A stretch of 64,000 nucleotides of DNA from a virus, in IMG/VR virus record IMGVR_UViG_3300030099_006395, positions 39,430 through 103,429 of that record, one strand, 5' to 3'. Positions 1 to 64,000 of this stretch are shown one piece after another. Under the pieces are notes generated by a model. It was not told the DNA's origin and searched no databases. It saw only the letters and a program-made list of their open reading frames with translations. The position numbers were made by a program, and so were the translations under genes. How positions within the stretch are numbered: the stretch's first letter is position 1; every line of letters starts with the position of its first letter.

Positions 1-531
1 GCTAGTGTGAATACCTTATCAGCACATTTGAAACGAATTACAACATTAGGAACTCAAGTTGATATGGTAGTTGTAGATTACGCTGACATACTTAAAGATA
101 CAGGCACTGCAAGAGAAGTAAGACACGCACTTGGAAACATCTATGAAGACTTGAGAGGATTGGCTGGTGAGTTTCAAATACCTGTTTGGACGGCTTCACA
201 AGCTAATCGTTCAGCATTAGATGAAGATGTGATTGAGGCACAGAAAGTATCTGAATCATATCAAAAGATTATGACAGCAGATTTTGTAATGTCATTAAGT
301 AGAAAAGTAGAAGATAAGATTGGTAACACAGGTAGATTTCATGTAATCAAAAACAGATTCGGACCTGATGGTATTACTTATCCTGCTAAAGTAAATACTA
401 ATACTGGTAAAATGGAGATATATGAATCATCATCTGTCGGTGGACAAGAACAACAACAAAAAATTGATAATCGTGACAACATCATGAAAAAAATGTTATC
501 TAATAGATATGAAGATTTGATGAATGAATAA
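1..531 (+). CDS. Replicative DNA helicase, DnaB/gp41 type (3' part only)
   Basis: Open at the left edge: the frame runs in from outside the window, and the GTG at 7 is not a convincing start. What remains is the end of a RecA-fold helicase domain. A hydrophobic strand ending VVVDYADIL is the Walker B region, TASQANR is the following sensor segment, and KNRFG near the C-terminus matches the DnaB-family arginine-finger region. Family knowledge: hexameric 5'-3' helicase that unwinds DNA at the phage fork. It sits upstream of polymerase, clamp and clamp loader, which fits a T4-like replication block. The last 8 bases overlap the next gene. Family assignment is good; the N-terminal domain cannot be judged. 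Confidence 0.85.
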   Translation, partial: ASVNTLSAHLKRITTLGTQVDMVVVDYADILKDTGTAREVRHALGNIYEDLRGLAGEFQIPVWTASQANRSALDEDVIEAQKVSESYQKIMTADFVMSLSRKVEDKIGNTGRFHVIKNRFGPDGITYPAKVNTNTGKMEIYESSSVGGQEQQQKIDNRDNIMKKMLSNRYEDLMNE

Positions 532-784
532 GATATTACATTTAAACTTATACAGGAAGTATTTTGATGAAATAGCTAATGGAACTAAAACTATTGAATA
601 CAGAGATAGAACTGATTATTGGAAAAAAAGAATAGAACATAAAGAATATGATGTTATAAAATTCAGAAATGGTTACGCTAAAAATGCACCAACTATGTTA
701 GTTGAATATAAAGGTTGGGATGTAAATGAAGATGGTGAATATGAATTGTATTTAGGAAAAATAATAGAGGTAAATTATGAGTGA
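524..784 (+). CDS. ASCH-like domain protein
   Basis: An 86-residue protein starting with LHLNLYRKYFDEI, followed by G-KTIEYR, a central YDVIKFRNGY and a C-terminal YLGKIIEV. This order (small residue-rich helix, G-K-T-I-E-x-R, then a strand with FRNGY) resembles ASCH/PUA-like RNA- or nucleotide-binding domains, often found as small stand-alone phage proteins. It overlaps the helicase gene by 8 bases and the next small gene by 8 bases, so the three are probably translated from one message. Function is inferred only from motif resemblance; a role in RNA metabolism is plausible but unproven. Confidence 0.55.
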   Translation: MNKILHLNLYRKYFDEIANGTKTIEYRDRTDYWKKRIEHKEYDVIKFRNGYAKNAPTMLVEYKGWDVNEDGEYELYLGKIIEVNYE

Positions 785-914
785 AGATTATTGGGATACA
801 CATTATCCAACACATATAGAAGTACCAGAAGGTTATTGGACAATAACTACTACTATTGTTGAAGAATATAACCCAAATAAATATTGGCACAATAAGGAAG
901 ATAATGAAAATTAA
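777..914 (+). CDS. Small hypothetical protein, 45 aa
   Basis: ATG at 777 lies inside the end of the ASCH-like gene, with AGAGG about ten bases upstream. The product is acidic and aromatic-rich (many Tyr, Trp, Glu), with no recognisable domain. Its 3' end runs past the start of the cupin gene at 904, giving a tight chain of overlapping frames typical of this genome. I cannot name a function. The good ribosome site and placement support it as real, but 45 codons is short. Confidence 0.5.
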   Translation: MSEDYWDTHYPTHIEVPEGYWTITTTIVEEYNPNKYWHNKEDNEN

Positions 915-1245
915 ATTAGATAAAACAGATAGTAAAGTAATACATTCAAATGAAACATATGATGTTATAGATAATACAAATCTAAATAATCTTATAGTTT
1001 CAAAAACTATATTACATGAGGGAAAAGAAACTGGTGGTCACAATCACAAAGGACAAGAAGAAGTTTATATATTTACAGAGGGTTCTGGTGTGATGCAAAT
1101 AGATGATGAAAAGTTTTTAGTTACGAAAGGTGATATAGTATTAATACCAGATGGAGCATTCCATAAAGTATTTAACACAAGTAACTATAAGGCAAACAAT
1201 CCTTTAATATTTGTATGTGTATTTGATGGTGGGAGAAATCATTAA
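904..1245 (+). CDS. Small cupin-domain protein
   Basis: I use ATG 904, preceded by AAGGA, rather than the longer frame from 856. The 113-residue product carries both cupin motifs: GGHNHKGQEEVYIFTEG (G..H.H....E......G, the metal ligands) and a second element around PDGAFHKV. Small single-domain cupins are beta barrels that bind a metal and act as isomerases, epimerases or sugar-binding enzymes. In a phage with a large sugar cluster a carbohydrate role is possible but not shown. It overlaps the Mom-like gene that follows. Confidence 0.75.
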   Translation: MKIKLDKTDSKVIHSNETYDVIDNTNLNNLIVSKTILHEGKETGGHNHKGQEEVYIFTEGSGVMQIDDEKFLVTKGDIVLIPDGAFHKVFNTSNYKANNPLIFVCVFDGGRNH

Positions 1246-1870
1246 AGTATCTGATTTTATAATAGAACCTGTACCTCGTAGTGCTATTCAATCATTTGTA
1301 CATAAATGGCATTATTCACATGATACTAATGGTGTACAACAAACACAATGTTTTGCTTTGTTTGATGACAATAGAATGATAGGTGCTATGATATATGCTT
1401 TACCATCCATGAAATCAACAGCAGCAAAATATAATCCAGATAATCCTGATAGGTGTTGGGAGTTACGAAGATTATGTTGTATTGATGATACACCAACAAA
1501 CACAGAAAGTTATTTTATAGGGCAGACTTTAAGGTGGATAAGACAAAATACTGATATAGAAGTTATTGTATCTTATGCTGATTTAGAACAAGGGCATGAA
1601 GGAGTCATTTATAAAGCCACTAACTTTCATTATTTAGGCCAAAGTGGTGGTGGTAGAAATTTAATGGTAGATGGAAAAAAGTTTCACGCTAGGTCTTTAA
1701 ATCAAAAAGAAAAACCCTATGGTAGGGATTTAAAAAGAAGATGGGAAAACAAAGAGGGGCATAGTTTTTGGGATTCAAAACAAGATATGTATTTTGTAAA
1801 TACAAAACCAAAAAATATCTATGTTTATTACTTAAATAAAAAAATAAAAAAGAAATTACTTAAAAAATGA
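1211..1870 (+). CDS. Mom-like (GNAT-fold) DNA-modification family protein, copy 1
   Basis: A central segment VSYADLEQGHEGVIYKATNFHYLG and an N-terminal HKWHYSHDTNG match the pattern repeated in the genes at 12767 and 53911. I recognise this pattern from the phage Mu Mom family, GNAT-related proteins that add a carbamoylmethyl group to adenine and protect DNA from restriction. The start is uncertain: ATG 1211, ATG 1226, or an ATT at 1241 which alone has a well-spaced GGGAG upstream. All overlap the cupin gene end. The C-terminus is very basic (IKKKLLKK). Family placement is moderate; the substrate is unknown. Confidence 0.55.
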   Translation: MYVYLMVGEIIKVSDFIIEPVPRSAIQSFVHKWHYSHDTNGVQQTQCFALFDDNRMIGAMIYALPSMKSTAAKYNPDNPDRCWELRRLCCIDDTPTNTESYFIGQTLRWIRQNTDIEVIVSYADLEQGHEGVIYKATNFHYLGQSGGGRNLMVDGKKFHARSLNQKEKPYGRDLKRRWENKEGHSFWDSKQDMYFVNTKPKNIYVYYLNKKIKKKLLKK

Positions 1871-1900
1871 TATTTATAAATGTCCAACCAAAAGGTTGTA
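1871..1900 (+). promoter_or_regulatory. Possible class B promoter and leader hairpin before nrdJ
   Basis: TATTTATAAATG (1871-1882) resembles the TATATTTATATATG element seen elsewhere. It is followed at once by a short hairpin, CAACC-AAAA-GGTTG (1885-1898), then AAGGAG and the nrdJ start at 1928. The match is imperfect and the hairpin small. Confidence 0.35.
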
Positions 1901-1927
1901 TTTTAAACTCAAGGAGAAAAAATAAAA

Positions 1928-3943
1928 ATGGATTATAAGAGATTTTCACTGTCAGATAATTTTATAGATGGTTACAAAAGAAAAAAACCCCCTTTCGGAT
2001 TCAATGGATTAGGGGAACTTGTCTATATGAGAACTTATTCTCGTATAAAAGAAGACGGAAAAAACGAAATGTGGTGGGAAACTTGTCAACGAGTAGTTGA
2101 AGGTACTTACAACATGCAAAAAAAATGGATAGAATCACACCATTTAGGGTGGAATGCGTGGCAAGCTCAAAGGTCAGCTCAAGAAATGTACGACCGAATG
2201 TTTAATATGAAGTTTTTGCCACCTGGCCGAGGTCTATGGGCTATGGGAACACCAATCACAGAAGAACGAGGTTTATACGCCGCCCTTAACAATTGTGCAT
2301 TTGTATCAACTGATAATCTCAAAGAGGATTTATCAAAACCATTCTGTTTCTTAATGGATGCTTCAATGGTTGGAGTTGGTGTAGGATTTGATACAAAGGG
2401 TGCAGAACAATTCGTAGTCAGAGGTCCTAAAACAGATAGAGAAACAGAAACATATGTAATACCTGATACAAGAGAAGGTTGGGTAGAATCTGTAAGACGA
2501 TTATTAGATTCATACTTTCTTGGTATAACAGGTGTTAATTTTGATTATTCTAAAATTAGACCAGAGGGTGCACCAATCAAAGGTTTTGGTGGTGTATCGA
2601 GTGGATACAAACCATTAGAAGAAGTACACAAATCTGTATCAGAATGTTTAGATAAAAACATAGGTTCACCAATATCAATAACCACAATCGTAGACATAAT
2701 GAATTTGATTGGTAAATGTGTTGTAGCAGGTAATGTTAGAAGAACTGCTGAAATAGTGTTTGGTGATCCTGAATCAGAAGAATATATTAATTTAAAAAAT
2801 TATAAAAAGAACCCTCATAGAGAAATGTATGGTTGGACATCTAACAATTCAGTATTTGCTGAGTTAGGACAAGACTATACAGATATAGCAGAAAGAATTA
2901 TAGACAATGGAGAACCAGGACTTGCGTGGTTAGATAATATGAAACACTATTCAAGAATGAAGAATGGTGGTGATGATAAAGACCATAGAGTTGCAGGTGG
3001 TAATCCTTGTCTTGAACAATCATTGGAATCATATGAATTATGTTGTTTGGTAGAAACATTTCCACATAATCATAAAGATTTAGATGATTATTTAACAACA
3101 TTAAAATACGCATATCTATATGCAAAAACTGTTACACTTGGAAAAACACATTGGCCTGAAACCAATCGTGTAATGTTGAGAAACAGAAGGATAGGTTGTA
3201 GTGTGAGTGGTATTGCACAATTCATTACACATAGAGGACAAGGTGAATTGAGAAATTGGTTGGAATCAGGTTATGATAAACTACAAGAGTATGATAAAAA
3301 CTATTCAGATTGGTTTGCAGTACCTCGTAGTATAAAAACTACATCAGTAAAACCAAGTGGTACAGTTTCATTGTTGGCTGGCTCTACACCAGGTCTACAT
3401 TATCCAGAAAGTAGGTTCTATATCAGAAGAATTAGGTTATCGGTGAACTCACCATTAATCAAACCTTTAGAAAAAGCTGGTTATAAAATTGAACCTGCAT
3501 TTGGTAGTGAAGATTCAACAGTAGTAATCGAAGTACCTGTAGATGTAGGTGAAGGAATCAGAACAGTGAGTGAAGTTCCAATGTGGGAACAAATGGCATT
3601 AGCAGCATTTATGCAAAGGTATTGGGCGGATAATCAAGTAAGTTGTACGGTTACATTTGACCCTGAAAAAGAAGGTCCTATGATAGCGACAGCACTTAAC
3701 TATTTTCAATATCAGTTAAAAGGTATCTCATTCTTACCTAAATTAGAATTAGGTGCTTATAAACAAATGCCATATGAAGAAATATCTGAAAAAAAATATA
3801 ACGAAATGGTAAAGAAATTAAGTTTCTTATCATTCAGACAGGTAAAAGGTAATGAAGCTGAGATTGATAAATTCTGTAATAATGACACTTGTGAAATTGA
3901 TTTGGAAGCAATTAAAGAAACTCAAGAAATGGAGAACGCATAA
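1928..3943 (+). CDS. nrdJ: Adenosylcobalamin-dependent class II ribonucleotide reductase
   Basis: A 671-residue monomeric-type (RTPR-like) reductase. NNCAFVST near residue 121 holds the first redox Cys, and GNPCLEQ near 359 holds the thiyl-radical Cys and the Glu that follows it. FCNNDTC at about 648-653 has the C-x4-C spacing of the C-terminal thiol shuttle. It reduces ribonucleotides to deoxyribonucleotides for phage DNA synthesis, using vitamin B12 coenzyme, so the infected cell must supply or import cobalamin. It starts at ATG 1928 after AAGGAG. The following gene overlaps its 3' end. Somewhat shorter than the classical ~740-residue enzyme but with all key Cys visible. Confidence 0.93.
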   Translation: MDYKRFSLSDNFIDGYKRKKPPFGFNGLGELVYMRTYSRIKEDGKNEMWWETCQRVVEGTYNMQKKWIESHHLGWNAWQAQRSAQEMYDRMFNMKFLPPGRGLWAMGTPITEERGLYAALNNCAFVSTDNLKEDLSKPFCFLMDASMVGVGVGFDTKGAEQFVVRGPKTDRETETYVIPDTREGWVESVRRLLDSYFLGITGVNFDYSKIRPEGAPIKGFGGVSSGYKPLEEVHKSVSECLDKNIGSPISITTIVDIMNLIGKCVVAGNVRRTAEIVFGDPESEEYINLKNYKKNPHREMYGWTSNNSVFAELGQDYTDIAERIIDNGEPGLAWLDNMKHYSRMKNGGDDKDHRVAGGNPCLEQSLESYELCCLVETFPHNHKDLDDYLTTLKYAYLYAKTVTLGKTHWPETNRVMLRNRRIGCSVSGIAQFITHRGQGELRNWLESGYDKLQEYDKNYSDWFAVPRSIKTTSVKPSGTVSLLAGSTPGLHYPESRFYIRRIRLSVNSPLIKPLEKAGYKIEPAFGSEDSTVVIEVPVDVGEGIRTVSEVPMWEQMALAAFMQRYWADNQVSCTVTFDPEKEGPMIATALNYFQYQLKGISFLPKLELGAYKQMPYEEISEKKYNEMVKKLSFLSFRQVKGNEAEIDKFCNNDTCEIDLEAIKETQEMENA

Positions 3944-4148
3944 TCCATTTACCAAACATCCGAAACAAAATGCGGATGAAACTTGGTGGGAACATTTAAA
4001 GTTTGCAACTCATATTGGGTTTAGATTATTTTTTACATCATTTTATTTTATAATACATGGTGTACTTCCATTTATTAAAATACCGAAATGGATTAACATT
4101 TCTGCTACGGCAGAATATTTATTAAAAGAGAATAGGAAAAGAAAATAA
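3882..4148 (+). CDS. DUF6356-like small membrane-associated protein
   Basis: The conserved part begins NPFTKHPKQNADETWWEH, a pattern I recognise from DUF6356 proteins (NPFTxHP...GETYWEH). A hydrophobic stretch around FFTSFYFIIHGVLPFI follows, probably membrane-embedded. The start is unresolved: in-frame ATGs at 3852 and 3882 both lie inside nrdJ and lack a ribosome site, while the conserved domain begins near 3945. Translation may be coupled to the reductase. It ends exactly at the next gene's ATG (TAATG). Function unknown. Confidence 0.6.
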   Translation: MTLVKLIWKQLKKLKKWRTHNPFTKHPKQNADETWWEHLKFATHIGFRLFFTSFYFIIHGVLPFIKIPKWINISATAEYLLKENRKRK

Positions 4149-4645
4149 TGAAAATAGATTGGAAGAAATCAGTAATAATATTAAGTGGTGGGTTCGACCC
4201 AATACACAAAGGACATATGAGAATGTTCAGAGAAGCTAGTAATTTAGGACATCAAGTAATCGTAGGATTAAATTCAGACGAATGGTTAACAAGAAAAAAA
4301 GGTAAACCATTTATGGAGTTCTACGAAAGAAAAGAAATACTTGAAGGTATAAAATATATTAGTTCAGTTGTAAAGTTTGATGATTCTGATGATACTGCTA
4401 ATTCACTAATTACTCAAGTTAGAACTACATATAATGGTGGAATGTTTAATCACGACTTTGAAGATAAAAACCCAACAGGTAGAAATGATTATAGGATATA
4501 TTTCGCTAATGGTGGAGATAGAGGTAAAGGTAACACACCTGAAATGGACACTTGTAGAAAACTCGATGTAACAATGTTATGGGGAATAGGTGGTGGTAAA
4601 ATTCAATCATCATCATGGTTAATTAATGGAGGAAAAAATGAGTAG
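4148..4645 (+). CDS. Cytidylyltransferase-like nucleotidyltransferase
   Basis: A 165-residue protein with GGFDPIHKGHMRM at the N-terminus, the HxGH nucleotide-binding signature of the cytidylyltransferase/RfaE-C family, and a late KIQSSSW that takes the place of the ISST motif. Such enzymes join a nucleoside monophosphate to a phosphorylated small molecule (glycerol-3-phosphate, heptose-phosphate, pantetheine-phosphate), making an activated building block for surface polymers or cofactors. A mid-protein insertion (DHDFEDKNPTG-like region, Asp/Asn-rich) is longer than in TagD. A second member lies at 6495. Substrate unknown. Confidence 0.75.
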   Translation: MKIDWKKSVIILSGGFDPIHKGHMRMFREASNLGHQVIVGLNSDEWLTRKKGKPFMEFYERKEILEGIKYISSVVKFDDSDDTANSLITQVRTTYNGGMFNHDFEDKNPTGRNDYRIYFANGGDRGKGNTPEMDTCRKLDVTMLWGIGGGKIQSSSWLINGGKNE

Positions 4646-4793
4646 AGGAACACCTGAACAATATTTACAGATGTTTTTGTCTGAACAAATTATGCCAAAT
4701 GAATGGTATAGGATATTAAAAGAAAGACCTGATGTAAATAAATTATATCAAAAATACCTGGAGAAAAGAAATGTGGAACATAAAACTAATTAA
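4638..4793 (+). CDS. Small hypothetical protein, 51 aa
   Basis: ATG 4638 follows GGAGG at ideal distance and overlaps the end of the nucleotidyltransferase gene. The product has a short helix-rich make-up (EQYLQMFLSEQ, YQKYLEKR) with no family I can name. Its tail overlaps the start of the protease gene at 4771, so it links the two genes translationally. Confidence 0.55.
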   Translation: MSRGTPEQYLQMFLSEQIMPNEWYRILKERPDVNKLYQKYLEKRNVEHKTN

Positions 4794-6108
4794 AAATATA
4801 TTTAAAGTATTTTGTTTACTTGGATTAATACTATTATTTTGTAATAGTTGTCAAGATTCAAATCCAATGACAATGGAAGAACCTTGTTGTGTGAATCCTC
4901 CTGATTTAGATTTAAGGTCTGAAGAACAACATACGGTGATGCCTGGTGAACTACCACAACCAATGATTGTCGGTGGTGAGGAAGTAAACCCAGCTTGTCC
5001 TAATTGTAAATATGATTTCATGGTTTCATTACAAACAGATGGTTGGTTTGGTGGACACTTTTGTGGTGGTTCATTGGTTAGAGAAGATTGGGTTGTGACA
5101 GCTGCTCATTGTGTTCAAGGTACTTCACCAAATAGTATTGAAGTGGTTATCGGATTACATAATGTAAACGGAACTACAGGACAACAAACAAGAAATGTAT
5201 CGGAAATAATCATACATCCACAATATAGTGGTAACTCTTTAAATAACGATTATGCTCTGTTGAGATTATCATCACCAATCACAGATTTTGAACCGATTAA
5301 ATTATGTACAGATACTGCACACGATGAAGAACCTGTAATGTCAACAACAATGGGTTGGGGAGCAATATATAGTGGTGGTCCTTCATCAAGTGTATTACTT
5401 GAAGTAGATGTACCCATTGATGATTCTTGTGGTAACTATTCTAATTCAGATATAACAAACAATATGGTATGTGCTGGTGATGGAAATGGTGGTGAAGATT
5501 CTTGTCAAGGAGATAGTGGAGGCCCTTTGATTATGACAAACTCTGATGGTGAGTATGAGTTAATCGGAATAGTAAGTTGGGGTTATGGTTGTGCTGAAGC
5601 TCAGTATCCGGGTGTGTACTCTAAAATTCATAGTAGATTAAATTGGTTCTTTAGTTACATTGGAGAACCTGAAGAAGATTTTGTAGTAGATTTATATGGT
5701 GATGTTAACTTTGATAATTCATTGGATATAACAGATGTTATATTATTGATTAACTTTGTTTTAGGACAAACACCAACAGAAGAGGAATCATTAACTGCTG
5801 ATATGAATCAAGATGGTATTGTAAATATACTTGATGTGATATTGTTAGTTAATGAAATATTAGGAACAACATTTAGTCAATCTGTACAATGGTTGGAAGA
5901 AAACTTTCCATCATTAAAAACAAAAGAAAGATTAAGTAAATTAGATAAATCACAATTTTTTGCAAAAAGAAACAATTGTATTCAATTACAAAAAGAATTT
6001 GATATCTTACTAAAAGAATATGAAGAATTAGAAACAAGATATAGATTACTACAGAAATTAGATTTAGATAAACAAAAAATTATAAAAAAATTATCGGAGG
6101 AAAAATGA
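4771..6108 (+). CDS. Secreted trypsin-like serine protease with dockerin-like repeats
   Basis: The N-terminus has Lys residues, a hydrophobic run (FCLLGLILLF) and CNSCQ, so it is a lipoprotein-like or cleaved export signal. IVGGEEV at about 66 is a trypsin mature end. The triad is complete: TAAHC (His), NDYALLRL (Asp), GDSGGPL (Ser), with the SWGYGCA substrate-pocket strand. Residues ~310-370 are two Asp-rich dockerin-type calcium repeats (GDVNFDNSLDITDV and MNQDGIVNILDV). The last ~75 residues are a charged coiled coil. Chymotrypsin-fold secreted proteases with dockerin are rare in phages; it may act on the cell surface or during virion release. GGAG precedes ATG 4771. Confidence 0.9.
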   Translation: MWNIKLIKNIFKVFCLLGLILLFCNSCQDSNPMTMEEPCCVNPPDLDLRSEEQHTVMPGELPQPMIVGGEEVNPACPNCKYDFMVSLQTDGWFGGHFCGGSLVREDWVVTAAHCVQGTSPNSIEVVIGLHNVNGTTGQQTRNVSEIIIHPQYSGNSLNNDYALLRLSSPITDFEPIKLCTDTAHDEEPVMSTTMGWGAIYSGGPSSSVLLEVDVPIDDSCGNYSNSDITNNMVCAGDGNGGEDSCQGDSGGPLIMTNSDGEYELIGIVSWGYGCAEAQYPGVYSKIHSRLNWFFSYIGEPEEDFVVDLYGDVNFDNSLDITDVILLINFVLGQTPTEEESLTADMNQDGIVNILDVILLVNEILGTTFSQSVQWLEENFPSLKTKERLSKLDKSQFFAKRNNCIQLQKEFDILLKEYEELETRYRLLQKLDLDKQKIIKKLSEEK

Positions 6109-6494
6109 TGGGGAAAAAAATGGATAAACATATTTACTCAGCAAAACTTCAAAGAGTCGTAGATGGTGACACTTGTGATGCTCTAATTGACTTGGGTTTT
6201 GATACTTGGGTTAAGAAAAGAATTAGATTTTATGGAGTGGATACTTGGGAATCAAGGACACGGAACAAAGAAGAAAAGGTAAAAGGATTAGCTGCAAAAG
6301 CATATACAAAAGATTTATTAGAAAATTCAGACGAGGGTAAGTTCTTATTAAAATCTCACGGAGTTGGGAAATATGGACGGGTCCTCGGTGAACTATTTGT
6401 AAAAGGTCACGAACAATCAGTAAATGAATTGTTGAAAGAAAACGGACATGCTAGTGCTTACTATGGTGGAAAGAAAAAAGTGTTCGGAGGATAA
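6105..6494 (+). CDS. Staphylococcal-nuclease-like (SNase) endonuclease
   Basis: A 129-residue single SNase domain: VVDGDTCDALID (calcium-binding strand), IRFYGVDTWESRTRN (Arg and Glu catalytic region), KGLAAKAYTKDLL helix, YGRVLGELF (second catalytic Arg) and NELLKENGHASAYY. SNases cleave DNA and RNA with calcium. Phage members may degrade host nucleic acid or trim DNA. No export signal is seen, so it probably acts in the cell. ATGA overlap with the protease gene and GGAGGAAAA upstream fix the start. Confidence 0.85.
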   Translation: MMGKKMDKHIYSAKLQRVVDGDTCDALIDLGFDTWVKKRIRFYGVDTWESRTRNKEEKVKGLAAKAYTKDLLENSDEGKFLLKSHGVGKYGRVLGELFVKGHEQSVNELLKENGHASAYYGGKKKVFGG

Positions 6495-6893
6495 ATGAAA
6501 ATAGGTTTTACTTGTAGTTGTTTTGATTTATTACACGCTGGACATATATTGATGTTAAAAGATGCTAAATCACAATGTGATAAATTAATAGTTGGATTAC
6601 AAACAGACCCAACATTAGACAGGCCAGAAAAAAACAAACCAATCCAAACATTAAAAGAACGTAAGATACAACTTGAAGCTGTAAAATATGTAGATGATAT
6701 ATTTGTATATGATACGGAGGAAGAGTTGTATCATTTGTTAAAATTAATAAATCCTGATATAAGAATATTAGGTTCTGATTATGAAGATGGTAGATATTAT
6801 ACCGGAGTGGAGTTAAATATTCCAATATATTTTCATAAAAGAAATCATAATTATTCCTCAACAAATTTACGAAAAAAAGCTTGTTTAAAATAA
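6495..6893 (+). CDS. Glycerol-3-phosphate cytidylyltransferase-like protein
   Basis: A 132-residue minimal cytidylyltransferase: TCSCFDLLHAGHILML (HxGH), LIVGLQTDP, a RxxQLEAVKYVDDI helix, ILGSDYEDG and a C-terminal YSSTNLR corresponding to RTxGISTT. Length and motif spacing match TagD/glycerol-3-phosphate or ethanolamine-phosphate cytidylyltransferases that make CDP-activated alcohols for surface polymers. It abuts the nuclease gene (one-base gap) after GGAGGATAA. With the gene at 4148 this phage has two such enzymes within 2.5 kb. Confidence 0.8.
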   Translation: MKIGFTCSCFDLLHAGHILMLKDAKSQCDKLIVGLQTDPTLDRPEKNKPIQTLKERKIQLEAVKYVDDIFVYDTEEELYHLLKLINPDIRILGSDYEDGRYYTGVELNIPIYFHKRNHNYSSTNLRKKACLK

Positions 6894-6909
6894 ATAAAGG
6901 TTGTATATT
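6881..6909 (+). promoter_or_regulatory. Class A promoter of the DNA polymerase gene
   Basis: TTGTTT (6881-6886), 17-bp spacer, TATATT (6904-6909), then CTAGTATG, where ATG is the polymerase start at 6915. The expected transcription start falls at or beside the start codon, implying a leaderless message. Confidence 0.6.
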
Positions 6910-6914
6910 CTAGT

Positions 6915-9428
6915 ATGTATCAAAATATATATGTAAAGCGCACAAAAACATCAAGTGAAGTTCATCTTTGGGATGACAAAACTGGTTATACAAAATTTCA
7001 GTATAAACCATATGCTTATCTAAAATCACCGAGTGGAACATATCGTTCTTTGTATGGTGACAAACTCAAGAAAGTAAACTTTTGGACACAAGAAGACTTG
7101 CAAGAGGGTAGAGTATTTGAATCAGATGTACCAATTGAAACTCGTGTATTAGTTGATATGTATGGAGACTCGGATGAGGTTTCGGAAGGACATCGTGAGG
7201 TTTATTTTGATATTGAGGTTGAAGTAAAAGATGGTTTTCCAGATCCCAAACGAGCTGATAATAAGATAACTGCTATTGCATTGTATGATAAATCAACAGA
7301 CAAATATCATTGTTATGTTTTGGGTAATGTTCCAAATACAGATGTGGTTGAATCCTTTCAATCAGAAGAAGAATTACTACAAAGGTTTTATCAGAAATAT
7401 CTTGAAATCAATCCAACGATATTAAGTGGTTGGAACATTGATGGTTTTGATATCCCTTATCTATATAACAGAACAACACGAGTTTTAGGTGAACAATTTG
7501 CAAATGCTCTTTCGCCGATTGGTGAGGTATTTTATTCTGAAAATAAAAATCAATATAAGATAGCAGGTGTGTCTTGTCTTGATTACATGAGACTATATAA
7601 GTGGTTCACATATACACAACAATCATCATATAGATTGGATTTCATAGGACAATTAGAAGTTGGTATTGGTAAGATTGAATATGAGGGAACATTACAAGAT
7701 TTATACGAAACGGATATTGAAAAGTATATTGAATATAACTTAAACGATGTTAAGATTGTAAAGGCGTTAGATGATAAACTAAAGTTTATTGATTTGGCTC
7801 GTGGTTTAGGACATCTTGGACATATTCCATATGAAGAAAACTTTTTCAGTAGTAGATATTGTGAAGGTGCTATGTTGGTTTATATGAAAAAGATTGGTGT
7901 AGTTGCACCAAATAAACAACATAGATCTTATCAGAGGTCTGATGAAGACAGATTTGCAGGTGCTTATGTCAAAGACCCTAAACCAGGTAGATACGAATGG
8001 GTGTTTGATTTAGATTTAACTTCTATGTATCCTTCAGTTATCATGTCATTGAATATATCACCTGAAACCAAGATGGGTAAATTAGTTGGTTGGAACGCTG
8101 AAGAGTTTGTAAAGGGTACACCAAAAACTTATACTCTTATGGTTGGTGATAAAGAAAAAGGTAGATATAATCAAGATGAATTAAAACAAATGTTTGACAA
8201 TAATAAAGTTTCCATATCTTCAAATGGCATAATGTATCGTTATGATAAAAAAGGTTTAGTTCCTGTGTTATTAGAAAAGTGGTTTAACGAAAGAGTTGAA
8301 TACAAAAAACTAATGAAGAAATATGGTGACGAAGGTGTTACAGAAAAGTATGAATATTTCAAGAGAAGACAACATGTACAGAAAATTATTCTAAACTCAT
8401 TGTATGGTGTGTTGGGATTACCTGTGTTTAGATTCTATGATGTGGACAACGCTGAGGCCACTACATTGACAGGCCAAGAGTTAATCAAGTTTACAGAGAA
8501 GATTGCTAATAGTTATTACAATAAACAATTGGGTGATACAAAAGATTATTGTATCTACACCGACACCGATTCAGTATTTTATCCTTCCATTCCATTGATT
8601 CAGAAAGATTATCCAGATGCAGACTTATCTGATGATAAGTTTATGACGGAAAAGATATTAGAAAAAGCTGGTGTTGTTCAAGATTTTATAAATGATTCGT
8701 ATAATCTTTTTGCTGAAAGATTGTTGAATGTAAAAGGTGGTCACAGATTTGATATCAAACAAGAGTGTGTGGCTAAATCGGCATTTTGGGTTACGAAGAA
8801 AAGATATGGACAATGGATTATTAACGATGGTGGTGTGGTTTGTGATAAACTTGATGTTAAAGGTTTGGACATTGTGAGAAGTAACTTTCCTGTGGCAATG
8901 AGAAAGTTAATGACAGAAGTTCTTCAAGATATATTGTCAAATGAAGACAAAGAATTAATTGACGATAAGATAATTTCATTTAAAAAAGAAATGAAAACTT
9001 TACCATTAGAAGATATAGCTTTACCAACTGGTGTTAAGAATTTAGGTAAGTTTGCTGACAAAAGAAAAGTTGGTAAGTTATATGGTAAGGGTAGTATAAT
9101 GACACCAATGCACAAAGGTACACCTGTGCATGTGAAAGCTGCTTGGATTTATAATGATTTATTAAAGCATTATGGTTTGAATAATGTTGAACAAATTAAA
9201 AATAGTGAAAAGATTAAGTGGGTTTATCTTAAAGACAATCCTTTAAGTATATCACAGATTGCTTTCAAAGGTTATGATGACCCAAAAGAAATTATGGATT
9301 ATATTAATCAGTATGTAAATCATAGTAAATTGTTTGAGAAAGCCTTGAAGAAAAAAATAGATATGTTTTATGATTCAATGGGTTGGACATTAGTTGACAA
9401 AAAAAATACATTAGAAAGATTTTTTTAA
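6915..9428 (+). CDS. Family B DNA polymerase (T4 gp43-like)
   Basis: Full-length 837-residue replicative polymerase with proofreading. Exo I YFDIEVE (~97), Exo II NIDGFDIPY (~174), Exo III YNLNDVK (~274), Pol A DLDLTSMYPS (~365), Pol B ILNSLYG (~493) and Pol C YTDTDS (~548) are all intact. It copies phage DNA together with the clamp and loader encoded just downstream. No Shine-Dalgarno sequence lies at normal distance from ATG 6915, and the promoter -10 box ends five bases before it, so translation is probably leaderless. Assignment certain. Confidence 0.97.
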   Translation: MYQNIYVKRTKTSSEVHLWDDKTGYTKFQYKPYAYLKSPSGTYRSLYGDKLKKVNFWTQEDLQEGRVFESDVPIETRVLVDMYGDSDEVSEGHREVYFDIEVEVKDGFPDPKRADNKITAIALYDKSTDKYHCYVLGNVPNTDVVESFQSEEELLQRFYQKYLEINPTILSGWNIDGFDIPYLYNRTTRVLGEQFANALSPIGEVFYSENKNQYKIAGVSCLDYMRLYKWFTYTQQSSYRLDFIGQLEVGIGKIEYEGTLQDLYETDIEKYIEYNLNDVKIVKALDDKLKFIDLARGLGHLGHIPYEENFFSSRYCEGAMLVYMKKIGVVAPNKQHRSYQRSDEDRFAGAYVKDPKPGRYEWVFDLDLTSMYPSVIMSLNISPETKMGKLVGWNAEEFVKGTPKTYTLMVGDKEKGRYNQDELKQMFDNNKVSISSNGIMYRYDKKGLVPVLLEKWFNERVEYKKLMKKYGDEGVTEKYEYFKRRQHVQKIILNSLYGVLGLPVFRFYDVDNAEATTLTGQELIKFTEKIANSYYNKQLGDTKDYCIYTDTDSVFYPSIPLIQKDYPDADLSDDKFMTEKILEKAGVVQDFINDSYNLFAERLLNVKGGHRFDIKQECVAKSAFWVTKKRYGQWIINDGGVVCDKLDVKGLDIVRSNFPVAMRKLMTEVLQDILSNEDKELIDDKIISFKKEMKTLPLEDIALPTGVKNLGKFADKRKVGKLYGKGSIMTPMHKGTPVHVKAAWIYNDLLKHYGLNNVEQIKNSEKIKWVYLKDNPLSISQIAFKGYDDPKEIMDYINQYVNHSKLFEKALKKKIDMFYDSMGWTLVDKKNTLERFF

Positions 9429-9431
9429 ACG

Positions 9432-9461
9432 TTGACTTATATTATAAAAAATTTGTATATT
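9432..9461 (+). promoter_or_regulatory. Class A promoter of the sliding-clamp gene
   Basis: AAACGTTGACT with TTGACT at 9432-9437, an 18-bp spacer and TATATT at 9456-9461, followed by a leader containing ATAGGAG before the clamp ATG at 9494. Confidence 0.75.
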
Positions 9462-9493
9462 AATAAAAATAATAGTTATAGGAGAAATGTAAG

Positions 9494-10213
9494 ATGCAAA
9501 AAAGTAAGTTAGATAGATTCATTCAAAAATACAACTTGGGTGGAAATGTCAATTCAGTAAAGTGGAAATCAAATGGTTCATCTTTGTCAACTTCATTTGT
9601 TACACCAGACAAATCTTTATTAGGTAATGTCAAAGTTGACAATTTTAAATTTGAAGACGCTGAACTTGGTGTATATCAAACCGACCAATTAAAAAGTTTG
9701 ATAAATGTGTTGGGTGAAGATGTATCTTTAAATTTATTAAAAGTGGGTGACAAAGCAGTATCACTAAATGTTAAAAATGGAAGTGTTTCTATTGATTATG
9801 TATTAAGTGATTTATCTGTAATAGCAGACCCACCAGCCTTAAAAAGACTTCCGGAGTTTGGAACACGTATTAAACTTGATGGTAGTTTTATTAATAGTTT
9901 TATAAAAGGTAAATCTGCTTTAAGTGATATTGATTCATTTGCAGTTGTAAATGGAAAAAATGGTTGTGAGGTTATAATTGGATACGCTTCAACAAATACT
10001 AACAGAGTTAATATACCTGTTGATTGTACAGAGTGTGACATTACAAGTCCAATCATATTCAACGCTAATTTGTTTAAAGAAATGTTGATGGCTAACAAAG
10101 AATGTACATCTGCAATTCTTGAAGTTTCTACCGAAGGTTTAGCCAAAGTAAACTTTAAAGTTGATGATTATGATTCGGAATATTTTATTGTAGCAATGCA
10201 GGATGTTGATTAA
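9494..10213 (+). CDS. DNA polymerase sliding clamp (gp45-like)
   Basis: A 239-residue protein of gp45 length, starting with FIQKYNLGGNVNSVKW and ending with FIVAMQDVD. The alternating short strands and the position directly before the clamp loader and behind the polymerase identify it as the trimeric ring that tethers the polymerase to DNA. In T4 the same ring also activates late transcription. It has its own class A promoter and an AGGAG ribosome site, and its stop overlaps the next gene's start (TAATG). Confidence 0.88.
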   Translation: MQKSKLDRFIQKYNLGGNVNSVKWKSNGSSLSTSFVTPDKSLLGNVKVDNFKFEDAELGVYQTDQLKSLINVLGEDVSLNLLKVGDKAVSLNVKNGSVSIDYVLSDLSVIADPPALKRLPEFGTRIKLDGSFINSFIKGKSALSDIDSFAVVNGKNGCEVIIGYASTNTNRVNIPVDCTECDITSPIIFNANLFKEMLMANKECTSAILEVSTEGLAKVNFKVDDYDSEYFIVAMQDVD

Positions 10214-11118
10214 TGAGTCATAGTTTATGGGTAGAAAAATATCGTCCTAAAGACTTATCAACTTACATTGGTAACGAGCATCTTAAAAATAAGGTAAAGG
10301 TATATCTTGAGTCAGAAGATGTACCACACCTTCTCCTTTATGGAAAGGCTGGTACTGGTAAGACAACATTGGCTAAGATTATTACATCTAATATAGATTG
10401 TGATTACATGTACATAAATGCTTCTGATGAGAATAGTGTTGATGCTGTTAGGTTCAAGATAAGGTCTTTTGCAGCTTCTGTTGGTTTCAAAGATTTGAAG
10501 GTTATCATACTCGATGAGGCTGATTATCTTACACCAAATGCACAGGCTGCATTGAGAAACCTAATGGAAACATTTTCAAAACATTGTCGATTCATTCTAA
10601 CTTGTAATTATGTAGAGAGAATAATCGACCCAATCCAATCAAGATGTCAATCATATAAAGTTATACCACCTTCAAAGAAAGATATAGCCCAACATGTTGT
10701 AAAAATATTAGAGACGGAACAATGTTCTTTTGATTTAAAAGATGTAGCTATGGTAGTAAACGCTGGTTATCCTGATATTCGTAGAGTTATTAATTCTGTA
10801 CAACGGCAAATAGTTGATAATACTTTAAAAATCGATACAAGTTCAATAATACAAAACAATTACAAAATACAGTTATTACAAATGTTATCGGATGGTAGTA
10901 AATTAAACGATATAAGAAAGTTGATAGCTGATAATTCTATAAGTGATTATTCTGAATTATATAGATTGTTGTATGATGAGGTAGAAACTTATAGTAATGG
11001 TAAAGTGGCAGAGTGTATCTTAAATATTGCAGAAGCTCAGTATCAAGATGTTAATGTGGTAGATAAAGAAATTAATTTTATGTCATTAATAATAAGAATA
11101 ACAAGGATAATTAAATGA
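10213..11118 (+). CDS. Clamp-loader ATPase subunit (gp44-like)
   Basis: A 301-residue AAA+ protein: WVEKYRPK at the start, Walker A GKAGTGKTT (~43), Walker B VIILDEAD (~98), and the arginine-finger SRC box (QSRCQSY, ~142). These are the hallmarks of RFC-small-subunit/gp44 loaders that open the clamp and place it on primer-template DNA. The C-terminal collar region is helical. It follows the clamp gene with a one-base overlap; its partner subunit is at 11773. Confidence 0.94.
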   Translation: MSHSLWVEKYRPKDLSTYIGNEHLKNKVKVYLESEDVPHLLLYGKAGTGKTTLAKIITSNIDCDYMYINASDENSVDAVRFKIRSFAASVGFKDLKVIILDEADYLTPNAQAALRNLMETFSKHCRFILTCNYVERIIDPIQSRCQSYKVIPPSKKDIAQHVVKILETEQCSFDLKDVAMVVNAGYPDIRRVINSVQRQIVDNTLKIDTSSIIQNNYKIQLLQMLSDGSKLNDIRKLIADNSISDYSELYRLLYDEVETYSNGKVAECILNIAEAQYQDVNVVDKEINFMSLIIRITRIIK

Positions 11119-11369
11119 GAACATTTTTAGTAGAAAATACCCGAAAGGGAACAACGGTAAAAGTAACTTTACATAATCCACCTTATGAAAATGAAAATGT
11201 ATTAGCTTTTACAGGTTATAGTGAAAAAGATTGTGTCATAACGGATTTATCAGAAAATAATACAATAGATTTAAATGATTATAATTCTATAGATAATGAA
11301 CATGATGAAAGAGAAAATAGTTTAATGGGAGCTAAAGCCCCTAAAAAAACGAAAGGTAAAAAGAAATGA
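11115..11369 (+). CDS. Hypothetical protein, 84 aa
   Basis: Overlaps the clamp-loader stop by four bases (ATGA). It begins with a beta-rich half (RTFLVENTRKGTTVKVTLHNPP), then an acidic Asn/Asp-rich middle and a very basic tail (KKTKGKKK). I recognise no family. The position between gp44- and gp62-like genes suggests a small replication accessory or nucleic-acid-binding protein, but that is inference from context only. Confidence 0.6.
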   Translation: MRTFLVENTRKGTTVKVTLHNPPYENENVLAFTGYSEKDCVITDLSENNTIDLNDYNSIDNEHDERENSLMGAKAPKKTKGKKK

Positions 11370-11602
11370 TAACACCAGGAAAAGATGGTCAAATGCAACA
11401 ACAAATTGACATAAGTAAAACATCAGAGATTAAATGTGAAGCTTGTGGGGGTTTGACATTCAAACAATCATTGATGTTGAGAAAATTATCAGCATTAGTA
11501 TCACCAAGTGGACAAGAAACTTTGATACCTGTACAAGTATTTGCATGTGAAAAATGTGAGCATGTAAATAAAGAATTTTCTGATATAGCCGGTATTCAAT
11601 AA
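11366..11602 (+). CDS. Small zinc-ribbon protein
   Basis: A 78-residue protein with CEACGG and CEKCEH pairs about 38 residues apart, a zinc ribbon split by a helical segment (FKQSLMLRKLSALVS). Similar small zinc proteins sit between clamp-loader genes in T4-like marine phages as far as I recall. No enzymatic residues are visible. Four-base overlap with the preceding gene; the next gene starts directly after its stop. Confidence 0.65.
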   Translation: MITPGKDGQMQQQIDISKTSEIKCEACGGLTFKQSLMLRKLSALVSPSGQETLIPVQVFACEKCEHVNKEFSDIAGIQ

Positions 11603-11776
11603 ATGCCATTCTACACATATAAATGTCCATCATGTGATAAAGAAAAAGAAGTATTACAGAAAATGAATGACAAACCGCCATTATGTGATGGTGTAAAGAT
11701 GAAAAGAATATTTAAACCAAATGCAAAACCAGGTTCTAAAGATGGTTCTTGGGGTTTTGGGGGGAAAAAGAGATGA
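11603..11776 (+). CDS. FmdB-like small zinc-ribbon protein, 57 aa
   Basis: Starts MPFYTYKCPSCD, the opening of FmdB-family zinc ribbons (MPxYxYxCxxCG), with a later PLCDG and KMKRIF where the family has its second Cys pair and the RxF strand. The second pair looks incomplete (one Cys). The tail is Gly/Lys-rich (GSWGFGGKKR), also usual for FmdB. Role unknown; FmdB proteins are putative regulators. The start follows the previous stop by one base. Confidence 0.6.
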   Translation: MPFYTYKCPSCDKEKEVLQKMNDKPPLCDGVKMKRIFKPNAKPGSKDGSWGFGGKKR

Positions 11777-12198
11777 CAATTATAGATTGGATGAACCAGT
11801 TATTGGTTCATAAAAAATCATGGGATTCTTTTTCAGAAAATGAACAAAAATCTTTTAATACATTTATAATCAATCGCTGGTTATCAATGGATAAAGAGTT
11901 TATAGAAATTGTGAATTACTTTCAAAAATATTCTATTGGAACATTAGAGTCAAGAGAGGTTTACAAGTGGTATTGTGACATACTTCCTAAAGGTAAAAGA
12001 TTCAATAAGTATATTAAAGGTAAAAAAAGCACTAAATATGAAAAAGAATTAGTTGACATATTAATTAAATATTTTGAATGTAGTAAGTTACAGGTAAAAG
12101 ATTATTTAGAATTAATTTCTGAAATAGAATTAGTTCAAATATTAGAAAGTTATGGAAAAGACAAAAAGACAATTAAGAGGTTATGTAAATGGAAATAA
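11773..12198 (+). CDS. Clamp-loader small subunit (gp62-like)
   Basis: I choose ATG 11773 (after GGGGGGAAAAAGAG, ATGA overlap) rather than the upstream TTG at 11749. The 141-residue helical product contains FIINRWLSMD, a feature I associate with gp62-type clamp-loader proteins of T4-like marine phages, and a basic C-terminus (KTIKRLCKWK). It would complete the gp44:gp62 loader. The location three small genes after gp44 supports the call; sequence conservation in this family is low, hence moderate confidence. Confidence 0.7.
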   Translation: MTIIDWMNQLLVHKKSWDSFSENEQKSFNTFIINRWLSMDKEFIEIVNYFQKYSIGTLESREVYKWYCDILPKGKRFNKYIKGKKSTKYEKELVDILIKYFECSKLQVKDYLELISEIELVQILESYGKDKKTIKRLCKWK

Positions 12199-12572
12199 TA
12201 AAAGATACAAAAAATAAAAAAGATGTATTTACAAATCATCCAATTGTAGAACAAATGGAAGAAGAGTGGCCTGAAATGACTGGTGAGTTTAAAAGATTAC
12301 AAAGAGAGCAATATGAGTTGTTTTGTAGAAAACAACACGATTATGGTCCTGGTAATATTTCAGTTGGAACACAATTGCAAACGCCTGAAGAGGTAAGTTT
12401 ATCTCTGACTGGATTATGGTTTCGTATGAATGATAAAATACAAAGACTAAAAACTTTGTTAATGGGTAACAAAGACACCGCTGTAGATGAACCTTTAGAA
12501 GACGCATATCTTGATGTGTCTAACTATGGTATCATGGCAACAATTGTAAAAAATGGTAAATGGGGAAAATAA
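12189..12572 (+). CDS. Nmad1/DUF1599-like protein (nucleotide-modification associated)
   Basis: A 127-residue protein with KQHDYGPGN, LTGLWFRMNDKIQRL and a terminal DAYLDVSNYGIMA, the DYG...K.R...DxxNY pattern of the domain called nucleotide modification associated domain 1. Family knowledge: found in phages near base-modification genes and proposed to process modified nucleotides. Mom-like genes lie on either side of this block (1211, 12767), which fits. The catalytic role is unproven. Ten-base overlap with the gp62-like gene. Confidence 0.7.
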   Translation: MEIIKDTKNKKDVFTNHPIVEQMEEEWPEMTGEFKRLQREQYELFCRKQHDYGPGNISVGTQLQTPEEVSLSLTGLWFRMNDKIQRLKTLLMGNKDTAVDEPLEDAYLDVSNYGIMATIVKNGKWGK

Positions 12573-12573
12573 A

Positions 12574-12786
12574 ATGAATAAATTATTAATGGCAGCTATT
12601 GATAGTTACCAAGCACAAAAAACAGAAGCACTAGCTCATTTGGATTTATTGTTCAATGATGCCACAATGATAGGTGAACACACAGATTTAACAGCTGAAG
12701 TAAAAAAATGGACAATGAGTTTAGCAGAAGCTGAAGGTTGTTTAAAAGTATTGGATACACATTTTTATGTCGGTAAATCCAAGTAA
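12574..12786 (+). CDS. Small helical hypothetical protein, 70 aa
   Basis: ATG 12574 with GGGGAAAA upstream is preferred to 12553. The sequence is almost all helix-forming (SYQAQKTEALAHLDLLFNDA, WTMSLAEAEGCLKVL), suggesting a small coiled or bundled protein. No family recognised. Its end overlaps the next gene's start by 20 bases. Confidence 0.55.
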   Translation: MNKLLMAAIDSYQAQKTEALAHLDLLFNDATMIGEHTDLTAEVKKWTMSLAEAEGCLKVLDTHFYVGKSK

Positions 12787-13522
12787 AATAACCATAAGAG
12801 AAATCTCAAAGAAGATAGCCAAAGATATGATTGTAAAAAATCATTACAGTCACAAGTGGACAAGTTGTAGATACGCTTTAGGTATATTTTATGAAACAGA
12901 TAACCAACACGCATTCTTTGATGAGAAGGATGAGAAGTTAGCTGGTGTGGCTATCTATGGTTATCCTGTTGGAAGAAGTGCTCCTAAATCTATCTCACCT
13001 GAATTAAAGGAAGAAGAAGTATTAGAGTTGACAAGGTTATTTATCTTTGATGATTATGGTAAGAATACAGAAAGTGTGGTTTTATCTAAAACATTTAATT
13101 GGTTAAAGGAAAACGCTAGTGAGATAAAAGTATTGGTAAGTTATTCAGACCCAGAACAAGGACACTTGGGTATTATTTATCAAGCTACGAATTGGATATA
13201 TCAAGGTAATAGTATAAGGTTAATGCCTAACTACGCTATACGACTTACAGAAGATGGTACTTGGATGCACTCACGAAATGTAACAACAAAGTTTGGTTCT
13301 CATAACCTTGAGAAACTAAAGAAAAGAATCGGACACACATTTTGGAGAAAGGAAGAACCTGAAAAACACAGATATTTGTATTTGTTATGTGGTAAGAAAG
13401 ATAAGAAAAAGATTATGAATACATTGATACATAAACCTAAGCCTTATCCAAAAGATGCTTATCAATTTTATCCAGAGATACAAAAGATTGAAGTAACTTC
13501 AAAGGAAAAATTTTATGAATAG
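12767..13522 (+). CDS. Mom-like (GNAT-fold) DNA-modification family protein, copy 2
   Basis: A 251-residue protein with KNHYSHKWTSCRYALGIFY, GVAIYGYPVGR, ELTRLFI and VSYSDPEQGHLGIIYQATNW in the order seen in Mu Mom relatives. A conserved extension follows: IGHTFWRKEEPEKHRYLYLL, then KPYPK. Copy 3 at 53911 has the same extension almost residue for residue, so these two are close paralogues, while copy 1 is more distant. Predicted role: acyl-type modification of DNA bases to resist restriction. Inference from family only. Confidence 0.6.
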   Translation: MSVNPSKITIREISKKIAKDMIVKNHYSHKWTSCRYALGIFYETDNQHAFFDEKDEKLAGVAIYGYPVGRSAPKSISPELKEEEVLELTRLFIFDDYGKNTESVVLSKTFNWLKENASEIKVLVSYSDPEQGHLGIIYQATNWIYQGNSIRLMPNYAIRLTEDGTWMHSRNVTTKFGSHNLEKLKKRIGHTFWRKEEPEKHRYLYLLCGKKDKKKIMNTLIHKPKPYPKDAYQFYPEIQKIEVTSKEKFYE

Positions 13523-14372
13523 AATAAGTTATAGTCAATTGTCAATGTTTAATGAGTGTCCATTGAGATGGAAATTAAATTATGTAGACGATTTATCTAT
13601 ATCAGAACCAAGTATTCACCTGTTATTCGGAACAGCGATGCACGAAGTTATACAAACTTGGTTAGAAGTTATGTATCACGATAGTATCAAAAACGCTGAT
13701 AAGTTAAATCTTGAACAAAGACTACATGATAAAATGTATGAGAGGTTTCAAATAGATAAGGAAGCTTATGGTAAGAATCCTTGTACACTTGAAGAAATGA
13801 AAGAGTTTTTTAATGATGGTGTGGCTATACTTGATTTTGTTAAAAAGAAAAGAGCAGATTATTTCCAAAAAAGACAATATGAATTAGTTGGTTGTGAAGT
13901 TCCTATTGAAGTTATGTTAAAAAAAGATATTAAAATGGTTGGATATTTAGATGTTGTGTTAAGACATAAACCAACAGATACAATTACGATTATTGATATA
14001 AAAACATCTACTCGTGGTTGGAATAAATGGATGAAAGCTGATAAGAATAAAACTCAACAATTATTATTATATAAACAATTTTATTCTAAACAATATGGTA
14101 CACCGATTGAAAATATAGATGTTGAGTATTTTATAGTAAAAAGAAAACTATGGGAGAATACAGACTTTCCACAGAAAAGAGTTCAAAAGTTTGTACCTGC
14201 GAGTGGAACTGTAAGTATGAACAAAGTAAATAATGGCCTAAATCTATTTTTAGAAAATGCATTTGATGACAAAGGTGAATATAGGACTGATAAGATATTT
14301 GCATTACCAAGTAAAAAATCTTGTAGATTTTGTGAATTTAAAAATACGGAGTATTGTAGTTATGGTGTATAG
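13515..14372 (+). CDS. PD-(D/E)XK nuclease with Fe-S-type Cys cluster (RecB/Cas4-like)
   Basis: A 285-residue protein opening ISYSQLSMFNECPLRWKL (first Cys of the cluster), GTAMHE (motif with catalytic His), GYLDVVL (Asp), IIDIKTS (D-x-K catalytic pair) and a QLLLYKQFY helix. C-terminal CRFCEFKNTEYC supplies three more Cys. This is the PDDEXK_1/AddB-C/Cas4 arrangement of exonucleases. Likely role: DNA end processing in recombination-dependent replication or host DNA degradation. Eight-base overlap with the Mom-like gene. Confidence 0.85.
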   Translation: MNRISYSQLSMFNECPLRWKLNYVDDLSISEPSIHLLFGTAMHEVIQTWLEVMYHDSIKNADKLNLEQRLHDKMYERFQIDKEAYGKNPCTLEEMKEFFNDGVAILDFVKKKRADYFQKRQYELVGCEVPIEVMLKKDIKMVGYLDVVLRHKPTDTITIIDIKTSTRGWNKWMKADKNKTQQLLLYKQFYSKQYGTPIENIDVEYFIVKRKLWENTDFPQKRVQKFVPASGTVSMNKVNNGLNLFLENAFDDKGEYRTDKIFALPSKKSCRFCEFKNTEYCSYGV

Positions 14373-14745
14373 TACGGTGTTTTTATCATTAAGAATGAAA
14401 CTAGATAATATTATTGAAGATTTGGAATACGAAAAAAAAGTAATTGAAAATATAAAATATTGTAGAAGAATTATTGGTAAAGAATTTAAAGTTATATTTT
14501 GGAATGAAAATCTATTAGAAAGTCAAGTAAAGGATTTTATAAAAAGAAATAGTGATACCTTAATTGAAGTCAACACAGAAATTACTAAAGAGTTCAATAT
14601 ATGTTGGTTTGTGATTGGAGATGATGATAAAAGTAAACATAGGTATTTATATAATGGAGATATACTTCCAGGTATAGCTGCTTTTTTAAAAGTTTCAAAA
14701 ATTTTAATAAAAAAGGATAGAAATGAAGATAGCTATAATAGGTAG
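14362..14745 (+). CDS. Hypothetical protein, 127 aa
   Basis: I take ATG 14362 (GGAG twelve bases upstream, overlapping the nuclease stop); ATG 14395 is an alternative. Helical first half (MKLDNIIEDLEYEKKVIENI), then FKVIFWNENLL and a strand-rich FNICWFVIGDDD. No family recognised. Its end overlaps the SLOG-like gene. Confidence 0.5.
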   Translation: MVYSTVFLSLRMKLDNIIEDLEYEKKVIENIKYCRRIIGKEFKVIFWNENLLESQVKDFIKRNSDTLIEVNTEITKEFNICWFVIGDDDKSKHRYLYNGDILPGIAAFLKVSKILIKKDRNEDSYNR

Positions 14746-15124
14746 TAGACGATATGAAAATAAAAGAAAAATAAAAGAGTTTATATTTAAACTTAAAAAT
14801 CAATATGGAGAGGATACTACCATTGTTAGTGGTGGGTGTAAACAAGGAGCTGACAAGTATGCTAAAAAATATGCATTGGAGTTAGGATTACAATACGAAG
14901 AGTATCCACCATTTCATGAGGTTCATAATTTATATTGTCCACTACCTGAATCAAGATATGGAAAACCATATAGTATGAAATACTTTTTTGCAAGAAATAA
15001 AATTATAGCTGGTACATCAGATTTTATAGTTGGTTTTATTCCAGAAGGAGTTGAAGGTAGAGGAACGATGAACACTATAGATTACGCTAAAAAGTTCTCA
15101 AAAAAATATATAATTATTTCGTAG
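14723..15124 (+). CDS. SLOG-superfamily nucleotide-binding protein (DUF2493/YspA-like)
   Basis: A 133-residue Rossmann-like protein: MKIAIIGSRRYENK at the start, SGGCKQGADKYAKKYA in the middle (the G-G-x-x-G-A-D nucleotide-binding loop of SLOG/LOG/DprA proteins) and a late FIPEGVEGRGTMNTIDYA. SLOG domains bind nucleotide-derived ligands. Phage and bacterial members are linked to nucleotide signalling or stress, but the ligand here is unknown. AAGGAT precedes ATG 14723; a class B promoter follows the gene. Confidence 0.75.
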   Translation: MKIAIIGSRRYENKRKIKEFIFKLKNQYGEDTTIVSGGCKQGADKYAKKYALELGLQYEEYPPFHEVHNLYCPLPESRYGKPYSMKYFFARNKIIAGTSDFIVGFIPEGVEGRGTMNTIDYAKKFSKKYIIIS

Positions 15125-15140
15125 TTTTTTTATATTTGTA

Positions 15141-15154
15141 TATATTTATATATG
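15141..15154 (+). promoter_or_regulatory. Class B promoter element TATATTTATATATG
   Basis: Exact copy of the class B element, 24 bases before the start at 15178, with no TTGACT-like -35 box at the usual distance. It begins the block leading into the sugar cluster. Confidence 0.6.
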
Positions 15155-15177
15155 TACATATATGATGGAGAAACAAT

Positions 15178-15372
15178 ATGAAAAACACAAAATTAACATC
15201 GGTAAAAATATTAGAAAATTTATATAATGATTTTAAAATTAAAACTGTATCAAATAGTATGACTTTACAGAAATTAACAAATCGTTGTATAAATCTTTAT
15301 GTAAGAGACGATGAATTTAGAGATAAAATAGAAAGTAATCAAGAATTAATAATTAGTGGTAGTAATTTTTAA
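15178..15372 (+). CDS. Small possibly ribbon-helix-helix protein, 64 aa
   Basis: After GATGGAG and a class B promoter. The layout VKILENLYNDFKIKTVSNSMTLQKLTNRCINLYV (strand, helix, turn, helix) resembles short ribbon-helix-helix regulators of the MetJ/Arc type. As first gene after the promoter it could control the sugar operon, but the resemblance is structural guesswork. Confidence 0.5.
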   Translation: MKNTKLTSVKILENLYNDFKIKTVSNSMTLQKLTNRCINLYVRDDEFRDKIESNQELIISGSNF

Positions 15373-15394
15373 TTTAAAATAGAGGAAATAGGTT

Positions 15395-16771
15395 ATGTCA
15401 AAAAAGAAAATTCTACTCTTGTCAGACGACTTGAGAATGCATAGTGGAATAGCCACGGTTTCAAAAGATGTTGTATTAGGAACAATGCATAAATATGATT
15501 GGGCTCAAATTGGTGGAGCAGTAAAACATCCAGAACAAGGAAAAATATTTGATATGAGTCCAGATTGTGTTAAAACCACAGGTGTAAAAGATTCATACTT
15601 AAAAATATATCCAGTTACAGGATATGGAAATGCTAATATTTTAAGAGAAGTTATGGAGTTAGAAAAACCAGACGCTATACTTCACTATACAGACCCAAGA
15701 TTTTGGATTTGGTTGTATGAAATGGAAAATGAAATAAGACAACAAATTCCTATTTTTTATTATAATATTTGGGATGATTTACCAGACCCACATTGGAATG
15801 AAAACTATTACAGAAGTTCTGATTTATTGATGGCTATATCAAAGCAAACTTATGGTATCAACAAAAGAATTTTACCAGACTATGAAGATTGGCAAATAAC
15901 CTATGTACCACATGGTATTAGTTCACAAAGATTTTTTAAATTAGAAGAAAAAGGTGATACTAAATTTAGAGAGTTTGAGAAAAAATTTGGTTTAGATAAG
16001 TACAAATTTAAAATTTTATATTCAAATAGAAATATAAGAAGAAAAAATCCAGGTGATACTGCCTTAGCATATAAACATATGATGGATAAACTTACACCCG
16101 AACAGAGAAAAGAATGTGTATTTATATTTCATTCAGCTCCTGTTGACGAAAATGGAACTGATATGAGAGCTTTGTGTAAAGCTTTGTTACCTGATTGTCC
16201 TGTAATATTCACATATGACATAAATGGTCCTCAAGGTTTTAATGACGAACAAATGAACTTTTTATTTAATTCCGCCGATGTTTATATCAATATGGCTTCT
16301 AATGAAGGATTTGGGTTAGGTAGTTGTGAAGCATTAACTTGTGGAACACCAATAGTAGTAAATGTAACTGGTGGATTACAAGACCAATGTGGATTCAAAA
16401 ATGAAAAAGGTGAATATCTAACTGCTGATGATTATATTGAGTTAGGTTCTAATCATAGAGGAACGTATTTAAATCACGGTGAGTGGGTGAAACCCGTATT
16501 CCCAACTAATAGAAGTTTACAAGGTTCACCAATGACACCATACATCTTTGATGATAGATGTGACTATGAAGAAGCTGGTCAATGTTTATTGGAATGGTAT
16601 AAAGCTGGTTCAGAGGAGAGAGAAAGATGTGGAAACAAAGGTATAGAGTTCGTAAAAGATAAAAATATTTCTATGGATTCTAAAGAGATGTGTGGTAAAT
16701 TTATTGAATCTATGGATAGTGCATTTAATAAGTTTGAACAAAAACCTAGATATATAATGGAGGCTGTATAA
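15395..16771 (+). CDS. GT-B glycosyltransferase
   Basis: A 458-residue protein with an N-terminal KILLLSDDLRMHSGIATVSKDVV (glycine-containing acceptor loop), a YVPHGISSQRFF hinge and the C-terminal nucleotide-sugar domain ILYSNRNIRRKNPG...FNSADVYINMASNEGFGLGSCEAL. The E-G-F-G-L-x-x-x-E-A motif is the GT4-type donor site. It transfers a sugar from an NDP donor. A near neighbour (16771) is a second GT-B enzyme, overlapping by one base. In a phage these may decorate virion proteins, host surface glycans or DNA; the target is unknown. Confidence 0.85.
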   Translation: MSKKKILLLSDDLRMHSGIATVSKDVVLGTMHKYDWAQIGGAVKHPEQGKIFDMSPDCVKTTGVKDSYLKIYPVTGYGNANILREVMELEKPDAILHYTDPRFWIWLYEMENEIRQQIPIFYYNIWDDLPDPHWNENYYRSSDLLMAISKQTYGINKRILPDYEDWQITYVPHGISSQRFFKLEEKGDTKFREFEKKFGLDKYKFKILYSNRNIRRKNPGDTALAYKHMMDKLTPEQRKECVFIFHSAPVDENGTDMRALCKALLPDCPVIFTYDINGPQGFNDEQMNFLFNSADVYINMASNEGFGLGSCEALTCGTPIVVNVTGGLQDQCGFKNEKGEYLTADDYIELGSNHRGTYLNHGEWVKPVFPTNRSLQGSPMTPYIFDDRCDYEEAGQCLLEWYKAGSEERERCGNKGIEFVKDKNISMDSKEMCGKFIESMDSAFNKFEQKPRYIMEAV

Positions 16772-18081
16772 TGAAAAAATTTATGTTAATATGTGCACCA
16801 ATGACATCACGAAGTGGGTATGGAGCTCACGCCAGAGATTTAATTAAATCATTCATGGAACATGATAAATATGATATTCAAGTTTTTGATGTTCCGTGGG
16901 GGTCTACACCAAGAAATGCATTGGATAAAAATAATGTAGATGATAAAAAAATGTTAGATTTAATTACAAGAGAAAATAGCTTTCAGACTCAACCTGATAT
17001 TTATGTTGATATCAGAATACCTAACGAATTTCAAAATCCTGGTAAATTTAACATTGGTATAACTGCTGGTATAGAAACAAATGCTGTATCACAAGCTTGG
17101 ATTGAGGGTTGTAACAAAATGGATTTAGTCATCGTTCCATCAAAACATTCAAAAGACGGATTTGTTAACGCTTTATATGAAAAAATACAGCAGTTACCTG
17201 ATGGTCAACAAAAAAAGATTGGTGAACTAAAACTTGAAAAACCAATAGAAATTTTATTTGAAGGTTCTGATAAAATATATAGAAAATTAAGCACGGAAGA
17301 AATAGATTCTAAATTTTTTGATTGGTTAAATGATGAAGTACCTGAAAAGTTTGCATTTTTACATGTAGGACTTTGGGGTAAAGGTGGTTATGGTGAAGAT
17401 AGAAAAGATATAGGAACATTACTTAAAACTTTTTATGAATCATTTGCAAATAAAAAGAAACAACCAGCTTTAATATTAAAAACAAGTGGTGCTACTTATT
17501 CGATATTAAGTAAAAAAGATATTTTAAATAAAATAAATAATATTAAATCTATGTTTCCATCAGATTGGAATCTACCAAATGTTTATTTATTACATGGCGA
17601 TTTAACTGATGAAGAAATGAATTATCTTTATAATCATCCTAAAGTAAAAGCTATGGTTTCATTTACACATGGTGAGGGTTATGGAAGACCTCTACAAGAA
17701 GCCAGTATGGTTGGATTACCTGTTATGGTTAGTGGTTGGAGTGGTCATATAGATTTTTTAAATCAACATGAAAGTCTTTTAGTTCCAGGTAAATTAGAAA
17801 AAGTTCCACAGTCACAAGTATGGGAAAATATAATAATACCAGAATCAAGTTGGTTTAACATAGATACAAATTCAGCTTATCAGGGGTTCAATATGTTACA
17901 TAACAACATAAAAAAATATCAAAGTCAAGCTAAGTCTTTAATGTACACCAATAGGAATAAATTTACATTAGAAAAGATGACACGGAAATTAGATGAGATT
18001 GTTAATAATTACACATCTGATATGCCACAACAAGTTGAATTACAATTACCAAAATTAAAAAAAGTTAAGGAGTCTGTATAA
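16771..18081 (+). CDS. GT-B glycosyltransferase with LPKLKK tail
   Basis: A 436-residue GT4-like enzyme: LICAPMTSRSGYGAHARDLI at the N-terminus, then FLHVGLWGKGGYGEDRKDI and SFTHGEGYGRPLQEASMVGLPV, the donor-binding E-G-x-G-x-P...E-A-x-x-x-G-x-P motif. The last residues ELQLPKLKKVK closely match the tail of the next, unrelated protein (DLKLPKLKKK), suggesting a shared docking peptide. One-base overlaps on both sides show tight coupling. Confidence 0.85.
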   Translation: MKKFMLICAPMTSRSGYGAHARDLIKSFMEHDKYDIQVFDVPWGSTPRNALDKNNVDDKKMLDLITRENSFQTQPDIYVDIRIPNEFQNPGKFNIGITAGIETNAVSQAWIEGCNKMDLVIVPSKHSKDGFVNALYEKIQQLPDGQQKKIGELKLEKPIEILFEGSDKIYRKLSTEEIDSKFFDWLNDEVPEKFAFLHVGLWGKGGYGEDRKDIGTLLKTFYESFANKKKQPALILKTSGATYSILSKKDILNKINNIKSMFPSDWNLPNVYLLHGDLTDEEMNYLYNHPKVKAMVSFTHGEGYGRPLQEASMVGLPVMVSGWSGHIDFLNQHESLLVPGKLEKVPQSQVWENIIIPESSWFNIDTNSAYQGFNMLHNNIKKYQSQAKSLMYTNRNKFTLEKMTRKLDEIVNNYTSDMPQQVELQLPKLKKVKESV

Positions 18082-18584
18082 TGCAACCAATAATAAGTAA
18101 TTGCCCGCTGTGTGAAGAGCACTCACTTCATCTTTCGGAAGACAAAGAATTGAATTTTATGCAATGTGTAAATTGTGGGTATGTCAGTTCTGATAAATTT
18201 TTAGGTAGTAAAGAAACAAATGAAGAGTATGCTAAATTAGATGAATTGTTACAAAAGTGGGTTAAAGAAACTGAAAATAGGTTATGGATACCAATACAAA
18301 TGACATTACCTTTTGGAATGATTTATCCAGCTTTAGTAGATAACGAAATGAAATGGATTTTTGCAGACACACAAGAGATACCTGAAGAAGAAAGAAAAAA
18401 TTATCCGATTGAAGGACAAGAAGGTAAATTCTATGATAGAAAGTATAATACAGAAAATCCAAAAATGTACGATATTTATGCAGAAGCTTTAGCGGATGTT
18501 CAAAAAATAATTCAAAAAGAAACTCAAAAAGCTGCAGATAATAATAGTATAGATCTTAAACTACCCAAACTTAAAAAGAAATAG
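18081..18584 (+). CDS. Zinc-finger protein with LPKLKK tail
   Basis: A 167-residue protein with CPLC (res 8-11) and CVNCGY (~res 29), a classical zinc ribbon, then a longer domain containing WIPIQMTLPFGMIYPA and KWIFADTQEIPEEER. No catalytic motif known to me. Its C-terminus repeats the LPKLKK peptide of the preceding glycosyltransferase, so both may bind the same partner. Function unknown. Confidence 0.65.
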   Translation: MQPIISNCPLCEEHSLHLSEDKELNFMQCVNCGYVSSDKFLGSKETNEEYAKLDELLQKWVKETENRLWIPIQMTLPFGMIYPALVDNEMKWIFADTQEIPEEERKNYPIEGQEGKFYDRKYNTENPKMYDIYAEALADVQKIIQKETQKAADNNSIDLKLPKLKKK

Positions 18585-19052
18585 ATGGCAAACAAAAAAT
18601 TACCATATAACTGGAAAAGAGTTAAAGCCGGTGACATAATATCTTTTAAGTATAAGAAAGAATCCACTGGTAAAGTTAGAGTTAATTCTATTTTAGTATT
18701 AAATCCCATAATGAATGTTAAATTAAAAGACGGAACTTCAAAAAGACATTTGATTGGTGTAAAATTAGAAGAATCTAACAAAGTAAAACTATTATTAAAC
18801 AGCCAAAGAATAAGTTTGTTAGAAAAAATTGGTGATTTCATAAAAATAGATGATAAAAATAATTTATATAAATTATCCATAAAAGATACTTTTGTAATTA
18901 ATGATAGAAAAGGTATTAAAAAACAGGCTTGGGATATAATATCTAAAAATTTATCAATAAATGGAAAATACAGAACATATGATTATGACAAAGCTATAAA
19001 AAGTTCAGTTTATTTAGAACCAATAAGGGCAAGGATGAAAGATGAAGATTAG
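18585..19052 (+). CDS. Hypothetical protein, 155 aa
   Basis: Starts directly after the previous stop. Opening KKLPYNWKRVKAGDIISFKYK and VLVLNP-like strands (SILVLNPIMNVKLKDG) suggest a small beta-barrel or SH3-like fold, followed by a basic alpha-helical half. No known family assigned. Co-directional and overlapping with the GT2 gene after it. Confidence 0.6.
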   Translation: MANKKLPYNWKRVKAGDIISFKYKKESTGKVRVNSILVLNPIMNVKLKDGTSKRHLIGVKLEESNKVKLLLNSQRISLLEKIGDFIKIDDKNNLYKLSIKDTFVINDRKGIKKQAWDIISKNLSINGKYRTYDYDKAIKSSVYLEPIRARMKDED

Positions 19053-19662
19053 TTATAGTATATTGACTCACAATGAAGATGAGTCACTACAAAAATTACT
19101 TGAGTTTTTAGTCAAACATAAAGACGAAGAGGACGAAATAGTAATTCTTGATGATTATTCAGATAATAAAAAAACAATAGAGATATTAGATGTAATGACA
19201 TCCATGCACGAGATGACTTTTGAACAAAGACATTTGTTAAAAGATTACGCTGGACAAAAAAATCACTTGACTCGTATGTGTTCTGGTGACTATATTATAA
19301 ATATAGATGCTGATGAGATTCCACACAAATCATTGATGAAGAATCTTAAACCAATATTAGAATCAAACCCAACAATAGATTTATATTGGGTGCCAAGAGT
19401 GAATACAGTTGATGGTATCACACAAGAACATATTAATAAATGGGGTTGGCAAGTAAATGAAAAAGGTTGGGTAAACTGGCCAGATTATCAAGGGAGAATT
19501 TGGAGAAATAGACCTAACATTATTTGGAAAAACAAAGTACATGAAGTATTGACAGGATACAAAGAACACACTTATCTTCCAATGGAAGAAGAGTTTTGTT
19601 TTTATCATCCTAAAGAAATTGAACGACAAGAGAGGCAAAATAAATTTTATGACACAATATAA
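19042..19662 (+). CDS. Family 2 glycosyltransferase (GT-A)
   Basis: A 206-residue GT2 core: ISYSILTHNEDESLQKLLEFL, DEIVILDDYSDN (first Asp motif), AGQKNHLTRMCSGDYIINIDADEIP, where D-A-D is the metal/nucleotide-sugar DxD, and a WKNKVHEVLTG segment typical of SunS/WaaE-like GT2 enzymes. It transfers a sugar using a divalent metal. Shorter than average, ending soon after the acceptor region. The FkbM gene overlaps its 3' end. Confidence 0.85.
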   Translation: MKISYSILTHNEDESLQKLLEFLVKHKDEEDEIVILDDYSDNKKTIEILDVMTSMHEMTFEQRHLLKDYAGQKNHLTRMCSGDYIINIDADEIPHKSLMKNLKPILESNPTIDLYWVPRVNTVDGITQEHINKWGWQVNEKGWVNWPDYQGRIWRNRPNIIWKNKVHEVLTGYKEHTYLPMEEEFCFYHPKEIERQERQNKFYDTI

Positions 19663-20527
19663 TCAAGAGTTATTCGATAGAATAGATAATTACAGAGATG
19701 AAGTTTTGAATTTTTTAAGAAGTAAAGGTAATTATTTTTACACAAATGAAATTAATATAGAAATGGGTAAATACAAAATAAATTATCACAGGTGGTTACA
19801 TCCAATGCAGGGTAGTTGGGAAACAACTGAATTGTTTACGCCACAAAAATTAGGATATCTTAAAAAGATAATAAAAGAAAATTCTGTTGTATTAGATATA
19901 GGAGCACATACAGGAAATATGTCAGTAGCTTATAGTTTGTTTGCTAGAAAAGTAATATCATTTGAACCAAATCCATCTACTTTCGATGTATTAAATCAAA
20001 ATTCTAAATTAAACAGAAACATAATACCTTATAATTTTGGATGTTCTACTGAAGATGGTAAAATGGAATTTCATTATTCTGATGAAGGTTTTAACAATGG
20101 GGGATTAGCCTCTACATTAGATAATGGTATAGGTGTTACAGGACACAAAGTTCCTATTGAAGTTTATTGTGTAAATGTTAATAATTTATTAAAAGATTTA
20201 CATTCTGATGATTACGACAATATAAGTTTTATTAAAATTGATTGTGAGGGTCATGATAAAGAAATATTACCAACATTAAAAGGTATAATAGAAAAAAATA
20301 AACCTATAATTCAAACGGAAATTTATGATGGTTTAACAGATAGAGAGAAAATAGAATTGATAGAGGTTATAGATTCTTTGGGTTATGATTGTTACAATCT
20401 TACAGAAGCTAACGATAATATAGATGATTTGGGTGAAAAAATAACTAAAGATTCTGTTAGTGATTTAAGTTTATTGACTGGTCATAATTTAATATGTTTT
20501 CCAAGAGGTATAAATGATACCAAATAA
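19649..20527 (+). CDS. FkbM-family SAM methyltransferase
   Basis: Start ATG 19649 chosen over the TTG at 19619. A 292-residue protein with VVLDIGAHTGNMSVAYS (SAM motif I), VISFEPNPSTFDVL (acidic loop binding ribose), NISFIKIDCEGHDKEIL (FkbM post-IV motif) and a final PIIQTEIYDGL. FkbM enzymes O-methylate sugars or sugar-containing compounds. Flanked by glycosyltransferases, so methyl-capping of a glycan is the likely job. A second FkbM-like gene is at 31933. Confidence 0.87.
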   Translation: MTQYNQELFDRIDNYRDEVLNFLRSKGNYFYTNEINIEMGKYKINYHRWLHPMQGSWETTELFTPQKLGYLKKIIKENSVVLDIGAHTGNMSVAYSLFARKVISFEPNPSTFDVLNQNSKLNRNIIPYNFGCSTEDGKMEFHYSDEGFNNGGLASTLDNGIGVTGHKVPIEVYCVNVNNLLKDLHSDDYDNISFIKIDCEGHDKEILPTLKGIIEKNKPIIQTEIYDGLTDREKIELIEVIDSLGYDCYNLTEANDNIDDLGEKITKDSVSDLSLLTGHNLICFPRGINDTK

Positions 20528-21284
20528 GTTTCACTATGTATATTTAACACATGACAATAATAAACATCCAATGTACCAGAAATTTCATTTGTTACATTAT
20601 CTTTGTATAAAATCTGCAATTGAAGTAAATAATCCTGATGAGGTAAATGTTTATTGTAATCAAGAGCCAAAAGGTGAATGGTGGAAAAAAATAAGAAACG
20701 AAGTAAATGTAGTTATAATAGAACCACCCACAGAAATATTTGGTTTACCAATAACAGAATTAGCTCATATGTCAGATGTTATTAGGTTACAGGTGTTATT
20801 AGAAGAAGGTGGAATTTATACAGATATGGATACTATATCAGTTAAACCTTATGGTGATTTATTAAATAATAAATTTGTTTTAGGACAACAAGGGGTTGGT
20901 GGTTCTGAAGGATTATGTCCAGCAGTGATTATGTCAGAAAAAGATTCTCATTTTGGTAAACAATGGTTATATGGATTTAAAGATACATTCAAAGGAGGTC
21001 CTCCTGGAAGTGATGGTTGGTGTACACACTCTGTTTACTATCCATTACATTTAGCTAAATCTATATCAGAACATATTCATATAGAACCTCATACAAGTTT
21101 TTTTCATCCGACTTATCATCAACCTTCATTGAAAGATATGTTTGAAAAAGTTGTAAATTTTGATAAAGCATATTCACACCACTTGTGGGAAACAGCTTCT
21201 ATGAAATGGATTGAAAATATAACTGTAAAAGAGATAAAAAATAATGATACAACTTTTAATTTAATAGCGAGAAAGTATTTATAA
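20514..21284 (+). CDS. GT32-like glycosyltransferase (DXD sugar-binding)
   Basis: A 256-residue protein: IPNKFHYVYLTHDN at the start (IPKxIHxxW-like opening), AHMSDVIRLQVLLEEGGIYTDMDT, the conserved DxxRxxxLxxxGGxYxDxD block of Gly_transf_sug/GT32 enzymes, then a pocket Trp/His region (SVYYPLHLAKSI). It transfers a hexose using a metal held by DMD. Overlaps the FkbM gene by 14 bases. Confidence 0.82.
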   Translation: MIPNKFHYVYLTHDNNKHPMYQKFHLLHYLCIKSAIEVNNPDEVNVYCNQEPKGEWWKKIRNEVNVVIIEPPTEIFGLPITELAHMSDVIRLQVLLEEGGIYTDMDTISVKPYGDLLNNKFVLGQQGVGGSEGLCPAVIMSEKDSHFGKQWLYGFKDTFKGGPPGSDGWCTHSVYYPLHLAKSISEHIHIEPHTSFFHPTYHQPSLKDMFEKVVNFDKAYSHHLWETASMKWIENITVKEIKNNDTTFNLIARKYL

Positions 21285-22414
21285 TGAAAATTGGTATATT
21301 TGCATCAGACGCTAAAGGTTTAAGTATATTAAATAGTTTAATAAATGAATTACATGAGAATAACATTGATTATTTTGCTATGATATGTCAAAATACTCAA
21401 TTAGCTAGAGTAAGAGAGGATTACTCACATTTAACAAATGTAGAAACATCTGAAGAAATTTGGTCTGATACCTTACTAATAAATATACCATTTAAACCTG
21501 ATTGGTTGGTTGTACAAAGAGAAAGATGGAAGCCAGAAACTGGTATCATACAAGAATTTAAAAATAAATTTAATTCTAAAATAGCTTTGGTGGAACAAAA
21601 TGCTCAAATGTTGAATAGTGTAGAAACTATTTTAGAAACATATTCTCGTAATAGATTTGTACCATATATTGATGTATTTTTTGATCATAGTAAATGGATT
21701 TCTGAACAAAGAAAATTAGTTGGTTTTAAAGGGAATAGTTTTGTTGTAGGTAATCCCAAATATGATATAAATTTAGATGTATCTGATTTACATATTAAAA
21801 CGATGAAAGAATATTATGGAGTTGATGATAACAAAAAACAGGTATTGTTGTTTTCTTTAATAAATACCGCGAGAGAAAATCTTTTTAATGAATTTGAAAA
21901 GTACATAGAAGATAATCCTGATTATCAATATTTTATTAAACCTTATCCAGGAGAACCATTCGGTGAACAATTTGGTAATGAGTATTTCCCAAATTTTAGA
22001 ATTAAAAATGTTACACCTATATTGGATGAAAATCATATTTGGCCTATGTTCAGTATATGTGATATTCATATGGGTTGTTTAAGTTCTATATTTCATGCTT
22101 CTTTATTGTTGAAAAAGGAAATAATAGATTTTTCTAAAGAAATAGGTATGGCTGAAAAATATTTAGACGTGGATAGAATAATGAAATCTACAAATAAAGG
22201 TGTAGAAGATAGTAAAGGGTTATGGATGAACTCATTCGGATTTACAGAAGATAGTCAATTACTTGAATTATTACCAAAAGATTTATTGAAAAAAATAGAA
22301 GAAAACAATAATAACGTTTGGAATTGTCAGGAAAATGTCGTAAGTTTATTTGATGACTATAATGACGGTAAGGCATCAACAAGAATTATAAAATACTTGA
22401 AGGAGAATGTGTGA
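21284..22414 (+). CDS. GT-B-like protein (glycosyl- or glycerophosphotransferase-like)
   Basis: A 376-residue two-domain protein: KIGIFASDAKGLSILNSLI at the N-terminus, a central FVVGNPKYDIN hinge, and FIKPYPGEPFGE plus CDIHMGCLSSIFHASLLLKKEIIDF in the C-terminal half. The S-S-x-x-x-x-A-x-x-x-x-K segment resembles CDP-glycerol glycerophosphotransferase/NeuC-like GT-B folds. Given its place directly before neuB it could be an epimerase or hydrolase of the sialic-acid type, but the residues are not decisive. Confidence 0.6.
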   Translation: MKIGIFASDAKGLSILNSLINELHENNIDYFAMICQNTQLARVREDYSHLTNVETSEEIWSDTLLINIPFKPDWLVVQRERWKPETGIIQEFKNKFNSKIALVEQNAQMLNSVETILETYSRNRFVPYIDVFFDHSKWISEQRKLVGFKGNSFVVGNPKYDINLDVSDLHIKTMKEYYGVDDNKKQVLLFSLINTARENLFNEFEKYIEDNPDYQYFIKPYPGEPFGEQFGNEYFPNFRIKNVTPILDENHIWPMFSICDIHMGCLSSIFHASLLLKKEIIDFSKEIGMAEKYLDVDRIMKSTNKGVEDSKGLWMNSFGFTEDSQLLELLPKDLLKKIEENNNNVWNCQENVVSLFDDYNDGKASTRIIKYLKENV

Positions 22415-23271
22415 AAAAAACATATATAATAGCAGAAATAGGAATAAATCATAATGGAGATTTAGATATAGCTAAAAAACTAATTGACATAGCTCATCTA
22501 TCTGGTTGTGATTCAGTTAAATTTCAAAAACGAAATCCCGATGTATGTGTTCCTGAACATCAAAAAGGTGTTATGAGAGATACTCCTTGGGGTAGAATGA
22601 CATATTTAGAATATAAATATAAAGTAGAGTTTGGTAAAGAAGAGTATGATGAGATAGATAGATATTGCAAGGAAAGAGGAATTGATTGGTCAGCATCTCC
22701 CTGGGATATGGATAGTTTAGATTTCTTGATGCAGTATGATATTCCATATATAAAAATACCATCAGCTATGTTAACCAATAAAGAATTGATAATAGCTGCT
22801 AGAGATACAGGTAAAAAAGTTATACTTTCTACTGGAATGAGCACTTGGAGAGAAATTGAGGAAGCTAACACTTGGTTAATACATGGTAATGAAGGTCAAA
22901 TAAAATTAGGTCAAGGTAATAAAAATTATGCATTGTTACATTGTAATTCACAATATCCAGCACCACTTGAAGAATTGAATTTAAGTGCAATAAAAACCTT
23001 GAAACAGAAATACTTTTGTGAAGTTGGTTATAGCGGACATGAGTTTAGACTAGGTACATCCGTAGCAGCTGTTTATTTGGGAGCAACAATTATAGAAAGA
23101 CATATTACACTTGATAGAACTATGTGGGGTACAGACCATTTATCTTCTGTAGAACCTCAAGGTTTAATCAAGTTAGTAAAAGGTATTAGAGAATTAGAAA
23201 CTTGTTATGGTGACGGAGAGTTAGGTTGTTCACCTGGTGAGTTAGAAATAGCTAAAAAATTAAGGGGGTAA
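22411..23271 (+). CDS. neuB: NeuB-type nonulosonic acid synthase, lacking SAF domain
   Basis: GTG start at 22411 after AAGGAG. The 286-residue protein has the whole NeuB barrel: AEIGINHNGD, DSVKFQKRN, IKIPSAMLTN, ILSTGMSTWREI, LLHCNSQYPAP, VGYSGHE and ATIIERHITLDRTMWGTDH. It ends where the C-terminal SAF (antifreeze-like) domain should begin, unlike the full-length paralogue at 25304. NeuB condenses phosphoenolpyruvate with an N-acylated aminohexose to give a nine-carbon sialic-type acid; the SAF domain normally completes the active site, so activity needs testing. Confidence 0.88.
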   Translation: MKKTYIIAEIGINHNGDLDIAKKLIDIAHLSGCDSVKFQKRNPDVCVPEHQKGVMRDTPWGRMTYLEYKYKVEFGKEEYDEIDRYCKERGIDWSASPWDMDSLDFLMQYDIPYIKIPSAMLTNKELIIAARDTGKKVILSTGMSTWREIEEANTWLIHGNEGQIKLGQGNKNYALLHCNSQYPAPLEELNLSAIKTLKQKYFCEVGYSGHEFRLGTSVAAVYLGATIIERHITLDRTMWGTDHLSSVEPQGLIKLVKGIRELETCYGDGELGCSPGELEIAKKLRG

Positions 23272-23272
23272 A

Positions 23273-24256
23273 ATGAATAATTTTTACAAAGGTAAAAAAA
23301 TACTAATAACAGGTGGTACAGGTTCATTGGGTAAAGCATTAATAAAAGAACTAAAAAATTATGATTGTGAACTAATAGTTTATAGTCGTGATGAAGGGAA
23401 ACAGGCATTATCATTTGGAAATGATTCAAGTATTGTTAGAGTTATTGGTGATGTCAGAGATTTAGATAAACTTGATGTAACTATGAAAAGACATAAACCT
23501 GATTATGTAATTCATACAGGTGCATTAAAAAGAATTGATGATATGGAGTTTTATCCAGATGAATGTGTAAAGACAAACATTCAAGGTTCTGAAAATGTAG
23601 CAATTGCTTCTCAAAATAATGGTGTAAAAAAATGTATATTAATATCTACTGATAAGGCGTGTCAACCTGTTAATGTGTATGGTTCGAGTAAATTTATAGC
23701 AGAAAGAATATTTACTAATTATGATTACAATTCAAATTCTACTATATTCTCTTCAGTTAGATATGGTAATGTAATTGCAAGTAGAGGTTCTTTTATACCT
23801 TTATGGATGGACGCTATATCAGAAGGTAAAAGAATGAATGTAACATCAATGGAAATGACAAGATTTTTATTTACATTGAGTGACGCTGTTGATACGGTGT
23901 TGAAATCTTTGTATTATGCAGAGGGTGGTGAAGTATTTATACCAAAAATAAATTCATTTAAAATGCGAGTTATAATAGATTCTATTAAAAAGTTAGTTGG
24001 TAAAGATGATGTGGAAACTAAAATAATTGGAGTTAGACCAGGTGAAAAACTACATGAAGATATGTTGGCCAAAACAGAATTGCCATTTACATATCAGCCT
24101 GATGATAAGTTGTTAACCGTTATTCCACAATATACAAATAAATCTCATACATATAGTAAAAAATATGATGGTAAAGAATTTAACTCATCATTACATAATA
24201 ATGATAATGTAGATGATTTGTGTGAATTAATAAAAAGAGGGTTACAAGTAGATTAA
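23273..24256 (+). CDS. PseB/FlaA1-like SDR, UDP-sugar 4,6-dehydratase type
   Basis: A 327-residue protein: ILITGGTGSLGKAL (NAD motif), IGDVRDLDKL, VIHTGALKRIDDMEFYPDECVKTN, ILISTDKACQPVNVYGSSKFIAERI (STDKA and Y-x-x-x-K) and a late IIGVRPGEKLHE. The T-D-K-A and RPGEKLHE signatures are those of PseB/CapD/FlaA1 UDP-GlcNAc 4,6-dehydratases, the first step to pseudaminic or legionaminic acid. It sits between a synthase and the aminotransferase in correct pathway company. Confidence 0.87.
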   Translation: MNNFYKGKKILITGGTGSLGKALIKELKNYDCELIVYSRDEGKQALSFGNDSSIVRVIGDVRDLDKLDVTMKRHKPDYVIHTGALKRIDDMEFYPDECVKTNIQGSENVAIASQNNGVKKCILISTDKACQPVNVYGSSKFIAERIFTNYDYNSNSTIFSSVRYGNVIASRGSFIPLWMDAISEGKRMNVTSMEMTRFLFTLSDAVDTVLKSLYYAEGGEVFIPKINSFKMRVIIDSIKKLVGKDDVETKIIGVRPGEKLHEDMLAKTELPFTYQPDDKLLTVIPQYTNKSHTYSKKYDGKEFNSSLHNNDNVDDLCELIKRGLQVD

Positions 24257-25311
24257 TGAAATCATTTGAACCAACAATAACAAAACAAGACATACAAAAA
24301 GTTACAGAACTATTAGAATCAGGTAACATAGGGTTCGGTAGTAATGTAAAAGTATTTGAAGATAAATTTTCTAAACATTCAGAAAAAAAATATAATATCG
24401 GATTAAATTCTGCATCAGCTGCAGCATATTGTCTATTCGCATATCTATACGATAAACATGGTAGTTGTGATATTTACACACCTTCATTGGGATTTACATC
24501 AGTTTCATGGGCAGCAGAAAAAAATGGTCATCGTGTTATTTTTGTCGATGTAGATGATAATTTATTATTTGATTTTGATTCTTACAAACAATTACGACAA
24601 GACCCTTATATAAAAAAAGGTGAGGGTAATAAAACAATATTGATGCCAGTGTTATATGGTGGTGTAAGTAATGTACCAAATTTTAATGAACAGGTTACAG
24701 ATGAAATAGTTATAGTTGATTCAGCACATTGTATTCAACCAACAATAAAATCTGATTACATATTCTTTTCATTTCATCCAATCAAACCTCTAACTATGAG
24801 TTGTGGTGGGTTATTAGGAACTGATGATGAAGAAGCTAACGAATACATATGTAGTTATAGAAACTTTGGGAGGGAGAATATTGGTGACACATACGACATA
24901 GTAAATCCTGGTTTTAACTTCTATATGAATAATTTAAACGCCACGTTAGGTTTATCACAATTAGATAGTTGTTTTCAAAACATAAAAAAAAGAAAATATA
25001 ACTTGGAATATTTGCAGAAAAGCATTAGATTAGACATAGGACGTTTTACAGAACACGATGAAAAATCATCATATTATTTAGGAACACTTATTTTAAATGA
25101 AAGGGGTTCAGAGGATTTGAGACATAAATTAAAAAAGAATGGATGTGATGCATCATTTCATTATCCATATTTACATCTCTCTCAATATTATAACTCTAAT
25201 GTACCATTAGGTAATTTAGAAGATTTAGATGATAGGATTATTAATTTACCAATTCATCAAAATTTATCAGCTGTCGATGTCAGTAGAATAGTGGGGGTTA
25301 TTAATGAGTAA
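24256..25311 (+). CDS. DegT/PseC-like PLP aminotransferase
   Basis: A 351-residue protein with YNIGLNSASAAAYCLFAYL, IVDSAHCIQP (Asp holding the PLP ring nitrogen) and FFSFHPIKPLTMSCGGLL, where Lys forms the internal aldimine. YRNFGRENIG and NFYMNNLNATLGLSQLD complete the DegT/DnrJ/EryC1 set. It converts the 4-keto sugar from the dehydratase to a 4-amino sugar, the second step of the nonulosonic acid route. Fused by a one-base overlap to its neighbour on the left and eight bases on the right. Confidence 0.88.
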   Translation: MKSFEPTITKQDIQKVTELLESGNIGFGSNVKVFEDKFSKHSEKKYNIGLNSASAAAYCLFAYLYDKHGSCDIYTPSLGFTSVSWAAEKNGHRVIFVDVDDNLLFDFDSYKQLRQDPYIKKGEGNKTILMPVLYGGVSNVPNFNEQVTDEIVIVDSAHCIQPTIKSDYIFFSFHPIKPLTMSCGGLLGTDDEEANEYICSYRNFGRENIGDTYDIVNPGFNFYMNNLNATLGLSQLDSCFQNIKKRKYNLEYLQKSIRLDIGRFTEHDEKSSYYLGTLILNERGSEDLRHKLKKNGCDASFHYPYLHLSQYYNSNVPLGNLEDLDDRIINLPIHQNLSAVDVSRIVGVINE

Positions 25312-26311
25312 CACATTTGTTATTGCAGAAGCAGGAGCGAATCACGATAGAAAATTTGCACAAGCATTTAGATTAATAGATGTTGCGATTAAATCTGGAG
25401 CAGATGCAGTTAAGTTTCAGACATATTCCTCTGATACATTATATTCTAAATATACTCCTGATTTTGCTGGGCATAAAAATATACCTGAATTAATAAAAAG
25501 TATTGAGTTACCAAGAGAATGGCAAAAAGAATTAAAACTATATTGTGATGACAATGGCATTGAGTTTATGTCTACACCATTCGATGAAAGAGCAGTAGAC
25601 GAGTTATATGATTTAGGAGTAAAAAGGTTTAAGATTGCTGGGTTTGAATCTACAGATCCAAGATTAGTTAAGTATGTCGCATCTACAAAATTACCACTTA
25701 TAATTTCGTTGGGAATCGGAACTGATTTTAATACAATGGTTCAGATTAAAAATTGGATTTTAGAGGTAAACAATAATCCAGATATAACATTCCTTCATTG
25801 TAACAATGCATATCCAACACCATTTGAAGATATAAATTTAAAACATATGAGTAATATGATTTACAATGGATTAAAAGGTGTTATGAAATTTGGATTGTCA
25901 GACCATACTGAAGGCATACTAACACCACCAATAGCTGTTGCACTAGGAGCTGAAGTAATTGAAAAACATTATACTATAGACAGGAGTTTATCTGGTCCTG
26001 ATCATCCATTTGCTATAGAACCCGATGAATTAAAAGAGATGGTTAAGAATATTAGACTAGTAGAAAAAATGATGAATATAAAATCAGAACAATATACCAA
26101 AAGTGAAAAAGGTTTTTCGATGGCTAGAAGATCAGTAATTGTTAAAGGTGATGTTAAACAAGGTGATATTATAACTAAAGATAACATAACAACTAAAAGA
26201 CCATTATTGGAAGATTCAATACCAGCTGTAGAATATTATGAATTAATTGGTAAACATTTTACTAAAGATTTGGGAGATGATGTTATATTAACAAGGGATG
26301 ATGTAAAATGA
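25304..26311 (+). CDS. NeuB/PseI-type nonulosonic acid synthase with SAF domain
   Basis: A 335-residue full-length synthase: IAEAGANHDRKF, DAVKFQTYSSDTLY, FMSTPFDE, FKIAGFES, ISLGIGTD, FLHCNNAYPTPFEDI, GLSDHTEG, EKHYTIDRSLSGPDHPFAIEP. Residues ~280-335 (RRSVIVKGDVKQGDIITKDNI) are the SAF domain. DHPFAIEP and the general shape look more like PseI/LegI than the first copy. Together the two synthases suggest either two nonulosonic acids or a heterologous pair in which this SAF domain serves both. Confidence 0.9.
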   Translation: MSNTFVIAEAGANHDRKFAQAFRLIDVAIKSGADAVKFQTYSSDTLYSKYTPDFAGHKNIPELIKSIELPREWQKELKLYCDDNGIEFMSTPFDERAVDELYDLGVKRFKIAGFESTDPRLVKYVASTKLPLIISLGIGTDFNTMVQIKNWILEVNNNPDITFLHCNNAYPTPFEDINLKHMSNMIYNGLKGVMKFGLSDHTEGILTPPIAVALGAEVIEKHYTIDRSLSGPDHPFAIEPDELKEMVKNIRLVEKMMNIKSEQYTKSEKGFSMARRSVIVKGDVKQGDIITKDNITTKRPLLEDSIPAVEYYELIGKHFTKDLGDDVILTRDDVK

Positions 26312-27531
26312 ATATTTTAATTACATCTATTTCTACAAAAGTATTATTAGTTAAACAATTTAAAAAAACAGCTACTAACTTTTCTGATGTAACAATATTC
26401 GCAGGAGATGTAGATTCAGATGCTGTAGGGTTGATGTATTCTGATAAACATTTAATTTTACCAAAAGATAAAGATTTAGACTTCATTGATAAAATGTTGG
26501 ACATATGTTTAGAAAATAATATTGAATTAATAATCCCAACGAGAGATGAAGAGTTACCACTTTTTGCTAAGAATGTAAAAAAATTCAATGAATGTGGTTG
26601 TTCTGTTTTGGTATCATCGTTGGAGACTATAAATATTTGTCAGAATAAAAGTGAATTTTTTAGGTTTTGTGAAGATAATAAAATAAATGTTCCTAAAACA
26701 TATTGGAATTGTGATGATATAGTTTATCCATCTTTTGTAAAGCCCGTGTATGGTAAAGCTAGTAAAGGTGTTTTTAAAATATCAAATGATAAAGATCTTT
26801 CAAAATTAAATGATGGGATGATTGTACAAGAATATATAGATTGGCAAGAGTACACTATAGATTTATTTTCAGATTTCGAATCTAATATTATTTCTGTAAT
26901 TCCAAGAAAAAGAATAAAAATACTTAATGGTGAATCTCATATAGGTGAAACAGAAAATAATGAACACATAATAAATGAATCAATAAATCTTGCTAATAAA
27001 TTAAAATTAATTGGACATAATGTAATTCAATGTTTTTATAAAGATGGGATTGTAAAATTTATAGAAGTCAATCCTAGATATGGTGGTGCATCTAATTTAA
27101 GTTTCAAGAGTGGTGCAAATACACCAGAATTTTTAATAAAATTACTAAAAGGTGAAAAAATCAAAAGTCAAATTAAAGATTTTAAAGATGGTTTAAAAAT
27201 GTATCGTCATTCAACAGATGTATTTGTGAATGAAAATATATCAAATAAAGTCTTTTGTATTGATATTGATGGAACTATATGTACAGAGGACTGTAAATAT
27301 GAAGAAGCTAAACCAATAACTAAAGTAATTGATAAAATTAATAAATTATATGAAAAAAATGTTATCAAATTATTTACTGCAAGAGGAGCTGAAAGTGGAT
27401 TTGATTGGAAACCTTTAACTGAAAAACAATTAAATGAGTGGGGTGTTAAATACCATAATTTAATTATGGGTAAACCATATGCTGATTATTATGTTGATAA
27501 TAAAGCAATAGATGTATTGGATTGGGTATGA
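26308..27531 (+). CDS. ATP-grasp enzyme fused to a HAD phosphatase
   Basis: Residues 1-~300 are ATP-grasp: SFVKPVYGKASKGVFKI (ATP loop), MIVQEYIDWQEYTIDLF and VKFIEVNPRYGGAS (metal Glu/Asn). Residues ~312-407 are a HAD domain: VFCIDIDGTICTE (nucleophile Asp and acid Asp), KLFTARGAE (Thr) and MGKPYADYYVDNKAIDVLDW (Asp-Asp end motif). ATP-grasp ligases join carboxylates to amines; the HAD part may be a sugar-phosphate phosphatase. Such a pair could activate or amidate the nonulosonic acid and remove its phosphate. Four-base overlap with the acetyltransferase. Confidence 0.82.
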   Translation: MNILITSISTKVLLVKQFKKTATNFSDVTIFAGDVDSDAVGLMYSDKHLILPKDKDLDFIDKMLDICLENNIELIIPTRDEELPLFAKNVKKFNECGCSVLVSSLETINICQNKSEFFRFCEDNKINVPKTYWNCDDIVYPSFVKPVYGKASKGVFKISNDKDLSKLNDGMIVQEYIDWQEYTIDLFSDFESNIISVIPRKRIKILNGESHIGETENNEHIINESINLANKLKLIGHNVIQCFYKDGIVKFIEVNPRYGGASNLSFKSGANTPEFLIKLLKGEKIKSQIKDFKDGLKMYRHSTDVFVNENISNKVFCIDIDGTICTEDCKYEEAKPITKVIDKINKLYEKNVIKLFTARGAESGFDWKPLTEKQLNEWGVKYHNLIMGKPYADYYVDNKAIDVLDWV

Positions 27532-28025
27532 AATATAAATTAGGAACTATAGAAAAAAATAATATCGAGTTTATTAGAACATTGAGAAATAATCAAATGG
27601 ATATCTTGAGACAATTTAAATTAATTAATTCGGTGGAACAAGAAGAATATTTTAATAAAGTACATAAAGATAATACACAGATATTATTTTCTATTTTGGA
27701 TAATGATAGTTTTATTGGGTATTGTGGATTGACTAATATTAATTATATCTATGGAACTGCAGAAATATCATTTATAGTTGATACTGATGATTATGAAAAT
27801 GTATTTTTGTTTGTGTTAAATGAATTGAGTAAACATGCATTTAATGTTTTGAATTTAAATAAAATTTGGACAGAAACATATGAATTTAGAAAAAACCACA
27901 TAAACATAATAGAATCTTTTGGAATGAAACAAGAAGGCATATTAAGAGAACATGTTTATAAAAAAGGGAAAAGGTACAATAGTATTGTACATTCATTATT
28001 GAAGAGGGAATATGGAACAATTTAA
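27528..28025 (+). CDS. PseH-like GNAT N-acetyltransferase
   Basis: ATG 27528 is preferred over the TTG at 27522 (ATGA coupling to the ATP-grasp gene). The 165-residue protein has FIRTLRNNQMDILRQF, FIGYCGLTNINYIYGTAEISFIV and a late RKNHINIIESFGMKQEGILREHVYKKGKR, the RimJ/PseH-type GNAT layout. It would N-acetylate the 4-amino sugar before hydrolysis and condensation. This supplies the third step of the pathway. Confidence 0.82.
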   Translation: MKYKLGTIEKNNIEFIRTLRNNQMDILRQFKLINSVEQEEYFNKVHKDNTQILFSILDNDSFIGYCGLTNINYIYGTAEISFIVDTDDYENVFLFVLNELSKHAFNVLNLNKIWTETYEFRKNHINIIESFGMKQEGILREHVYKKGKRYNSIVHSLLKREYGTI

Positions 28026-28938
28026 AGATAAAAATATATTAGTGACAGGTGGTTGTGGTGTAATTGGTAGAGAACTTATAGCTAAGTTAGTTTTGTTTGG
28101 TGCAAACGTGAGATGTGTAGATTTTGTTGATTTACCAACAGAGTTAGAAAAATTACCTATTGAATTTTATAAAGTAGATTTATCCGATTCAAAATCACAA
28201 TTTTTATTTAGGTACAATCCTGATTATGTTTTTCATTTAGCAGCTGATTTTGAAAGAAGTACTGAAAGTTTTGACTTTTGGGATTCTAATTTTAACAACA
28301 ATGTATTAGCATCTAGGAACTTATTAAACAAGGTAATGAATTGCACTAATTTAAAAAAGATAGTTTTTGCATCAAGTTATTTAATTTATGATAAAGATTT
28401 GTATACCAATGATTTAACTTTCTTGAAAGAAACTGATGTTATACAACCAAGAAATTTATGTGGTATTGCAAAATTACAAACAGAAACAGACTTAAATTTT
28501 ATAAATGAATTTAAAGATATAGATATAGCGAGTGCTAGAATATTTAGAGTTTATGGTAGAGGTTCAAGAGATATAATATCAAGATGGGTTGAAGATGCAT
28601 ATAATAATAAAACTATAAAAGTGTTTAGTAAAGACAATAGTTTTGATTATATATACGCTGAAGATGTAGCAGATGGATTAATACAGATATGTAAAAGAAA
28701 TCTTAAACATAAAGTTTATAATATAGGTACAGGAAATTCTGTACCAATTCATAGAATTGTAGATATATTAAAAAATAAATTTGCAAATCTAAAAATTGAT
28801 TTTGTAGATGATGTTATATTTCCTGAACAGAGTGGTGCACATATGGGTAGATTATATGAAGAAACTATGTGGCAATCTAAATATGATATTGAAAAAGGAA
28901 TTGATAAAGTCATATCTCATATGGGAGAAAATAAATGA
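28012..28938 (+). CDS. Extended SDR-family NAD-sugar epimerase/dehydratase, catalytic Tyr missing
   Basis: A 308-residue protein: NILVTGGCGVIGREL, YVFHLAADFERS, IVFASSYLIYD, then NLCGIAKLQTE where the active-site Y-x-x-x-K should be: Lys is present but the Tyr position is Cys. RIFRVYGRGSRD and FDYIYAEDVADGLI follow, as in epimerases. It uses NAD(P) to alter an NDP-sugar; the missing Tyr may mean altered chemistry or a non-redox role. Overlaps the GNAT gene by 14 bases. Confidence 0.75.
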   Translation: MEQFKDKNILVTGGCGVIGRELIAKLVLFGANVRCVDFVDLPTELEKLPIEFYKVDLSDSKSQFLFRYNPDYVFHLAADFERSTESFDFWDSNFNNNVLASRNLLNKVMNCTNLKKIVFASSYLIYDKDLYTNDLTFLKETDVIQPRNLCGIAKLQTETDLNFINEFKDIDIASARIFRVYGRGSRDIISRWVEDAYNNKTIKVFSKDNSFDYIYAEDVADGLIQICKRNLKHKVYNIGTGNSVPIHRIVDILKNKFANLKIDFVDDVIFPEQSGAHMGRLYEETMWQSKYDIEKGIDKVISHMGENK

Positions 28939-29660
28939 TAAAATCAGTTAAATTCATGTCAACTGAAGTAACCAACAATACTTTTGTTGATAAATTTCAG
29001 GATAAAAAAATATTAGTTATGGGTTCAGGACCATCTGTTAATGAATTAAATTGGGAAAATTTAGATTATGACGGTATTGTTACTTGTAATAATTTTTTTA
29101 GGAATGATAGAGTTTTATCTCAAGCAGATAAAATATTACATATTTCATTTCAAAGAATTGTTGATTTAAATAATGAAACATTAATATCATTTTTAGATAA
29201 TAATCCTAAATGTACAATTGGTTTTGATTCATACACTTTATGGGATGCGAATCCAGAATTTAATAAAAAATATAAAAATAGAATTTGTGGTTATGATACT
29301 GTTAGATGTTCTAATAATCATGACGGAGTTGGTGGTAGATTATCTTATTTTACTATAGCGTGGAAACCATCTGATTTGTATTTCATAGGATTAGATGGAT
29401 TTTCTGAAAATATGAAAAATGATCCACCTAATGCATTTAGAGATTGGATAAAAGGATCTGCTGATAGTCATTATGATCATAGTCAAATTAAAACTTCTCA
29501 TTCTGAATTTGCCGATTATGTTTATAATTTTTCTAAAGAACATAATATAAATATCTATAATTTGGGTGAAGGTTTACAATACAATGTTTTAACTGAATTT
29601 AGTGAGAAATTATTTCCATTACCTAAAAATATAAAAAATAAATTAAAGGAGTCTAAATGA
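28935..29660 (+). CDS. GT42/DUF115-like putative sialyltransferase
   Basis: A 241-residue protein: ILVMGSGPSVNELNWENLDYDGIVTCNNFF (CMP-binding GxGPSL start), GGRLSYFTIAWKPSDLYFIGLDGFSEN and DHSQIKTSHSEFADYVYNFSKEHNINIYNLGEG. The order and the late His-bearing stretch are what I remember of CstII-type (GT42) sialyltransferases and related DUF115 proteins. Next to a CMP-sugar synthetase and NeuB genes, transfer of a nonulosonic acid from CMP is the natural hypothesis. Not proven from sequence alone. Confidence 0.6.
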   Translation: MIKSVKFMSTEVTNNTFVDKFQDKKILVMGSGPSVNELNWENLDYDGIVTCNNFFRNDRVLSQADKILHISFQRIVDLNNETLISFLDNNPKCTIGFDSYTLWDANPEFNKKYKNRICGYDTVRCSNNHDGVGGRLSYFTIAWKPSDLYFIGLDGFSENMKNDPPNAFRDWIKGSADSHYDHSQIKTSHSEFADYVYNFSKEHNINIYNLGEGLQYNVLTEFSEKLFPLPKNIKNKLKESK

Positions 29661-30331
29661 AAAATATAAATGATGTATGTGTACTAATACAGGCAAGGTT
29701 AGGTTCAACACGAGTACCAGGTAAAATGTTAAGACCATTTGCTGGAACTACACTTGTAGATATTTTGTTTGAAAAATTAAAATTATCAAAAGTTATTCCT
29801 CAAGATAATATTTATTTTTCAGCGTATGAGAAAGAATTAAAAGAAGTTGGTAACAAACATAATATTAATATATTTGATAGAAGTGAAGCTTCAGCATTTT
29901 CAGAGGGAGAACCTTTATCAGAAATATATGAGTGGTATAATAAGTTGCCATTTAAATATGTTGTGTTAATCAGTGCATGTAATCCTTTGTTAAAAATAGA
30001 GACGATAGATTCTTTTGTAGAAAGTTTTTTAAATTCAGATAAAGAAGGTGGATTTGCTGTATTTGAAAAAAAGACATACTATTGGGATAAGAATGGAAAG
30101 CCAATAACAAATTGGGATGGTGCAACTATAATGAATACTAAATTTGTAGAACCTATATATGAAGCTGCTCATTGTTTATATGCAAGTAGAATGGATATAA
30201 TAGGTAGAGGTCATTGGATGGATACTAAATCACCACCAGAACCTGAATTATTTACTATGGAAGAGTTAGAGGCATTTGATATTGATTATGAATGGCAATT
30301 TAAATTAGGTGAGGAATTATATAATGGATAA
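29657..30331 (+). CDS. CMP-nonulosonic acid synthetase-like nucleotidyltransferase
   Basis: A 224-residue GT-A-like nucleotidyltransferase: VCVLIQARLGSTRVPGKMLRPFAGTTLVDI (the QARxxSxRxPGK triphosphate loop of NeuA/PseF/SpsF) and VVLISACNPLLKIETIDSF (the ACNPL segment where family members have the nucleotide-base contact). It would activate the nine-carbon sugar with CTP for the transferase encoded just upstream. Slightly short and with a long Trp-rich insertion (YYWDKNGKPITNWDG). Four-base overlap with both neighbours. Confidence 0.8.
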   Translation: MKNINDVCVLIQARLGSTRVPGKMLRPFAGTTLVDILFEKLKLSKVIPQDNIYFSAYEKELKEVGNKHNINIFDRSEASAFSEGEPLSEIYEWYNKLPFKYVVLISACNPLLKIETIDSFVESFLNSDKEGGFAVFEKKTYYWDKNGKPITNWDGATIMNTKFVEPIYEAAHCLYASRMDIIGRGHWMDTKSPPEPELFTMEELEAFDIDYEWQFKLGEELYNG

Positions 30332-31931
30332 ATTATTTGCATTAGGAGTTGGAGAATCTGTTAGGTTTTACGAAAAACAAATACCAGGTATATTTGAAAA
30401 ATATAAAACAATAACTCTACATAATGGTTTTATAAAATTATATGATAAGTTCGGTAAGTATACAGATTACTATACTTGGGGAGATCCTTTTGGTGCATTA
30501 CATACTTTAAGATATTTAAATACTATTGATGTTATTAAAACAAAGATATTAATACCAAGCACTATGTTAGGAACATATGAAGATTTTAGAAAATATCACG
30601 GAACAAGTAGAATTTCTCAAGATAATAAATGGGATGAATATAAATCTTTAATATTTAAACTATACAATAAAGGTTTTACAATTTTTGAAATACCGACAGG
30701 TACAATGAAAGAAAAAAATTATTCTGTTGAAGAAAGATTTAATGGTAATAAAATGGTGATGGGAACTTGGAAATGGACTGGAGACGCTTCTGAAGAAAGA
30801 TGTACAACAGAGACTAAATTGACATCTTTAATATTTCCATTAGCTCACTATTTAGATTTTGATGAGGTTGATGTTTTAGGTTTTGATTTAATAGGTGGTA
30901 GGTTTTATGATAAGATAGAAGGTGTTCCATCAGACCCATGGCCAAAACATCAATTACCACTATTGGTTGAAAATATGAATGTATGGAATAGTTGGAAAGA
31001 ATATCATAATATAGATTTAATTAGTGTTGTGAATGATGATTTAACTATAAATAATCAAGCTTTGGAATACAAAGACATTTCTGAATTTAAATTAAAAACA
31101 TGGTCTGAATATTATAAAGAATGTAAAAAGGTTTATGGTGATTCTGATACTGATATAAACGATTTAACTATTCATACTAAACATTTTAAAGATGAAAAAT
31201 ATAATAATTTAATAACATCATTGAGAAATAAATTAGATGTGTTGTATCAAAATGAATCTAATTATGAATGGAAAAATGTTGCTATGGGTTTAAATGATAT
31301 ATTTATGGTTGAAGATGAATTAAAACCTTTAGTTGAAGAATATTTAATCCCATATTTAGAAAAAAATATATTTGGTTGTTATGTACATTGTGATAATATA
31401 AAAATATATAAAACACCACAAGTAAATTCACAAGAATCAAGTTCTTGGGTGTGGCATATTGATAATAATCCTGTTGAACAAATGAAAGTTATGATATACA
31501 TAAATGATGTAAATAAAGAATCAGGAGCATTTAGATATTTAAAAAAAGATAATGGTGGTGTTAAGTTATTGTCTACGCGGAGAGATTATCAAAATTGGAA
31601 AGAAACTTATCAAGAAGAAATATTTGAAAAATTCGGTCGTAAGTGGAATGGAACAAGAACACCTGATAGTATATTGAATGACTTTATTCAGAATGAAAAT
31701 TGTGAGATTGTAGATATAGAAGATAAGGCAGGAACTGCAATTATCTTTGATAACAATTGTATTCATAAAGGAACAATACCAACAAATGGTTTCAGATATG
31801 CGATGACTATTCAATTTAAACCTGTAAATAAAAAATTAGTACCTGTATTTGATAAAAAATATGTAGGTAATGGATGGAAACATGTAACATTCCATAAAGA
31901 CCCAGAAATAATAAAACCAATGGATTATTAA
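30324..31931 (+). CDS. Two-domain protein: unknown N-domain plus 2-oxoglutarate/Fe(II) oxygenase
   Basis: Start ATG 30324 (not GTG 30309). Residues 1-~290 are unlike anything I can name but have LFALGVGESVRFYEK, ILIPSTMLG and VLGFDLIGGRFYD, reminiscent of the DUF115/sialyltransferase-type Rossmann fold two genes upstream. Residues ~330-535 hold VWHIDNNP (H-x-D), CIHKGTI (second His) and GFRYAMTIQF (Arg), the metal and 2-oxoglutarate residues of PhyH-like dioxygenases. A hydroxylated or oxidised sugar is a possible product. An uncommon fusion. Confidence 0.7.
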   Translation: MDKLFALGVGESVRFYEKQIPGIFEKYKTITLHNGFIKLYDKFGKYTDYYTWGDPFGALHTLRYLNTIDVIKTKILIPSTMLGTYEDFRKYHGTSRISQDNKWDEYKSLIFKLYNKGFTIFEIPTGTMKEKNYSVEERFNGNKMVMGTWKWTGDASEERCTTETKLTSLIFPLAHYLDFDEVDVLGFDLIGGRFYDKIEGVPSDPWPKHQLPLLVENMNVWNSWKEYHNIDLISVVNDDLTINNQALEYKDISEFKLKTWSEYYKECKKVYGDSDTDINDLTIHTKHFKDEKYNNLITSLRNKLDVLYQNESNYEWKNVAMGLNDIFMVEDELKPLVEEYLIPYLEKNIFGCYVHCDNIKIYKTPQVNSQESSSWVWHIDNNPVEQMKVMIYINDVNKESGAFRYLKKDNGGVKLLSTRRDYQNWKETYQEEIFEKFGRKWNGTRTPDSILNDFIQNENCEIVDIEDKAGTAIIFDNNCIHKGTIPTNGFRYAMTIQFKPVNKKLVPVFDKKYVGNGWKHVTFHKDPEIIKPMDY

Positions 31932-31932
31932 T

Positions 31933-32637
31933 ATGAGAAAAATATTTTTAGATTGTGGAGCATACAATGGTTGTTCTGTAGAATTGTTTACTAAAATGTA
32001 TGATGATTATGAGGAATATGAGGTATTCTCATTCGAAGCAAATAGGGGATTGAGTAATCAGATATGGTCTACAGCAAAAAAGTATAAATTTAAAAACTTT
32101 ACATTAATTAATGAAGCTGTGTGGATTTCTAGTGGAATAAAATATTTTGTTGGATCACGATTAGTTGATTTAAAAAATGATACTGATGATGCTACTTTAG
32201 TTAAAAGTTACGAAGAAATAACTTTAATGTACGAACAGGAGCAAACAGACACAGGTCAACCTAGAGGTAATTTACAGACTTTAGATTTTTCTAAATTTAT
32301 ACTTGACAATTTTGATAAAAATGATTATATAATTTTAAAAATGGACATTGAAGGAGCAGAATATAAAGTTATTGATAAAATGTTTAATGATGATTCTCTA
32401 AAGTATATTTCTAAATTTTATGGAGAATTACATGGTACTAAAAAAGGATTTAATCAAAATGATACCAATAAATTTTTTAAACAAATCTACTCTAATAATT
32501 TAAGGATGTTTAATTGGGATAGTATGCAAGGAGAAATAAGTGATTTAGAAATAGTACCAAATAATACAGAAAATTCATTTGAAATTAGCGGTTCATGTAA
32601 TAGATTATGTCATTCATATAAAAAAATAGAGGATTAA
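31933..32637 (+). CDS. FkbM-family methyltransferase, second copy
   Basis: A 234-residue protein: KIFLDCGAYNGCSVELFT (SAM loop), EVFSFEANRGLSNQI, DYIILKMDIEGAEYKVIDKM (FkbM D-I-E-G-A-E motif) and a late KFYGELHGTK. Probably methylates a sugar hydroxyl made by this cluster. It begins one base after the dioxygenase stop and is followed after two bases by a glycosyltransferase. Confidence 0.85.
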   Translation: MRKIFLDCGAYNGCSVELFTKMYDDYEEYEVFSFEANRGLSNQIWSTAKKYKFKNFTLINEAVWISSGIKYFVGSRLVDLKNDTDDATLVKSYEEITLMYEQEQTDTGQPRGNLQTLDFSKFILDNFDKNDYIILKMDIEGAEYKVIDKMFNDDSLKYISKFYGELHGTKKGFNQNDTNKFFKQIYSNNLRMFNWDSMQGEISDLEIVPNNTENSFEISGSCNRLCHSYKKIED

Positions 32638-32639
32638 CA

Positions 32640-33836
32640 ATGGAAAAAATAACATTTTGTATACCAAGTAAAAACAATAAAAGATATCTTGAAGCTTGTA
32701 TACCTTCAATAAGAAAAAACTCGTATCGTGGAGACCATGATATAATTGTGTTTGTCGACGCTGACAACGATGGAACCGTTGAATGGTTAGAATCAGTTAA
32801 GGATAAATATAATTTAAAATACATAGTCAATGATACAGGTAAATTATATGGTATTGGAAAGGCATATGATAAATGTGTAGAAGAATCCACAACAGATATT
32901 TTTATGATATTCCATGCAGATATGATGTTAGGTAGAGATGCAGATTTAGAAGCATTTAAATATCTTGATAGAAAGAAAGTTGTATGTGCTACGAGAATAG
33001 AACCACCACTGCATCCAGAAGGACCTGAAAAGATAGTAAAAGACTTTGGTATGTGGCCAGAAAAAGATATTGAGGATGGTTGGAAAGATAAAGACTTTGA
33101 TGTATTTGTTGACATAATGAGATCAAAAAATGAAAATAAAATAACAAAAGGTTGTTTTGCACCATGGATGATGTACAAGGATGAATTTTTAGAGATGGGT
33201 GGTCATGACCCAAGATTTGCTTCAGCTCGTGAAGATTCAGATGTGTTTAACAGATTAGTTTTAAGTGGTTTTGATTTGATACAATCTTGGCAAAGTTTTG
33301 TGTATCATTTAACAGCTAGAGCTGGACAATTTCAACATGGAAAATTGACACAAGACCATAGTCAAAAGTCTGAAGAGTGGAGAAAGCTTATGAGTAATTC
33401 AACGAGAGAGTTTTTCAGAAAATGGGGAAGTACGGTAAATCACGACCAATATATGATGCCGATAATATCACCAAAATATGATATTGGGTTTGTAGTTAAA
33501 AATTGTAATGAACATTTGTTGGGTATTTTAGAACCTTGGTGTTCTACAATCTATGTCGATTGTGAAATTGAAAAATATATAGAGAGTGAACAACCTAATA
33601 CAACAGATAATTTAACTAAAAAAATATTATCTATACATTCCGAAAAACAAAATGACATAGTTGTCAGTTTTGATGGATTAAAATTAACAAATGAAGAATT
33701 TCAATTTATACAACAGTTACCACTTGTTATTAAAGATAGTGGTGAGATCGGTAATATGGAATATAGTATATTTGAAATACAAATTAACAAATTAAAAACT
33801 TATGAGGAGGATCTAATAAAATGCCATATGATGTAG
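32640..33836 (+). CDS. Family 2 glycosyltransferase with C-terminal extension
   Basis: A 398-residue protein; the first ~260 residues are GT2: ITFCIPSKNNKRYLEACIPSIRKN, HDIIVFVDADNDGTVEWL, IFMIFHADMML (DxD-like H-A-D-M) and GGHDPRFASAREDSDVFNRLVLSG (acceptor E-D-x-D). The remaining ~140 residues (IVVSFDGLKLTNEEFQFIQQ) are unknown. Ends 16 bases inside the next gene. Likely adds one sugar to the glycan built by this cluster. Confidence 0.83.
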   Translation: MEKITFCIPSKNNKRYLEACIPSIRKNSYRGDHDIIVFVDADNDGTVEWLESVKDKYNLKYIVNDTGKLYGIGKAYDKCVEESTTDIFMIFHADMMLGRDADLEAFKYLDRKKVVCATRIEPPLHPEGPEKIVKDFGMWPEKDIEDGWKDKDFDVFVDIMRSKNENKITKGCFAPWMMYKDEFLEMGGHDPRFASAREDSDVFNRLVLSGFDLIQSWQSFVYHLTARAGQFQHGKLTQDHSQKSEEWRKLMSNSTREFFRKWGSTVNHDQYMMPIISPKYDIGFVVKNCNEHLLGILEPWCSTIYVDCEIEKYIESEQPNTTDNLTKKILSIHSEKQNDIVVSFDGLKLTNEEFQFIQQLPLVIKDSGEIGNMEYSIFEIQINKLKTYEEDLIKCHMM

Positions 33837-34765
33837 AACTAGAAGATTATCATGAAGACGTTTTGTTAAGTAGTGGACCTAAAAATTGTTTGGTAACAGG
33901 TGGTGCTGGATTTATAGGTAGTAATATAGTCAATAAACTTATAAAAGATGGTCATTATGTAAGAGTGGTTGATGATTTATCTTCTGGAAGTAAATACAAT
34001 TTTAAGTATCAGACAGAGTTTTATAGAGCAGACATTTCAGAAGAACCTTTTTTAGACATGTTTCAAGATATTGATATTGTTTTTCACTTAGCAGCATTTC
34101 CAAGAGTAGAACCATCTATTCAAGACCCAATAAAAGCTAATAGAATTAATGTCAATGGAACACTAAATGTATTAAACGCGTGTGTAAAATATGGTGTTAA
34201 AAGATTCGTATTTACATCATCTTCAGCTATATATGGAGAAGCTGATACACCAACTACAGAAGAACACTCTAAAAATCCAATGAGTCCATATGCATTGAAT
34301 AAATTGATAGGAGAACAATATTGTAAATTGTATTCAGAAATATATAATTTACAAACTGTGTGCTTAAGATATTCTAATGTGTATGGTGAAGGACAACCAA
34401 TTGAAGGTGCATATTGCAATGTGATGGGTATATTTGAACAACAAAAATTGATGGGTAAACCTATGACAATTGTTGGTGATGGTGAACAAAGAAGAGATTT
34501 TATTCATGTCAATGATGTTGTCGAAGCTAATTTAATAGCAGCTTTTACTGATAAAATAAGTTTTTTGGGTGAAGTATATAACATTGGTTATGGAAAAAGT
34601 TATTCAGTAAACCAAATAGCTGAGTGGATAGGTGGTGACACCAAAAACATAGAACCAAGAATAGAACCAAGAGAAACTTTGTTGAATAGTGATAAATTTA
34701 AAAAAACATTCGGATGGGAAACTACAATAGACTTAAAAAAATGGTTGGAGGAAAAAAATGTCTAA
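33821..34765 (+). CDS. Extended SDR, UDP-hexose 4-epimerase (GalE/WbpP-like)
   Basis: A 314-residue protein with an extra acidic ~25-residue lead before CLVTGGAGFIGSNIV (NAD motif). VVDDLSSG, VFHLAAFPRVEPSIQDP, TSSSAIYGEA and MSPYALNKLIGEQYC (Tyr and Lys of the active site) follow, then VYGEGQP and RRDFIHVNDVVEANL. All residues expected of a 4-epimerase acting on UDP-GlcNAc/GalNAc are present. Last large gene of the sugar cluster. Confidence 0.9.
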   Translation: MPYDVELEDYHEDVLLSSGPKNCLVTGGAGFIGSNIVNKLIKDGHYVRVVDDLSSGSKYNFKYQTEFYRADISEEPFLDMFQDIDIVFHLAAFPRVEPSIQDPIKANRINVNGTLNVLNACVKYGVKRFVFTSSSAIYGEADTPTTEEHSKNPMSPYALNKLIGEQYCKLYSEIYNLQTVCLRYSNVYGEGQPIEGAYCNVMGIFEQQKLMGKPMTIVGDGEQRRDFIHVNDVVEANLIAAFTDKISFLGEVYNIGYGKSYSVNQIAEWIGGDTKNIEPRIEPRETLLNSDKFKKTFGWETTIDLKKWLEEKNV

Positions 34766-34883
34766 CATAGATCCAGATAATTGGAAAGAATGGGAAGAAC
34801 GTGAAGAAAAGAAGAAAAATAAACGTTTGAAGAAAAAAAAGCAAAGAAAGTCAAATAAGAAAAAAAGACGAAAAGAAAAATAA
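34758..34883 (+). CDS. Very basic small protein, 41 aa
   Basis: ATG 34758 follows GGAGG and overlaps the epimerase stop. After a short acidic start (NIDPDNWKEWEER) the rest is Lys/Arg in almost every position. It resembles small nucleic-acid-binding peptides. No family assigned. Ends just before a class B promoter. Confidence 0.55.
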   Translation: MSNIDPDNWKEWEEREEKKKNKRLKKKKQRKSNKKKRRKEK

Positions 34884-34886
34884 TTA

Positions 34887-34900
34887 TATATTTATATATA
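34887..34900 (+). promoter_or_regulatory. Class B promoter element TATATTTATATATA
   Basis: Exact class B element between the basic-peptide gene and the gene at 34914, the ribosome site TTAGGAG following immediately. No -35 box seen. Confidence 0.6.
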
Positions 34901-34913
34901 TTAGGAGAAAATT

Positions 34914-35126
34914 ATGTCAGATGATAAATTAGGTACTTATATAACAAAATTAATGACTACGATAGTCAATAAAGACTCGGAAGATTTTGTAAAAGATTTA
35001 GCTATGTCAGAGTTGAGTAGACTCAAAGTTGATATAGATTCGTTTCTAAAAAAACATATAAGTGAAAAAGAAAATAAAGAAACAGAAAAACAATTGTTAC
35101 AGGAGGAAAAAGAAAATGGCAAATAA
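34914..35126 (+). CDS. Small helical charged protein, 70 aa
   Basis: Starts after TTAGGAGAAAATT. Two amphipathic helices (LGTYITKLMTTIVNKDSEDFV, SELSRLKVDIDSFLKKHI) and a Lys/Glu-rich tail (KENKETEKQLLQEEKE). Probably a small bundle; no family recognised. Its tail overlaps the next gene's start. Confidence 0.55.
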   Translation: MSDDKLGTYITKLMTTIVNKDSEDFVKDLAMSELSRLKVDIDSFLKKHISEKENKETEKQLLQEEKENGK

Positions 35127-35346
35127 TCAAGCACAAGATAGATATAATCCACAAGGTGTTATGGCTGATGATTGGGAATCACATAAATTTTTTGATTTAC
35201 CAGATGGTGAAATATTTTTTTTAAAAAATGAAAGAAATAATAATAATCACGCGTATAGAAAAATAAATGATAAACAAGCAATGAATACGAGAATGCAAAC
35301 CACACATGATGTTTTATCAAATATAACAGTTTATACAAAGATATAA
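35116..35346 (+). CDS. Hypothetical protein, 76 aa
   Basis: ATG 35116 preceded by CAGGAGGAAAA is a better start than 35062. Contains RYNPQGVMADDWESHKFFDLPDGEIFFLKN and an Asn-rich stretch, with no recognisable domain. Ends with TAATG coupling to the next gene. Confidence 0.55.
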   Translation: MANNQAQDRYNPQGVMADDWESHKFFDLPDGEIFFLKNERNNNNHAYRKINDKQAMNTRMQTTHDVLSNITVYTKI

Positions 35347-35849
35347 TGTCAATCATAAAACCATTACATATACCCGGTAAAAGATTTGTATTAACAAAAA
35401 ATATGATTCTAAATGCTCAAAAAGAAACAATTTCTGGTAGACAGGCTGCTAAATGGTTAAAAGTATCTTACCCTACGTATAGAAAATGGGCTAAGTATTA
35501 CAAAATATTTGAAGAACACAAAAATCAAAAAGGTGTTGGTACTAAAAAAGGTTGGGCTAGTTATAAGATACCTTTGGAAGATTTTTTTGAAGGTAAAAGA
35601 GAATTACCGACAAATTATAGTGGAAAAGTTTTAAAGAAAAGAATGTTGGAAGAGGGTTATTTACAAGAGGAATGTTCACATTGTGGATATAATGAACCAA
35701 TGTTTGATTCAGAAAAAGTTTGTTTGAATATTGACTTCGTAGATGACAACAATAAAAATATATCATTAGATAATATAAGATTGTTGTGTGCTAATTGTTA
35801 TTTGTCATTTAATGGTAACTTTCCAAAATCAAAGGTTTTTTGTAAATGA
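35346..35849 (+). CDS. HNH-like zinc protein with helix-turn-helix, degenerate active site
   Basis: A 167-residue protein. Residues ~20-50 (KETISGRQAAKWLKVSYPTYRKWAKYY) look like a DNA-binding helix-turn-helix as in NUMOD or homing-type proteins. The C-terminus has ECSHCGYNE, LNIDFVDDNNKNISLDNIRLLCANCYLSF, the HNH framework with both zinc Cys pairs, but the catalytic His-His of LHHIDG is replaced by N-x-D-F. Probably an inactive or altered HNH descendant with DNA-binding ability. Confidence 0.65.
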   Translation: MSIIKPLHIPGKRFVLTKNMILNAQKETISGRQAAKWLKVSYPTYRKWAKYYKIFEEHKNQKGVGTKKGWASYKIPLEDFFEGKRELPTNYSGKVLKKRMLEEGYLQEECSHCGYNEPMFDSEKVCLNIDFVDDNNKNISLDNIRLLCANCYLSFNGNFPKSKVFCK

Positions 35850-36523
35850 GTATAGACAGAGAAAATTTAACTGAACATTATAAATCTTTTCGAGATGTAG
35901 ACGAAAACTTTTTAAACATCAATATGCCATTAGATGAAAATGATTATCCTACAGCAGAACGCTCTCAATTTCCTGTAACTTTTAAACACAATTGGGATTA
36001 TAAACCTGTTGTGAGTTTACCTTTTTTAAGTGAAGATGAGTGTAGTTTAATTATAAACAAATGGGTTGAACCTGAAGATGTAGATCATGAAGAAAATAAA
36101 AGTTATAGAAAATGTAAAATAAATTGGATTAATTATTATAAACCTGGATGGGAATGGTTCTTTGATAAAATTTTAAATGTTGTGGAAGATGTAAACAAAA
36201 AATATTACAAATTTGAATTATCGAATCCAATAACTTTAGAACCTGTTCAATTTACAAAATATAGTTCAGGTGGTTTTTACAGTAAGCATACTGATTGGGA
36301 AGGTGGTGGAATTTTAGATATTAGAAAATTATCATGGGTTGTTAATTTATCAGACCCTTCAGAATATAGGGGTGGTAATTTACAAGTATTAAAAGATACT
36401 GTGCCAAAAAATATTGGGTGGATACATTTATTTCCAAGTTTTTTGAGACACCAAGCTACAAAAGTTTTTAAAGGTAAAAGATATTCATTGGTAGGATGGA
36501 CCGTAGGTCCACCATTTAAATAG
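35846..36523 (+). CDS. 2-oxoglutarate/Fe(II)-dependent oxygenase (PKHD type)
   Basis: A 225-residue protein: YSSGGFYSKHTDW (H-x-D metal site), LSWVVNLSDPSEYRGGNLQV (double-stranded helix core) and LRHQATKVFKGKRYSLVGW (distal His and 2-oxoglutarate Arg). This is the prolyl-hydroxylase-like family common in marine T4-like phages. Substrate unknown: protein side chains or nucleobases are both possible. Four-base overlap upstream. Confidence 0.85.
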   Translation: MSIDRENLTEHYKSFRDVDENFLNINMPLDENDYPTAERSQFPVTFKHNWDYKPVVSLPFLSEDECSLIINKWVEPEDVDHEENKSYRKCKINWINYYKPGWEWFFDKILNVVEDVNKKYYKFELSNPITLEPVQFTKYSSGGFYSKHTDWEGGGILDIRKLSWVVNLSDPSEYRGGNLQVLKDTVPKNIGWIHLFPSFLRHQATKVFKGKRYSLVGWTVGPPFK

Positions 36524-36531
36524 GAGATAAT

Positions 36532-36732
36532 ATGAAAGATATAAAAGGTACTAAATTAAAAATAAGTGACAGAGTTAGAATAGAACAAGATATACCATCG
36601 GTAAATGGCATGTTATACAAAAATACCATATGTAAAATAGATAGTCTTGAAGAGAGTAAATTAAGAGTTCAAGATAGAAGTGGAAAACTTTGGTGGGTAC
36701 AATATAGTCAAGTAAGTGCGAGTTTTTTATAA
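36532..36732 (+). CDS. Small beta-barrel (SH3/KOW-like) hypothetical protein
   Basis: A 66-residue protein after TAGGAGATAAT with alternating strands: TKLKISDRVRIEQDIPSVNG, KNTICKIDSLEESKLRVQDRSG, LWWVQYSQVSASFL. The layout fits a small five-stranded barrel (SH3/KOW). No more specific family. One-base overlap with the next gene. Confidence 0.55.
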   Translation: MKDIKGTKLKISDRVRIEQDIPSVNGMLYKNTICKIDSLEESKLRVQDRSGKLWWVQYSQVSASFL

Positions 36733-36947
36733 TGAGTGATGAGTTAACAAAAGAACAACGAAAAGAACTAGAAAAATTAATAAAAAAAATAACAGATGAC
36801 GCTAAATCTGTTGTTGAAGATTATGTTAAAAATCCATCTACAATAAGTGGTAGTGCAGAAATACACATTCACGAAAATAGTCCATGGTTAGATGAAAATA
36901 AAAAATTTATACCATTAACTAAAAAAAGAAAAAAAAATGTTAATTAA
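36732..36947 (+). CDS. Small charged hypothetical protein, 71 aa
   Basis: Helical Lys/Glu-rich start (LTKEQRKELEKLIKKITDD), a short strand SGSAEIHIHEN and a basic end (LTKKRKKN). No family recognised. TAATG coupling to the preceding gene and an eleven-base overlap with the HExxH gene that follows. Confidence 0.5.
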   Translation: MSDELTKEQRKELEKLIKKITDDAKSVVEDYVKNPSTISGSAEIHIHENSPWLDENKKFIPLTKKRKKNVN

Positions 36948-37347
36948 AGAATTTATATCAGAAACAAATAAAAACAAAATAATTTCAGATTTATTGAAAC
37001 ACTACAAAGTTGGTAGTGTTAAAGTAAAACTAAAAGCTATGAAAAATCATGCACATTACAATGTGGATACAGGTACATTAGAATTATCTACACGATATAA
37101 AACAATTAAAAACAGACAGTTAAAAGAGTTTTTGATTACAATACTTCATGAAATTTATCACGCAATGGATGCCAAGAAATATGGTTGGAGAAAGTTCAAA
37201 GATATGTATGAATATGAAATGAACTTACAGATAGCTAAGGGTAAACATCAGTATAAAGATAATAAATTTGAAATAGAAGCTGAAGACTTTGGCCAAAAAA
37301 ATTGGAAAAAATGGGATACCAAATTTAAAAAAGATGGTTTAATTTAA
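36937..37347 (+). CDS. HExxH zinc metallopeptidase-like protein
   Basis: A 136-residue protein with LKEFLITILHEIYHAMDAKKYG, where H-E-x-x-H is the zinc-binding metalloprotease motif. EIEAEDFGQ about 45 residues later could supply the third ligand Glu. Resembles small SprT/WLM-like or anti-restriction-type phage peptidases. The short beta lead (YNVDTGTLELSTRY) fits the minimal metzincin-like core. No export signal, so it acts in the cytoplasm. Followed by an intrinsic terminator. Confidence 0.75.
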   Translation: MLIKEFISETNKNKIISDLLKHYKVGSVKVKLKAMKNHAHYNVDTGTLELSTRYKTIKNRQLKEFLITILHEIYHAMDAKKYGWRKFKDMYEYEMNLQIAKGKHQYKDNKFEIEAEDFGQKNWKKWDTKFKKDGLI

Positions 37348-37351
37348 ATCC

Positions 37352-37368
37352 TGTTACATATTGTTACA
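37352..37368 (+). repeat. TGTTACA direct repeat (operator candidate) 1
   Basis: TGTTACA at 37352-37358 and again at 37362-37368, an exact 10-bp period. Lies 33 bases before the TATATT box of the promoter at 37402. Four further copies stand in front of other class A promoters. Confidence 0.75.
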
Positions 37369-37371
37369 ATT

Positions 37372-37399
37372 AAAACCTTGGCGAATGTCAAGGTTTTTT
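37372..37399 (+). terminator. Intrinsic terminator after the HExxH gene
   Basis: AAAACCTTG (37372-37380), loop GCGAATGT, CAAGGTTTT, ending in six T. Placed 25 bases after the stop and overlapping the next promoter's -35 region. Confidence 0.75.
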
Positions 37400-37407
37400 C
37401 GTATATT
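37378..37407 (+). promoter_or_regulatory. Class A promoter before 37449, weak -35
   Basis: TATATT at 37402-37407 followed by ATAGTATG. The -35 position reads TTGGCG (37378-37383, 18-bp spacer), within the terminator hairpin. The weak -35 together with the TGTTACA repeat suggests an activator-dependent promoter. Confidence 0.55.
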
Positions 37408-37448
37408 ATAGTATGATTGAGAGAGAAAATATTAAAAAAGGAGAAAAT

Positions 37449-37769
37449 ATGGTTTCAATTAACGGAATAGACTACATTGATTTAGATAGTGTAGGTTCAA
37501 CACTTACAAAAGATTTAAAAGTATTTCCACAAAATATAACAGAAGCACCAGAAACTGCTAGTGAAGCTGATGAATTGATGGGTGTCCATGTTTATGATTT
37601 AAATGATGAATGGTACAATAATTTGAGTGCTGATGATTTAACAGATTTCTTTGAATTTATAGAGTTAAATACTGATGTTGTGACTACTGTTTACAAGGCT
37701 TGGAAAGATGGTATTTGGGGTGATTGGGAAACAGCGAATAATTGTTACTTAAATATGGAGGCTATATAA
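37449..37769 (+). CDS. Acidic hypothetical protein, 106 aa
   Basis: ATG 37449 follows AAAAAAGGAGAAAAT and is preferred; an in-frame ATG at 37413 sits directly at the promoter start site. The product is acidic (INGIDYIDLDSVGS, EADELMGVHVYDLNDEWYNNLS, DLTDFFEFIEL) and lacks a known domain. Belongs to the set of genes behind TGTTACA repeats. Confidence 0.55.
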   Translation: MVSINGIDYIDLDSVGSTLTKDLKVFPQNITEAPETASEADELMGVHVYDLNDEWYNNLSADDLTDFFEFIELNTDVVTTVYKAWKDGIWGDWETANNCYLNMEAI

Positions 37770-37933
37770 TGGCTATCTATTCTAATATACCAGGTTCAGG
37801 TGGAAAAACAATTCCGATTGATTTGATTTGGGATGGTGAAGATACCAAATGTGACAAGTGTAAAAAATTAAATGTAAATATAGAGTATAAAGGTAAATCG
37901 TATTGTACTTGGTATTGTGCAAAAAAAAATTAA
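37769..37933 (+). CDS. Small zinc-binding protein, 54 aa
   Basis: ATG 37769 (overlapping the previous stop, GGAGG upstream) instead of 37742. Has CDKCKK and later SYCTWYCAKK, four Cys placed for one zinc ion, after a short lead rich in Gly/Ile. No named family. Ends just before a class A promoter. Confidence 0.6.
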   Translation: MAIYSNIPGSGGKTIPIDLIWDGEDTKCDKCKKLNVNIEYKGKSYCTWYCAKKN

Positions 37934-37941
37934 AAAAAACG

Positions 37942-37970
37942 TTGACTGGTTATCCAGAAAGCCGTATATT
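37942..37970 (+). promoter_or_regulatory. Class A promoter before 37998
   Basis: AAAACGTTGACT with TTGACT at 37942-37947, a 17-bp spacer ending GCCG, TATATT at 37965-37970, then ATAGTATAATT and AAGGAG. One of the cleanest copies of the consensus. Confidence 0.85.
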
Positions 37971-37997
37971 ATAGTATAATTAAAAAGGAGTTTTATT

Positions 37998-38129
37998 ATG
38001 GGTTTATTAAAAGGACATATACAAGATTGGTTAGAAGAATTTGGTTATGATTTGGGATATGATTGGGATAATCTTCCTGATTTATCTGATATGAATGAAA
38101 ACACACCACCAGCGTGGGAGACGAAATAA
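37998..38129 (+). CDS. Small acidic protein, 43 aa
   Basis: ATG 37998 after AAAAAGGAG, directly behind a strong class A promoter. Acidic and aromatic-rich (WLEEFGYDLGYDWDNLPDLSDM) with no family known to me. It shares its last base with the next gene's start (TAATG). The strong promoter argues for an abundant early protein. Confidence 0.6.
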   Translation: MGLLKGHIQDWLEEFGYDLGYDWDNLPDLSDMNENTPPAWETK

Positions 38130-38272
38130 TGGATTTAACAAATTTAGTACAACAATTTGCAAATGTAGGTTTAACGATATTCTGTGTAGTTGTAGGTGTA
38201 ATATTAGTTAATTGGTTAGATAGGAATGTATTTAATAAGACAAGGAGAAATAAAGATGATAAATGGGATTAA
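38129..38272 (+). CDS. Small single-pass membrane protein, 47 aa
   Basis: Starts by overlap with the preceding stop. Residues ~10-30 (FANVGLTIFCVVVGVILVNWL) form one membrane helix, followed by a basic cytoplasmic tail (DRNVFNKTRRNKDDK). Phage membrane peptides of this size often affect host membrane or lysis; the exact role is unknown. Overlaps the next gene. Confidence 0.6.
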   Translation: MDLTNLVQQFANVGLTIFCVVVGVILVNWLDRNVFNKTRRNKDDKWD

Positions 38273-38645
38273 ACCAACAATAGGTAATACTACTAAAACT
38301 GAAAAGACAACTACAAAGAATGGTTTATCCTTTGATGAAGCGATGGATACACTACTTGTTAAGATACAAGAGAATTATGATAAGTGGTATTCAGGAACTG
38401 ATTATGAATCCAAGAAAATGAATCTATCACTTAAACCAGGTAGAAAGTTTATTAAAGTAGTTCACGATAATTCAGTATGGGGATTTGTTGCTAAAGTGGA
38501 TGGTGTACATAAAGGTGTACCAATGTTAAAGGGTGATATATTAAAAGCTGCTACTTGGAGTCAACCAGCAAAACATTCAAGAGGTTCTATATTTGATTCA
38601 GAGATGCACAAGAGTTTTTCTTGGACAGGACCTAATTATCTGTAA
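38256..38645 (+). CDS. Hypothetical protein, 129 aa
   Basis: ATG 38256 after AAGGAGAAATAAAG. A Thr/Lys-rich beginning, then LSFDEAMDTLLVKIQENYDKWY, LKPGRKFIKVVHDNSVWGFVAKVDG and KGDILKAATWSQPAKHSRGSIFD. It looks like a compact globular protein with a GRKF-strand core; I recall similar unnamed proteins in marine T4-like phages. No function can be given. Confidence 0.6.
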   Translation: MINGIKPTIGNTTKTEKTTTKNGLSFDEAMDTLLVKIQENYDKWYSGTDYESKKMNLSLKPGRKFIKVVHDNSVWGFVAKVDGVHKGVPMLKGDILKAATWSQPAKHSRGSIFDSEMHKSFSWTGPNYL

Positions 38646-38950
38646 TGAGTTTTACAGAGGGTGATGAAAAATGGATAAAAAATTGGAAACCAAAAGGAGT
38701 AAAAATGAAACCAACTAAAAAAAGGCCAGCTAAAAGAAAACCATTACATGGTGAAAGTAATCCATTAGTGGCTAAGTTATTAAATTTAAAGTATCGTTTG
38801 AATGACGCTTATAATTTAAGAGATATTGATACAAAGTATGATAAGAATTGGGTTATGAATTTAATAGAAGATGTAAGAACAAATAATTTAACTAAATTAT
38901 GTAAAGAAGATATGTTAAAATGTAACGCATTATGGAAAACATATGAATAG
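38645..38950 (+). CDS. Hypothetical basic protein of a tandem family, member 1
   Basis: Two possible starts: ATG 38645 (TAATG coupling) and ATG 38705, which has AAAAGGAGTAAAA upstream and gives 81 residues. The C-terminal part WVMNLIEDVRTNNLTKLCKEDMLKCNALWKTYE matches the end of the protein at 39410, including the L-T-K-x-x-M-x-x-x-N-x-L-W-K-x-Y pattern. Very basic N-terminus (KPTKKRPAKRK). Unknown function. Confidence 0.6.
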   Translation: MSFTEGDEKWIKNWKPKGVKMKPTKKRPAKRKPLHGESNPLVAKLLNLKYRLNDAYNLRDIDTKYDKNWVMNLIEDVRTNNLTKLCKEDMLKCNALWKTYE

Positions 38951-39410
38951 ATTTTATCGTAAACCCAAACCAGAAACCATGAAGAAAAATAGAGAAGCTT
39001 ATAAAAAATCTTATAAAGAAGAAATTTTATGGTTAAAAGTTAATCTTCAAAAGTTAACGGAAACTAAAAACAAATTTTTGTTGGATATGTATACAATATT
39101 GATATCAGGCAGTAGAAAAATTACACCTAAAATGTCAGAAGCCATTAAAAAAGGTATTGAAAGATGTAATAACCATCCAAAATTTAATAATGTTGTACGA
39201 GTTGAACAAGAGGCTAAACTAAAACCTATACTAGAGAAAATCGCTATGGTTGAGAGGTTGGCTGAATCCAAGAATGATAAAGCACTTGGGTTTATTCAGA
39301 ATGTAAAAGAATATGTGAAAATAAATTATAGAGTAACCAAGAAACAAATGGAAGCTCTAAACAAAGTGTACAAAAGGTGTAGTGAAGATTTATTTAAAGG
39401 AGATGAATAA
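38943..39410 (+). CDS. Hypothetical basic protein of a tandem family, member 2
   Basis: A 155-residue, Lys-rich, all-helical protein that starts inside the preceding gene. It appears to contain two copies of the same helical unit: ITPKMSEAIKKGIERC in the middle and FIQNVKEYVKINYRVTKKQMEALNKVYKRC at the end, both ending in a Cys-bearing helix. The end unit aligns with members 1 and 3. Unknown function; duplication is evident. Confidence 0.6.
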   Translation: MNRFYRKPKPETMKKNREAYKKSYKEEILWLKVNLQKLTETKNKFLLDMYTILISGSRKITPKMSEAIKKGIERCNNHPKFNNVVRVEQEAKLKPILEKIAMVERLAESKNDKALGFIQNVKEYVKINYRVTKKQMEALNKVYKRCSEDLFKGDE

Positions 39411-39658
39411 TGAAAGGTAGTAGATTAGTAGATGTATTGGATGATAAACCAACTTTCCAAAAATGGAGAGAGATATTTGGTAAGATGAGAAAATTAGGAA
39501 CGGCTATTGAAATGTTTCATGGTCCAGATATGAATATTGATGATTTGGATTACAGATGGGTTAATGATAGGATTGAATACTTTGATAAAAAGAAAAGATT
39601 GTTAACCAAAGATGAGATGACAATAGCTAATAATTTATGGAAAAAATATAACAAATAA
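39410..39658 (+). CDS. Hypothetical protein of a tandem family, member 3
   Basis: An 82-residue protein coupled by TAATG. The C-terminal WVNDRIEYFDKKKRLLTKDEMTIANNLWKKY is the clearest version of the motif shared with 38645 and 38943. The N-terminal half has FQKWREIFGKMRKLGTAIEMF. Three neighbouring relatives point to local duplication. Confidence 0.6.
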   Translation: MKGSRLVDVLDDKPTFQKWREIFGKMRKLGTAIEMFHGPDMNIDDLDYRWVNDRIEYFDKKKRLLTKDEMTIANNLWKKYNK

Positions 39659-39669
39659 AAGGAGTCAAA

Positions 39670-39879
39670 ATGACAGTACAACAAATAGTAGCAGAATTAG
39701 AAAATATTAAAGAACAAACATTAAATAATAGTCAAATCACAACAGATGATGTTATTGAAGCTATTGATGATATAATATCAGATTGTAAAGACAATAGTTT
39801 AGATTTTACTTTTGATGATGAAGACCACTATGGTTCTTTTGAAACTGAAACTGATTTTACGAAATTGGAGATAATGTAA
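39670..39879 (+). CDS. Small acidic protein, 69 aa
   Basis: After AAAAGGAGTCAAA. Helical first half (VQQIVAELENIKEQTLNN, DVIEAIDDIISDCKD), then an acidic strand-rich tail (DFTFDDEDHYGSFETETDF). Strongly acidic overall, as in DNA-mimic or inhibitor proteins, but there is no specific evidence for that. Abuts the nuclease-like gene. Confidence 0.55.
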   Translation: MTVQQIVAELENIKEQTLNNSQITTDDVIEAIDDIISDCKDNSLDFTFDDEDHYGSFETETDFTKLEIM

Positions 39880-40458
39880 ATGGAAAATATATTACAAACA
39901 ATTGATAACAATTATCAAAAAACACTTGATGAATGTTATAAAGCGTATAACAACAAAGAAATGGGAGTTGTTCGAGAGTCTATGGGTAAACTTGTAGAAA
40001 ACTTTGTAGATGATGTATGTGATATGTTGAATGAAAAATTTGATGTTGATATTGAATGTAAATTCGGAGAGTCAGATAGGATTCCAATTACAAATGAATC
40101 AGGTAGAGTTTTAGGTTTTCAAGTTGATAAACATATTTACATAGATTCTAAATTGAAAGCTATAGTAGAATGTAAATCTTATTTGGACCGTTCTATGTTG
40201 ATAAGAGCTTCTGATGATATAGGTCGTATAAAAAAAGGTATCAATCACGATATAAAAGGATTTGTATTATCTTTAGAAAATGCAGTAGCTAAAACAGCAG
40301 AGGACTACTTGTTAGATGAAGGTAATGTAGATAAAATATTTTATCTTACGGAAGGTAAAAGAAACTCTTACAGACAAATATGGAGGCCTGAATTTAACAA
40401 AGAATTAAATAAAAATGTTATGAAAGAATTTATTCAAAATTTAATAAATCTTTTTTAA
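39880..40458 (+). CDS. PD-(D/E)XK restriction-endonuclease-like protein
   Basis: A 192-residue protein with GFQVDKHIYIDSKLKAIVECKSYLDRSMLIRA, giving D...(E)CK, the strand-turn-strand of PD-(D/E)XK nucleases (Asp, then E-x-K). Helical N-terminus and a YLTEGKRNS-containing C-terminus. Similar to type II-like or host-takeover nucleases. Target unknown; it could cut unmodified host DNA if phage DNA carries Mom-type modification. That pairing is inference. Confidence 0.65.
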   Translation: MENILQTIDNNYQKTLDECYKAYNNKEMGVVRESMGKLVENFVDDVCDMLNEKFDVDIECKFGESDRIPITNESGRVLGFQVDKHIYIDSKLKAIVECKSYLDRSMLIRASDDIGRIKKGINHDIKGFVLSLENAVAKTAEDYLLDEGNVDKIFYLTEGKRNSYRQIWRPEFNKELNKNVMKEFIQNLINLF

Positions 40459-40466
40459 AAAAAACG

Positions 40467-40496
40467 TTGACTCATATGGCTATTTAGCCGTATATT
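40467..40496 (+). promoter_or_regulatory. Class A promoter before the VWA gene
   Basis: AAAAACGTTGACT (TTGACT 40467-40472), an 18-bp spacer CATATGGCTATTTAGCCG containing GGC/GCC arms, then TATATT at 40491-40496. The spacer is nearly the same as in the ncRNA promoter at 45541. Confidence 0.8.
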
Positions 40497-40533
40497 GAAA
40501 CAATAAAAATAAACGATAAACTTTAAGGATAAT

Positions 40534-41904
40534 ATGAACTATACAACAACTACAAATGGAGCGATAACAAACAAAACATCAGACAAAGAATGTTTAGATT
40601 TGTTTCAACGCATTGGTAACATGAGAAATCATGATAGATTGTATATCCTTGAAAATTTCAACAAGGCGTATGAGGAAGATAAAGAACTTGCAACACAAGT
40701 TCTATTTTGGGCGAGAGCAGCACGAATAGGTTCAGGTGAGAGAAAAACTTTTCACACAATCTTACGGGAGATTGGAAAGACATCACCTGATTTTATATCA
40801 GACAATGCAAAACTCATTGCTGATTTGGGTTATTGGAAAGACCTAATTGAGTATTTCCATATACCAAAGGTTATATCAGTTTTCGCCCAAGCAATTCGTG
40901 AAAAGGATAGGTTAGCATGTAAATGGGCTCCAAGAAAGTGTGCGGTATTAAGAGATGAACTTGGTTTCACTAACCGAGAATACAGAAAATGGTTGAAGAG
41001 ATATTCTGAAACTGTTGAACAAACGATGTCTGAAAAAGAGTGGTCTGATATAAACTATTCATCCGTCCCCGGTTCTGCTATGAGACGATATAGTGGAGCA
41101 TTTACTAAACAAGACAGTAAACGATTCGATGAATGGAAAGAGGACAAAACCACAAAGGCATCTGTATCAGCTACCTATCCACACGAAGTGTTAGCTTGTG
41201 ATGATGACAAGTTAGCAGAAAAATTATGGGATAACTTACCTGATTTATTATCAGAGAGTGAAGAGAATATTCTACCAATGATTGATGTGAGTGGTTCAAT
41301 GATGGGAAAACCATTAGCAGTCGCAATGTCATTAGGTATGTATTTATCTGAAAGAACTAAAGGTGAGTTTAAAGATTTATTTTTAACATTTAGTGAGAAT
41401 CCAGAGTTAGTAAGATTAGAAGGTGATTCAGTAGCAGAACGATTGAGAAACATATCACAGGCAGATTGGGGCATGAATACAGATTTCAGTAAAGCATTTC
41501 AACACATATTAGATGTGGCTACAAAACACAATGTATTGCCCGATTCGATGCCAACTATGTTATTGGTGTTATCAGATATGCAATTTGATGAATCACAGAA
41601 CAGTAGTTTTTATGGTAGTAAATCAATGACACACTTTGGACATATGAAAGAAGAGTATGAAAAAGCTGGATACAAATTACCAAAGATAGTGTTTTGGAAC
41701 TTGGATGCACATATGGGAACACCAGCAAGATGTTCTGATGATTCAGTAGCGATGGTTAGTGGATTCTCACCAAGTATTATGAAAGCAGTGTTAAACGCTG
41801 AAGAGTTCAATCCAATTAGTGTAATGATGGAAGCACTTAAAGATATTAAACCAGATTGTAATAATTTACCATCAGAATTTGAATATAAAAGAGAGACGAT
41901 ATAA
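40534..41904 (+). CDS. VWA-domain protein related to TROVE/DUF2828
   Basis: A 456-residue protein. The N-terminal ~230 residues are helical-repeat-like with NGAITNKTSDKECLDLFQRIGNMR and LFWARAARIGSGERKTFHTILR, as in DUF2828/Ro (TROVE) proteins. The second half is a von Willebrand A domain: MIDVSGSMMGKPLAVAMSLG (D-x-S-x-S metal site ~250), FSENPEL, TDFSKAF and LLVLSDMQFD. Ro-type proteins bind structured RNAs; VWA proteins also pair with MoxR ATPases, and both kinds of partner are encoded downstream. AAGGATAAT precedes the start; class A promoter. Confidence 0.8.
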   Translation: MNYTTTTNGAITNKTSDKECLDLFQRIGNMRNHDRLYILENFNKAYEEDKELATQVLFWARAARIGSGERKTFHTILREIGKTSPDFISDNAKLIADLGYWKDLIEYFHIPKVISVFAQAIREKDRLACKWAPRKCAVLRDELGFTNREYRKWLKRYSETVEQTMSEKEWSDINYSSVPGSAMRRYSGAFTKQDSKRFDEWKEDKTTKASVSATYPHEVLACDDDKLAEKLWDNLPDLLSESEENILPMIDVSGSMMGKPLAVAMSLGMYLSERTKGEFKDLFLTFSENPELVRLEGDSVAERLRNISQADWGMNTDFSKAFQHILDVATKHNVLPDSMPTMLLVLSDMQFDESQNSSFYGSKSMTHFGHMKEEYEKAGYKLPKIVFWNLDAHMGTPARCSDDSVAMVSGFSPSIMKAVLNAEEFNPISVMMEALKDIKPDCNNLPSEFEYKRETI

Positions 41905-42941
41905 TGCAAAAGTACGATAGAAAATATTTTGAAGATAATTTTGATAAACCACATATCCCTAATATACCTGATAGTATTAAGGTAAAATCAATAAGGAAAA
42001 AAATACTTAAAATAAGTGACATAAATAGTGATACATTTTTAAGTCAAATTAGAGTAAACGATGATATAGCTGCTAGAGCTACAAGATTAAACGGATCATT
42101 TAATACAGGAATTGATTGGGATAGTCCACTACCAATAGTGAAGTTAAGAGATGATGGTGGTTATGATTTAATAGATGCATTTGGCAGATTTCAAATGTTT
42201 GAATTGAATGGACAAGAATACTGGATTATGATTGTTGTAGAGTGTGATTCACATAATGAATTGAGGTTAAGAGGGTGGGCTAATAAACAATTGTTTATAG
42301 TACCAAACTCAACGAAAGATAATATTGAAACAATATCTACCATGGTTAGAAAAAAAATGATTAAACCTACGAAAAGAAATTTTACAAGGGAATTAAATAT
42401 CATTGAACCACATAAAGACCCTGATATAAAAAAGGATATAGTGAATCAATTGATGGATGTTTTTAAGGTAAAATCAACTGTAAAACCTAAAAGATTTGTT
42501 TCATATTCAGCAGCAACCATAATGAAAAATTGGGTTAAACCACATTTCGCTGATGAAAAGAAAATTGGGTTTAAGTTAGGATCAAAAGGTGAACCACTTT
42601 TTAGTAAATTAGCTAATTGTTATTTTGGTATTTTACAATATAAATATGAATATAGAAAAGTATTACAAGCTATAGAGATGAATGTGAGAAAAAATGCTCC
42701 ATTGAAAGTTTTAGGTTTATCAGAGGGTAAAGGTATGACAATGAAGAAACTTAAAAATGATAGAGCTGGTATTAAAAGAAATATAACTAAAATAACTAAT
42801 AATATTGATAAACTTGTTTCAAAATACCATGGTGAAGAATCTAAAATTAAGTGGGAAGAGGTTATAGATTTATTTGGTTTTATACCTGAAAGTGTTAATG
42901 AAGATGTAAAAGAACCCGTAGAATATAAGGAGATTGTATAA
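41904..42941 (+). CDS. ParB/Srx-like domain protein
   Basis: A 345-residue protein coupled to the VWA gene by TAATG. Residues ~50-110 (VNDDIAARATRLNGSFNTGIDWDSPLPIVKLRDDGGYDLIDAFGRFQMFE) follow the ParB N-terminal order: position statement, then P-I-V with D-G-F-x-R-like D-A-F-G-R. The rest is basic and helical (KKMIKPTKRNFTREL, KLKNDRAGIKRNITKI), suitable for DNA or RNA binding. ParB-like phage proteins may be CTP-dependent DNA clamps or nucleases. Exact role unknown. Confidence 0.65.
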   Translation: MQKYDRKYFEDNFDKPHIPNIPDSIKVKSIRKKILKISDINSDTFLSQIRVNDDIAARATRLNGSFNTGIDWDSPLPIVKLRDDGGYDLIDAFGRFQMFELNGQEYWIMIVVECDSHNELRLRGWANKQLFIVPNSTKDNIETISTMVRKKMIKPTKRNFTRELNIIEPHKDPDIKKDIVNQLMDVFKVKSTVKPKRFVSYSAATIMKNWVKPHFADEKKIGFKLGSKGEPLFSKLANCYFGILQYKYEYRKVLQAIEMNVRKNAPLKVLGLSEGKGMTMKKLKNDRAGIKRNITKITNNIDKLVSKYHGEESKIKWEEVIDLFGFIPESVNEDVKEPVEYKEIV

Positions 42942-42969
42942 ATAAATTACGTGTTTGATGTAATTTGTA

Positions 42970-42983
42970 TATATTTATATATA
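42970..42983 (+). promoter_or_regulatory. Class B promoter element TATATTTATATATA
   Basis: Exact class B element with no -35 box, about 300 bases upstream of the next protein gene, so the transcript would start with the long non-coding segment that follows. Confidence 0.6.
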
Positions 42984-42984
42984 C

Positions 42985-43270
42985 ACTTAACCCTACAGCA
43001 CTACTCACTTAAAAGAAAAGCGAATAGAGCAGGGTGGTAAGGGAAACCGAAACTGAAAGTATCAATGGGGTTACCGAAAGGTTTGAAAAAGATATTAGTA
43101 AGTGGTGAACCGAGTCCATCCATAATATAAGAGGATGTAATATGTTATAGTTAAGATAATAGTTACGGATTAGAAATGTCATAGTTGGTCATACAGCACT
43201 TTACAAAATGATAACAGAATAAATCAAAAAAAAAGACCACCGAAAGGATATGACAAAAAATTAAATAAAA
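42985..43270 (+). ncRNA. Candidate non-coding RNA or long structured leader
   Basis: No credible frame lies between 42942 and 43283 on either strand. The segment begins right after a class B promoter element. It contains AAACC/GGTTT and CATCC/GGATG pairing arms, two CCGAAAGG mini-hairpins (43074-43081 and 43239-43246) and the direct repeat TACAGCACT at 42994-43002 and 43192-43200. It may be an independent RNA or the 5' leader of the gene at 43284. Structure support is weaker than for the RNA at 45577. Confidence 0.4.
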
Positions 43271-43283
43271 GAGGTTATAAAAT

Positions 43284-43748
43284 ATGTCAATAGATTATCA
43301 AGAGTTAACAGGTAAATTAATAATAGAAAATGGTGAATTAAAAAACCAATTGTCACATGCACTAAAAGAATTAGAAGATGTGTACAATATGGTAGAATCA
43401 GAACCTAATGATATGGCTTTAGGTGAAATAGTTAGACAACATTATTGGGCAAATACAGAGGAACCAGAATCCACAGAAGAACCTATATACATTTATGAAT
43501 CTCCTGATGAAGGTAAAACATTGTATAGAAGACGAGTTGGTGAAACTGTAAGAGAACAAGTAGAAACACCTGAACCACCTGTTAGTAGAGAAAGAGCTGA
43601 AGCTAGATTACAATATTTAAGAACAGAAATAGCTCATGAAGATTATCACGATGGGTGGACTCTTCAGGGTATGAAAGACGAAGTGGAATGGTTAGAAAAT
43701 CAGTTAGGTATTGATAGTAAACAAATGGAGTTGTTCGACAATCATTAA
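43284..43748 (+). CDS. Acidic coiled-coil hypothetical protein, 154 aa
   Basis: Starts after AGAGGTTATAAAAT. The N-terminus is a short coiled coil (LIIENGELKNQLSHALKELEDVYNM), the middle is Glu/Pro-rich and probably disordered (EEPESTEEPIYIYE, VETPEPPVSRE), and the end is helical (MKDEVEWLENQLGID). Highly acidic. No family recognised. Sits behind the 42970 promoter and the candidate leader RNA. Confidence 0.6.
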   Translation: MSIDYQELTGKLIIENGELKNQLSHALKELEDVYNMVESEPNDMALGEIVRQHYWANTEEPESTEEPIYIYESPDEGKTLYRRRVGETVREQVETPEPPVSRERAEARLQYLRTEIAHEDYHDGWTLQGMKDEVEWLENQLGIDSKQMELFDNH

Positions 43749-43802
43749 AGCGAAAGAAAATTTTTTCCAGAGTGGACGGGAAAGCAGTCGCGTAAGTCAA
43801 GT

Positions 43803-44447
43803 ATGATTATAAAGGACAATGTAATAACCAATAAAGCTTTATTACAATCAATTCAAAATGATAAGAATAATATATTCATGGAAGATGGTTGTTATTCTCT
43901 TTGGTATCCAGGTGAAAGCGTACAAAACACTACAGAGCTTATCATAGAACACCTTATAAAGTTATTGGAGTTAGATATAAGTAAATGCGTGTCAATAGAA
44001 CATTGGACATTTCCATCAACAAAATTGACAGCTTCTAATCGATGGCATAGGAATACAAACGTAAACAATGAAGGCCATGTGTTAAGACAAATCACACCTA
44101 TTTATTCTCTTGTTTACTTTCCAATACCTATCGATATAGAAGGCGGTTATTTAGAAATTAGTTCAAAGCGTGGAGATATAACACCTTATGATAAACAAGG
44201 GCGGAGAAATGAAGAAGGATTGTTAATAGATTTACTGCCAAATCATAAAGAAATATTGGGTGAACTTCAAAGAATAAAACCAGTATATAATAGAGCGATT
44301 GTATTCGACGGTGACTTATGGCATAGAGTTAGTCCACATATAGGAGACAGATGGTCCTTGTCGGTAGACTTTTGGAGAGAAGATATTCTCGATGATTTTC
44401 ATTGTCGAGATTTAATATATGGAGAATCAAATGAATGGTATAACTAA
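43803..44447 (+). CDS. 2OG-Fe(II) oxygenase-like protein, possibly altered metal site
   Basis: A 214-residue protein with the double-stranded beta-helix order: ASNRWHRNTNVNNEGHVLRQITPIYSLVYFPIP, then GGYLEISS and IVFDGDLWHRVSPHIGDRWSLSVDFW. The distal His and Arg are clear, but the proximal site is H-R-N rather than H-x-D, so metal binding is uncertain. Related unnamed proteins occur in marine phages. No ribosome site is obvious before ATG 43803, the 54 bases upstream being unremarkable. Confidence 0.6.
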   Translation: MIIKDNVITNKALLQSIQNDKNNIFMEDGCYSLWYPGESVQNTTELIIEHLIKLLELDISKCVSIEHWTFPSTKLTASNRWHRNTNVNNEGHVLRQITPIYSLVYFPIPIDIEGGYLEISSKRGDITPYDKQGRRNEEGLLIDLLPNHKEILGELQRIKPVYNRAIVFDGDLWHRVSPHIGDRWSLSVDFWREDILDDFHCRDLIYGESNEWYN

Positions 44448-44760
44448 ATGGTTAAGTAGCAAATGGAATTTGTTGGGTATGTTTATGTTGAGTTATTTTG
44501 TAATAGGATATATATTTGATATAGTAGGCGTTAGCTTTAATAATATGATTGTCTTATTTGTCTTTATGTATATAGGTAACTTTGCGTCTTACTTATGGGG
44601 TATGAGTAAAGGTATTATGTACGCTACAACACAACGGCCTAACTTTATACAAGAATTAGAAAAAATGAACGAAATGATAAGAGAAGAAAACACCAGTACA
44701 TCAAAGAAGTGTAAGAAGAAAGCCAAAAAGTGTTCTTCAGATAGATGTAAAAATTGTTAG
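44431..44760 (+). CDS. Small two-helix membrane protein with Cys/Lys tail
   Basis: ATG 44431, ten bases after GGAG, overlapping the oxygenase-like gene. The 109-residue product has two membrane spans (LLGMFMLSYFVIGYIFDIVGV and MIVLFVFMYIGNFASYLWG) and a cytoplasmic end reading KKCKKKAKKCSSDRCKNC. The Cys-rich basic tail is unusual and might bind metal or nucleic acid. Family unknown. Confidence 0.6.
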   Translation: MNGITKWLSSKWNLLGMFMLSYFVIGYIFDIVGVSFNNMIVLFVFMYIGNFASYLWGMSKGIMYATTQRPNFIQELEKMNEMIREENTSTSKKCKKKAKKCSSDRCKNC

Positions 44761-44777
44761 TGTTTTCTTTATTTTCG

Positions 44778-44791
44778 TATATTTATATATA
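44778..44791 (+). promoter_or_regulatory. Class B promoter element TATATTTATATATA
   Basis: Exact class B element, 40 bases upstream of ATG 44832, no -35 box. Confidence 0.6.
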
Positions 44792-44831
44792 CAATAGTTA
44801 TAACACAATTCAATTATAGGAGATATAACAA

Positions 44832-45155
44832 ATGATACGATATAAGAATAGAGTATTGCCAGTATGGATACAATGGGATGGCGATGAACAATACTTCGAG
44901 AGAGCCAAACAATCTATTATAGATGATATAAGACTTAATGGTTTAGACCATTATGATGGTTACGCTGACTTACATGATATGCCTACTGAAGAAGAGAAAC
45001 AATGGGATGGTTCACCTGCACAAGAGAAGATTACTAAATCAAGTAAATCTACTAAATCAACTAAAGCCAATAAGTCTCTACCTAAAGGGAATACACCTAA
45101 TATGGATAAGTTCGCTGATAAGGGTGGTTCTAACGACAACGAGACTGCGTCTTAA
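44832..45155 (+). CDS. Hypothetical protein with Lys/Ser-rich linker, 107 aa
   Basis: ATAGGAGATATAACAA precedes the start. First ~60 residues look folded (NRVLPVWIQWDGDEQYFERAKQSIIDDIR, LDHYDGYADLHDMP). The rest is low-complexity Ser/Lys/Thr (SKSTKSTKANKS) and probably disordered. No family recognised. Driven by a class B element. The 259 bases after it (45156-45414) hold no gene, only AT-rich sequence, then a TGTTACA repeat and promoter. Confidence 0.6.
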   Translation: MIRYKNRVLPVWIQWDGDEQYFERAKQSIIDDIRLNGLDHYDGYADLHDMPTEEEKQWDGSPAQEKITKSSKSTKSTKANKSLPKGNTPNMDKFADKGGSNDNETAS

Positions 45156-45323
45156 TCAATTACACACTCAATTATTATTTCCATACATTAGATATGGGTA
45201 GTAGTGGAGTATAGTGGGTTAATGTGGTGAATTTCCATGTTATAGATAGTTTACCGTAGGATTTTATAATCTAAAATAGACACGATTATATAGAGTACAC
45301 ATGCGTCGTAAAAAACAAAATTT

Positions 45324-45340
45324 TGTTACAAATTGTTACA
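45324..45340 (+). repeat. TGTTACA direct repeat (operator candidate) 2
   Basis: TGTTACA at 45324-45330 and 45334-45340, 10-bp period, 18 bases before the TTGACT box. The first copy overlaps the palindrome ACAAAATTTTGT (45315-45326). Confidence 0.75.
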
Positions 45341-45358
45341 CTTTTTTTAAGAAAAACG

Positions 45359-45388
45359 TTGACTTGTATCGCGTAAAACCCCTATATT
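45359..45388 (+). promoter_or_regulatory. Class A promoter before the 30-aa peptide
   Basis: AAAAACGTTGACT with TTGACT 45359-45364, an 18-bp spacer, TATATT 45383-45388, then ATAGTATAAATTAAAGGAG. Confidence 0.82.
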
Positions 45389-45414
45389 ATAGTATAAATT
45401 AAAGGAGTATGCTT

Positions 45415-45507
45415 ATGATATTAGAGTTATTATTCAATCCATTCGCGTGTGTAATGTGGTTTTGGTTGGGCGTTTTCGTCTGGAGTTGGTTATCTACCGC
45501 GAATTAA
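45415..45507 (+). CDS. 30-residue hydrophobic membrane peptide
   Basis: ATG 45415 after AAAGGAGTATGCTT, directly behind a strong class A promoter with TGTTACA repeats. The product ILELLFNPFACVMWFWLGVF continues VWSWLSTAN, one Trp-rich membrane span. Toxin-like and holin-like small peptides look like this; function is unknown. Too short for ordinary gene finders but with complete expression signals. Confidence 0.55.
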   Translation: MILELLFNPFACVMWFWLGVFVWSWLSTAN

Positions 45508-45540
45508 TGTAAAAAAAACGTCTTTTTTTGTAAAAAAACG

Positions 45541-45570
45541 TTGACTCATATGGCTTTTTCGCCGTATATT
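45541..45570 (+). promoter_or_regulatory. Class A promoter of the structured RNA
   Basis: AAAAAACGTTGACT with TTGACT 45541-45546, the 18-bp spacer CATATGGCTTTTTCGCCG and TATATT 45565-45570, then GTAGTATAAG. Predicted transcription start about 45577. No ribosome site or start codon follows at usual distance. Confidence 0.85.
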
Positions 45571-45576
45571 GTAGTA

Positions 45577-46001
45577 TAAGATTTTTGAAATGAAAGAATT
45601 AGTGGGAGTACAAGGGGTATAATTCCCGACGGGGGCATACTTACTTAAAGAGAGACAATACACTAGCGTAACCCACCTCTCGCCCACGGCTAGTTTAAAG
45701 GTAAATGACGGGTAGTTACTCTATAAGAGCCTATGTATTTACCACTTTTGCGGGGTAAGAATCAAGAGAGATTCGTTATACTACCAGTATAAAGGGTGTG
45801 GGGCAGTTCCACAACCCCGCTCAACGAGAGAAACCTGCATACTTGAGTAAGGTGAGAATATTTCTCCGAACCACGTTTCGTTAATATTCATACCTATCAC
45901 CATACTTCAGTCCCTCCAGGTTCTCTCCTCACACTTGATCATGGGTGTATTATACGCTCTAGGGTGTCAGTTTTACTCCTTTCTCTGGCACCCTTTTTTT
46001 T
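45577..46001 (+). ncRNA. Candidate novel structured non-coding RNA, about 425 nt
   Basis: Promoter, no reading frame, then an intrinsic terminator. Helices I can write down: CTAGCGT 45663-45669 with AC(G)GCTAG 45686-45693; GGTAAAT 45700-45706 with ATTTACC 45737-45743, enclosing CTC/GAG 45719-45729; GCGGGGT 45750-45756 with ACCCCGC 45814-45820, enclosing three hairpins (45759-45774, 45777-45791, 45797-45813). Next, GAGAGAAACCTG 45826-45837 pairs with CAGGTTCTCTC 45917-45927 around GGTGA/TCACC, GAATATT/AATATTC (45856-45889) and CGAA/TTCG. G+C is clearly higher than in flanking genes. It does not show the RNase P, tmRNA or 6S landmarks I know. Located between the VWA gene and the AAA+ gene. Confidence 0.8.
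45962..46001 (+). terminator. Intrinsic terminator of the structured RNA
   Basis: GGGTGTCAG (45962-45970) pairs with CTGGCACCC (45985-45993, one G-U), 14-base loop, then eight T. Confidence 0.9.
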
Positions 46002-46004
46002 GCC

Positions 46005-46021
46005 TGTTACATATTGTTACA
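46005..46021 (+). repeat. TGTTACA direct repeat (operator candidate) 3
   Basis: TGTTACA at 46005-46011 and 46015-46021, 10-bp period, directly after the RNA terminator and 19 bases before the -35 box of the AAA+ gene promoter. Confidence 0.75.
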
Positions 46022-46040
46022 AATTAAATGAAATAAAACG

Positions 46041-46069
46041 TTGTATAGTACGCCAGAAAGCCTTATATT
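46041..46069 (+). promoter_or_regulatory. Class A-like promoter of the AAA+ ATPase gene
   Basis: AAAACGTTGTAT with TTGTAT 46041-46046, a 17-bp spacer ending CCAGAAAGCCT, TATATT 46064-46069. The downstream ATAGTAT part is replaced by TGATCGTAAG. Confidence 0.7.
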
Positions 46070-46104
46070 TGATCGTAAGTTAAATGATAAAAAAAGGAGT
46101 ATTT

Positions 46105-47295
46105 ATGTCAAAACAAATTTTAACCCCCGATGTTGTAGTGAGGATAGAAAAGTCCGGTAATCGTTACAACGCGTGGGATACTGATGGTAATAAACGAACA
46201 TCAGAGATTACATCTGGTTGTAGGAAGAACGCCTTTAATGGTGGTTATCTATTAGGTAGGTTTCCTTCTACTGCCTCTAAATCTGGTTTCGCGTGGAGGA
46301 AAGTTACTGATTCTGTTGTAGAAACAGCAACTCCTGTCGTGGATAATTCCTCAATAGAGGTACCGACCGACCACGCTGAAGTTCTTAATTTTATACACTC
46401 TTCTTACTCTTTAAAACCAAAGATGTTAATGATGTCAGAACTTAAATGGAAGTATCTGATTCGTTCTGGTGTTAGAGGTAAGAATATTATGATGACAGGC
46501 CCTGCGGGTTGTGGTAAGACTATGGCAGCTAAGTCATTGGTTAACTCACTTGATAGGCCTGACTATTACTTCAATTTAGGAGCGACACAAGATCCTCGTT
46601 CTACTCTGATTGGTAATACTCACTTCGATTCAAAGAAGGGTACTTACTTTTCAGAATCTCTCTTCGTGAAAGCGATTCAAACACCAAACGCCGTGATACT
46701 ATTAGATGAGTTATCAAGGGCTCACCCAGACGCATGGAATATCTTAATGACAGTTCTCGACTATGGGCAAAGATATTTAAGGTTGGATGAAGCTAGTGGG
46801 GCTGATACTATTAAGGTTGCAGATGGTGTTACTTTCGTTGCCACAGCAAACATTGGTAATGAGTATACTTCTACTAGAGTTATGGATAAGGCCCTCATGG
46901 ATAGGTTCACTATTGTTGAGATGGATGTACTAACAGAAGAGGACGAGAACTCTCTTCTTAATATGATGTTTCCTTCGGTTGACTCTGTACTACTAGGTAA
47001 TGTGGCTAAGATAGCGACACTAACAAGAACCGAGTCTGGTAGTGAAACAGCTAGGATTACTAGTGGTATTAGTACGAGAACCACGGTAGAGTTATGTGGG
47101 TTACTATTCGATGGCTTCTCATTACAAGAAGCGGCTGAGGTCAGTATCTATCCCCAGTATGATAACACTGGTGGGGTAGACAGCGAGAGAACCTTTGTGA
47201 AGCAGATAGTCCAAAAGTTCTGTGATGACGGCTCAAGCGATGACTTGTTCAATGAGGACGAGATGGCTGAGGCGACAGAGGACACTACCTACTAA
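46105..47295 (+). CDS. CobS/MoxR-like AAA+ ATPase
   Basis: ATG 46105 after AAAAAAGGAG (better than 46084). The 396-residue protein has a ~90-residue basic N-domain, Walker A GPAGCGKTMAAKSL (~132), Walker B VILLDELSRAHPDAWN (~198), sensor FVATANIGNEYTSTRVMDKALMDRF with the arginine finger (~268), and a helical end. This is the CobS/MoxR/NirQ group; T4-like marine phages carry relatives annotated cobS. These ATPases typically work with a VWA-domain partner, here perhaps the protein at 40534. Uses few rare bases; G+C slightly higher than neighbours. Has a TGTTACA-type promoter. Confidence 0.87.
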   Translation: MSKQILTPDVVVRIEKSGNRYNAWDTDGNKRTSEITSGCRKNAFNGGYLLGRFPSTASKSGFAWRKVTDSVVETATPVVDNSSIEVPTDHAEVLNFIHSSYSLKPKMLMMSELKWKYLIRSGVRGKNIMMTGPAGCGKTMAAKSLVNSLDRPDYYFNLGATQDPRSTLIGNTHFDSKKGTYFSESLFVKAIQTPNAVILLDELSRAHPDAWNILMTVLDYGQRYLRLDEASGADTIKVADGVTFVATANIGNEYTSTRVMDKALMDRFTIVEMDVLTEEDENSLLNMMFPSVDSVLLGNVAKIATLTRTESGSETARITSGISTRTTVELCGLLFDGFSLQEAAEVSIYPQYDNTGGVDSERTFVKQIVQKFCDDGSSDDLFNEDEMAEATEDTTY

Positions 47296-47304
47296 ACCTC
47301 TTTA

Positions 47305-47332
47305 GGGGGGCGGTTATTCCTTTCCGCCTCCC
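47305..47332 (+). other. Strong stem-loop after the AAA+ gene
   Basis: GGGGGGCGG (47305-47313) pairs with CCGCCTCCC (47324-47332) with one G-U, 10-base loop, ten bases after the stop. No T-run follows, so it may protect the 3' end or act as a weak terminator. Confidence 0.65.
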
Positions 47333-47363
47333 AACTTACAACTTGAAAAGATTTTTCACTTTA

Positions 47364-47384
47364 CGTTAAAGTATTACTTTAACG
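47364..47384. repeat. Perfect 21-bp palindrome
   Basis: CGTTAAAGTA-T-TACTTTAACG in the 253-bp gap between the AAA+ gene and 47549, a perfect inverted repeat with one central base. No T-run follows, so a protein binding site is more likely than a terminator. Confidence 0.6.
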
Positions 47385-47466
47385 CTCATACCCATGCACA
47401 TCCCGAGGAGAAATTTTTCACGTATAGCAAATTACGTATATGTATTTACACACAAGTGTGTGAGTC

Positions 47467-47483
47467 TGTTACAAACTGTTACA
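47467..47483 (+). repeat. TGTTACA direct repeat (operator candidate) 4
   Basis: TGTTACA at 47467-47473 and 47477-47483, 10-bp period, nine bases before the -35 box of the promoter for 47549. Confidence 0.75.
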
Positions 47484-47492
47484 ATTAAGCTG

Positions 47493-47521
47493 TTGTCTAC
47501 CACCCTATATACCCTTATATT
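47493..47521 (+). promoter_or_regulatory. Class A promoter before 47549
   Basis: TTGTCT 47493-47498, 17-bp spacer, TATATT 47516-47521, then ATAGTATAATTAAAAGGAG. The downstream part is identical to that of the promoter at 37942. Confidence 0.78.
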
Positions 47522-47548
47522 ATAGTATAATTAAAAGGAGTTTTATTT

Positions 47549-47788
47549 ATGGTACATGTAGCGGAAATAGTAGTTGAACAAGGTAATGAAAACCTTGACG
47601 TAGATGGATGGCGTGTTTGTTCATTTTGGGATGAAGACGTTGATGGTAATGAATTTATGAATTTTGAAGTAGCGTATTGGAGAGGTGGTTCTATAGAATG
47701 GGCTTCTCTTAATGATTCTCTTCATTACTTTAGGAGTTGGAGTGACGCTGTAAATTTTTATGAAGATGCAATAGAAGGAGTTGTATAA
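47549..47788 (+). CDS. Hypothetical protein, 79 aa
   Basis: Strong AAAAGGAG and class A promoter. Beta-rich with many Trp (WRVCSFWDEDVDGNEFMNFEVAYWRGG, WASLNDSLHYFRSWSDAVNFY). Acidic. No family recognised. Strong expression signals suggest an abundant small protein. The lipoprotein gene begins one base after its stop codon. Confidence 0.6.
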   Translation: MVHVAEIVVEQGNENLDVDGWRVCSFWDEDVDGNEFMNFEVAYWRGGSIEWASLNDSLHYFRSWSDAVNFYEDAIEGVV

Positions 47789-47789
47789 T

Positions 47790-47972
47790 ATGATTAGATA
47801 TGTTCTATCATTTTTATTGTTATTTTTAATAGGTTGTTTTGATGATGATAGTTGTGTTTCAAGTAATGCACCCTTTATACCTTCATGTGAATGTTTAGAC
47901 ACTTCCGAATGTGAAGATGGATACAGGTGTATTGATAATGAATGTAGACTTATTTTAAATGAGAATGATTAA
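47790..47972 (+). CDS. Small Cys-rich lipoprotein, 60 aa
   Basis: ATG 47790. IRYVLSFLLLFLIGCFDDD is a lipoprotein signal with lipobox L-I-G-C. The mature part (SCECLDTSECEDGYRCIDNECR) has six to eight Cys in EGF/knottin-like spacing. Should be lipid-anchored outside the cytoplasmic membrane. Possibly a superinfection-exclusion or host-surface protein; inference from localisation only. Confidence 0.7.
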   Translation: MIRYVLSFLLLFLIGCFDDDSCVSSNAPFIPSCECLDTSECEDGYRCIDNECRLILNEND

Positions 47973-47983
47973 AGGAGTATTAT

Positions 47984-48133
47984 ATGGAATGTAGTATATG
48001 TAAAGATGATATAATAGATAAGTTTGGCCATAATGCTGAACCTATTAATTCAGGTAGGTGTTGTGAGTTATGTAATAGTACATTTGTTATACCATTTAGG
48101 ATACAACAGATGTTTAACTCGGAGTGTGATTAA
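47984..48133 (+). CDS. Small zinc-finger protein, 49 aa
   Basis: ATG 47984 after AAAGGAGTATTAT. CSICKDD near the start and RCCELCNSTFVIP later, two Cys pairs about 23 residues apart, forming one zinc site. Paired with another Cys-pair protein next door. Similar mini zinc proteins are common in T4-like marine phages. Function unknown. Confidence 0.6.
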   Translation: MECSICKDDIIDKFGHNAEPINSGRCCELCNSTFVIPFRIQQMFNSECD

Positions 48134-48134
48134 T

Positions 48135-48662
48135 ATGCATAAGTGTAGTATGTGTTCTACTGATATACCTAAAGCTCGTGTTGAGTTAGGTTATACTATA
48201 TGTACCAAGTGTTCTACCGAAGAGAAAGTTGCTTGTCATACTATATACCCACACAAGACTGGTGGTTATATACAGGTAGTTAGTAGAGAGCAATCTGAAA
48301 ACCTCAATCGTTTAGATAGACGGGGTTATTCTGGTATGAAGAAGGCTAAGAATTATAAATCTATTATTAAGAAGAAGAGTAAAGACTTGGATAAAACCGC
48401 CAAGGTAGTTCGTCACCGGTCCTCTTCTCTTAATAGTATTAAACATACACCTTATGATACTGCTCTTGAAATGGTAAATAAGTATTATGATGAATGGGGT
48501 TATCAGCCTACGCTTAAGTATTTACGAAAATTGAATAGTTCAGGTGAGATACCTCTTATGACACGAGTTAAGATACAAGATATTATTACTGATAGATATT
48601 TAGAACCCACACCAAGGGCATTAAAAAGAAAGTTTAACGGTTTGGATTCAATGTACACATAA
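48135..48662 (+). CDS. Zinc-ribbon protein with basic tail, 175 aa
   Basis: ATG 48135 (GGAG upstream) rather than 48024. Begins HKCSMCSTDIPKARVELGYTICTKCS, a treble-clef-like zinc site. The next 120 residues are very basic (MKKAKNYKSIIKKKSKDLDKTAKVVRHRSSS), then a helical WGYQPTLKYLRKLNSSGEIP. Likely binds nucleic acid. Its 3' end overlaps the convergent minus-strand gene by 29 bases. Confidence 0.65.
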   Translation: MHKCSMCSTDIPKARVELGYTICTKCSTEEKVACHTIYPHKTGGYIQVVSREQSENLNRLDRRGYSGMKKAKNYKSIIKKKSKDLDKTAKVVRHRSSSLNSIKHTPYDTALEMVNKYYDEWGYQPTLKYLRKLNSSGEIPLMTRVKIQDIITDRYLEPTPRALKRKFNGLDSMYT

Positions 48663-50667
48663 GTGCGTGGTGATCCATAAAATCAAACTCATATGTTTGA
48701 CAATTACGACTGTTGGAAAAATTACTTATAATATAATCTAATGTACCTTCTAAAAACATGAATGAGTGTGTTATATCCGGACCATAAAAATAATTTGTTC
48801 CATCCCAATTATTTGCATATGGACTTTGTGATAAATTCCAATCTTGTGGTACATTATGTACAGTAAAACCTTTATCTCCATAAGTTGTTTGAGAATGCCA
48901 ATATTGAGCTGAATCAATATAATCATATTGTTCTGGTTGGACTATACTATCATAATCAACAGGTGATAATGTTTCTATCAAATCTCCAATACTTTCATAC
49001 TCCATAATCATATCTTCTATTTTTCCTGCTACGGAGTTCTTTACCTGTTCTTCCATCCATTCAAATCCCATTATCCATCCAGAACTATTTAAATCTAAAT
49101 CAGAAGCATCTACATCATGTAATGTAGATGTACCATCTGAATTCATTCTTACAGTCATAACGATATCACCAGACCAACTCCACACTAAATGATCATTAAA
49201 CAATCCATTACATCCTCCCGTTCCCGGAACAAGTCCAATTGGAAATTCTGGACAAGCATGCCAAGCAGTCATATCCATACATATTTTTTGAGATGTATCA
49301 TCAAGTCCTAGAATTAAATTTAAATCATAATAATTTTCCGATGAATTTGTTTGACCGAATATAACTTCTTGACCAGCTGGATTAGTTATACTAAACTCTA
49401 CATCACTTAAATTAACATCAATATCCCAAGAGTCAATATGATAAACCTGGTCTTCACCTATTGGACAAACACCATCAGTTGTATAATCCAAAACATTTGG
49501 TATAGGATTAAATTCATTCAATAATGTTTTAGCAAATGTTTCAGTCCATTCTTGATTTGTTAATTCATTCCAATTAAATATACTATTCCAATTCCATCTA
49601 TATGGATCTGTATTAAAATCTCCAGCGATTAAAATATTTTCATTTGGATTATATAAATCATCAAAGATTTGTTGGAAGTGTGCCTTTCTACATTTATCTT
49701 TATGTTGAGTAGGTGCATTTAATGGATGTGCAGCTATAACTTTTATTCTAGACCCATTGTTAAGAGTTACATAATTATAATTGACATTAATTGGCCAACT
49801 ATCTAAACCATTACATTGTTCGGGTAGGTCTGTAGTAATACTATCACTATCTAAAGAACCTACACTATTCTTAACTGCTATACATGTATATAGTGGGTCA
49901 CTGCATGAGTAAGTATAATTGTTTGGTAACACTCTACGAATTTGTTCATCACTATATTGTGCTAAACTACAAGATGAATCCATAGATAAATCTGCCGCCT
50001 CTTGACAAATAGGATTTTCTATGCATTCTTGATTACTTATCAATTCTGTTATAGTAACTATATCAGGTTGGTAATTACTTATAAAATCTCGTAATTCATC
50101 TTCATCACTTTTTCTACATAATCCCTGCTGTGTACATTCATCCAAACATTCTGGAAAGTCACCAGATGAATCAAATGCATTAGTATAATTAATATTGAAT
50201 AAATGACCAGCGTTGATTTGTAGTACTTTTAATTCTTCAGGAACATTACCACCACCTTCAGTACCGCCAGCTAAAAGTAAATCAATAAAATATTGTATAT
50301 CTATTACATTAACATCTCTGTCATTATTTATATCCATAGCCCAAATAATACATGACCAGTAATTATAAAAAGGTGGCATTTCATCGTTAGAGTATGGTGC
50401 TGGATTTAAAATAAAATTTCTGACTTCTATAATATCTAAAATATCTATATTTTGATCATAATAGGTTGGATTTCCTTTTACGAAACCTGCTTCAGTACAT
50501 ACAGAATCGCAAGATCCTCCAACATTATGGAAGCTTCCATCCCATATACCATTAATTGGATCACAGTTACTAAATCTTGTATTAGTTCTTATAGGTGTAT
50601 CGGTTTTGGTTTCTATACAAACTCCTCGATGTGACATTGTATAACCTTTTGGACATTTACCTCTCAT
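48634..50667 (-). CDS. Endonuclease/exonuclease/phosphatase (EEP) protein with dockerin-like repeats
   Basis: A 677-residue protein. Residues 1-20 have the CPKGYTMSHRGVCIE motif shared with its two upstream neighbours. Residues ~65-135 are two degenerate dockerin-type repeats (DQNIDILDIIEVRNFIL; MDINNDRDVNVIDIQYFI). Then an EEP domain follows: VLQINAGHL, DIVTITELI (catalytic Glu), VIAAHPLNAP, ILIAGDFNTDP (G-D-F-N) and DFMDHHALM (D-H), split by a ~200-residue Cys/Trp-rich insertion. Enzymes of this fold cut DNA, RNA or phospho-lipids/sugars. No export signal; likely on the virion or released at lysis. Confidence 0.75.
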   Translation of the reverse strand: MRGKCPKGYTMSHRGVCIETKTDTPIRTNTRFSNCDPINGIWDGSFHNVGGSCDSVCTEAGFVKGNPTYYDQNIDILDIIEVRNFILNPAPYSNDEMPPFYNYWSCIIWAMDINNDRDVNVIDIQYFIDLLLAGGTEGGGNVPEELKVLQINAGHLFNINYTNAFDSSGDFPECLDECTQQGLCRKSDEDELRDFISNYQPDIVTITELISNQECIENPICQEAADLSMDSSCSLAQYSDEQIRRVLPNNYTYSCSDPLYTCIAVKNSVGSLDSDSITTDLPEQCNGLDSWPINVNYNYVTLNNGSRIKVIAAHPLNAPTQHKDKCRKAHFQQIFDDLYNPNENILIAGDFNTDPYRWNWNSIFNWNELTNQEWTETFAKTLLNEFNPIPNVLDYTTDGVCPIGEDQVYHIDSWDIDVNLSDVEFSITNPAGQEVIFGQTNSSENYYDLNLILGLDDTSQKICMDMTAWHACPEFPIGLVPGTGGCNGLFNDHLVWSWSGDIVMTVRMNSDGTSTLHDVDASDLDLNSSGWIMGFEWMEEQVKNSVAGKIEDMIMEYESIGDLIETLSPVDYDSIVQPEQYDYIDSAQYWHSQTTYGDKGFTVHNVPQDWNLSQSPYANNWDGTNYFYGPDITHSFMFLEGTLDYIISNFSNSRNCQTYEFDFMDHHALMCTLNPNR

Positions 50668-51324
50668 TTAAAAAGGACCCTTTGGTTGACTTTCACCAGA
50701 TTGTTTAGGTTGCCAGTTACCACACAAATAAGGTGCGTCTACATCACCTGTCCATTCCCATTCATCCCCAGCATATTGTCCTCCTGGATTACCTGATGGT
50801 GTATACCATCCAGCACATGTGGTTGAAGCGAAATATGGAAATATACATCGGTCACCCATTACAAAACTATATGGATGGTTCTCACACATCTCATATGGAT
50901 ATTCAACAGATAAGACACCATTGGAATCACAATATGCAGTGTTTTGTCCAGAACCTTGTACAAAAAAATTAAATCCATTCATAAATTTATATCTTATATC
51001 ATCTGTGAGTTGTTGCGTGGTATCATATTGAGTTGATTCACAACCTACTGCCCCTCCTAATGTCCAAAGATAAAATAAACCTACTCGAAGATTATGACCA
51101 TCACAAAAAGCTTCAAAATACTGTACATCTTCACACCCTTGATCACAACAAGGTAACACTGCTCTATTATTTGTACGGGTAAAAGTACCATACTGATTTA
51201 ATATATTTCCTTCAACACATGTACCATTACTTCTATCCATCACCATACCTTTTGGGCATTCTTTTCTTTTATTTGGTATGAGATCACCTGCTATATTTAC
51301 TTTATAATTTTTTGTTTCTTTCAT
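50668..51324 (-). CDS. Cys-rich CPKG-motif protein, 218 aa
   Basis: Ends flush with the start of the EEP gene. After a basic lead comes ECPKGMVMDRSNGTCVEGN, the shared CPKG module, then a domain rich in Cys, Tyr, Trp and Gly (PCCDQGCEDVQYFEAFCDG, TTCAGWYTPSGNPGGQY). The many Cys suggest disulfides outside the cell. No homologous family known to me. Probably works with the genes on both sides as one surface or virion complex. Confidence 0.6.
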   Translation of the reverse strand: MKETKNYKVNIAGDLIPNKRKECPKGMVMDRSNGTCVEGNILNQYGTFTRTNNRAVLPCCDQGCEDVQYFEAFCDGHNLRVGLFYLWTLGGAVGCESTQYDTTQQLTDDIRYKFMNGFNFFVQGSGQNTAYCDSNGVLSVEYPYEMCENHPYSFVMGDRCIFPYFASTTCAGWYTPSGNPGGQYAGDEWEWTGDVDAPYLCGNWQPKQSGESQPKGPF

Positions 51325-51325
51325 T

Positions 51326-52429
51326 TTACATTACTCCAAATAAAGAAGGACAATTTAAATCCATATGTTGCCAATTGTTACCACATCCCTGTTGCCAATA
51401 ATAATTCATACCTTCTGATGTCTGTAATATAAATCCTTGTCCTGGATTAAATCTAAAACTACCAACCCAAGTCCAACCTTGAAAAGTAATCTCTTGAGTT
51501 ACAGGATCTGTAACTGTAATATTATTATAATTAGCAGCTGAACCTACGCCTATCAACTCTCTAGTTATTGTACCATCTGCAATAGTATTACTTACGACAC
51601 TGGTATCACTAGGCTCAATATCTCTATATTCGGGTTTATCAGGAAAAGGATAAGCTCTGTAATTTGGACCTGCGTGAGTAACCATTTTATAGTCACGACT
51701 AATCATACCATATGGTGCATTAACTCTTTGATTTATAGGTGAACTAAATTCAACCCAATAAGCCATTTGAGGATATATATGAGTTAAACTTCCAACCCAT
51801 ACTCCATTAACTTTTTGAGTAGCAACACCTTGATTTTGAGTTGGATGTACACCTGTTATCTTTTTTATCTGTCCTCCAGGAGCTAACATACTTTCAAACT
51901 CTTCTACAGACCAAACACCTTCTTCAAGTGGGAATCCTACACCATCAGAGGGATCACTATTACTTACATGTGAACCAAAGTCTTCCTGTGGGTAAGCCCT
52001 AAATGGGAATGATATTAAAAAAGAACCTGCTGGGTAATTATATGTAATACCATCTACTGGTGCTGGTGATATTCCACCTGGTAAGGAAGTATCACCACCT
52101 ATACCAGGTGAAAGAATTGAATTATTTGATTGAATACATACTCCTTTTTGTTTATTCAAATGCATACCTTTTGGGCACTTTTCTCTATGATCTATAGGAA
52201 CACTATAATAATATTGTTCAGGATAATCTTCGAAACTATTATTAACTTTTATAGTTCTACCAACCCCATCTTCTAACTTAACTTTTGGTTGAGGAACTAT
52301 TGGTTCATTTGGATGAATAGGAGTAACTCCGTTATCTGGAAGAATGATTCCACCATCTTGAAATCTAGCTCTCCGTCTTGATAACCTACCACCATTCCTT
52401 CTAGTTCTTCTTCTAGTTCTTCTAGCCAT
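51326..52429 (-). CDS. CPKG-motif protein with Arg-rich N-terminus, 367 aa
   Basis: First gene of the minus operon, with class B promoter and AAAGGAAAC ribosome site. Residues 1-25 are almost pure Arg (RRTRRRTRRNGGRLSRRRAR), KCPKGMHLNKQKGVCIQSN at ~85-103 is the CPKG module, and the rest is beta-rich, Pro/Gly-rich (ISFPFRAYP, VWVGSLTHIYPQMAYWVEFSS, TWVGSFRFNPGQGFIL) with repeated W-V-G-S-L/F strands. Looks like a structural or adhesive protein. An Arg-rich start also marks the 2178-residue protein. Confidence 0.6.
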   Translation of the reverse strand: MARRTRRRTRRNGGRLSRRRARFQDGGIILPDNGVTPIHPNEPIVPQPKVKLEDGVGRTIKVNNSFEDYPEQYYYSVPIDHREKCPKGMHLNKQKGVCIQSNNSILSPGIGGDTSLPGGISPAPVDGITYNYPAGSFLISFPFRAYPQEDFGSHVSNSDPSDGVGFPLEEGVWSVEEFESMLAPGGQIKKITGVHPTQNQGVATQKVNGVWVGSLTHIYPQMAYWVEFSSPINQRVNAPYGMISRDYKMVTHAGPNYRAYPFPDKPEYRDIEPSDTSVVSNTIADGTITRELIGVGSAANYNNITVTDPVTQEITFQGWTWVGSFRFNPGQGFILQTSEGMNYYWQQGCGNNWQHMDLNCPSLFGVM

Positions 52430-52462
52430 TAGTTTCCTTTATTTAAATTAAATATATTTGTT

Positions 52463-52476
52463 CATATATAAATATA
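52463..52476 (-). promoter_or_regulatory. Class B promoter element on the minus strand
   Basis: Reads TATATTTATATATG on the minus strand, 33 bases before the start codon of the 51326-52429 gene. Orientation relative to the gene is the same as for plus-strand copies. Confidence 0.6.
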
Positions 52477-52494
52477 ATATGTCCAAAAAAAACG

Positions 52495-52532
52495 TTGACT
52501 TTAATATTTAATAGGTATTATATTTATATATA
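52495..52532 (+). promoter_or_regulatory. Overlapping class A and class B promoters of the tRNA-tmRNA unit
   Basis: AAAAAACGTTGACT with TTGACT 52495-52500, an 18-bp spacer and TATATT 52519-52524. The same TATATT begins a perfect class B element TATATTTATATATA (52519-52532). The tRNA starts at 52538. Two promoter types share one -10, which would allow expression both early and late. Confidence 0.7.
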
Positions 52533-52537
52533 GTTTT

Positions 52538-52611
<74 letters not shown>

Positions 52612-52614
52612 CAT

Positions 52615-52957
52615 GGGGTCGACATGGAATCGATTGCTAGATTTTTGACATAAAGTGCAAGTAGCGTGATTCACTCACGAATCAAACATACGATAATCGG
52701 CAACGAATATCAATACATGGCAGTAGCGTAGTCTACTTCCCATCACTCCTTGATTTCTGATAGAGGATAAAGTGGTGTCATATCAGAAGAACCTCCTTTA
52801 TGAATGGGTTGGGAGAATACTAATTTACATTCCATCTTTGAGCAAACAGATGTAAAACAGTAATCTGACTTTGTTAATAAGAAAGAAATTAACTAAACTT
52901 GTAAATGACTTTATGTAGGAAACTGGTAAGACGGGGGTTCGAATCCCCCCGACTCCA
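52615..52957 (+). ncRNA. ssrA: Transfer-messenger RNA (tmRNA)
   Basis: 5' GGGGTCG (52615-52621) pairs with 3' CGACTCC (52950-52956), giving a G3-U70 pair, the alanine identity element. The T-arm is GGGGG-TTCGAAT-CCCCC (52933-52949), discriminator A. The tag reading frame starts with GGC at 52699 and reads G-N-E-Y-Q-Y-M-A-V-A, stop TAG at 52729-52731. With the charged Ala the peptide would be AGNEYQYMAVA. Gly as first encoded residue resembles Bacteroidota tags as I remember; the usual -LAA end is -AVA. It rescues stalled ribosomes and tags products for proteolysis. Rare in phages. Confidence 0.93.
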
Positions 52958-52968
52958 CAAATTAAACG

Positions 52969-52998
52969 TTGACTTTAATAACAAAAATGGAGTATATT
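52969..52998 (+). promoter_or_regulatory. Class A promoter of uvsE (leaderless)
   Basis: AAACGTTGACT with TTGACT 52969-52974, an 18-bp spacer, TATATT 52993-52998, then ATAGTATG. The start codon at 53004 lies where transcription should begin. No ribosome site between promoter and ATG. Confidence 0.8.
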
Positions 52999-53003
52999 AT
53001 AGT

Positions 53004-53924
53004 ATGAATAATATTGGTTATGCATGTATTAACATGAATCTATCTAAATGTAAACCGAAGATTACTACTAATCGTAGTATGATAAAAAGAACATTTACAG
53101 AAAAAGGTTTACCATACGCATCTGAACTAGCGTTACAAAATTGTAAAGACTTACTTACAATACTCAAGTGGAACAAAGCTAATGGTATTAATTTCTTTCG
53201 TATGTCTTCAGACCTTATACCATGGGCTTCTGAATACAAGTTGGATGATTTACCAGACCATTGGGATATAGTAGCTACATTGGGTGAATGTGGTAAGTTT
53301 GCTGAAGAGAATAATATTCGTATTACATCTCATCCTGGTCCTTTCAATGTTCTTACCTCACCACATGAACATGTAGTTGAGAATTGTATCAAAGACTTGT
53401 CTATACATGGTGAAGTGTTTGACATGATGGGTTTATCTCGTACACCATACAACAAGATTAATATACATATTGGTGGTGCTTATGGTGACAAGGTATCAGC
53501 TATGGAACGATTCTGTAAAAACTTTCATCGTCTACCAGATTCAGTTAAGTCTCGTCTTACGGTTGAGAATGATGACAAGGCTTCTATGTATTCTGTCGTT
53601 GATTTGTATGAGGGTGTATACAAGGTTATAGGTATACCGATTGTATTTGATTACCATCACCATAGATTCTGTACAGGTGGACTGACAGAAGAAGATGCAC
53701 TTGAAGTTGCTATATCTACTTGGCCTACTGACATTGTACCTGTTGTACACTATTCAGAGTCTCGTAGTAAAGAACAACTAGATGAGTCTATTAGACCACA
53801 AGCACATTCAGATTATGTACTTGACTATATTGACACCTATGGTAATAGAGTTGATATTATGATAGAAGCAAAAGCCAAAGAGTTGGCTGTTATGAAATAC
53901 AAAGAGTTACATGGATTATGTTAA
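53004..53924 (+). CDS. uvsE: UV-damage endonuclease UvdE/UvsE
   Basis: A 306-residue TIM-barrel enzyme: IGYACINMNL, FFRMSSDLIPWAS, ITSHPGPFNVL, INIHIGGAYGDKVSAMERF, LTVENDDKASMYS, IPIVFDYHHHRFC and VVHYSESRS. His and Glu metal ligands are in place. It nicks DNA 5' of UV photoproducts, protecting the phage genome in sunlit water. Start ATG 53004 (a longer frame from 52905 would run into the tmRNA). Its promoter abuts the ATG, implying leaderless translation. The Mom-like gene overlaps its end by 14 bases. Confidence 0.92.
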   Translation: MNNIGYACINMNLSKCKPKITTNRSMIKRTFTEKGLPYASELALQNCKDLLTILKWNKANGINFFRMSSDLIPWASEYKLDDLPDHWDIVATLGECGKFAEENNIRITSHPGPFNVLTSPHEHVVENCIKDLSIHGEVFDMMGLSRTPYNKINIHIGGAYGDKVSAMERFCKNFHRLPDSVKSRLTVENDDKASMYSVVDLYEGVYKVIGIPIVFDYHHHRFCTGGLTEEDALEVAISTWPTDIVPVVHYSESRSKEQLDESIRPQAHSDYVLDYIDTYGNRVDIMIEAKAKELAVMKYKELHGLC

Positions 53925-54633
53925 TACTAATAAATTAATAGTAAGAGAAGTTACAAAGTCTATAGCTAAAAAGATGGTAGTTAAATATCATTACTCTCAC
54001 CTATGGACAAAGTGTTCTGTTGCATTAGGATTATTTTATAACACAGGTAAACAACATTCTTTCTTTGATGAAGAAGAAGAAAAGCTTATCGGTGTTATAA
54101 TATATGGTGACCCGATTGGTAGACATAGTGGTGGTTCTATATCAGAGTTATTAGATAGAACTGATGTATATGAATTAACAAGGTTATATATCCACGATGG
54201 TTATGGTAGTAATATTGAGAGTTGGTTTATCTCTCAATCTTTTAAATGGTTGAAAGAGAATACAAACATCAAGGCTTTGATATCATACGCAGACCCAAAA
54301 GAAGGACATGCTGGTACAATCTACCAAGCCACTAATTGGATATATCAAGGTAATAGTATTAGACCAAATGATACATATAGTTTTAAATTGAAACCAGACG
54401 ATGAGTGGATACATGGAAGAACATTGGCTAATACATATAAGACAAATGATATAGAGAAGTTAAAGAAAAAAATTGGACATACCTTTTGGTATAGAGTAGA
54501 ACCGTTGAAACATCGGTATGTATATCTACTAAAGAATAAAAGGAAGTTAATGAAACACTTAAAGCATCCTATTAAGCCATATCCGAAGGCGGATGATGTA
54601 GATGATTTAAAAGTAACAAAGGTGGTGGTATGA
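53911..54633 (+). CDS. Mom-like (GNAT-fold) DNA-modification family protein, copy 3
   Basis: A 240-residue close relative of the 12767 protein: KYHYSHLWTKCSVALGLFY, GVIIYGDPIGRHSGG, YELTRLYIHDGYG, LISYADPKEGHAGTIYQATNWIYQGNSIR, IGHTFWYRVEPLKHRYVYLL and KPYPK near the end. Shared residues run along nearly the whole length. Predicted to modify DNA bases in the manner of Mu Mom. It lies between uvsE and a fourth, more distant copy, in what may be a DNA protection unit. Confidence 0.6.
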   Translation: MDYVNTNKLIVREVTKSIAKKMVVKYHYSHLWTKCSVALGLFYNTGKQHSFFDEEEEKLIGVIIYGDPIGRHSGGSISELLDRTDVYELTRLYIHDGYGSNIESWFISQSFKWLKENTNIKALISYADPKEGHAGTIYQATNWIYQGNSIRPNDTYSFKLKPDDEWIHGRTLANTYKTNDIEKLKKKIGHTFWYRVEPLKHRYVYLLKNKRKLMKHLKHPIKPYPKADDVDDLKVTKVVV

Positions 54634-55220
54634 TAAGATTGGAGTTGGTACAATATCATATGCAAAAGTTACAGGTAAAAAGAATAATAGAGAAACATCA
54701 TTCTTATGTGCCATCTAATCGTTCAGTAGGCAGAAGAATAGATTGGTTAATATATCATTCAGAACATACTAATAACTTTGGTATAGAAGAACCTGTTGGT
54801 ATGGTTGGTATTGGTTCATCAGTATATCCACCACCCAAAGACATCTTGCGTTATGTAGGAATGAGTAAATCCGTATATAAGGATAACTTTAATTCGTTTG
54901 CTAACAACTGGCGCTACTGCCTAGTCAAGTCAATACCGAACTTGGGAAGTCAAGTTTTAAAACAACTTCGGGAACAGGGCTTGCTTCAATGGAAATCCAA
55001 ATACGGCGATGACTTGAAATATCTAATCACCTTTGTCGGTGGTGGTAATAACGGAGCAGTATACAAAGCTGACAATTGGAAACATGTAGGATACACAGCA
55101 GGATTACCTGAACATAAAAGTAGTTCAATGAAATGGGATAACAAAGATAAGTTAAAAGAACTATTTGTTAAACCAACAGGAGAAAATAAAAAAATGATAT
55201 TTATAAAGGAGATTAAATGA
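54630..55220 (+). CDS. Mom-like/GNAT-fold protein, copy 4 (divergent)
   Basis: A 196-residue protein with IIEKHHSYVPSNRSVGRRIDWLIYH at the N-terminus and FVGGGNNGAVYKADNWKHVGYTAGLPEHKSS near the end, which matches the G-x-I-Y-x-A-x-N-W-x-x-x-G block of the other copies. The middle is different, with NWRYCLVKSIPNLGSQVLKQL in place of ELTRL. Four-base overlap with copy 3. Function inferred from family only. Confidence 0.5.
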   Translation: MIRLELVQYHMQKLQVKRIIEKHHSYVPSNRSVGRRIDWLIYHSEHTNNFGIEEPVGMVGIGSSVYPPPKDILRYVGMSKSVYKDNFNSFANNWRYCLVKSIPNLGSQVLKQLREQGLLQWKSKYGDDLKYLITFVGGGNNGAVYKADNWKHVGYTAGLPEHKSSSMKWDNKDKLKELFVKPTGENKKMIFIKEIK

Positions 55221-55609
55221 AGTTTATATTACTTATATTGACATTATTATTTGTAGGTTGTGATAATCCATTAGAACCAGAAATAACTTTTCTAAACATA
55301 CATTTAGATTCTGAAAAAGATTCAAATGGATATTATCATATAGATTATAATGGAACAACTTATAAACATGTCTACTATCAAACAACACCAAACCAAAGAG
55401 TACATTGGGGTAGTGAAGATACATTTAGTATTGATTGGATGTATAACACATACGAAGAACCAATCATAAACTATTCTACTTATGCCGATGAGTGGGGTAG
55501 TGGACAGCAATTGTTTTATTTAGATTCGGAAGCAGTAGGTGATACGATGATGATAGTAGGTTACATCAACGAAATTGCCTGGGATTATTTATATTTTATA
55601 TTGGAGTAG
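55217..55609 (+). CDS. Small lipoprotein, 130 aa
   Basis: KFILLILTLLFVGCDNP is a lipoprotein signal, lipobox F-V-G-C. The mature domain is strand-rich with many Tyr, Asp and Trp (HIDYNGTTYKHVYYQTTPNQRVHWGS, EEPIINYSTYADEWGSGQQLFYLD), like a small beta-sandwich. Membrane-anchored outside the cytoplasm. No family recognised. AAGGAG precedes the start. Confidence 0.65.
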   Translation: MKFILLILTLLFVGCDNPLEPEITFLNIHLDSEKDSNGYYHIDYNGTTYKHVYYQTTPNQRVHWGSEDTFSIDWMYNTYEEPIINYSTYADEWGSGQQLFYLDSEAVGDTMMIVGYINEIAWDYLYFILE

Positions 55610-55612
55610 ATT

Positions 55613-55975
55613 ATGAAATTTTTAACAAGAAAATTAATAACACCCGCAGATTTAAATCCAAGAGGTACACTACATGGTGGACAACTACTAAAGTGGATTG
55701 ATGAAGAAGGTGGAATACATGCAGCACTTGAACTACAAACTGGATTGATTGTAACTAAATACATTTCAGAAATAGATTTTAAATTTCCAGTATTGGAAGG
55801 TGATGTGGTGGAGATAGGAATGCAAACAATAGAAATAGGTAATACATCTTGTACATTAGCTTGTGATGTTAGAAGTGTTCAAGCTGATAGAGTTGTTTGT
55901 AGTATAGATAAGATGGTTTATATAAGAGTTAACAAATATGGTTTACCAAAGAAACATGGGGGTATGAATGAATAA
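55613..55975 (+). CDS. Acyl-CoA thioesterase, hotdog fold (YciA-like)
   Basis: A 120-residue single hotdog domain: RKLITPADLNPRGTLHGGQLLKWIDEEGGIHAAL, the N-x-x-G-T-L-H-G-G-x-L-x-x-W-x-D-E-x-G signature of YciA/acyl-CoA hydrolases with its catalytic Asp, then IDFKFPVLEGDVVEIGMQ. It cleaves acyl-CoA thioesters. An unusual metabolic gene for a phage; possible roles are to alter host lipid pools or the CoA supply. GGAG precedes ATG 55613. Confidence 0.85.
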   Translation: MKFLTRKLITPADLNPRGTLHGGQLLKWIDEEGGIHAALELQTGLIVTKYISEIDFKFPVLEGDVVEIGMQTIEIGNTSCTLACDVRSVQADRVVCSIDKMVYIRVNKYGLPKKHGGMNE

Positions 55976-56129
55976 AGAATATAACTGGGGAATGATAATC
56001 CTTTTAATACTTAATGCATCCTATTGGGTATGTGTTTGGAAGTTTGGCTTTTTTATCTCAACTATATGGACTGTAATTATAGCAGCTTTAGTTGGAATAA
56101 TTTTAAGAATGAAAGAGAACAGATATTAA
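55968..56129 (+). CDS. Small membrane protein, 53 aa
   Basis: ATG 55968 inside the end of the thioesterase gene. Two hydrophobic stretches: IILLILNASYWVCVW and STIWTVIIAALVGIILRM, probably a hairpin in the cytoplasmic membrane with a short basic end. Holin-like in size but no holin family is recognised. Coupled to its upstream neighbour. Confidence 0.55.
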   Translation: MNKEYNWGMIILLILNASYWVCVWKFGFFISTIWTVIIAALVGIILRMKENRY

Positions 56130-56448
56130 ATTTAAAAAAGGAAATCGTTGGAAAAATAGTAAAGGTGAATTAAGATATAAAACCTGGAGGAAAAATGTAT
56201 TCGAACTCAACAAAGCAAAAAAAGGATTACGAAAATATTATGTCTGTGAGAAATGCAATAAGAAACGAAAGACCACAAGGGTCTTACATGCTCACCATAT
56301 TAAGAGTTGGGATAGATTCCCAAAAGATAGATACGATAGAAATAACGGAGTAGTGTTATGTATCAAATGTCATAACGCATTTCATCGTAAATATAAATTT
56401 GAAGCTCTTGAAAATCCTAAACTGTTATATGAATATTTAAAAAATTAA
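56125..56448 (+). CDS. HNH endonuclease with no standard start codon
   Basis: The frame from 56113 to 56448 encodes RKYYVCEKCNKKRK, VLHAHHIKSWDRFPKDRYDRNNGVVLCIKCHNAFHRKY, a textbook HNH with zinc Cys pairs and catalytic His. It has no in-frame ATG, GTG or TTG. The best guess is an ATT at 56125 (translated KFKKGNRWKNSKGELRY after the start). An alternative ATG at 56195 with perfect GGAGG is in another frame and yields only an unrelated 52-residue peptide. Real non-AUG start, frameshift, or sequencing error are all possible. Ends 4 bases inside the convergent gene. Confidence 0.65.
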   Translation: MKFKKGNRWKNSKGELRYKTWRKNVFELNKAKKGLRKYYVCEKCNKKRKTTRVLHAHHIKSWDRFPKDRYDRNNGVVLCIKCHNAFHRKYKFEALENPKLLYEYLKN

Positions 56449-59400
56449 GAACACTGGTGTTCATTAGGTAGATAATAATATCTGGTAGGATGTCCAGTAC
56501 AATCGTTTCCACTATCAGCACATCCATTTTCAAATGTATTCCATGTTGAAAAACCATATCCAAAGACACCTCGTGATTCGTATTCTTGGTTAGTTGCATA
56601 TTCTAATTGACAAAGTGATTCAGAATTACAATTTTCTAAGCTTACATTACTACATAAAGAATCATTTTCTTGACTAATACCAACACACGAAGTTGATGTT
56701 GATTCTGGTAAAAACTTTATAACATTACCAGGAAGAAAACTTTGTGTTTGTCTAAAATCTTCATCAGATTGTATTCTTACATTTGGATGATATATAGTAA
56801 AGAACATTCTTGATAGGCCTATATTTGCTTCAACACTTGTTTGATTATTACCAACCACACCAAGTATTATAGAGTTATTGGGTCCATCTACGACAGCAGA
56901 TTGACTAGCCCAATTATCAAAACCATCACCAAATTCAATTTCAACATTTTCTGGTATACAAGTTGGTGCATTTAAAACAAAATTAAAATAATCAAAACAA
57001 TAATCAGAAGCACAATTTCTTGTGTTGGTTGTTCTCGAAGTGTTATTTCTTCTTCCAACCTTTCTACCCATACTATCCACTAATTGCATAACTGTATAAG
57101 TAGAATTATTAAAATGTGGCTTTAATAGATTTATTAGTCTATTTGTTTGTTCAGGAGTTAATTCAGTTTGTGAACTTCTTCCACTAGCGTTGTTACGTGA
57201 TAATATCAAATTAACTAATGAAACAATATCAAGAATATCAACTACCCCATCAGAGTTTATATCAGCTGCCAAAAATTGTTGGCCAGTTAGGGGTGTATCA
57301 TTCATAATATGGTTAATAAGTATAACTATATCTTGAATATTTACTGTACCATCGAAGTTTACATCACCTGCAGGTGAAATTGCACCATATGGAAAATCAT
57401 CATCGGTTAATAAAACATCACCAAACTCATCTTCTGCTCTCGTAATCTGCCAGTAAAATTCACTTCTAACACCAGATCTACAATGTGGATTATTACCTGT
57501 TGTACCACAACAATCAGGACCATAAGTTCCAACACAATTCATATCTACTTCACCACCACATTCTGGATTACCAGGTAATGGATTTTCACAATATTTAAAA
57601 TGTACATTACCATGCCAATACCAACCATTACTTTCTACAGTTTTTGTTAAAAAGTCATCCATTGTTTGTGCACCATTAACTGAACAATCAACAACCTCGT
57701 TACCTAAAATACAAAGTGATGAATCAAATCTTAAACAATATTTAATCAAATCACTACCGAAAGTAGATTCAATTTGTTCTACTACATTAGGGTCACAATA
57801 AGAACCAAATCTATCATAAGCAACATCAATAACTTGTTTAGAATATTTATAAAGATGGTGATTCATTTCTTCCCAACAATAATTAAGGCCAACATAGTCA
57901 TCAACATCATTTATAGCTGGATAAAAAGGATCTCCAAATAACCAATCAATAGTATCATTTCTTTCTATATCATATTTAGAATATGGTGTCCAAGCCGGTG
58001 AAGATGGATTTGTACAACCAGCACATTGACAACCACAATGTAATATACCATTTCCTCTGTCTGCACCAAATTGATCACCACCAAAAGGACCACAAAAGGC
58101 TGATTGATTTGAAATCTCAAATTGAGTTCCGTACCAATCTCCACTTTCACAACCAAATGAACCCCAAGTTAATGTAACATCAAAACCTAAAATATCTTTT
58201 GATATTAGTGTTTCATCAGGACATAAACCACATTGGTCTTTTTCACTATTGGGTTCTTGAACTACACCATTTGGACATCCCGCTTCAGCTGAAATTCCTT
58301 CAGGTGGACATGAACATGTACCACAATCATCAACAAAAGCATCACCAAAACAAACACCAGAACAATCTTGACTTTGATTAGGTACATCTACCTCCTCACC
58401 CTCACCAACACATTGAAGACAATCATCTATATTGTTTGTAGGACAATTTATTTCATCATTAGCATCAATACCTTGACAAGAAGATTCTAAAATATAATTA
58501 TCTCCAGGTGTACTATCAGGATTACCATCTTCTAAAATAAATGTACAGTGTTGTGTTATTCCAGCTTGACAAAAGAAGTCACCATCACCATCAACAGCAA
58601 AATCGAAAAAGCTTTTGGGCCCACCACATACACCAGAGCAATCTGGAGGACCACAATTTACACCACCTTGTATACAATACGGACTTTCATATGGACAACA
58701 TCCAAAGTCATCAGCTCCAGGTCCATCACAAACTCCACACTCATCTGTAGATGAAGGTTCTTCTCCTTGATATGGACAAATACTAGCACAATCAAGAGCA
58801 TAATTCATACCACATACATTACCAATATAATTTTGTTCAGGTATATTACAATTACAAGATAACGAAGTATCTCCAGAACAATTACAAGATGTTATACCTG
58901 TACGAGTATTTAAATATTGAGCTGTACCAATACCTATTGGGAAAGCAGATAAAGTATCATTCCATATGTTCATAGTACCACCAACTTCATTTGTGAAACA
59001 TGAGTTTACACCATCAGCTGTATTATAATATGGAAGTGGTACATCACTACCATCAAGTTGAACAAATATACCAACACCTGGTTCATCACAATTACCACAA
59101 TCATCATCTTGATAACAAGGAGGATAATCTACACCTGCTATAGTTTCACCACCAACACTTTCAGAACAACAATGATTTATATCAAATTCTTGACCCATCC
59201 ATGATTTCTGTACACCATCACCTGACCATGATGGATAAAAATCAGGTACATAATTATAAGCAGTACACCATCTACTACGATTAGTACTAGCGTGTGTAGT
59301 ATTCGTTGGACAAGCTATAAAATCATCTGTTTGGTTAGAACAAGGTCTTAATGGATAACCATTTACATCAGGACCACCTACTAATAATCCCACACAAGCT

Positions 59401-62400
59401 TCTCCATCTATACCGAAATTTGGGTCTTCTTGATACAGATATCCAGCTACATTGTTTTCACTTGTAAAGTCGTCTGTTAGATAATACTCTTCAGAATCTA
59501 AAGGATACTCTTGCAAGTTTAAGATTTCTGGATTGCAACCAAAAGCCATTATACCAGAACCAGGGTCTACTGAACAATCTCCGTCTGAATCAGAACAGAA
59601 ACTTATTTTACCTGTTTCTACATTAGTTATACAAACACTATTATCGTTAGTACAACGTTTTAATCCTAGGTTTGTTTCTATTAATTGATCACTATCTGCA
59701 TTTGCACACTCAGCACTAAAGTTACATGCAGTAACATCATTACAATACTTAACTTCTTCATATACACAAACTTCTTCAGATTCACCTGCAGTCTTACACC
59801 CATTAGGTGCAAAACAATATGGATGAAGAGCTCTACCCATTATAAAGTCATCAGTAGTCGATCCATGAGGATAAATGTGAGTTAATGATTCTGCACATTG
59901 TTCCAAATCACCAAATATAATATCACCTGTTTCATATCCCCCTAACGCATCTAATAACTTACAAAACTCTATTGAAGTCATTGGATAAGATGAGTTTGAT
60001 TGTTCATTAAATGAAGCTAAACCACCAGCTGGTTCATTATTTTTATTTTCTGAATAGCCTACAGGAGGATCTCCAGCCGGTAACCAGTTAAATGCATTTG
60101 CATCATTACAACCGCTTTCATAATAACAACAACTTGTATCACCATAATTACCAATCTCGTCTGGCTCTCCTGCTCCTGTTCCTGAACAATCCATTGCTAT
60201 ATCTGTACCAGGTACTTTAATTACATCACCTGTATAATTACCCGCTGTTGGATCTGCACATCCCATACAACCTTTTTGAAATGCAGCTTTTCTTTGCATA
60301 GCCAGTGCGTATCCGTTTGGACATGCATCTATATCAGGATTATCAGGATTTAACATATTGTTCCATTGTGTTCCAGTACAATTTTGATCTATGTAAGATT
60401 GTAATAATAAATAAAAGTATACAACTCTTTGTGGAACTATTCCTTGAACAAGTTGAAATTGATAATCCATATCAATATTTGGTCCCAAATATGTATCATC
60501 AGATACAAAGTTACATCTAGGAGACCCAGTTGGAATGTTAGCAGTATACCATGGGTCATTTAAACTTTCTATATATTCAACTGAACAATTAAAATCTTCA
60601 GAATTGTATCCATAACTACCCTGATAATTACACACATTAGCCTCCGTCATACCATCAGGTAATAACCCACCACAACCAATGTCAGGATTTGATTTTCTAT
60701 TCTCCGCAAAGAACTGATTATTAGTATATGCTGTATATTGATCACAACCACATGCACAGTGACATTCATATCCACTTGATGACCCACCCATCCAAGCAGA
60801 ATCAGCTAGGTTACCAATACATGTAGGTATACTAATCCAATAGTTTAACCAATCAAAATCATTATAATTATTTGGATTATATCCAAAAATATTTCTATTA
60901 ATATGTTCCATTACACATTGTCTATTATCAACATCTTGGTCATTTAATAGATTATTCCAAACATCGGCTTCTATACTGAATCCTCTATTTGTACAAAATT
61001 CAGAACACCTACCAGCACAATTACTGTCATTTGGTTGAGACCATATTATACCAGAATAAACTAAACCTGGTTCCCAATTTAATGTATCAAGTACTTGTTG
61101 TGGTTGTAACCACCAACCTTGTCCGTAATTTACTAAATCTTCAGTACTTAAATTTTCTTCATCTTCATTTCCATGATCAAATTCTTTTAAGTCATAACAC
61201 TCACAAGGAAGTGGTGACCTTTCAGTTACACATTCCATGATATAATCTCGACAACAATCTCCCATGAAATTCTCATCATTATCTACATTACAATCTACAC
61301 CAGGATTTGTTCCAAATTTTGTTTGATATGAACCATACCCTGTATCATAACCAGTATCAGGTATTGGACCAAAAAATTCAATATGACTTTCTAATACACA
61401 ATCACTTGGACAATTACCCAAACATTCATTATATGCATCTATAGCAAAATCTTCATCAACACCATTGTGTGCATAGAATAAATTTATATCACAACCACAA
61501 CTAGCACAACCATAATCACAATAACATATATTTGGACCACCACCAAATACTCCATCTCCACGAGACTTGAACTCAAAACCTCCTGGGTCCCAACCTCTAC
61601 CTGAACCATCTGGATGAGCAATAAAATATGGATTTGGGCTACCATCAGCTAATGTTGGTTCTATATATCTTTTTCTATTACATTTACCTTTACAAGTTCC
61701 ACCTTGTCCAAATGTAAATCCACAATGTTTATTGGGGTCAGTACTCGGACCTAATCCTTGAAATCCACCATAAGTTTCCCAACCCAAAAATCTTTCTCTT
61801 TCATATATGTAAGGTTGTTCTACACAATCTGTTGCATTATTGGGTGTAAATGTTAAATCAGGATACATCTCATGAAATCCAGCATCACCAAAAGCTGCTT
61901 CCTTAGCTAGTCTATCAGGACCTGCACAACCTATCTGTTCATGTGCTCGTCTTGTATTCAATATATCACCACAATCCCATCCCCACTCAGCACATGCCAT
62001 ATGAGGGAAACCCGCTCCTAAATTAGTTAAGTCAACCTGTTCATAATAACATCCATCACAACTAAAGAAATATCCAGGCTCAAAAAATAAATCAGTTTGT
62101 CGAGGTGCATCACCAGCCCAATAAAACATGTGTTTTAACCAAAAACCAGTATCACCACCAGCAGAATCAGGAGAAAAAGGACCTGCATAAAAATATTCAC
62201 CATTGGGTAACCAGTCATCATCAAGTCCACCGTCATCACATGAAGGCCAATCTGTATTACCACAAGCTTGAGCTTCATTCGATGGTATACAATGTTCTTG
62301 TCTACAACCATAATAATTAGATAACCATCTACCATCATCGGCGTCATTGTCACCAGCCCATAATACATAAGACCTACCTAATCTCTTTCCATAATTTTCT

Positions 62401-62981
62401 GTATTAAAAGGACCACCCGTTCCACCATAAGCAGCTGCACATCCACAACAAGCAAAACCTGCATCAAAATATTGATTACCAGATTGGTAATCATCATAAC
62501 TATGTCTAACTCTACAATTAAAATTATCTGGACAATAAGCCTGTTCAGGACATCTAACACAATCTCCAGGAGCCACCCATATATCTACTCCGTTACATGT
62601 AAACTGACATTCTCCACCCTCTTGTCCTTCCCAATCATTTCTTGAGCCATTCTCTGATTGAATAGTTCCTATATTTTTATAAACACCAGATCTACTAAAT
62701 ATACCTATTGTTTGTTGTATTTCATTATATGGAGTAGGATGCATTATTTGTTTGGATGGTATATCTTTTTTGGTAGGAAGATTTATTGAATCTTGTGCTC
62801 TATCATTATTTGACTTTGGTGTAAAATCATGTGTATAATTTCTAATAGAATTACCACCATAACCCATTGAATTTGGTTTTTGTATTTTACTAGCATTTGT
62901 AGGATTAACTATCTGTTTTCCTTGCCTTCTAGCTAGAGCTCTTCTAACCATTCTTCTATTTCTTGAATTTCTATTTGACAT
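56445..62981 (-). CDS. Giant Cys-rich protein with dockerin-like repeats, 2178 aa
   Basis: Largest gene in the window. A very basic start (NRNSRNRRMVRRALARRQGKQ) is followed by a long tandem array of Cys-rich units. I count about 36 Cys in the first ~610 residues. Units include GCTNPSSPAW, DVTACNF, DECGVCDGPG, QDCSGVCFGD and PDCSGVCGG, known to me from surface proteins of marine bacteria. Residues ~1870-1930 hold two dockerin-type calcium repeats (GDVNFDGTVNIQDIV; ADINSDGVVDILDIV). The final ~250 residues form another domain (WNTFENGCADSGNDC). No signal peptide. Candidate adhesin or virion fibre. Class B promoter upstream. Confidence 0.75.
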   Translation of the reverse strand: MSNRNSRNRRMVRRALARRQGKQIVNPTNASKIQKPNSMGYGGNSIRNYTHDFTPKSNNDRAQDSINLPTKKDIPSKQIMHPTPYNEIQQTIGIFSRSGVYKNIGTIQSENGSRNDWEGQEGGECQFTCNGVDIWVAPGDCVRCPEQAYCPDNFNCRVRHSYDDYQSGNQYFDAGFACCGCAAAYGGTGGPFNTENYGKRLGRSYVLWAGDNDADDGRWLSNYYGCRQEHCIPSNEAQACGNTDWPSCDDGGLDDDWLPNGEYFYAGPFSPDSAGGDTGFWLKHMFYWAGDAPRQTDLFFEPGYFFSCDGCYYEQVDLTNLGAGFPHMACAEWGWDCGDILNTRRAHEQIGCAGPDRLAKEAAFGDAGFHEMYPDLTFTPNNATDCVEQPYIYERERFLGWETYGGFQGLGPSTDPNKHCGFTFGQGGTCKGKCNRKRYIEPTLADGSPNPYFIAHPDGSGRGWDPGGFEFKSRGDGVFGGGPNICYCDYGCASCGCDINLFYAHNGVDEDFAIDAYNECLGNCPSDCVLESHIEFFGPIPDTGYDTGYGSYQTKFGTNPGVDCNVDNDENFMGDCCRDYIMECVTERSPLPCECYDLKEFDHGNEDEENLSTEDLVNYGQGWWLQPQQVLDTLNWEPGLVYSGIIWSQPNDSNCAGRCSEFCTNRGFSIEADVWNNLLNDQDVDNRQCVMEHINRNIFGYNPNNYNDFDWLNYWISIPTCIGNLADSAWMGGSSSGYECHCACGCDQYTAYTNNQFFAENRKSNPDIGCGGLLPDGMTEANVCNYQGSYGYNSEDFNCSVEYIESLNDPWYTANIPTGSPRCNFVSDDTYLGPNIDMDYQFQLVQGIVPQRVVYFYLLLQSYIDQNCTGTQWNNMLNPDNPDIDACPNGYALAMQRKAAFQKGCMGCADPTAGNYTGDVIKVPGTDIAMDCSGTGAGEPDEIGNYGDTSCCYYESGCNDANAFNWLPAGDPPVGYSENKNNEPAGGLASFNEQSNSSYPMTSIEFCKLLDALGGYETGDIIFGDLEQCAESLTHIYPHGSTTDDFIMGRALHPYCFAPNGCKTAGESEEVCVYEEVKYCNDVTACNFSAECANADSDQLIETNLGLKRCTNDNSVCITNVETGKISFCSDSDGDCSVDPGSGIMAFGCNPEILNLQEYPLDSEEYYLTDDFTSENNVAGYLYQEDPNFGIDGEACVGLLVGGPDVNGYPLRPCSNQTDDFIACPTNTTHASTNRSRWCTAYNYVPDFYPSWSGDGVQKSWMGQEFDINHCCSESVGGETIAGVDYPPCYQDDDCGNCDEPGVGIFVQLDGSDVPLPYYNTADGVNSCFTNEVGGTMNIWNDTLSAFPIGIGTAQYLNTRTGITSCNCSGDTSLSCNCNIPEQNYIGNVCGMNYALDCASICPYQGEEPSSTDECGVCDGPGADDFGCCPYESPYCIQGGVNCGPPDCSGVCGGPKSFFDFAVDGDGDFFCQAGITQHCTFILEDGNPDSTPGDNYILESSCQGIDANDEINCPTNNIDDCLQCVGEGEEVDVPNQSQDCSGVCFGDAFVDDCGTCSCPPEGISAEAGCPNGVVQEPNSEKDQCGLCPDETLISKDILGFDVTLTWGSFGCESGDWYGTQFEISNQSAFCGPFGGDQFGADRGNGILHCGCQCAGCTNPSSPAWTPYSKYDIERNDTIDWLFGDPFYPAINDVDDYVGLNYCWEEMNHHLYKYSKQVIDVAYDRFGSYCDPNVVEQIESTFGSDLIKYCLRFDSSLCILGNEVVDCSVNGAQTMDDFLTKTVESNGWYWHGNVHFKYCENPLPGNPECGGEVDMNCVGTYGPDCCGTTGNNPHCRSGVRSEFYWQITRAEDEFGDVLLTDDDFPYGAISPAGDVNFDGTVNIQDIVILINHIMNDTPLTGQQFLAADINSDGVVDILDIVSLVNLILSRNNASGRSSQTELTPEQTNRLINLLKPHFNNSTYTVMQLVDSMGRKVGRRNNTSRTTNTRNCASDYCFDYFNFVLNAPTCIPENVEIEFGDGFDNWASQSAVVDGPNNSIILGVVGNNQTSVEANIGLSRMFFTIYHPNVRIQSDEDFRQTQSFLPGNVIKFLPESTSTSCVGISQENDSLCSNVSLENCNSESLCQLEYATNQEYESRGVFGYGFSTWNTFENGCADSGNDCTGHPTRYYYLPNEHQCS

Positions 62982-63028
62982 AAATTGAATCCTTTAAATA
63001 TTTTAAAAACCATTATGGTAGTATTTTT

Positions 63029-63042
63029 CATATATAAATATT
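63029..63042 (-). promoter_or_regulatory. Class B promoter element on the minus strand
   Basis: Reads AATATTTATATATG on the minus strand, about 48 bases before the start of the giant gene, whose ribosome site is AAAGGATTCAATTT. Confidence 0.55.
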
Positions 63043-63090
63043 ACTTTTACACAAAAATAGTTAATTATTTAAATGCACATTATTTTTATC

Positions 63091-63127
63091 TTGTATGTTT
63101 TGAATTTTTTTCTTATATTTATAATAG
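63091..63127 (+). promoter_or_regulatory. Class A promoter with class B-like core before 63142
   Basis: TTGTAT 63091-63096, 17-bp spacer, TATATT 63114-63119, extended to TATATTTATAATAG. AGAGGAAACAAAT precedes the ATG. Resembles the dual promoter of the tRNA. Confidence 0.55.
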
Positions 63128-63141
63128 AAGAGGAAACAAAT

Positions 63142-63726
63142 ATGAATAAAAAATATAAAATAATATCATTAGACTTACAGAAAAACCTTATTGATTTTTT
63201 AGATGAGGTACAATTTGAAGCAGCAAAAAATAACACTACCGAAGATATGCATGTTGTTAATTTTTGTTCTTGGGCTATAAAAGAATTATCGGATTCTCTT
63301 GATGGTTATTTAAAAGATAAACCCAAAAAAGGTCCCCAAAAGAAATCAAGAGACCAATATGTAGATGAAACATTTATGGATTGGAATCTTCCTGAAATGA
63401 CAGATGAAGAGTATGAAAAACTTGTAGACCAGTTTGATGCATTCTTACGAGGTTGGGAAAAAGAATATAATAAAAAGAAAAAGAAACAAGGTAAGATAGA
63501 TGATATGATTCAAGAAAGACCTTACAGACCTCATGTAGATGATGTAATGGAATGGTGTTCTTTAGAAGAGGTTATTGATTTTCTAAAAGATGACCCAGAA
63601 CTTACAGACCAAGAAAGATTCGAACTATATTATGATGAACGAGAAAGAAGAAAACCCAAAGAAAAAGGTTTATCATATAATGAGTTATTAAAAAAATCAG
63701 GTATCAAACCATCTTCTAAAAAATAA
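63142..63726 (+). CDS. Charged hypothetical protein, 194 aa
   Basis: ATG 63142 after GAGGAAACAAAT, rather than 63073 whose extra residues would be a hydrophobic run lying in the promoter. Contains YKIISLDLQKNLIDFLDEVQFEAAKN, EYEKLVDQFDAFLRGWEKEYNKKKKKQG and a Glu/Arg-rich tail (LTDQERFELYYDERERRKPKEKG). Mostly helical, with no family I know. The region after it has a TGTTACA repeat and a promoter. Confidence 0.6.
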   Translation: MNKKYKIISLDLQKNLIDFLDEVQFEAAKNNTTEDMHVVNFCSWAIKELSDSLDGYLKDKPKKGPQKKSRDQYVDETFMDWNLPEMTDEEYEKLVDQFDAFLRGWEKEYNKKKKKQGKIDDMIQERPYRPHVDDVMEWCSLEEVIDFLKDDPELTDQERFELYYDERERRKPKEKGLSYNELLKKSGIKPSSKK

Positions 63727-63728
63727 TC

Positions 63729-63745
63729 TGTTACAAATTGTTACA
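63729..63745 (+). repeat. TGTTACA direct repeat (operator candidate) 5
   Basis: TGTTACA at 63729-63735 and 63739-63745, 10-bp period, two bases after the stop of the 63142 gene and 15 bases before the probable -35 box. Confidence 0.75.
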
Positions 63746-63760
63746 AATTATTGTTTGTTA

Positions 63761-63788
63761 TTGTACTTAATTATATCGAAATTATAGT
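63761..63788 (+). promoter_or_regulatory. Divergent class A-like promoter before 63807
   Basis: Probable TTGTAC 63761-63766, a 16-bp spacer and TATAGT 63783-63788 inside ATTATAGTATGAT, the usual downstream sequence. The TATATT is lost (GAAATT), consistent with activator dependence through the TGTTACA repeat. Confidence 0.45.
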
Positions 63789-63806
63789 ATGATAAAAAAG
63801 GATGAT

Positions 63807-64000
63807 ATGAACAAAATAGTTATTTTTGATTTAGATGGTACACTAGCCCTCATTGATAAACGAAGAGACTTAGCTACTAAAGATAATGGAAAATTTGATT
63901 GGGATGTTTTCTTTGACCCAAAGAATATAGATTTAGATTTACCAAACCAACCTGTTATTGATATGGCTAATATGTTGAGTAAACAAGGATACACGATTAT
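63807..64000 (+). CDS. HAD phosphatase, polynucleotide-kinase 3'-phosphatase-like (5' part only)
   Basis: Runs off the right edge. Start ATG 63807 after AAAAAAGGATGAT. KIVIFDLDGTLALIDKRRDL is HAD motif I (nucleophile and acid Asp), followed by FDWDVFFDPKNIDLDLPNQPVIDMANMLSKQGY, which I associate with the phosphatase domain of T4 polynucleotide kinase and related phage HAD proteins that trim 3' phosphates from RNA or DNA. The remaining motifs are outside the window. Confidence 0.7.
   Translation, partial: MNKIVIFDLDGTLALIDKRRDLATKDNGKFDWDVFFDPKNIDLDLPNQPVIDMANMLSKQGYTI

What the first reader, a model, noticed from the sequence alone, without database searches (positions are those of the whole stretch)
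45541..46001. Probable new structured RNA of about 425 nt with its own promoter and terminator
Seen: strong class A promoter, no reading frame, many mutually compatible helices, including a 7-bp perfect GCGGGGT/ACCCCGC closing three hairpins (a four-way junction) and an 11-bp helix closing a nested arm, then a perfect intrinsic terminator. G+C is far above the flanks. Inference: a large phage non-coding RNA, comparable in spirit to GOLLD or ROOL but not recognised by me as any known class.
Basis: partly seen in the sequence, partly recalled or inferred. Interest (0 to 1): 0.92.

Follow-up and report, generated by a model that had tools for sequence, protein, structure and literature searches.

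The report
Phage tRNA-Gly mimic serving Mom
A marine phage makes a small RNA that looks like a glycine tRNA stripped of the features needed for protein synthesis, and in dozens of unrelated phages the same RNA accompanies Mom, the enzyme that attaches a glycine-derived group to DNA, so it is probably a dedicated glycine carrier for DNA modification.

Summary
The transcription unit is real: phage-type promoter, no ORF, terminator, significant fold. It is not one giant GOLLD/ROOL-like RNA but a mosaic. Its "four-way junction" (45750-45821) is a complete tRNA cloverleaf, seen in 37 distinct sequences from diverse phages (16 of 22 pairs with two-sided changes; covariation 0.766 vs 0.166 shuffled). 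Bacterial GlyRS identity elements are kept (G1-C72, C2-G71, U73, anticodon NCC), while U33, the D-loop GG and the TΨC loop are lost; Rfam and ARAGORN miss it. Outside the window's lineage all 33 copies sit at a mom gene (a Mom-seeded search gives 22 of 22 untruncated loci). In the window's lineage the RNA is free-standing, sometimes in tandem; the window genome encodes three Mom paralogs. Relatives carry intermediates (recognisable tRNA-Gly just upstream of mom). A 2025 meeting report (PMC12908700) states that Mu Mom needs tRNAGly to transfer a glycyl group. Best reading: a translation-incompetent tRNA-Gly paralog that GlyRS charges as dedicated glycyl donor for Mom. Charging and donation are inferred. 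A second covarying element (45826-45932) has unknown function. The dedicated RNA appears new; Mom's use of tRNAGly is not.

The parts
45541..45579 (+). phage promoter TTGACT-18-TATATT with extended motif TATATTGTAGTATAA
45600..45749 (+). M0: 5' part of the transcript, no significant structure, no homologue seen in the fetched loci
   Evidence: z -1.08; comparison
45750..45821 (+). M1: tRNA-Gly-like cloverleaf (acceptor 45750-45756/45814-45820, D-arm 45759-45774, anticodon arm 45776-45792 with N34-C35-C36, T-arm 45797-45813, discriminator U at 45821)
   Evidence: (92.5 bits)
45826..45932 (+). M2: second covarying element; helix 45826-45837/45917-45927, invariant internal loop CAU (45838-45840) / CCCUC (45912-45916), variable inner arm
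45961..46001 (+). intrinsic terminator; loop TTTTACTCCTTTCT complementary to the phage Shine-Dalgarno
12767..13522 (+). Mom paralog (PF25680, E 4e-52), proposed partner of M1 in trans; catalytic-Ser equivalent S103
53911..54633 (+). Mom paralog (PF25680, E 6e-51), proposed partner; S104
1211..1870 (+). Mom paralog (PF25680, E 1e-39), proposed partner; S100; start codon uncertain

Best explanation
45750-45821 encodes a tRNA-Gly-derived RNA that no longer serves translation. Host glycyl-tRNA synthetase would recognise its preserved identity elements and charge it with glycine (after CCA addition). Mom would take the glycyl group from this RNA and build the N6-(glycinamide) adenine that shields phage DNA from restriction. 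Because the RNA lacks a conserved U33, the canonical T-loop and the D-loop GG, it should stay out of EF-Tu and the ribosome, giving the phage a private glycine supply that does not compete with protein synthesis. In the window it is made in trans from its own promoter within a mosaic stable-RNA unit (M0-M1-M2-terminator). Shown: cloverleaf with covariation, Gly identity elements, loss of translation features, linkage to mom. Inferred: transcription, processing, glycylation, donation to Mom.
For: Covariation of a full cloverleaf in 36 sequences. Gly identity elements invariant while U33 and the loops are not canonical. 33 of 33 copies outside the window's lineage adjoin mom; 22 of 22 untruncated loci in the Mom-seeded scan. 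At least four deep Mom clades. Three Moms in the window genome. Free-standing and tandem copies elsewhere. tRNA-Gly intermediates just upstream of mom that ordinary tRNA-Gly genes do not resemble. Independent report that Mu Mom needs tRNAGly for glycyl transfer (PMC12908700).
Against: No transcript, charging or enzyme data for this RNA. Many Mom phages lack it, and G020 and G023 have Mom without it, so it is not obligatory. CCA is encoded in only 12 of 37. The fold of Mom resembles CoA-using GNATs more than aminoacyl-tRNA transferases. One RNA would serve three Moms in the window.
Confidence: 0.8

Rival explanations
1. The cloverleaf is a cis-acting element of mom mRNA (stability, 3'-end processing or translational control) that was carried off to another site in the window's lineage.
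For: In most phages it overlaps or abuts the 3' end of mom, and Mu mom expression is tightly controlled because Mom is toxic (PMC4461284).
Against: Free-standing behind its own promoter about 8.2 kb from the nearest mom in the window, in tandem copies in L010 and G054, upstream of mom in L152, L237 and L238. A cis role does not explain why glycine identity elements are the invariant bases.
Confidence: 0.07
2. It is a decoy or substitute tRNA-Gly against host defence (for example anticodon nucleases) or a regulator of the host GlyRS/tRNA-Gly pool, with mom merely a neighbouring counter-defence gene.
For: Phage tRNAs can counter tRNA-cleaving defences (own knowledge). The window lineage's island also hosts tRNAs and the window phage has its own tmRNA and tRNA-Arg.
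Against: A near-exclusive partnership with one gene family over several deep Mom clades is not expected of a general decoy, and only glycine-type copies are seen. Mom itself uses a glycyl group.
Confidence: 0.08
3. An ordinary but degenerate phage tRNA-Gly that still decodes glycine codons.
For: Anticodon NCC and cloverleaf. Relatives with a canonical T-loop are called tRNA-Gly by ARAGORN.
Against: U33 missing in about half, 8-nt anticodon loops in three, no TΨC loop and no D-loop GG in the main family, yet strict conservation and compensatory change; ARAGORN and Rfam do not recognise it.
Confidence: 0.03
4. 45577-46000 functions as one large structured RNA (GOLLD/ROOL-like), M1 being just a domain of it.
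For: One promoter, one terminator, mutually compatible helices.
Against: Modules occur alone, duplicated or replaced in relatives. No Rfam match. M0 shows no excess structure.
Confidence: 0.02

Closest known systems
tRNA-Gly (RF00005 kind)
   Same: 7-bp acceptor, D, anticodon and T arms, GCGG start, U73, anticodon NCC
   Different: No D-loop GG, no TΨC loop, no conserved U33; not matched by Rfam or ARAGORN; linked to mom
Phage Mu Mom, reported to depend on tRNAGly (PMC12908700, meeting report)
   Same: Same enzyme family (PF25680); glycyl group taken from tRNAGly
   Different: Mu has no match to the RNA model and presumably uses host tRNAGly; here a dedicated RNA is co-encoded
Non-translational tRNA-Gly of Staphylococcus peptidoglycan synthesis (own knowledge)
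   Same: tRNA-Gly paralogs with altered D- and T-loops, charged by GlyRS, kept from translation, donors for a non-ribosomal transferase
   Different: Cellular genes, cell-wall target, different loop sequences; no homology was tested
GOLLD / ROOL / manA phage-associated RNAs
   Same: Phage stable-RNA loci; a relative (L006) has a manA-like RNA in the same island (RF01745, E 2.9e-7, below gathering score)
   Different: The window RNA matches none of them

Membership tests
tRNA (RF00005) | Cloverleaf with 7-bp acceptor, three arms and discriminator | tested here: met
tRNA (RF00005) | Canonical T-loop (TTCRANY) and D-loop GG | tested here: not met
   GGCAGTT and AAGAGA in all 36 aligned; canonical T-loop only in the related L236-L240. 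The search pattern fixed parts of both loops
tRNA (RF00005) | U33 before the anticodon, 7-nt anticodon loop | tested here: not met
   U33 in 16 of 33; three copies with 8-nt loops
tRNA (RF00005) | Recognised by the Rfam model or ARAGORN | tested here: not met
glycine-accepting RNA (GlyRS substrate) | Bacterial identity set G1-C72, C2-G71, G3-C70, U73, C35, C36 | tested here: met
   36/36 for all but G3-C70 (30/36); the set itself is from established knowledge
glycine-accepting RNA (GlyRS substrate) | Aminoacylation with glycine | not testable with these tools
   needs an in-vitro charging assay
Mom system (PF25680) | Mom gene in the same genome | tested here: met
   three paralogs, E 1e-39 to 4e-52
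Mom system (PF25680) | Catalytic serine of Mu Mom (S124) | tested here: met
   S100, S103, S104 in the window Moms
Mom system (PF25680) | Modified adenine in virion DNA | not testable with these tools
   needs LC-MS or nanopore data
GOLLD / ROOL / any other Rfam family | Covariance-model match | tested here: not met
Staphylococcal non-proteinogenic tRNA-Gly | Homology to those genes, weak EF-Tu binding, use by Fem transferases | not tested
   analogy from own knowledge only

The most novel reading that the evidence does not exclude
Phages evolved a dedicated, translation-incompetent tRNA (a glycyl-carrier RNA) as cofactor for a DNA-hypermodifying enzyme: an aminoacyl-RNA whose purpose is to decorate DNA, spread across several deep phage lineages and invisible to the tRNA finders used here.
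Probability: 0.78. Interest if true: 0.92.

Novelty: new variant of a known kind. Interest (0 to 1): 0.86.

Why it matters
The source of the group that Mom adds to DNA has long been uncertain: a 2021 review names glycyl-CoA as example (PMC7824862), a 2025 meeting report tRNAGly (PMC12908700). A covarying tRNA-Gly mimic that travels with mom supports the tRNA route from evolution, suggests that competition for Gly-tRNA between translation and DNA modification is a real constraint, gives a marker for Mom systems, and points to a class of non-translational tRNAs that the tRNA finders used here miss. It makes Mom's mechanism directly testable with natural enzyme-RNA pairs.

Tried and rejected
GOLLD/ROOL-like giant RNA: rejected, because modules are separable and Rfam is negative. 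suhB/mmgR hit (E 1.3): chance, driven by the terminator. DNA similarity of the whole region to named phages gave only short weak matches at promoter-like stretches; the cloverleaf alone finds nothing there. Fold comparison of Mom did not favour aminoacyl-tRNA transferases over CoA GNATs, so it is not used as support. The early literature searches missed the key meeting report; it was listed and read. M2 as a Mom-linked element: not supported, since the M2-bearing records G002, G004, G005, G006, G009, G011, G017 and G025 show no Mom (partial records).

Full report
OBSERVATION. The window is 64 kb of a 113-kb IMG/VR virus record. At 45541-46001 there is a promoter (TTGACT-18-TATATT) of a class repeated in this phage (TATATTNTAGTATAA, four exact copies; 17 hits with up to 2 mismatches against 5.8 expected), no relevant ORF, and a perfect 10-bp terminator. 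The + strand folds with z -3.27, the - strand with z -1.35. Rfam gives nothing there at gathering score, nor anything meaningful up to E = 5. The first 150 nt carry no excess structure (z -1.08).

MOSAIC. The AAA ATPase gene downstream (46084-47295; Pfam AAA_5) retrieved 80 related phage loci. The interval upstream of it varies by whole modules. The cloverleaf M1 is present in L003, L009, L010 (two copies in tandem), L018 and L019. Element M2 is in eleven loci counting the window. A manA-like RNA lies in L006 (RF01745, E 2.9e-7 but below gathering score), with similar sequence by eye in L004, L007 and L008. L018 has a real tRNA-Glu there. So the finding is an RNA island with swappable parts rather than one RNA.

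THE CLOVERLEAF. 45750-45821 reads as a tRNA: acceptor GCGGGGT/ACCCCGC, D-arm GAATC-AAGAGA-GATTC, anticodon arm TTATA-CTACCAG-TATAA, 4-nt variable region, T-arm TGTGG-GGCAGTT-CCACA, discriminator U, then CA. A pattern of its D- and T-loops was sought in viral contigs and in GTDB genomes. Among chance hits it gave 37 distinct sequences with the full cloverleaf, including Planctomycetes/Phycisphaerae MAGs. In 36 aligned sequences 97.1% of cells pair, 16 of 22 pairs change on both sides, and covariation is 0.766 against 0.166 in shuffles and at most 0.12 in slid registers. G1-C72, C2-G71, U73, C35 and C36 never change; G3-C70 holds in 30 of 36. These are the bacterial glycyl-tRNA synthetase identity elements (established knowledge). 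U33 is present in only 16 of 33 seven-nt loops, three copies have 8-nt anticodon loops, and the D-loop GG and TΨC loop are gone. Loop invariance in this set partly reflects the search pattern. Model-based searches, which do not demand the loops, recover variants with T-loops GGCGGTT and TTCGATT and related D-loops.

LINK TO MOM. In the other phages the element lies at the 3' end of a gene. Four such proteins match Pfam PF25680 Mom (E 3e-17 to 3e-44) and PHROG 1384 'Mom-like DNA modification'. An HMM built from Mom proteins shows Mom beside all 33 copies outside the window's lineage: in 32 the mom stop codon lies 8-191 nt after the RNA's first base, and in one (L152) the RNA is at the other end of the gene. 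A scan seeded with Mom of the L105 type returned 25 loci; all 22 not cut by a contig end have the RNA at that place. RNA-bearing Moms occupy at least four deep branches of the Mom tree.

IN THE WINDOW'S LINEAGE THE RNA IS UNLINKED. The window genome has three Mom genes, at window 1211-1870, 12767-13522 and 53911-54633, and one M1 copy, about 8.1 kb from the nearest mom. All three keep the serine whose mutation inactivates Mu Mom (S124A, PDB 8bv8). In 27 records of the lineage, Mom and model hits coincide (both 8, Mom only 2, RNA only 2, neither 15; Fisher p 0.0007). The count of RNA-bearing records leaves out the weak G011 hit (19.9 bits). The records are partial and related, so the p value is indicative only; with the derived form alone it is 0.047. 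Free-standing copies also occur in other phages that encode Mom (G032, G054 with two copies, G055).

INTERMEDIATES. L237 and L238 carry an ARAGORN-recognisable tRNA-Gly(UCC) immediately upstream of mom. L236-L240 score 52-62 bits with the model R1, while E. coli glyT/V/X/Y and T4 tRNA-Gly do not match it. The RNA is therefore most simply read as descending from a tRNA-Gly that progressively lost translation features; the direction is inferred.

MECHANISM. Mom makes a glycinamide-bearing adenine (Swinton 1983, title in the reference list of PMC4461284). A 2021 review names glycyl-CoA as a donor example (PMC7824862). A 2025 meeting report states that Mu adenine hypermodification depends on tRNAGly for transfer of a glycyl group (PMC12908700). 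I reached the glycyl-tRNA idea from the genomics (note) before finding that report. The dedicated RNA fits: chargeable by GlyRS, withheld from EF-Tu and ribosome, co-encoded with Mom. A chemically reasonable route (my inference) is glycyl transfer to N6, then attack of the free amine on C6, giving N6-CH2-CONH2. The CoA-pyrophosphate motif of typical GNATs (Q/R-x-x-G-x-G/A) is not visible in the Mom alignment after the strand carrying the invariant LxR (my reading), but the fold search still ranks CoA GNATs next after Mu Mom, so structure does not decide the donor.

LIMITS. Many Mom phages have no such RNA and would rely on ordinary tRNAGly. One RNA would serve three Moms in the window. CCA is encoded in 12 of 37. 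Expression, processing, charging and donation are untested. Literature coverage is limited to open-licence papers, so a description of the dedicated RNA elsewhere cannot be excluded.

M2. 45826-45932 is a second real element, confined to this lineage as far as seen (ten contigs match its motif in all viral contigs): 11 sequences, 22 two-sided cells, covariation 0.426 against 0.140 in shuffles, invariant internal loop CAU/CCCUC. It does not track Mom. Its function is open.

Noticed in passing
45961-45994; terminators throughout L003-L082: Terminator-like hairpins of this lineage repeatedly carry loops with (A/C)TCCTTT(C), complementary to the phage Shine-Dalgarno AAAGGAGT (50 such hairpins in 80 loci). 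Unexplained conserved anti-SD loop, also after the ATPase gene.
   Followed up: partly
45826-45932: M2: covarying element with invariant internal loop CAU/CCCUC and a variable inner arm, only in this phage lineage; function unknown.
   Followed up: partly
L006:4492-4701; also L004, L007, L008: manA-like RNA (RF01745, E 2.9e-7, below gathering score) occupies the same island in relatives.
   Followed up: partly
54630-55220: Gene directly after the third mom resembles DruA (PF14236, E 1.2e-5, just below cut-off) and weakly Mom-like PHROG 1384.
   Followed up: no
45581-45595 and 52641-52655: The ncRNA's 5' end (GATTTTTGAAATGAAAG) resembles a stretch of the phage's own tmRNA (GATTTTTGACATAAAG at 52641 ff.); the motif recurs at the 5' end of several relatives' islands.
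   Followed up: no
L020:4550-4652; L010:4180-4350: tRNA-like and tmRNA-5'-like sequences inside the islands that ARAGORN and Rfam do not call.
   Followed up: no
45416-45508 and L011:4540-4647, L052:4497-4595: Tiny ORF for a hydrophobic peptide (LFNPFxCVxWFWxG) with its own promoter next to the RNA, conserved in relatives.
   Followed up: no
L175, L176, L179, L181, L183, L185, L186, L192, L197, L201, L202: Planctomycetes and Phycisphaerae MAGs hold several mom+RNA copies per genome (four in VGYT01, three in JAAYCR01), perhaps prophages.
   Followed up: no

Follow-up and report, generated by a model that had tools for sequence, protein, structure and literature searches.

Our leading reading, which we hold tentatively, is that a 2178-residue Cys-rich protein encoded by a T4-superfamily phage of Neomarinimicrobiota is expressed late, associates with the virion as an adhesin and matures outside the cell. 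Its gene lies in the window, by which we mean the whole 64-kb stretch of DNA analysed (positions 39430-103429 of a virus record of 113,475 bp). The record is a contig (G000) of a T4-superfamily myovirus: PHROG matches identify the major capsid protein, head-tail adaptor, sheath and tape measure, a Pfam match identifies a GH108 lysozyme, and a gp19 match under the curated cut-off (E 3e-5) points to the tail tube. By major capsid protein the nearest isolates are Flavobacterium phage immuto (50% identity) and Rhodothermus phage RM378 (34%), yet the phage collection containing both holds no match to the 2178-residue protein. Some ten genes for Cys-rich or Arg-tailed proteins form a set, to which this one belongs.

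The 6.5-kb gene occupies exactly the boundaries given in the preliminary description, 56445-62981 on the minus strand, and starts with ATG; its codon usage is uniform and phage-like throughout. The protein contains 136 Cys residues (6.2%). A density of about one Cys in seventeen had been claimed for the first 600 residues, and our count of 36 (one in 16.7) agrees; the density persists to about residue 1860, and the densest stretch is residues 1401-1600 rather than the first 600. The start, described earlier as Arg-rich, is a basic tail free of Cys (residues 1-110, 62652-62981, minus strand, pI 11.0) that begins MSNRNSRNRRMVRRALARR. It is followed by an acidic Cys-rich body (residues 111-1860, 57402-62651, minus strand, pI 4.1) with 126 Cys. 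Single-sequence AlphaFold2 models of residues 101-620 and 1640-2178 reached a pLDDT of only 30-33 and were unusable.

The reported absence of a signal peptide is borne out. The stop-to-stop frame comprises 2182 codons, just four more than the open reading frame, so a signal peptide cannot come from an upstream start. With no room for such a peptide and no C-terminal match to TIGR04183, the protein does not belong to the T9SS-secreted class. The phage does encode export signals, since a trypsin-dockerin protein (4771-6108, plus strand) has a lipoprotein-type signal, read from its sequence, unlike the 2178-residue protein. The disulfide puzzle posed by such a protein in a virion assembled in the cytoplasm is real.

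The dockerin-like repeats noted near the C-terminus resolve into one type I dockerin (residues 1871-1926, 57204-57371, minus strand), after which another 250 residues follow. The match to Dockerin_1 (PF00404) is full-length (E 5.4e-11, 43 bits against a curated cut-off of 22.9), and two intact DxNxDG calcium loops, DVNFDGTVNIQD and DINSDGVVDILD, can be read from the sequence; on both counts the protein carries a genuine type I dockerin. Among the best hits, identity to Neomarinimicrobiota dockerins is mostly 40-58%. It departs from the usual type I dockerin protein in being encoded by a phage, in its lack of an export signal and in the residues beyond the domain.

The view that the body consists of many short units holds only in a weak sense: a self-BLAST search finds no internal repeat (E<=10), and what stands is a scatter of single copies of two motifs known as repeats from cellular surface-type proteins. 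We built a DCxGVCxG profile from cellular proteins and assessed significance against 500 shuffles, and two clear copies emerge. A DCSGVCGG motif of the Neomarinimicrobiota repeat type (residues 1447-1454, 58620-58643, minus strand) scores 15.4 and the DCSGVCFGDAFVDDCGTC repeat (residues 1539-1556, 58314-58367, minus strand) scores 36.1, the best shuffle reaching 13.1 in each case; the latter also matches L186 (E 2.5e-6) and L161 (E 7e-6) by BLASTP. A degenerate GCxDPxAxNY-type motif (residues 908-917, 60231-60260, minus strand) beats 95% of shuffles and not the best ones; sites of the GCTDPxACNY type are only suggestive. Together, the dockerin and the DCSGVC-type repeats, which resemble Neomarinimicrobiota extracellular proteins, support the earlier description of a surface-type protein.

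The ATG is preceded, at 46 bp, by an exact copy of the 15-mer ATATTTATATATGAA (63027-63041, minus strand). The contig holds five exact copies, which precede the head-tail adaptor, the tail tube, the GH108 lysozyme, a minus-strand operon of Cys-rich proteins (52461-52475, minus strand, 32 bp upstream of 52429) and the 2178-residue gene. With one mismatch, the motif occurs upstream of the sheath and of two small genes; one of these copies precedes a 64-residue gene of unassigned role, which counts against the leading reading. Six first-order Markov simulations of the genome gave 0-1 matches each at up to one mismatch, and in related phages the motif stands before the same structural genes. Based on this position, ATATTTATATATGAA looks like a late promoter. 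By its exact 15-mer the 2178-residue gene groups with the virion structural genes, and the protein is apparently produced late in infection. The T4-type late promoter TATAAATA was considered and rejected, as it is absent in the sense direction before the structural genes.

The host is probably a member of the Neomarinimicrobiota, a widespread marine phylum that is largely uncultured. The phage tRNA-Arg(TCT) gene (52538-52612, plus strand) is identical to a chromosomal tRNA of Neomarinimicrobiota genome G095 (100% over 77 bp). The match has the same two neighbours in G095 and in G043, one of them an enoyl-CoA-hydratase-like gene, which indicates a chromosomal context. Other full-length matches among 120 Neomarinimicrobiota genomes reach about 92% or less, and the best in 198 Bacteroidota genomes reach at most 90%. 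Each of seven Neomarinimicrobiota genomes gives at least 28 matches to the dockerin region, and the tRNA-matched G095 gives seven weaker ones; among the matches listed, none falls in three Flavobacteriales-type genomes and six fall in one Myxococcota genome. Cohesin matches above the cut-off, with modest scores, were found in all eight Neomarinimicrobiota genomes tested and in none of three Flavobacteriales or Bacteroidota-type controls. T9SS sorting tails number 20-66 in the five Neomarinimicrobiota genomes checked. In the related phage G011, a protein with a dockerin also bears a T9SS sorting tail (L096:8452-9090, minus strand).

Six further Cys-rich proteins (5.5-8.3% Cys) are encoded between the neck, sheath and baseplate genes, and most members of the set have at least one of two features, a CPxGYxMxxGxC-type motif and an Arg-rich terminal tail. 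We called a terminus Arg-rich when at least six Arg fall within the N-terminal 30 or the C-terminal 22 residues; seven proteins in the genome qualify, six of them Cys-rich (Fisher p 6e-6); the companions' tails contain up to 13 Arg per 22 residues. The seventh is the product of the first gene of the minus-strand operon (51326-52429), which combines an Arg-rich N-terminus and a CPKG..GVC motif with only 1.1% Cys. The second gene (50668-51324, minus strand) encodes a Cys-rich protein with a CPKG..GTC motif and a C-terminal QPKGPF. The third (48634-50667, minus strand) encodes a CPKGYTM..GVC motif, a dockerin-like pair and an endonuclease/exonuclease/phosphatase domain (PF03372, E 1.2e-5) with GDFN and DHH motifs; its product has no signal peptide, and its dockerin is similar to that of the 2178-residue protein (E 5e-5). 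The latter has no RGGRIRRRRRR tag at its C-terminus and no CPxGY motif, both features of the small companions, and we tie it to the set on account of its Cys content, Arg-rich N-terminus, promoter and this dockerin similarity. The CPxGYxMxxGxC motif was rejected as diagnostic of the set, because it is common in unrelated phage proteins; one of these, a protein of more than 1200 residues (L155:1929-5612, minus strand), combines a CPPGYTM..GMC motif with a metzincin-type HEIGHNLGASH motif.

Two members, L003:10843-12009 and L004:5366-6034, lie about 14 kb apart and have unrelated bodies, yet share a near-identical 3' end of about 54 nt that codes for PPKGEFSRGGRIRRRRRR. This suggests that the tag has moved between different payloads. 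A scan of IMG/VR with an Arg-tag DNA pattern returned, beyond this phage and G001, the L128 record only. These closest relatives (G001 with 80% capsid identity, and L128) carry Cys-rich genes of their own, different ones, at the same places; L017 (57%) has Cys-bearing genes in another style, and no Cys-rich genes were seen at the corresponding places in L007, L008, L010, L011, L014, L016, L020 and L023. A thioredoxin-like protein (L004:13866-14669) was set aside as a dedicated folding helper, since it has homologues in relatives in which no Cys-rich set was seen. Hint (self-processing) domains occur near the neck genes, within the virion block, in three related phages (L003:10843-12009, L089:10030-11262 and L101:15024-15887), that of L101 being a Hedgehog-type Hint module (PF01079, E 5e-28).

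Based on the late-type promoter and on the kinship in composition and tails with the Cys-rich genes of the head and tail block, we infer that the 2178-residue protein is associated with the virion. It would be made late, in the cytoplasm and without an export signal. The Arg-rich N-terminal tail would hold it on the particle, a role that Arg-rich C- or N-termini may also play in the smaller Cys-rich products of genes in the head and tail block. Once lysis has released the protein into seawater, which is oxidising and rich in calcium, the Cys-rich body would form its disulfides and calcium would fill both dockerin loops; a delay of folding until then is plausible. The surface of the next host could then be engaged by the dockerin and the DCSGVC-type repeats, possibly by dockerin-cohesin docking, in a phylum whose genomes encode several cohesins along with dozens of proteins that bear a dockerin. 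If this is true, the particles are decorated with disulfide-rich proteins resembling those of the host surface, inert in the cell and maturing in seawater.

A broader version is rather unlikely as a whole: that a clade of T4-superfamily phages of Neomarinimicrobiota arms its particles with an interchangeable Cys-rich set, of which the 2178-residue protein is the largest, with a terminal Arg tag on most members as docking signal, attachment through host cohesin-dockerin pairs and disulfides formed after lysis. Were it to hold, T4-like virions could in general be loaded with cargo by means of a short Arg-rich tag, and a cohesin-dockerin receptor system would be suggested for phages of Neomarinimicrobiota.

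The same genes can be read as encoding proteins that act late and outside the virion. The 2178-residue protein would then be released at lysis, in the company of the other Cys-rich proteins, the nuclease-like one among them, as an extracellular protein that might coat debris, bind host surface material or help progeny reach new cells. A distance of 70 kb and a change of strand separate the giant gene from the structural block, and the minus-strand operon is likewise apart from that block and includes the endonuclease/exonuclease/phosphatase domain protein; a late-type promoter is also compatible with release at lysis. On the other hand, six similar Cys-rich genes are interspersed with those for neck, sheath and baseplate, and the Arg tails look like a shared docking tag. 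We consider release at lysis unlikely, while giving it serious weight.

The virion-associated adhesin that we favour shares several traits with T4-type long tail fibres and Hoc, being a large late protein proposed for host contact, accessory and varying among close relatives. It differs from them in the lack of a sequence match, its saturation with Cys and its Arg-tailed, Cys-rich companions. Another reading takes the protein for a conventional tail fibre of atypical sequence, elongated and with the Cys-rich body in place of the usual shaft. The gene is the largest of the contig and has a late-type promoter, all other open reading frames encode at most 1200 residues, and relatives do have long, low-Cys genes of fibre size. 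However, PHROG, Pfam and NCBIfam contain no tail-fibre family or attachment domain that matches the protein, and the fibre-sized genes of G011 sit upstream of the capsid block, a region perhaps missing from this contig. The contig may be incomplete, in which case conventional tail fibres could be encoded in the part not recovered. We regard the fibre reading as distinctly unlikely.

A cytoplasmic role late in infection, with zinc coordinated by the Cys residues and DNA or RNA bound by the Arg tails, is quite improbable. It would account for the absent export signal and for the strongly Arg-rich tails of the companions, and a zinc-ribbon-like Cys-rich protein is encoded elsewhere in the phage (L004:14670-15098). 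Against it, no zinc-binding family matches the protein, the body is strongly acidic, and both the motifs of extracellular proteins and the calcium-binding dockerin point elsewhere.

Full-length homologues were found neither among annotated phages nor in IMG/VR and the species genomes, the last two searched with a pattern method whose reach is limited to close relatives. In related phage records and 13 cellular genomes, the matches listed lie only at or around the dockerin, and the companions beginning at 10843, 48634 and 51326 have no confirmed relatives in IMG/VR. A concern of the preliminary description, that the gene might prove to be a chimera of assembly, found no support, as codon usage is uniform and the 15-mer promoter is that of virion genes. 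Its codon usage correlates at 0.988 with the other phage genes and at 0.903 with the host sample, and GC3 stays at 0.11-0.16 in all six segments. With phage-like codon usage and even GC3, chimerism is unlikely and the gene looks long resident in the phage. That it is a recently captured host surface protein, or an assembly chimera, with no phage function is very improbable: its repeats and dockerin do resemble Neomarinimicrobiota proteins, but codon usage and promoter are of the phage type, and the signal peptide and T9SS tail that a T9SS-exported host protein requires are both missing.

Among the closest parallels are giant Cys-rich proteins of Neomarinimicrobiota (for example L161, with 2360 residues and 5.3% Cys, and L180, L208 and L239), which carry DCxGVCGG and GCTDPxACNY repeats. 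They resemble the phage protein in size, Cys content and DCSGVC-type repeats, and several have dockerins. In contrast to them, the phage protein has neither signal peptide nor T9SS tail, begins with an Arg-rich N-terminus, shows phage codon usage and a late-type promoter, and holds few, degenerate repeat copies. The literature searched has no account of this protein or of virion proteins that carry a dockerin; a dockerin-like gene 40 has been reported, without functional data, for phage VvAW1 (PMC3558961).

Several other features of the phage were recorded. It encodes three Mom-family DNA modification proteins (1211-1870, 12767-13522 and 53911-54633), and a tmRNA with the tag GNEYQYMAVA (52615-52958) adjoins the tRNA-Arg gene. 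Glycosyltransferase genes lie in the region 15395-34765 along with sugar genes, one of them for a NeuB homologue (22411-23271), a combination that would suit a nonulosonic-acid-type glycan.
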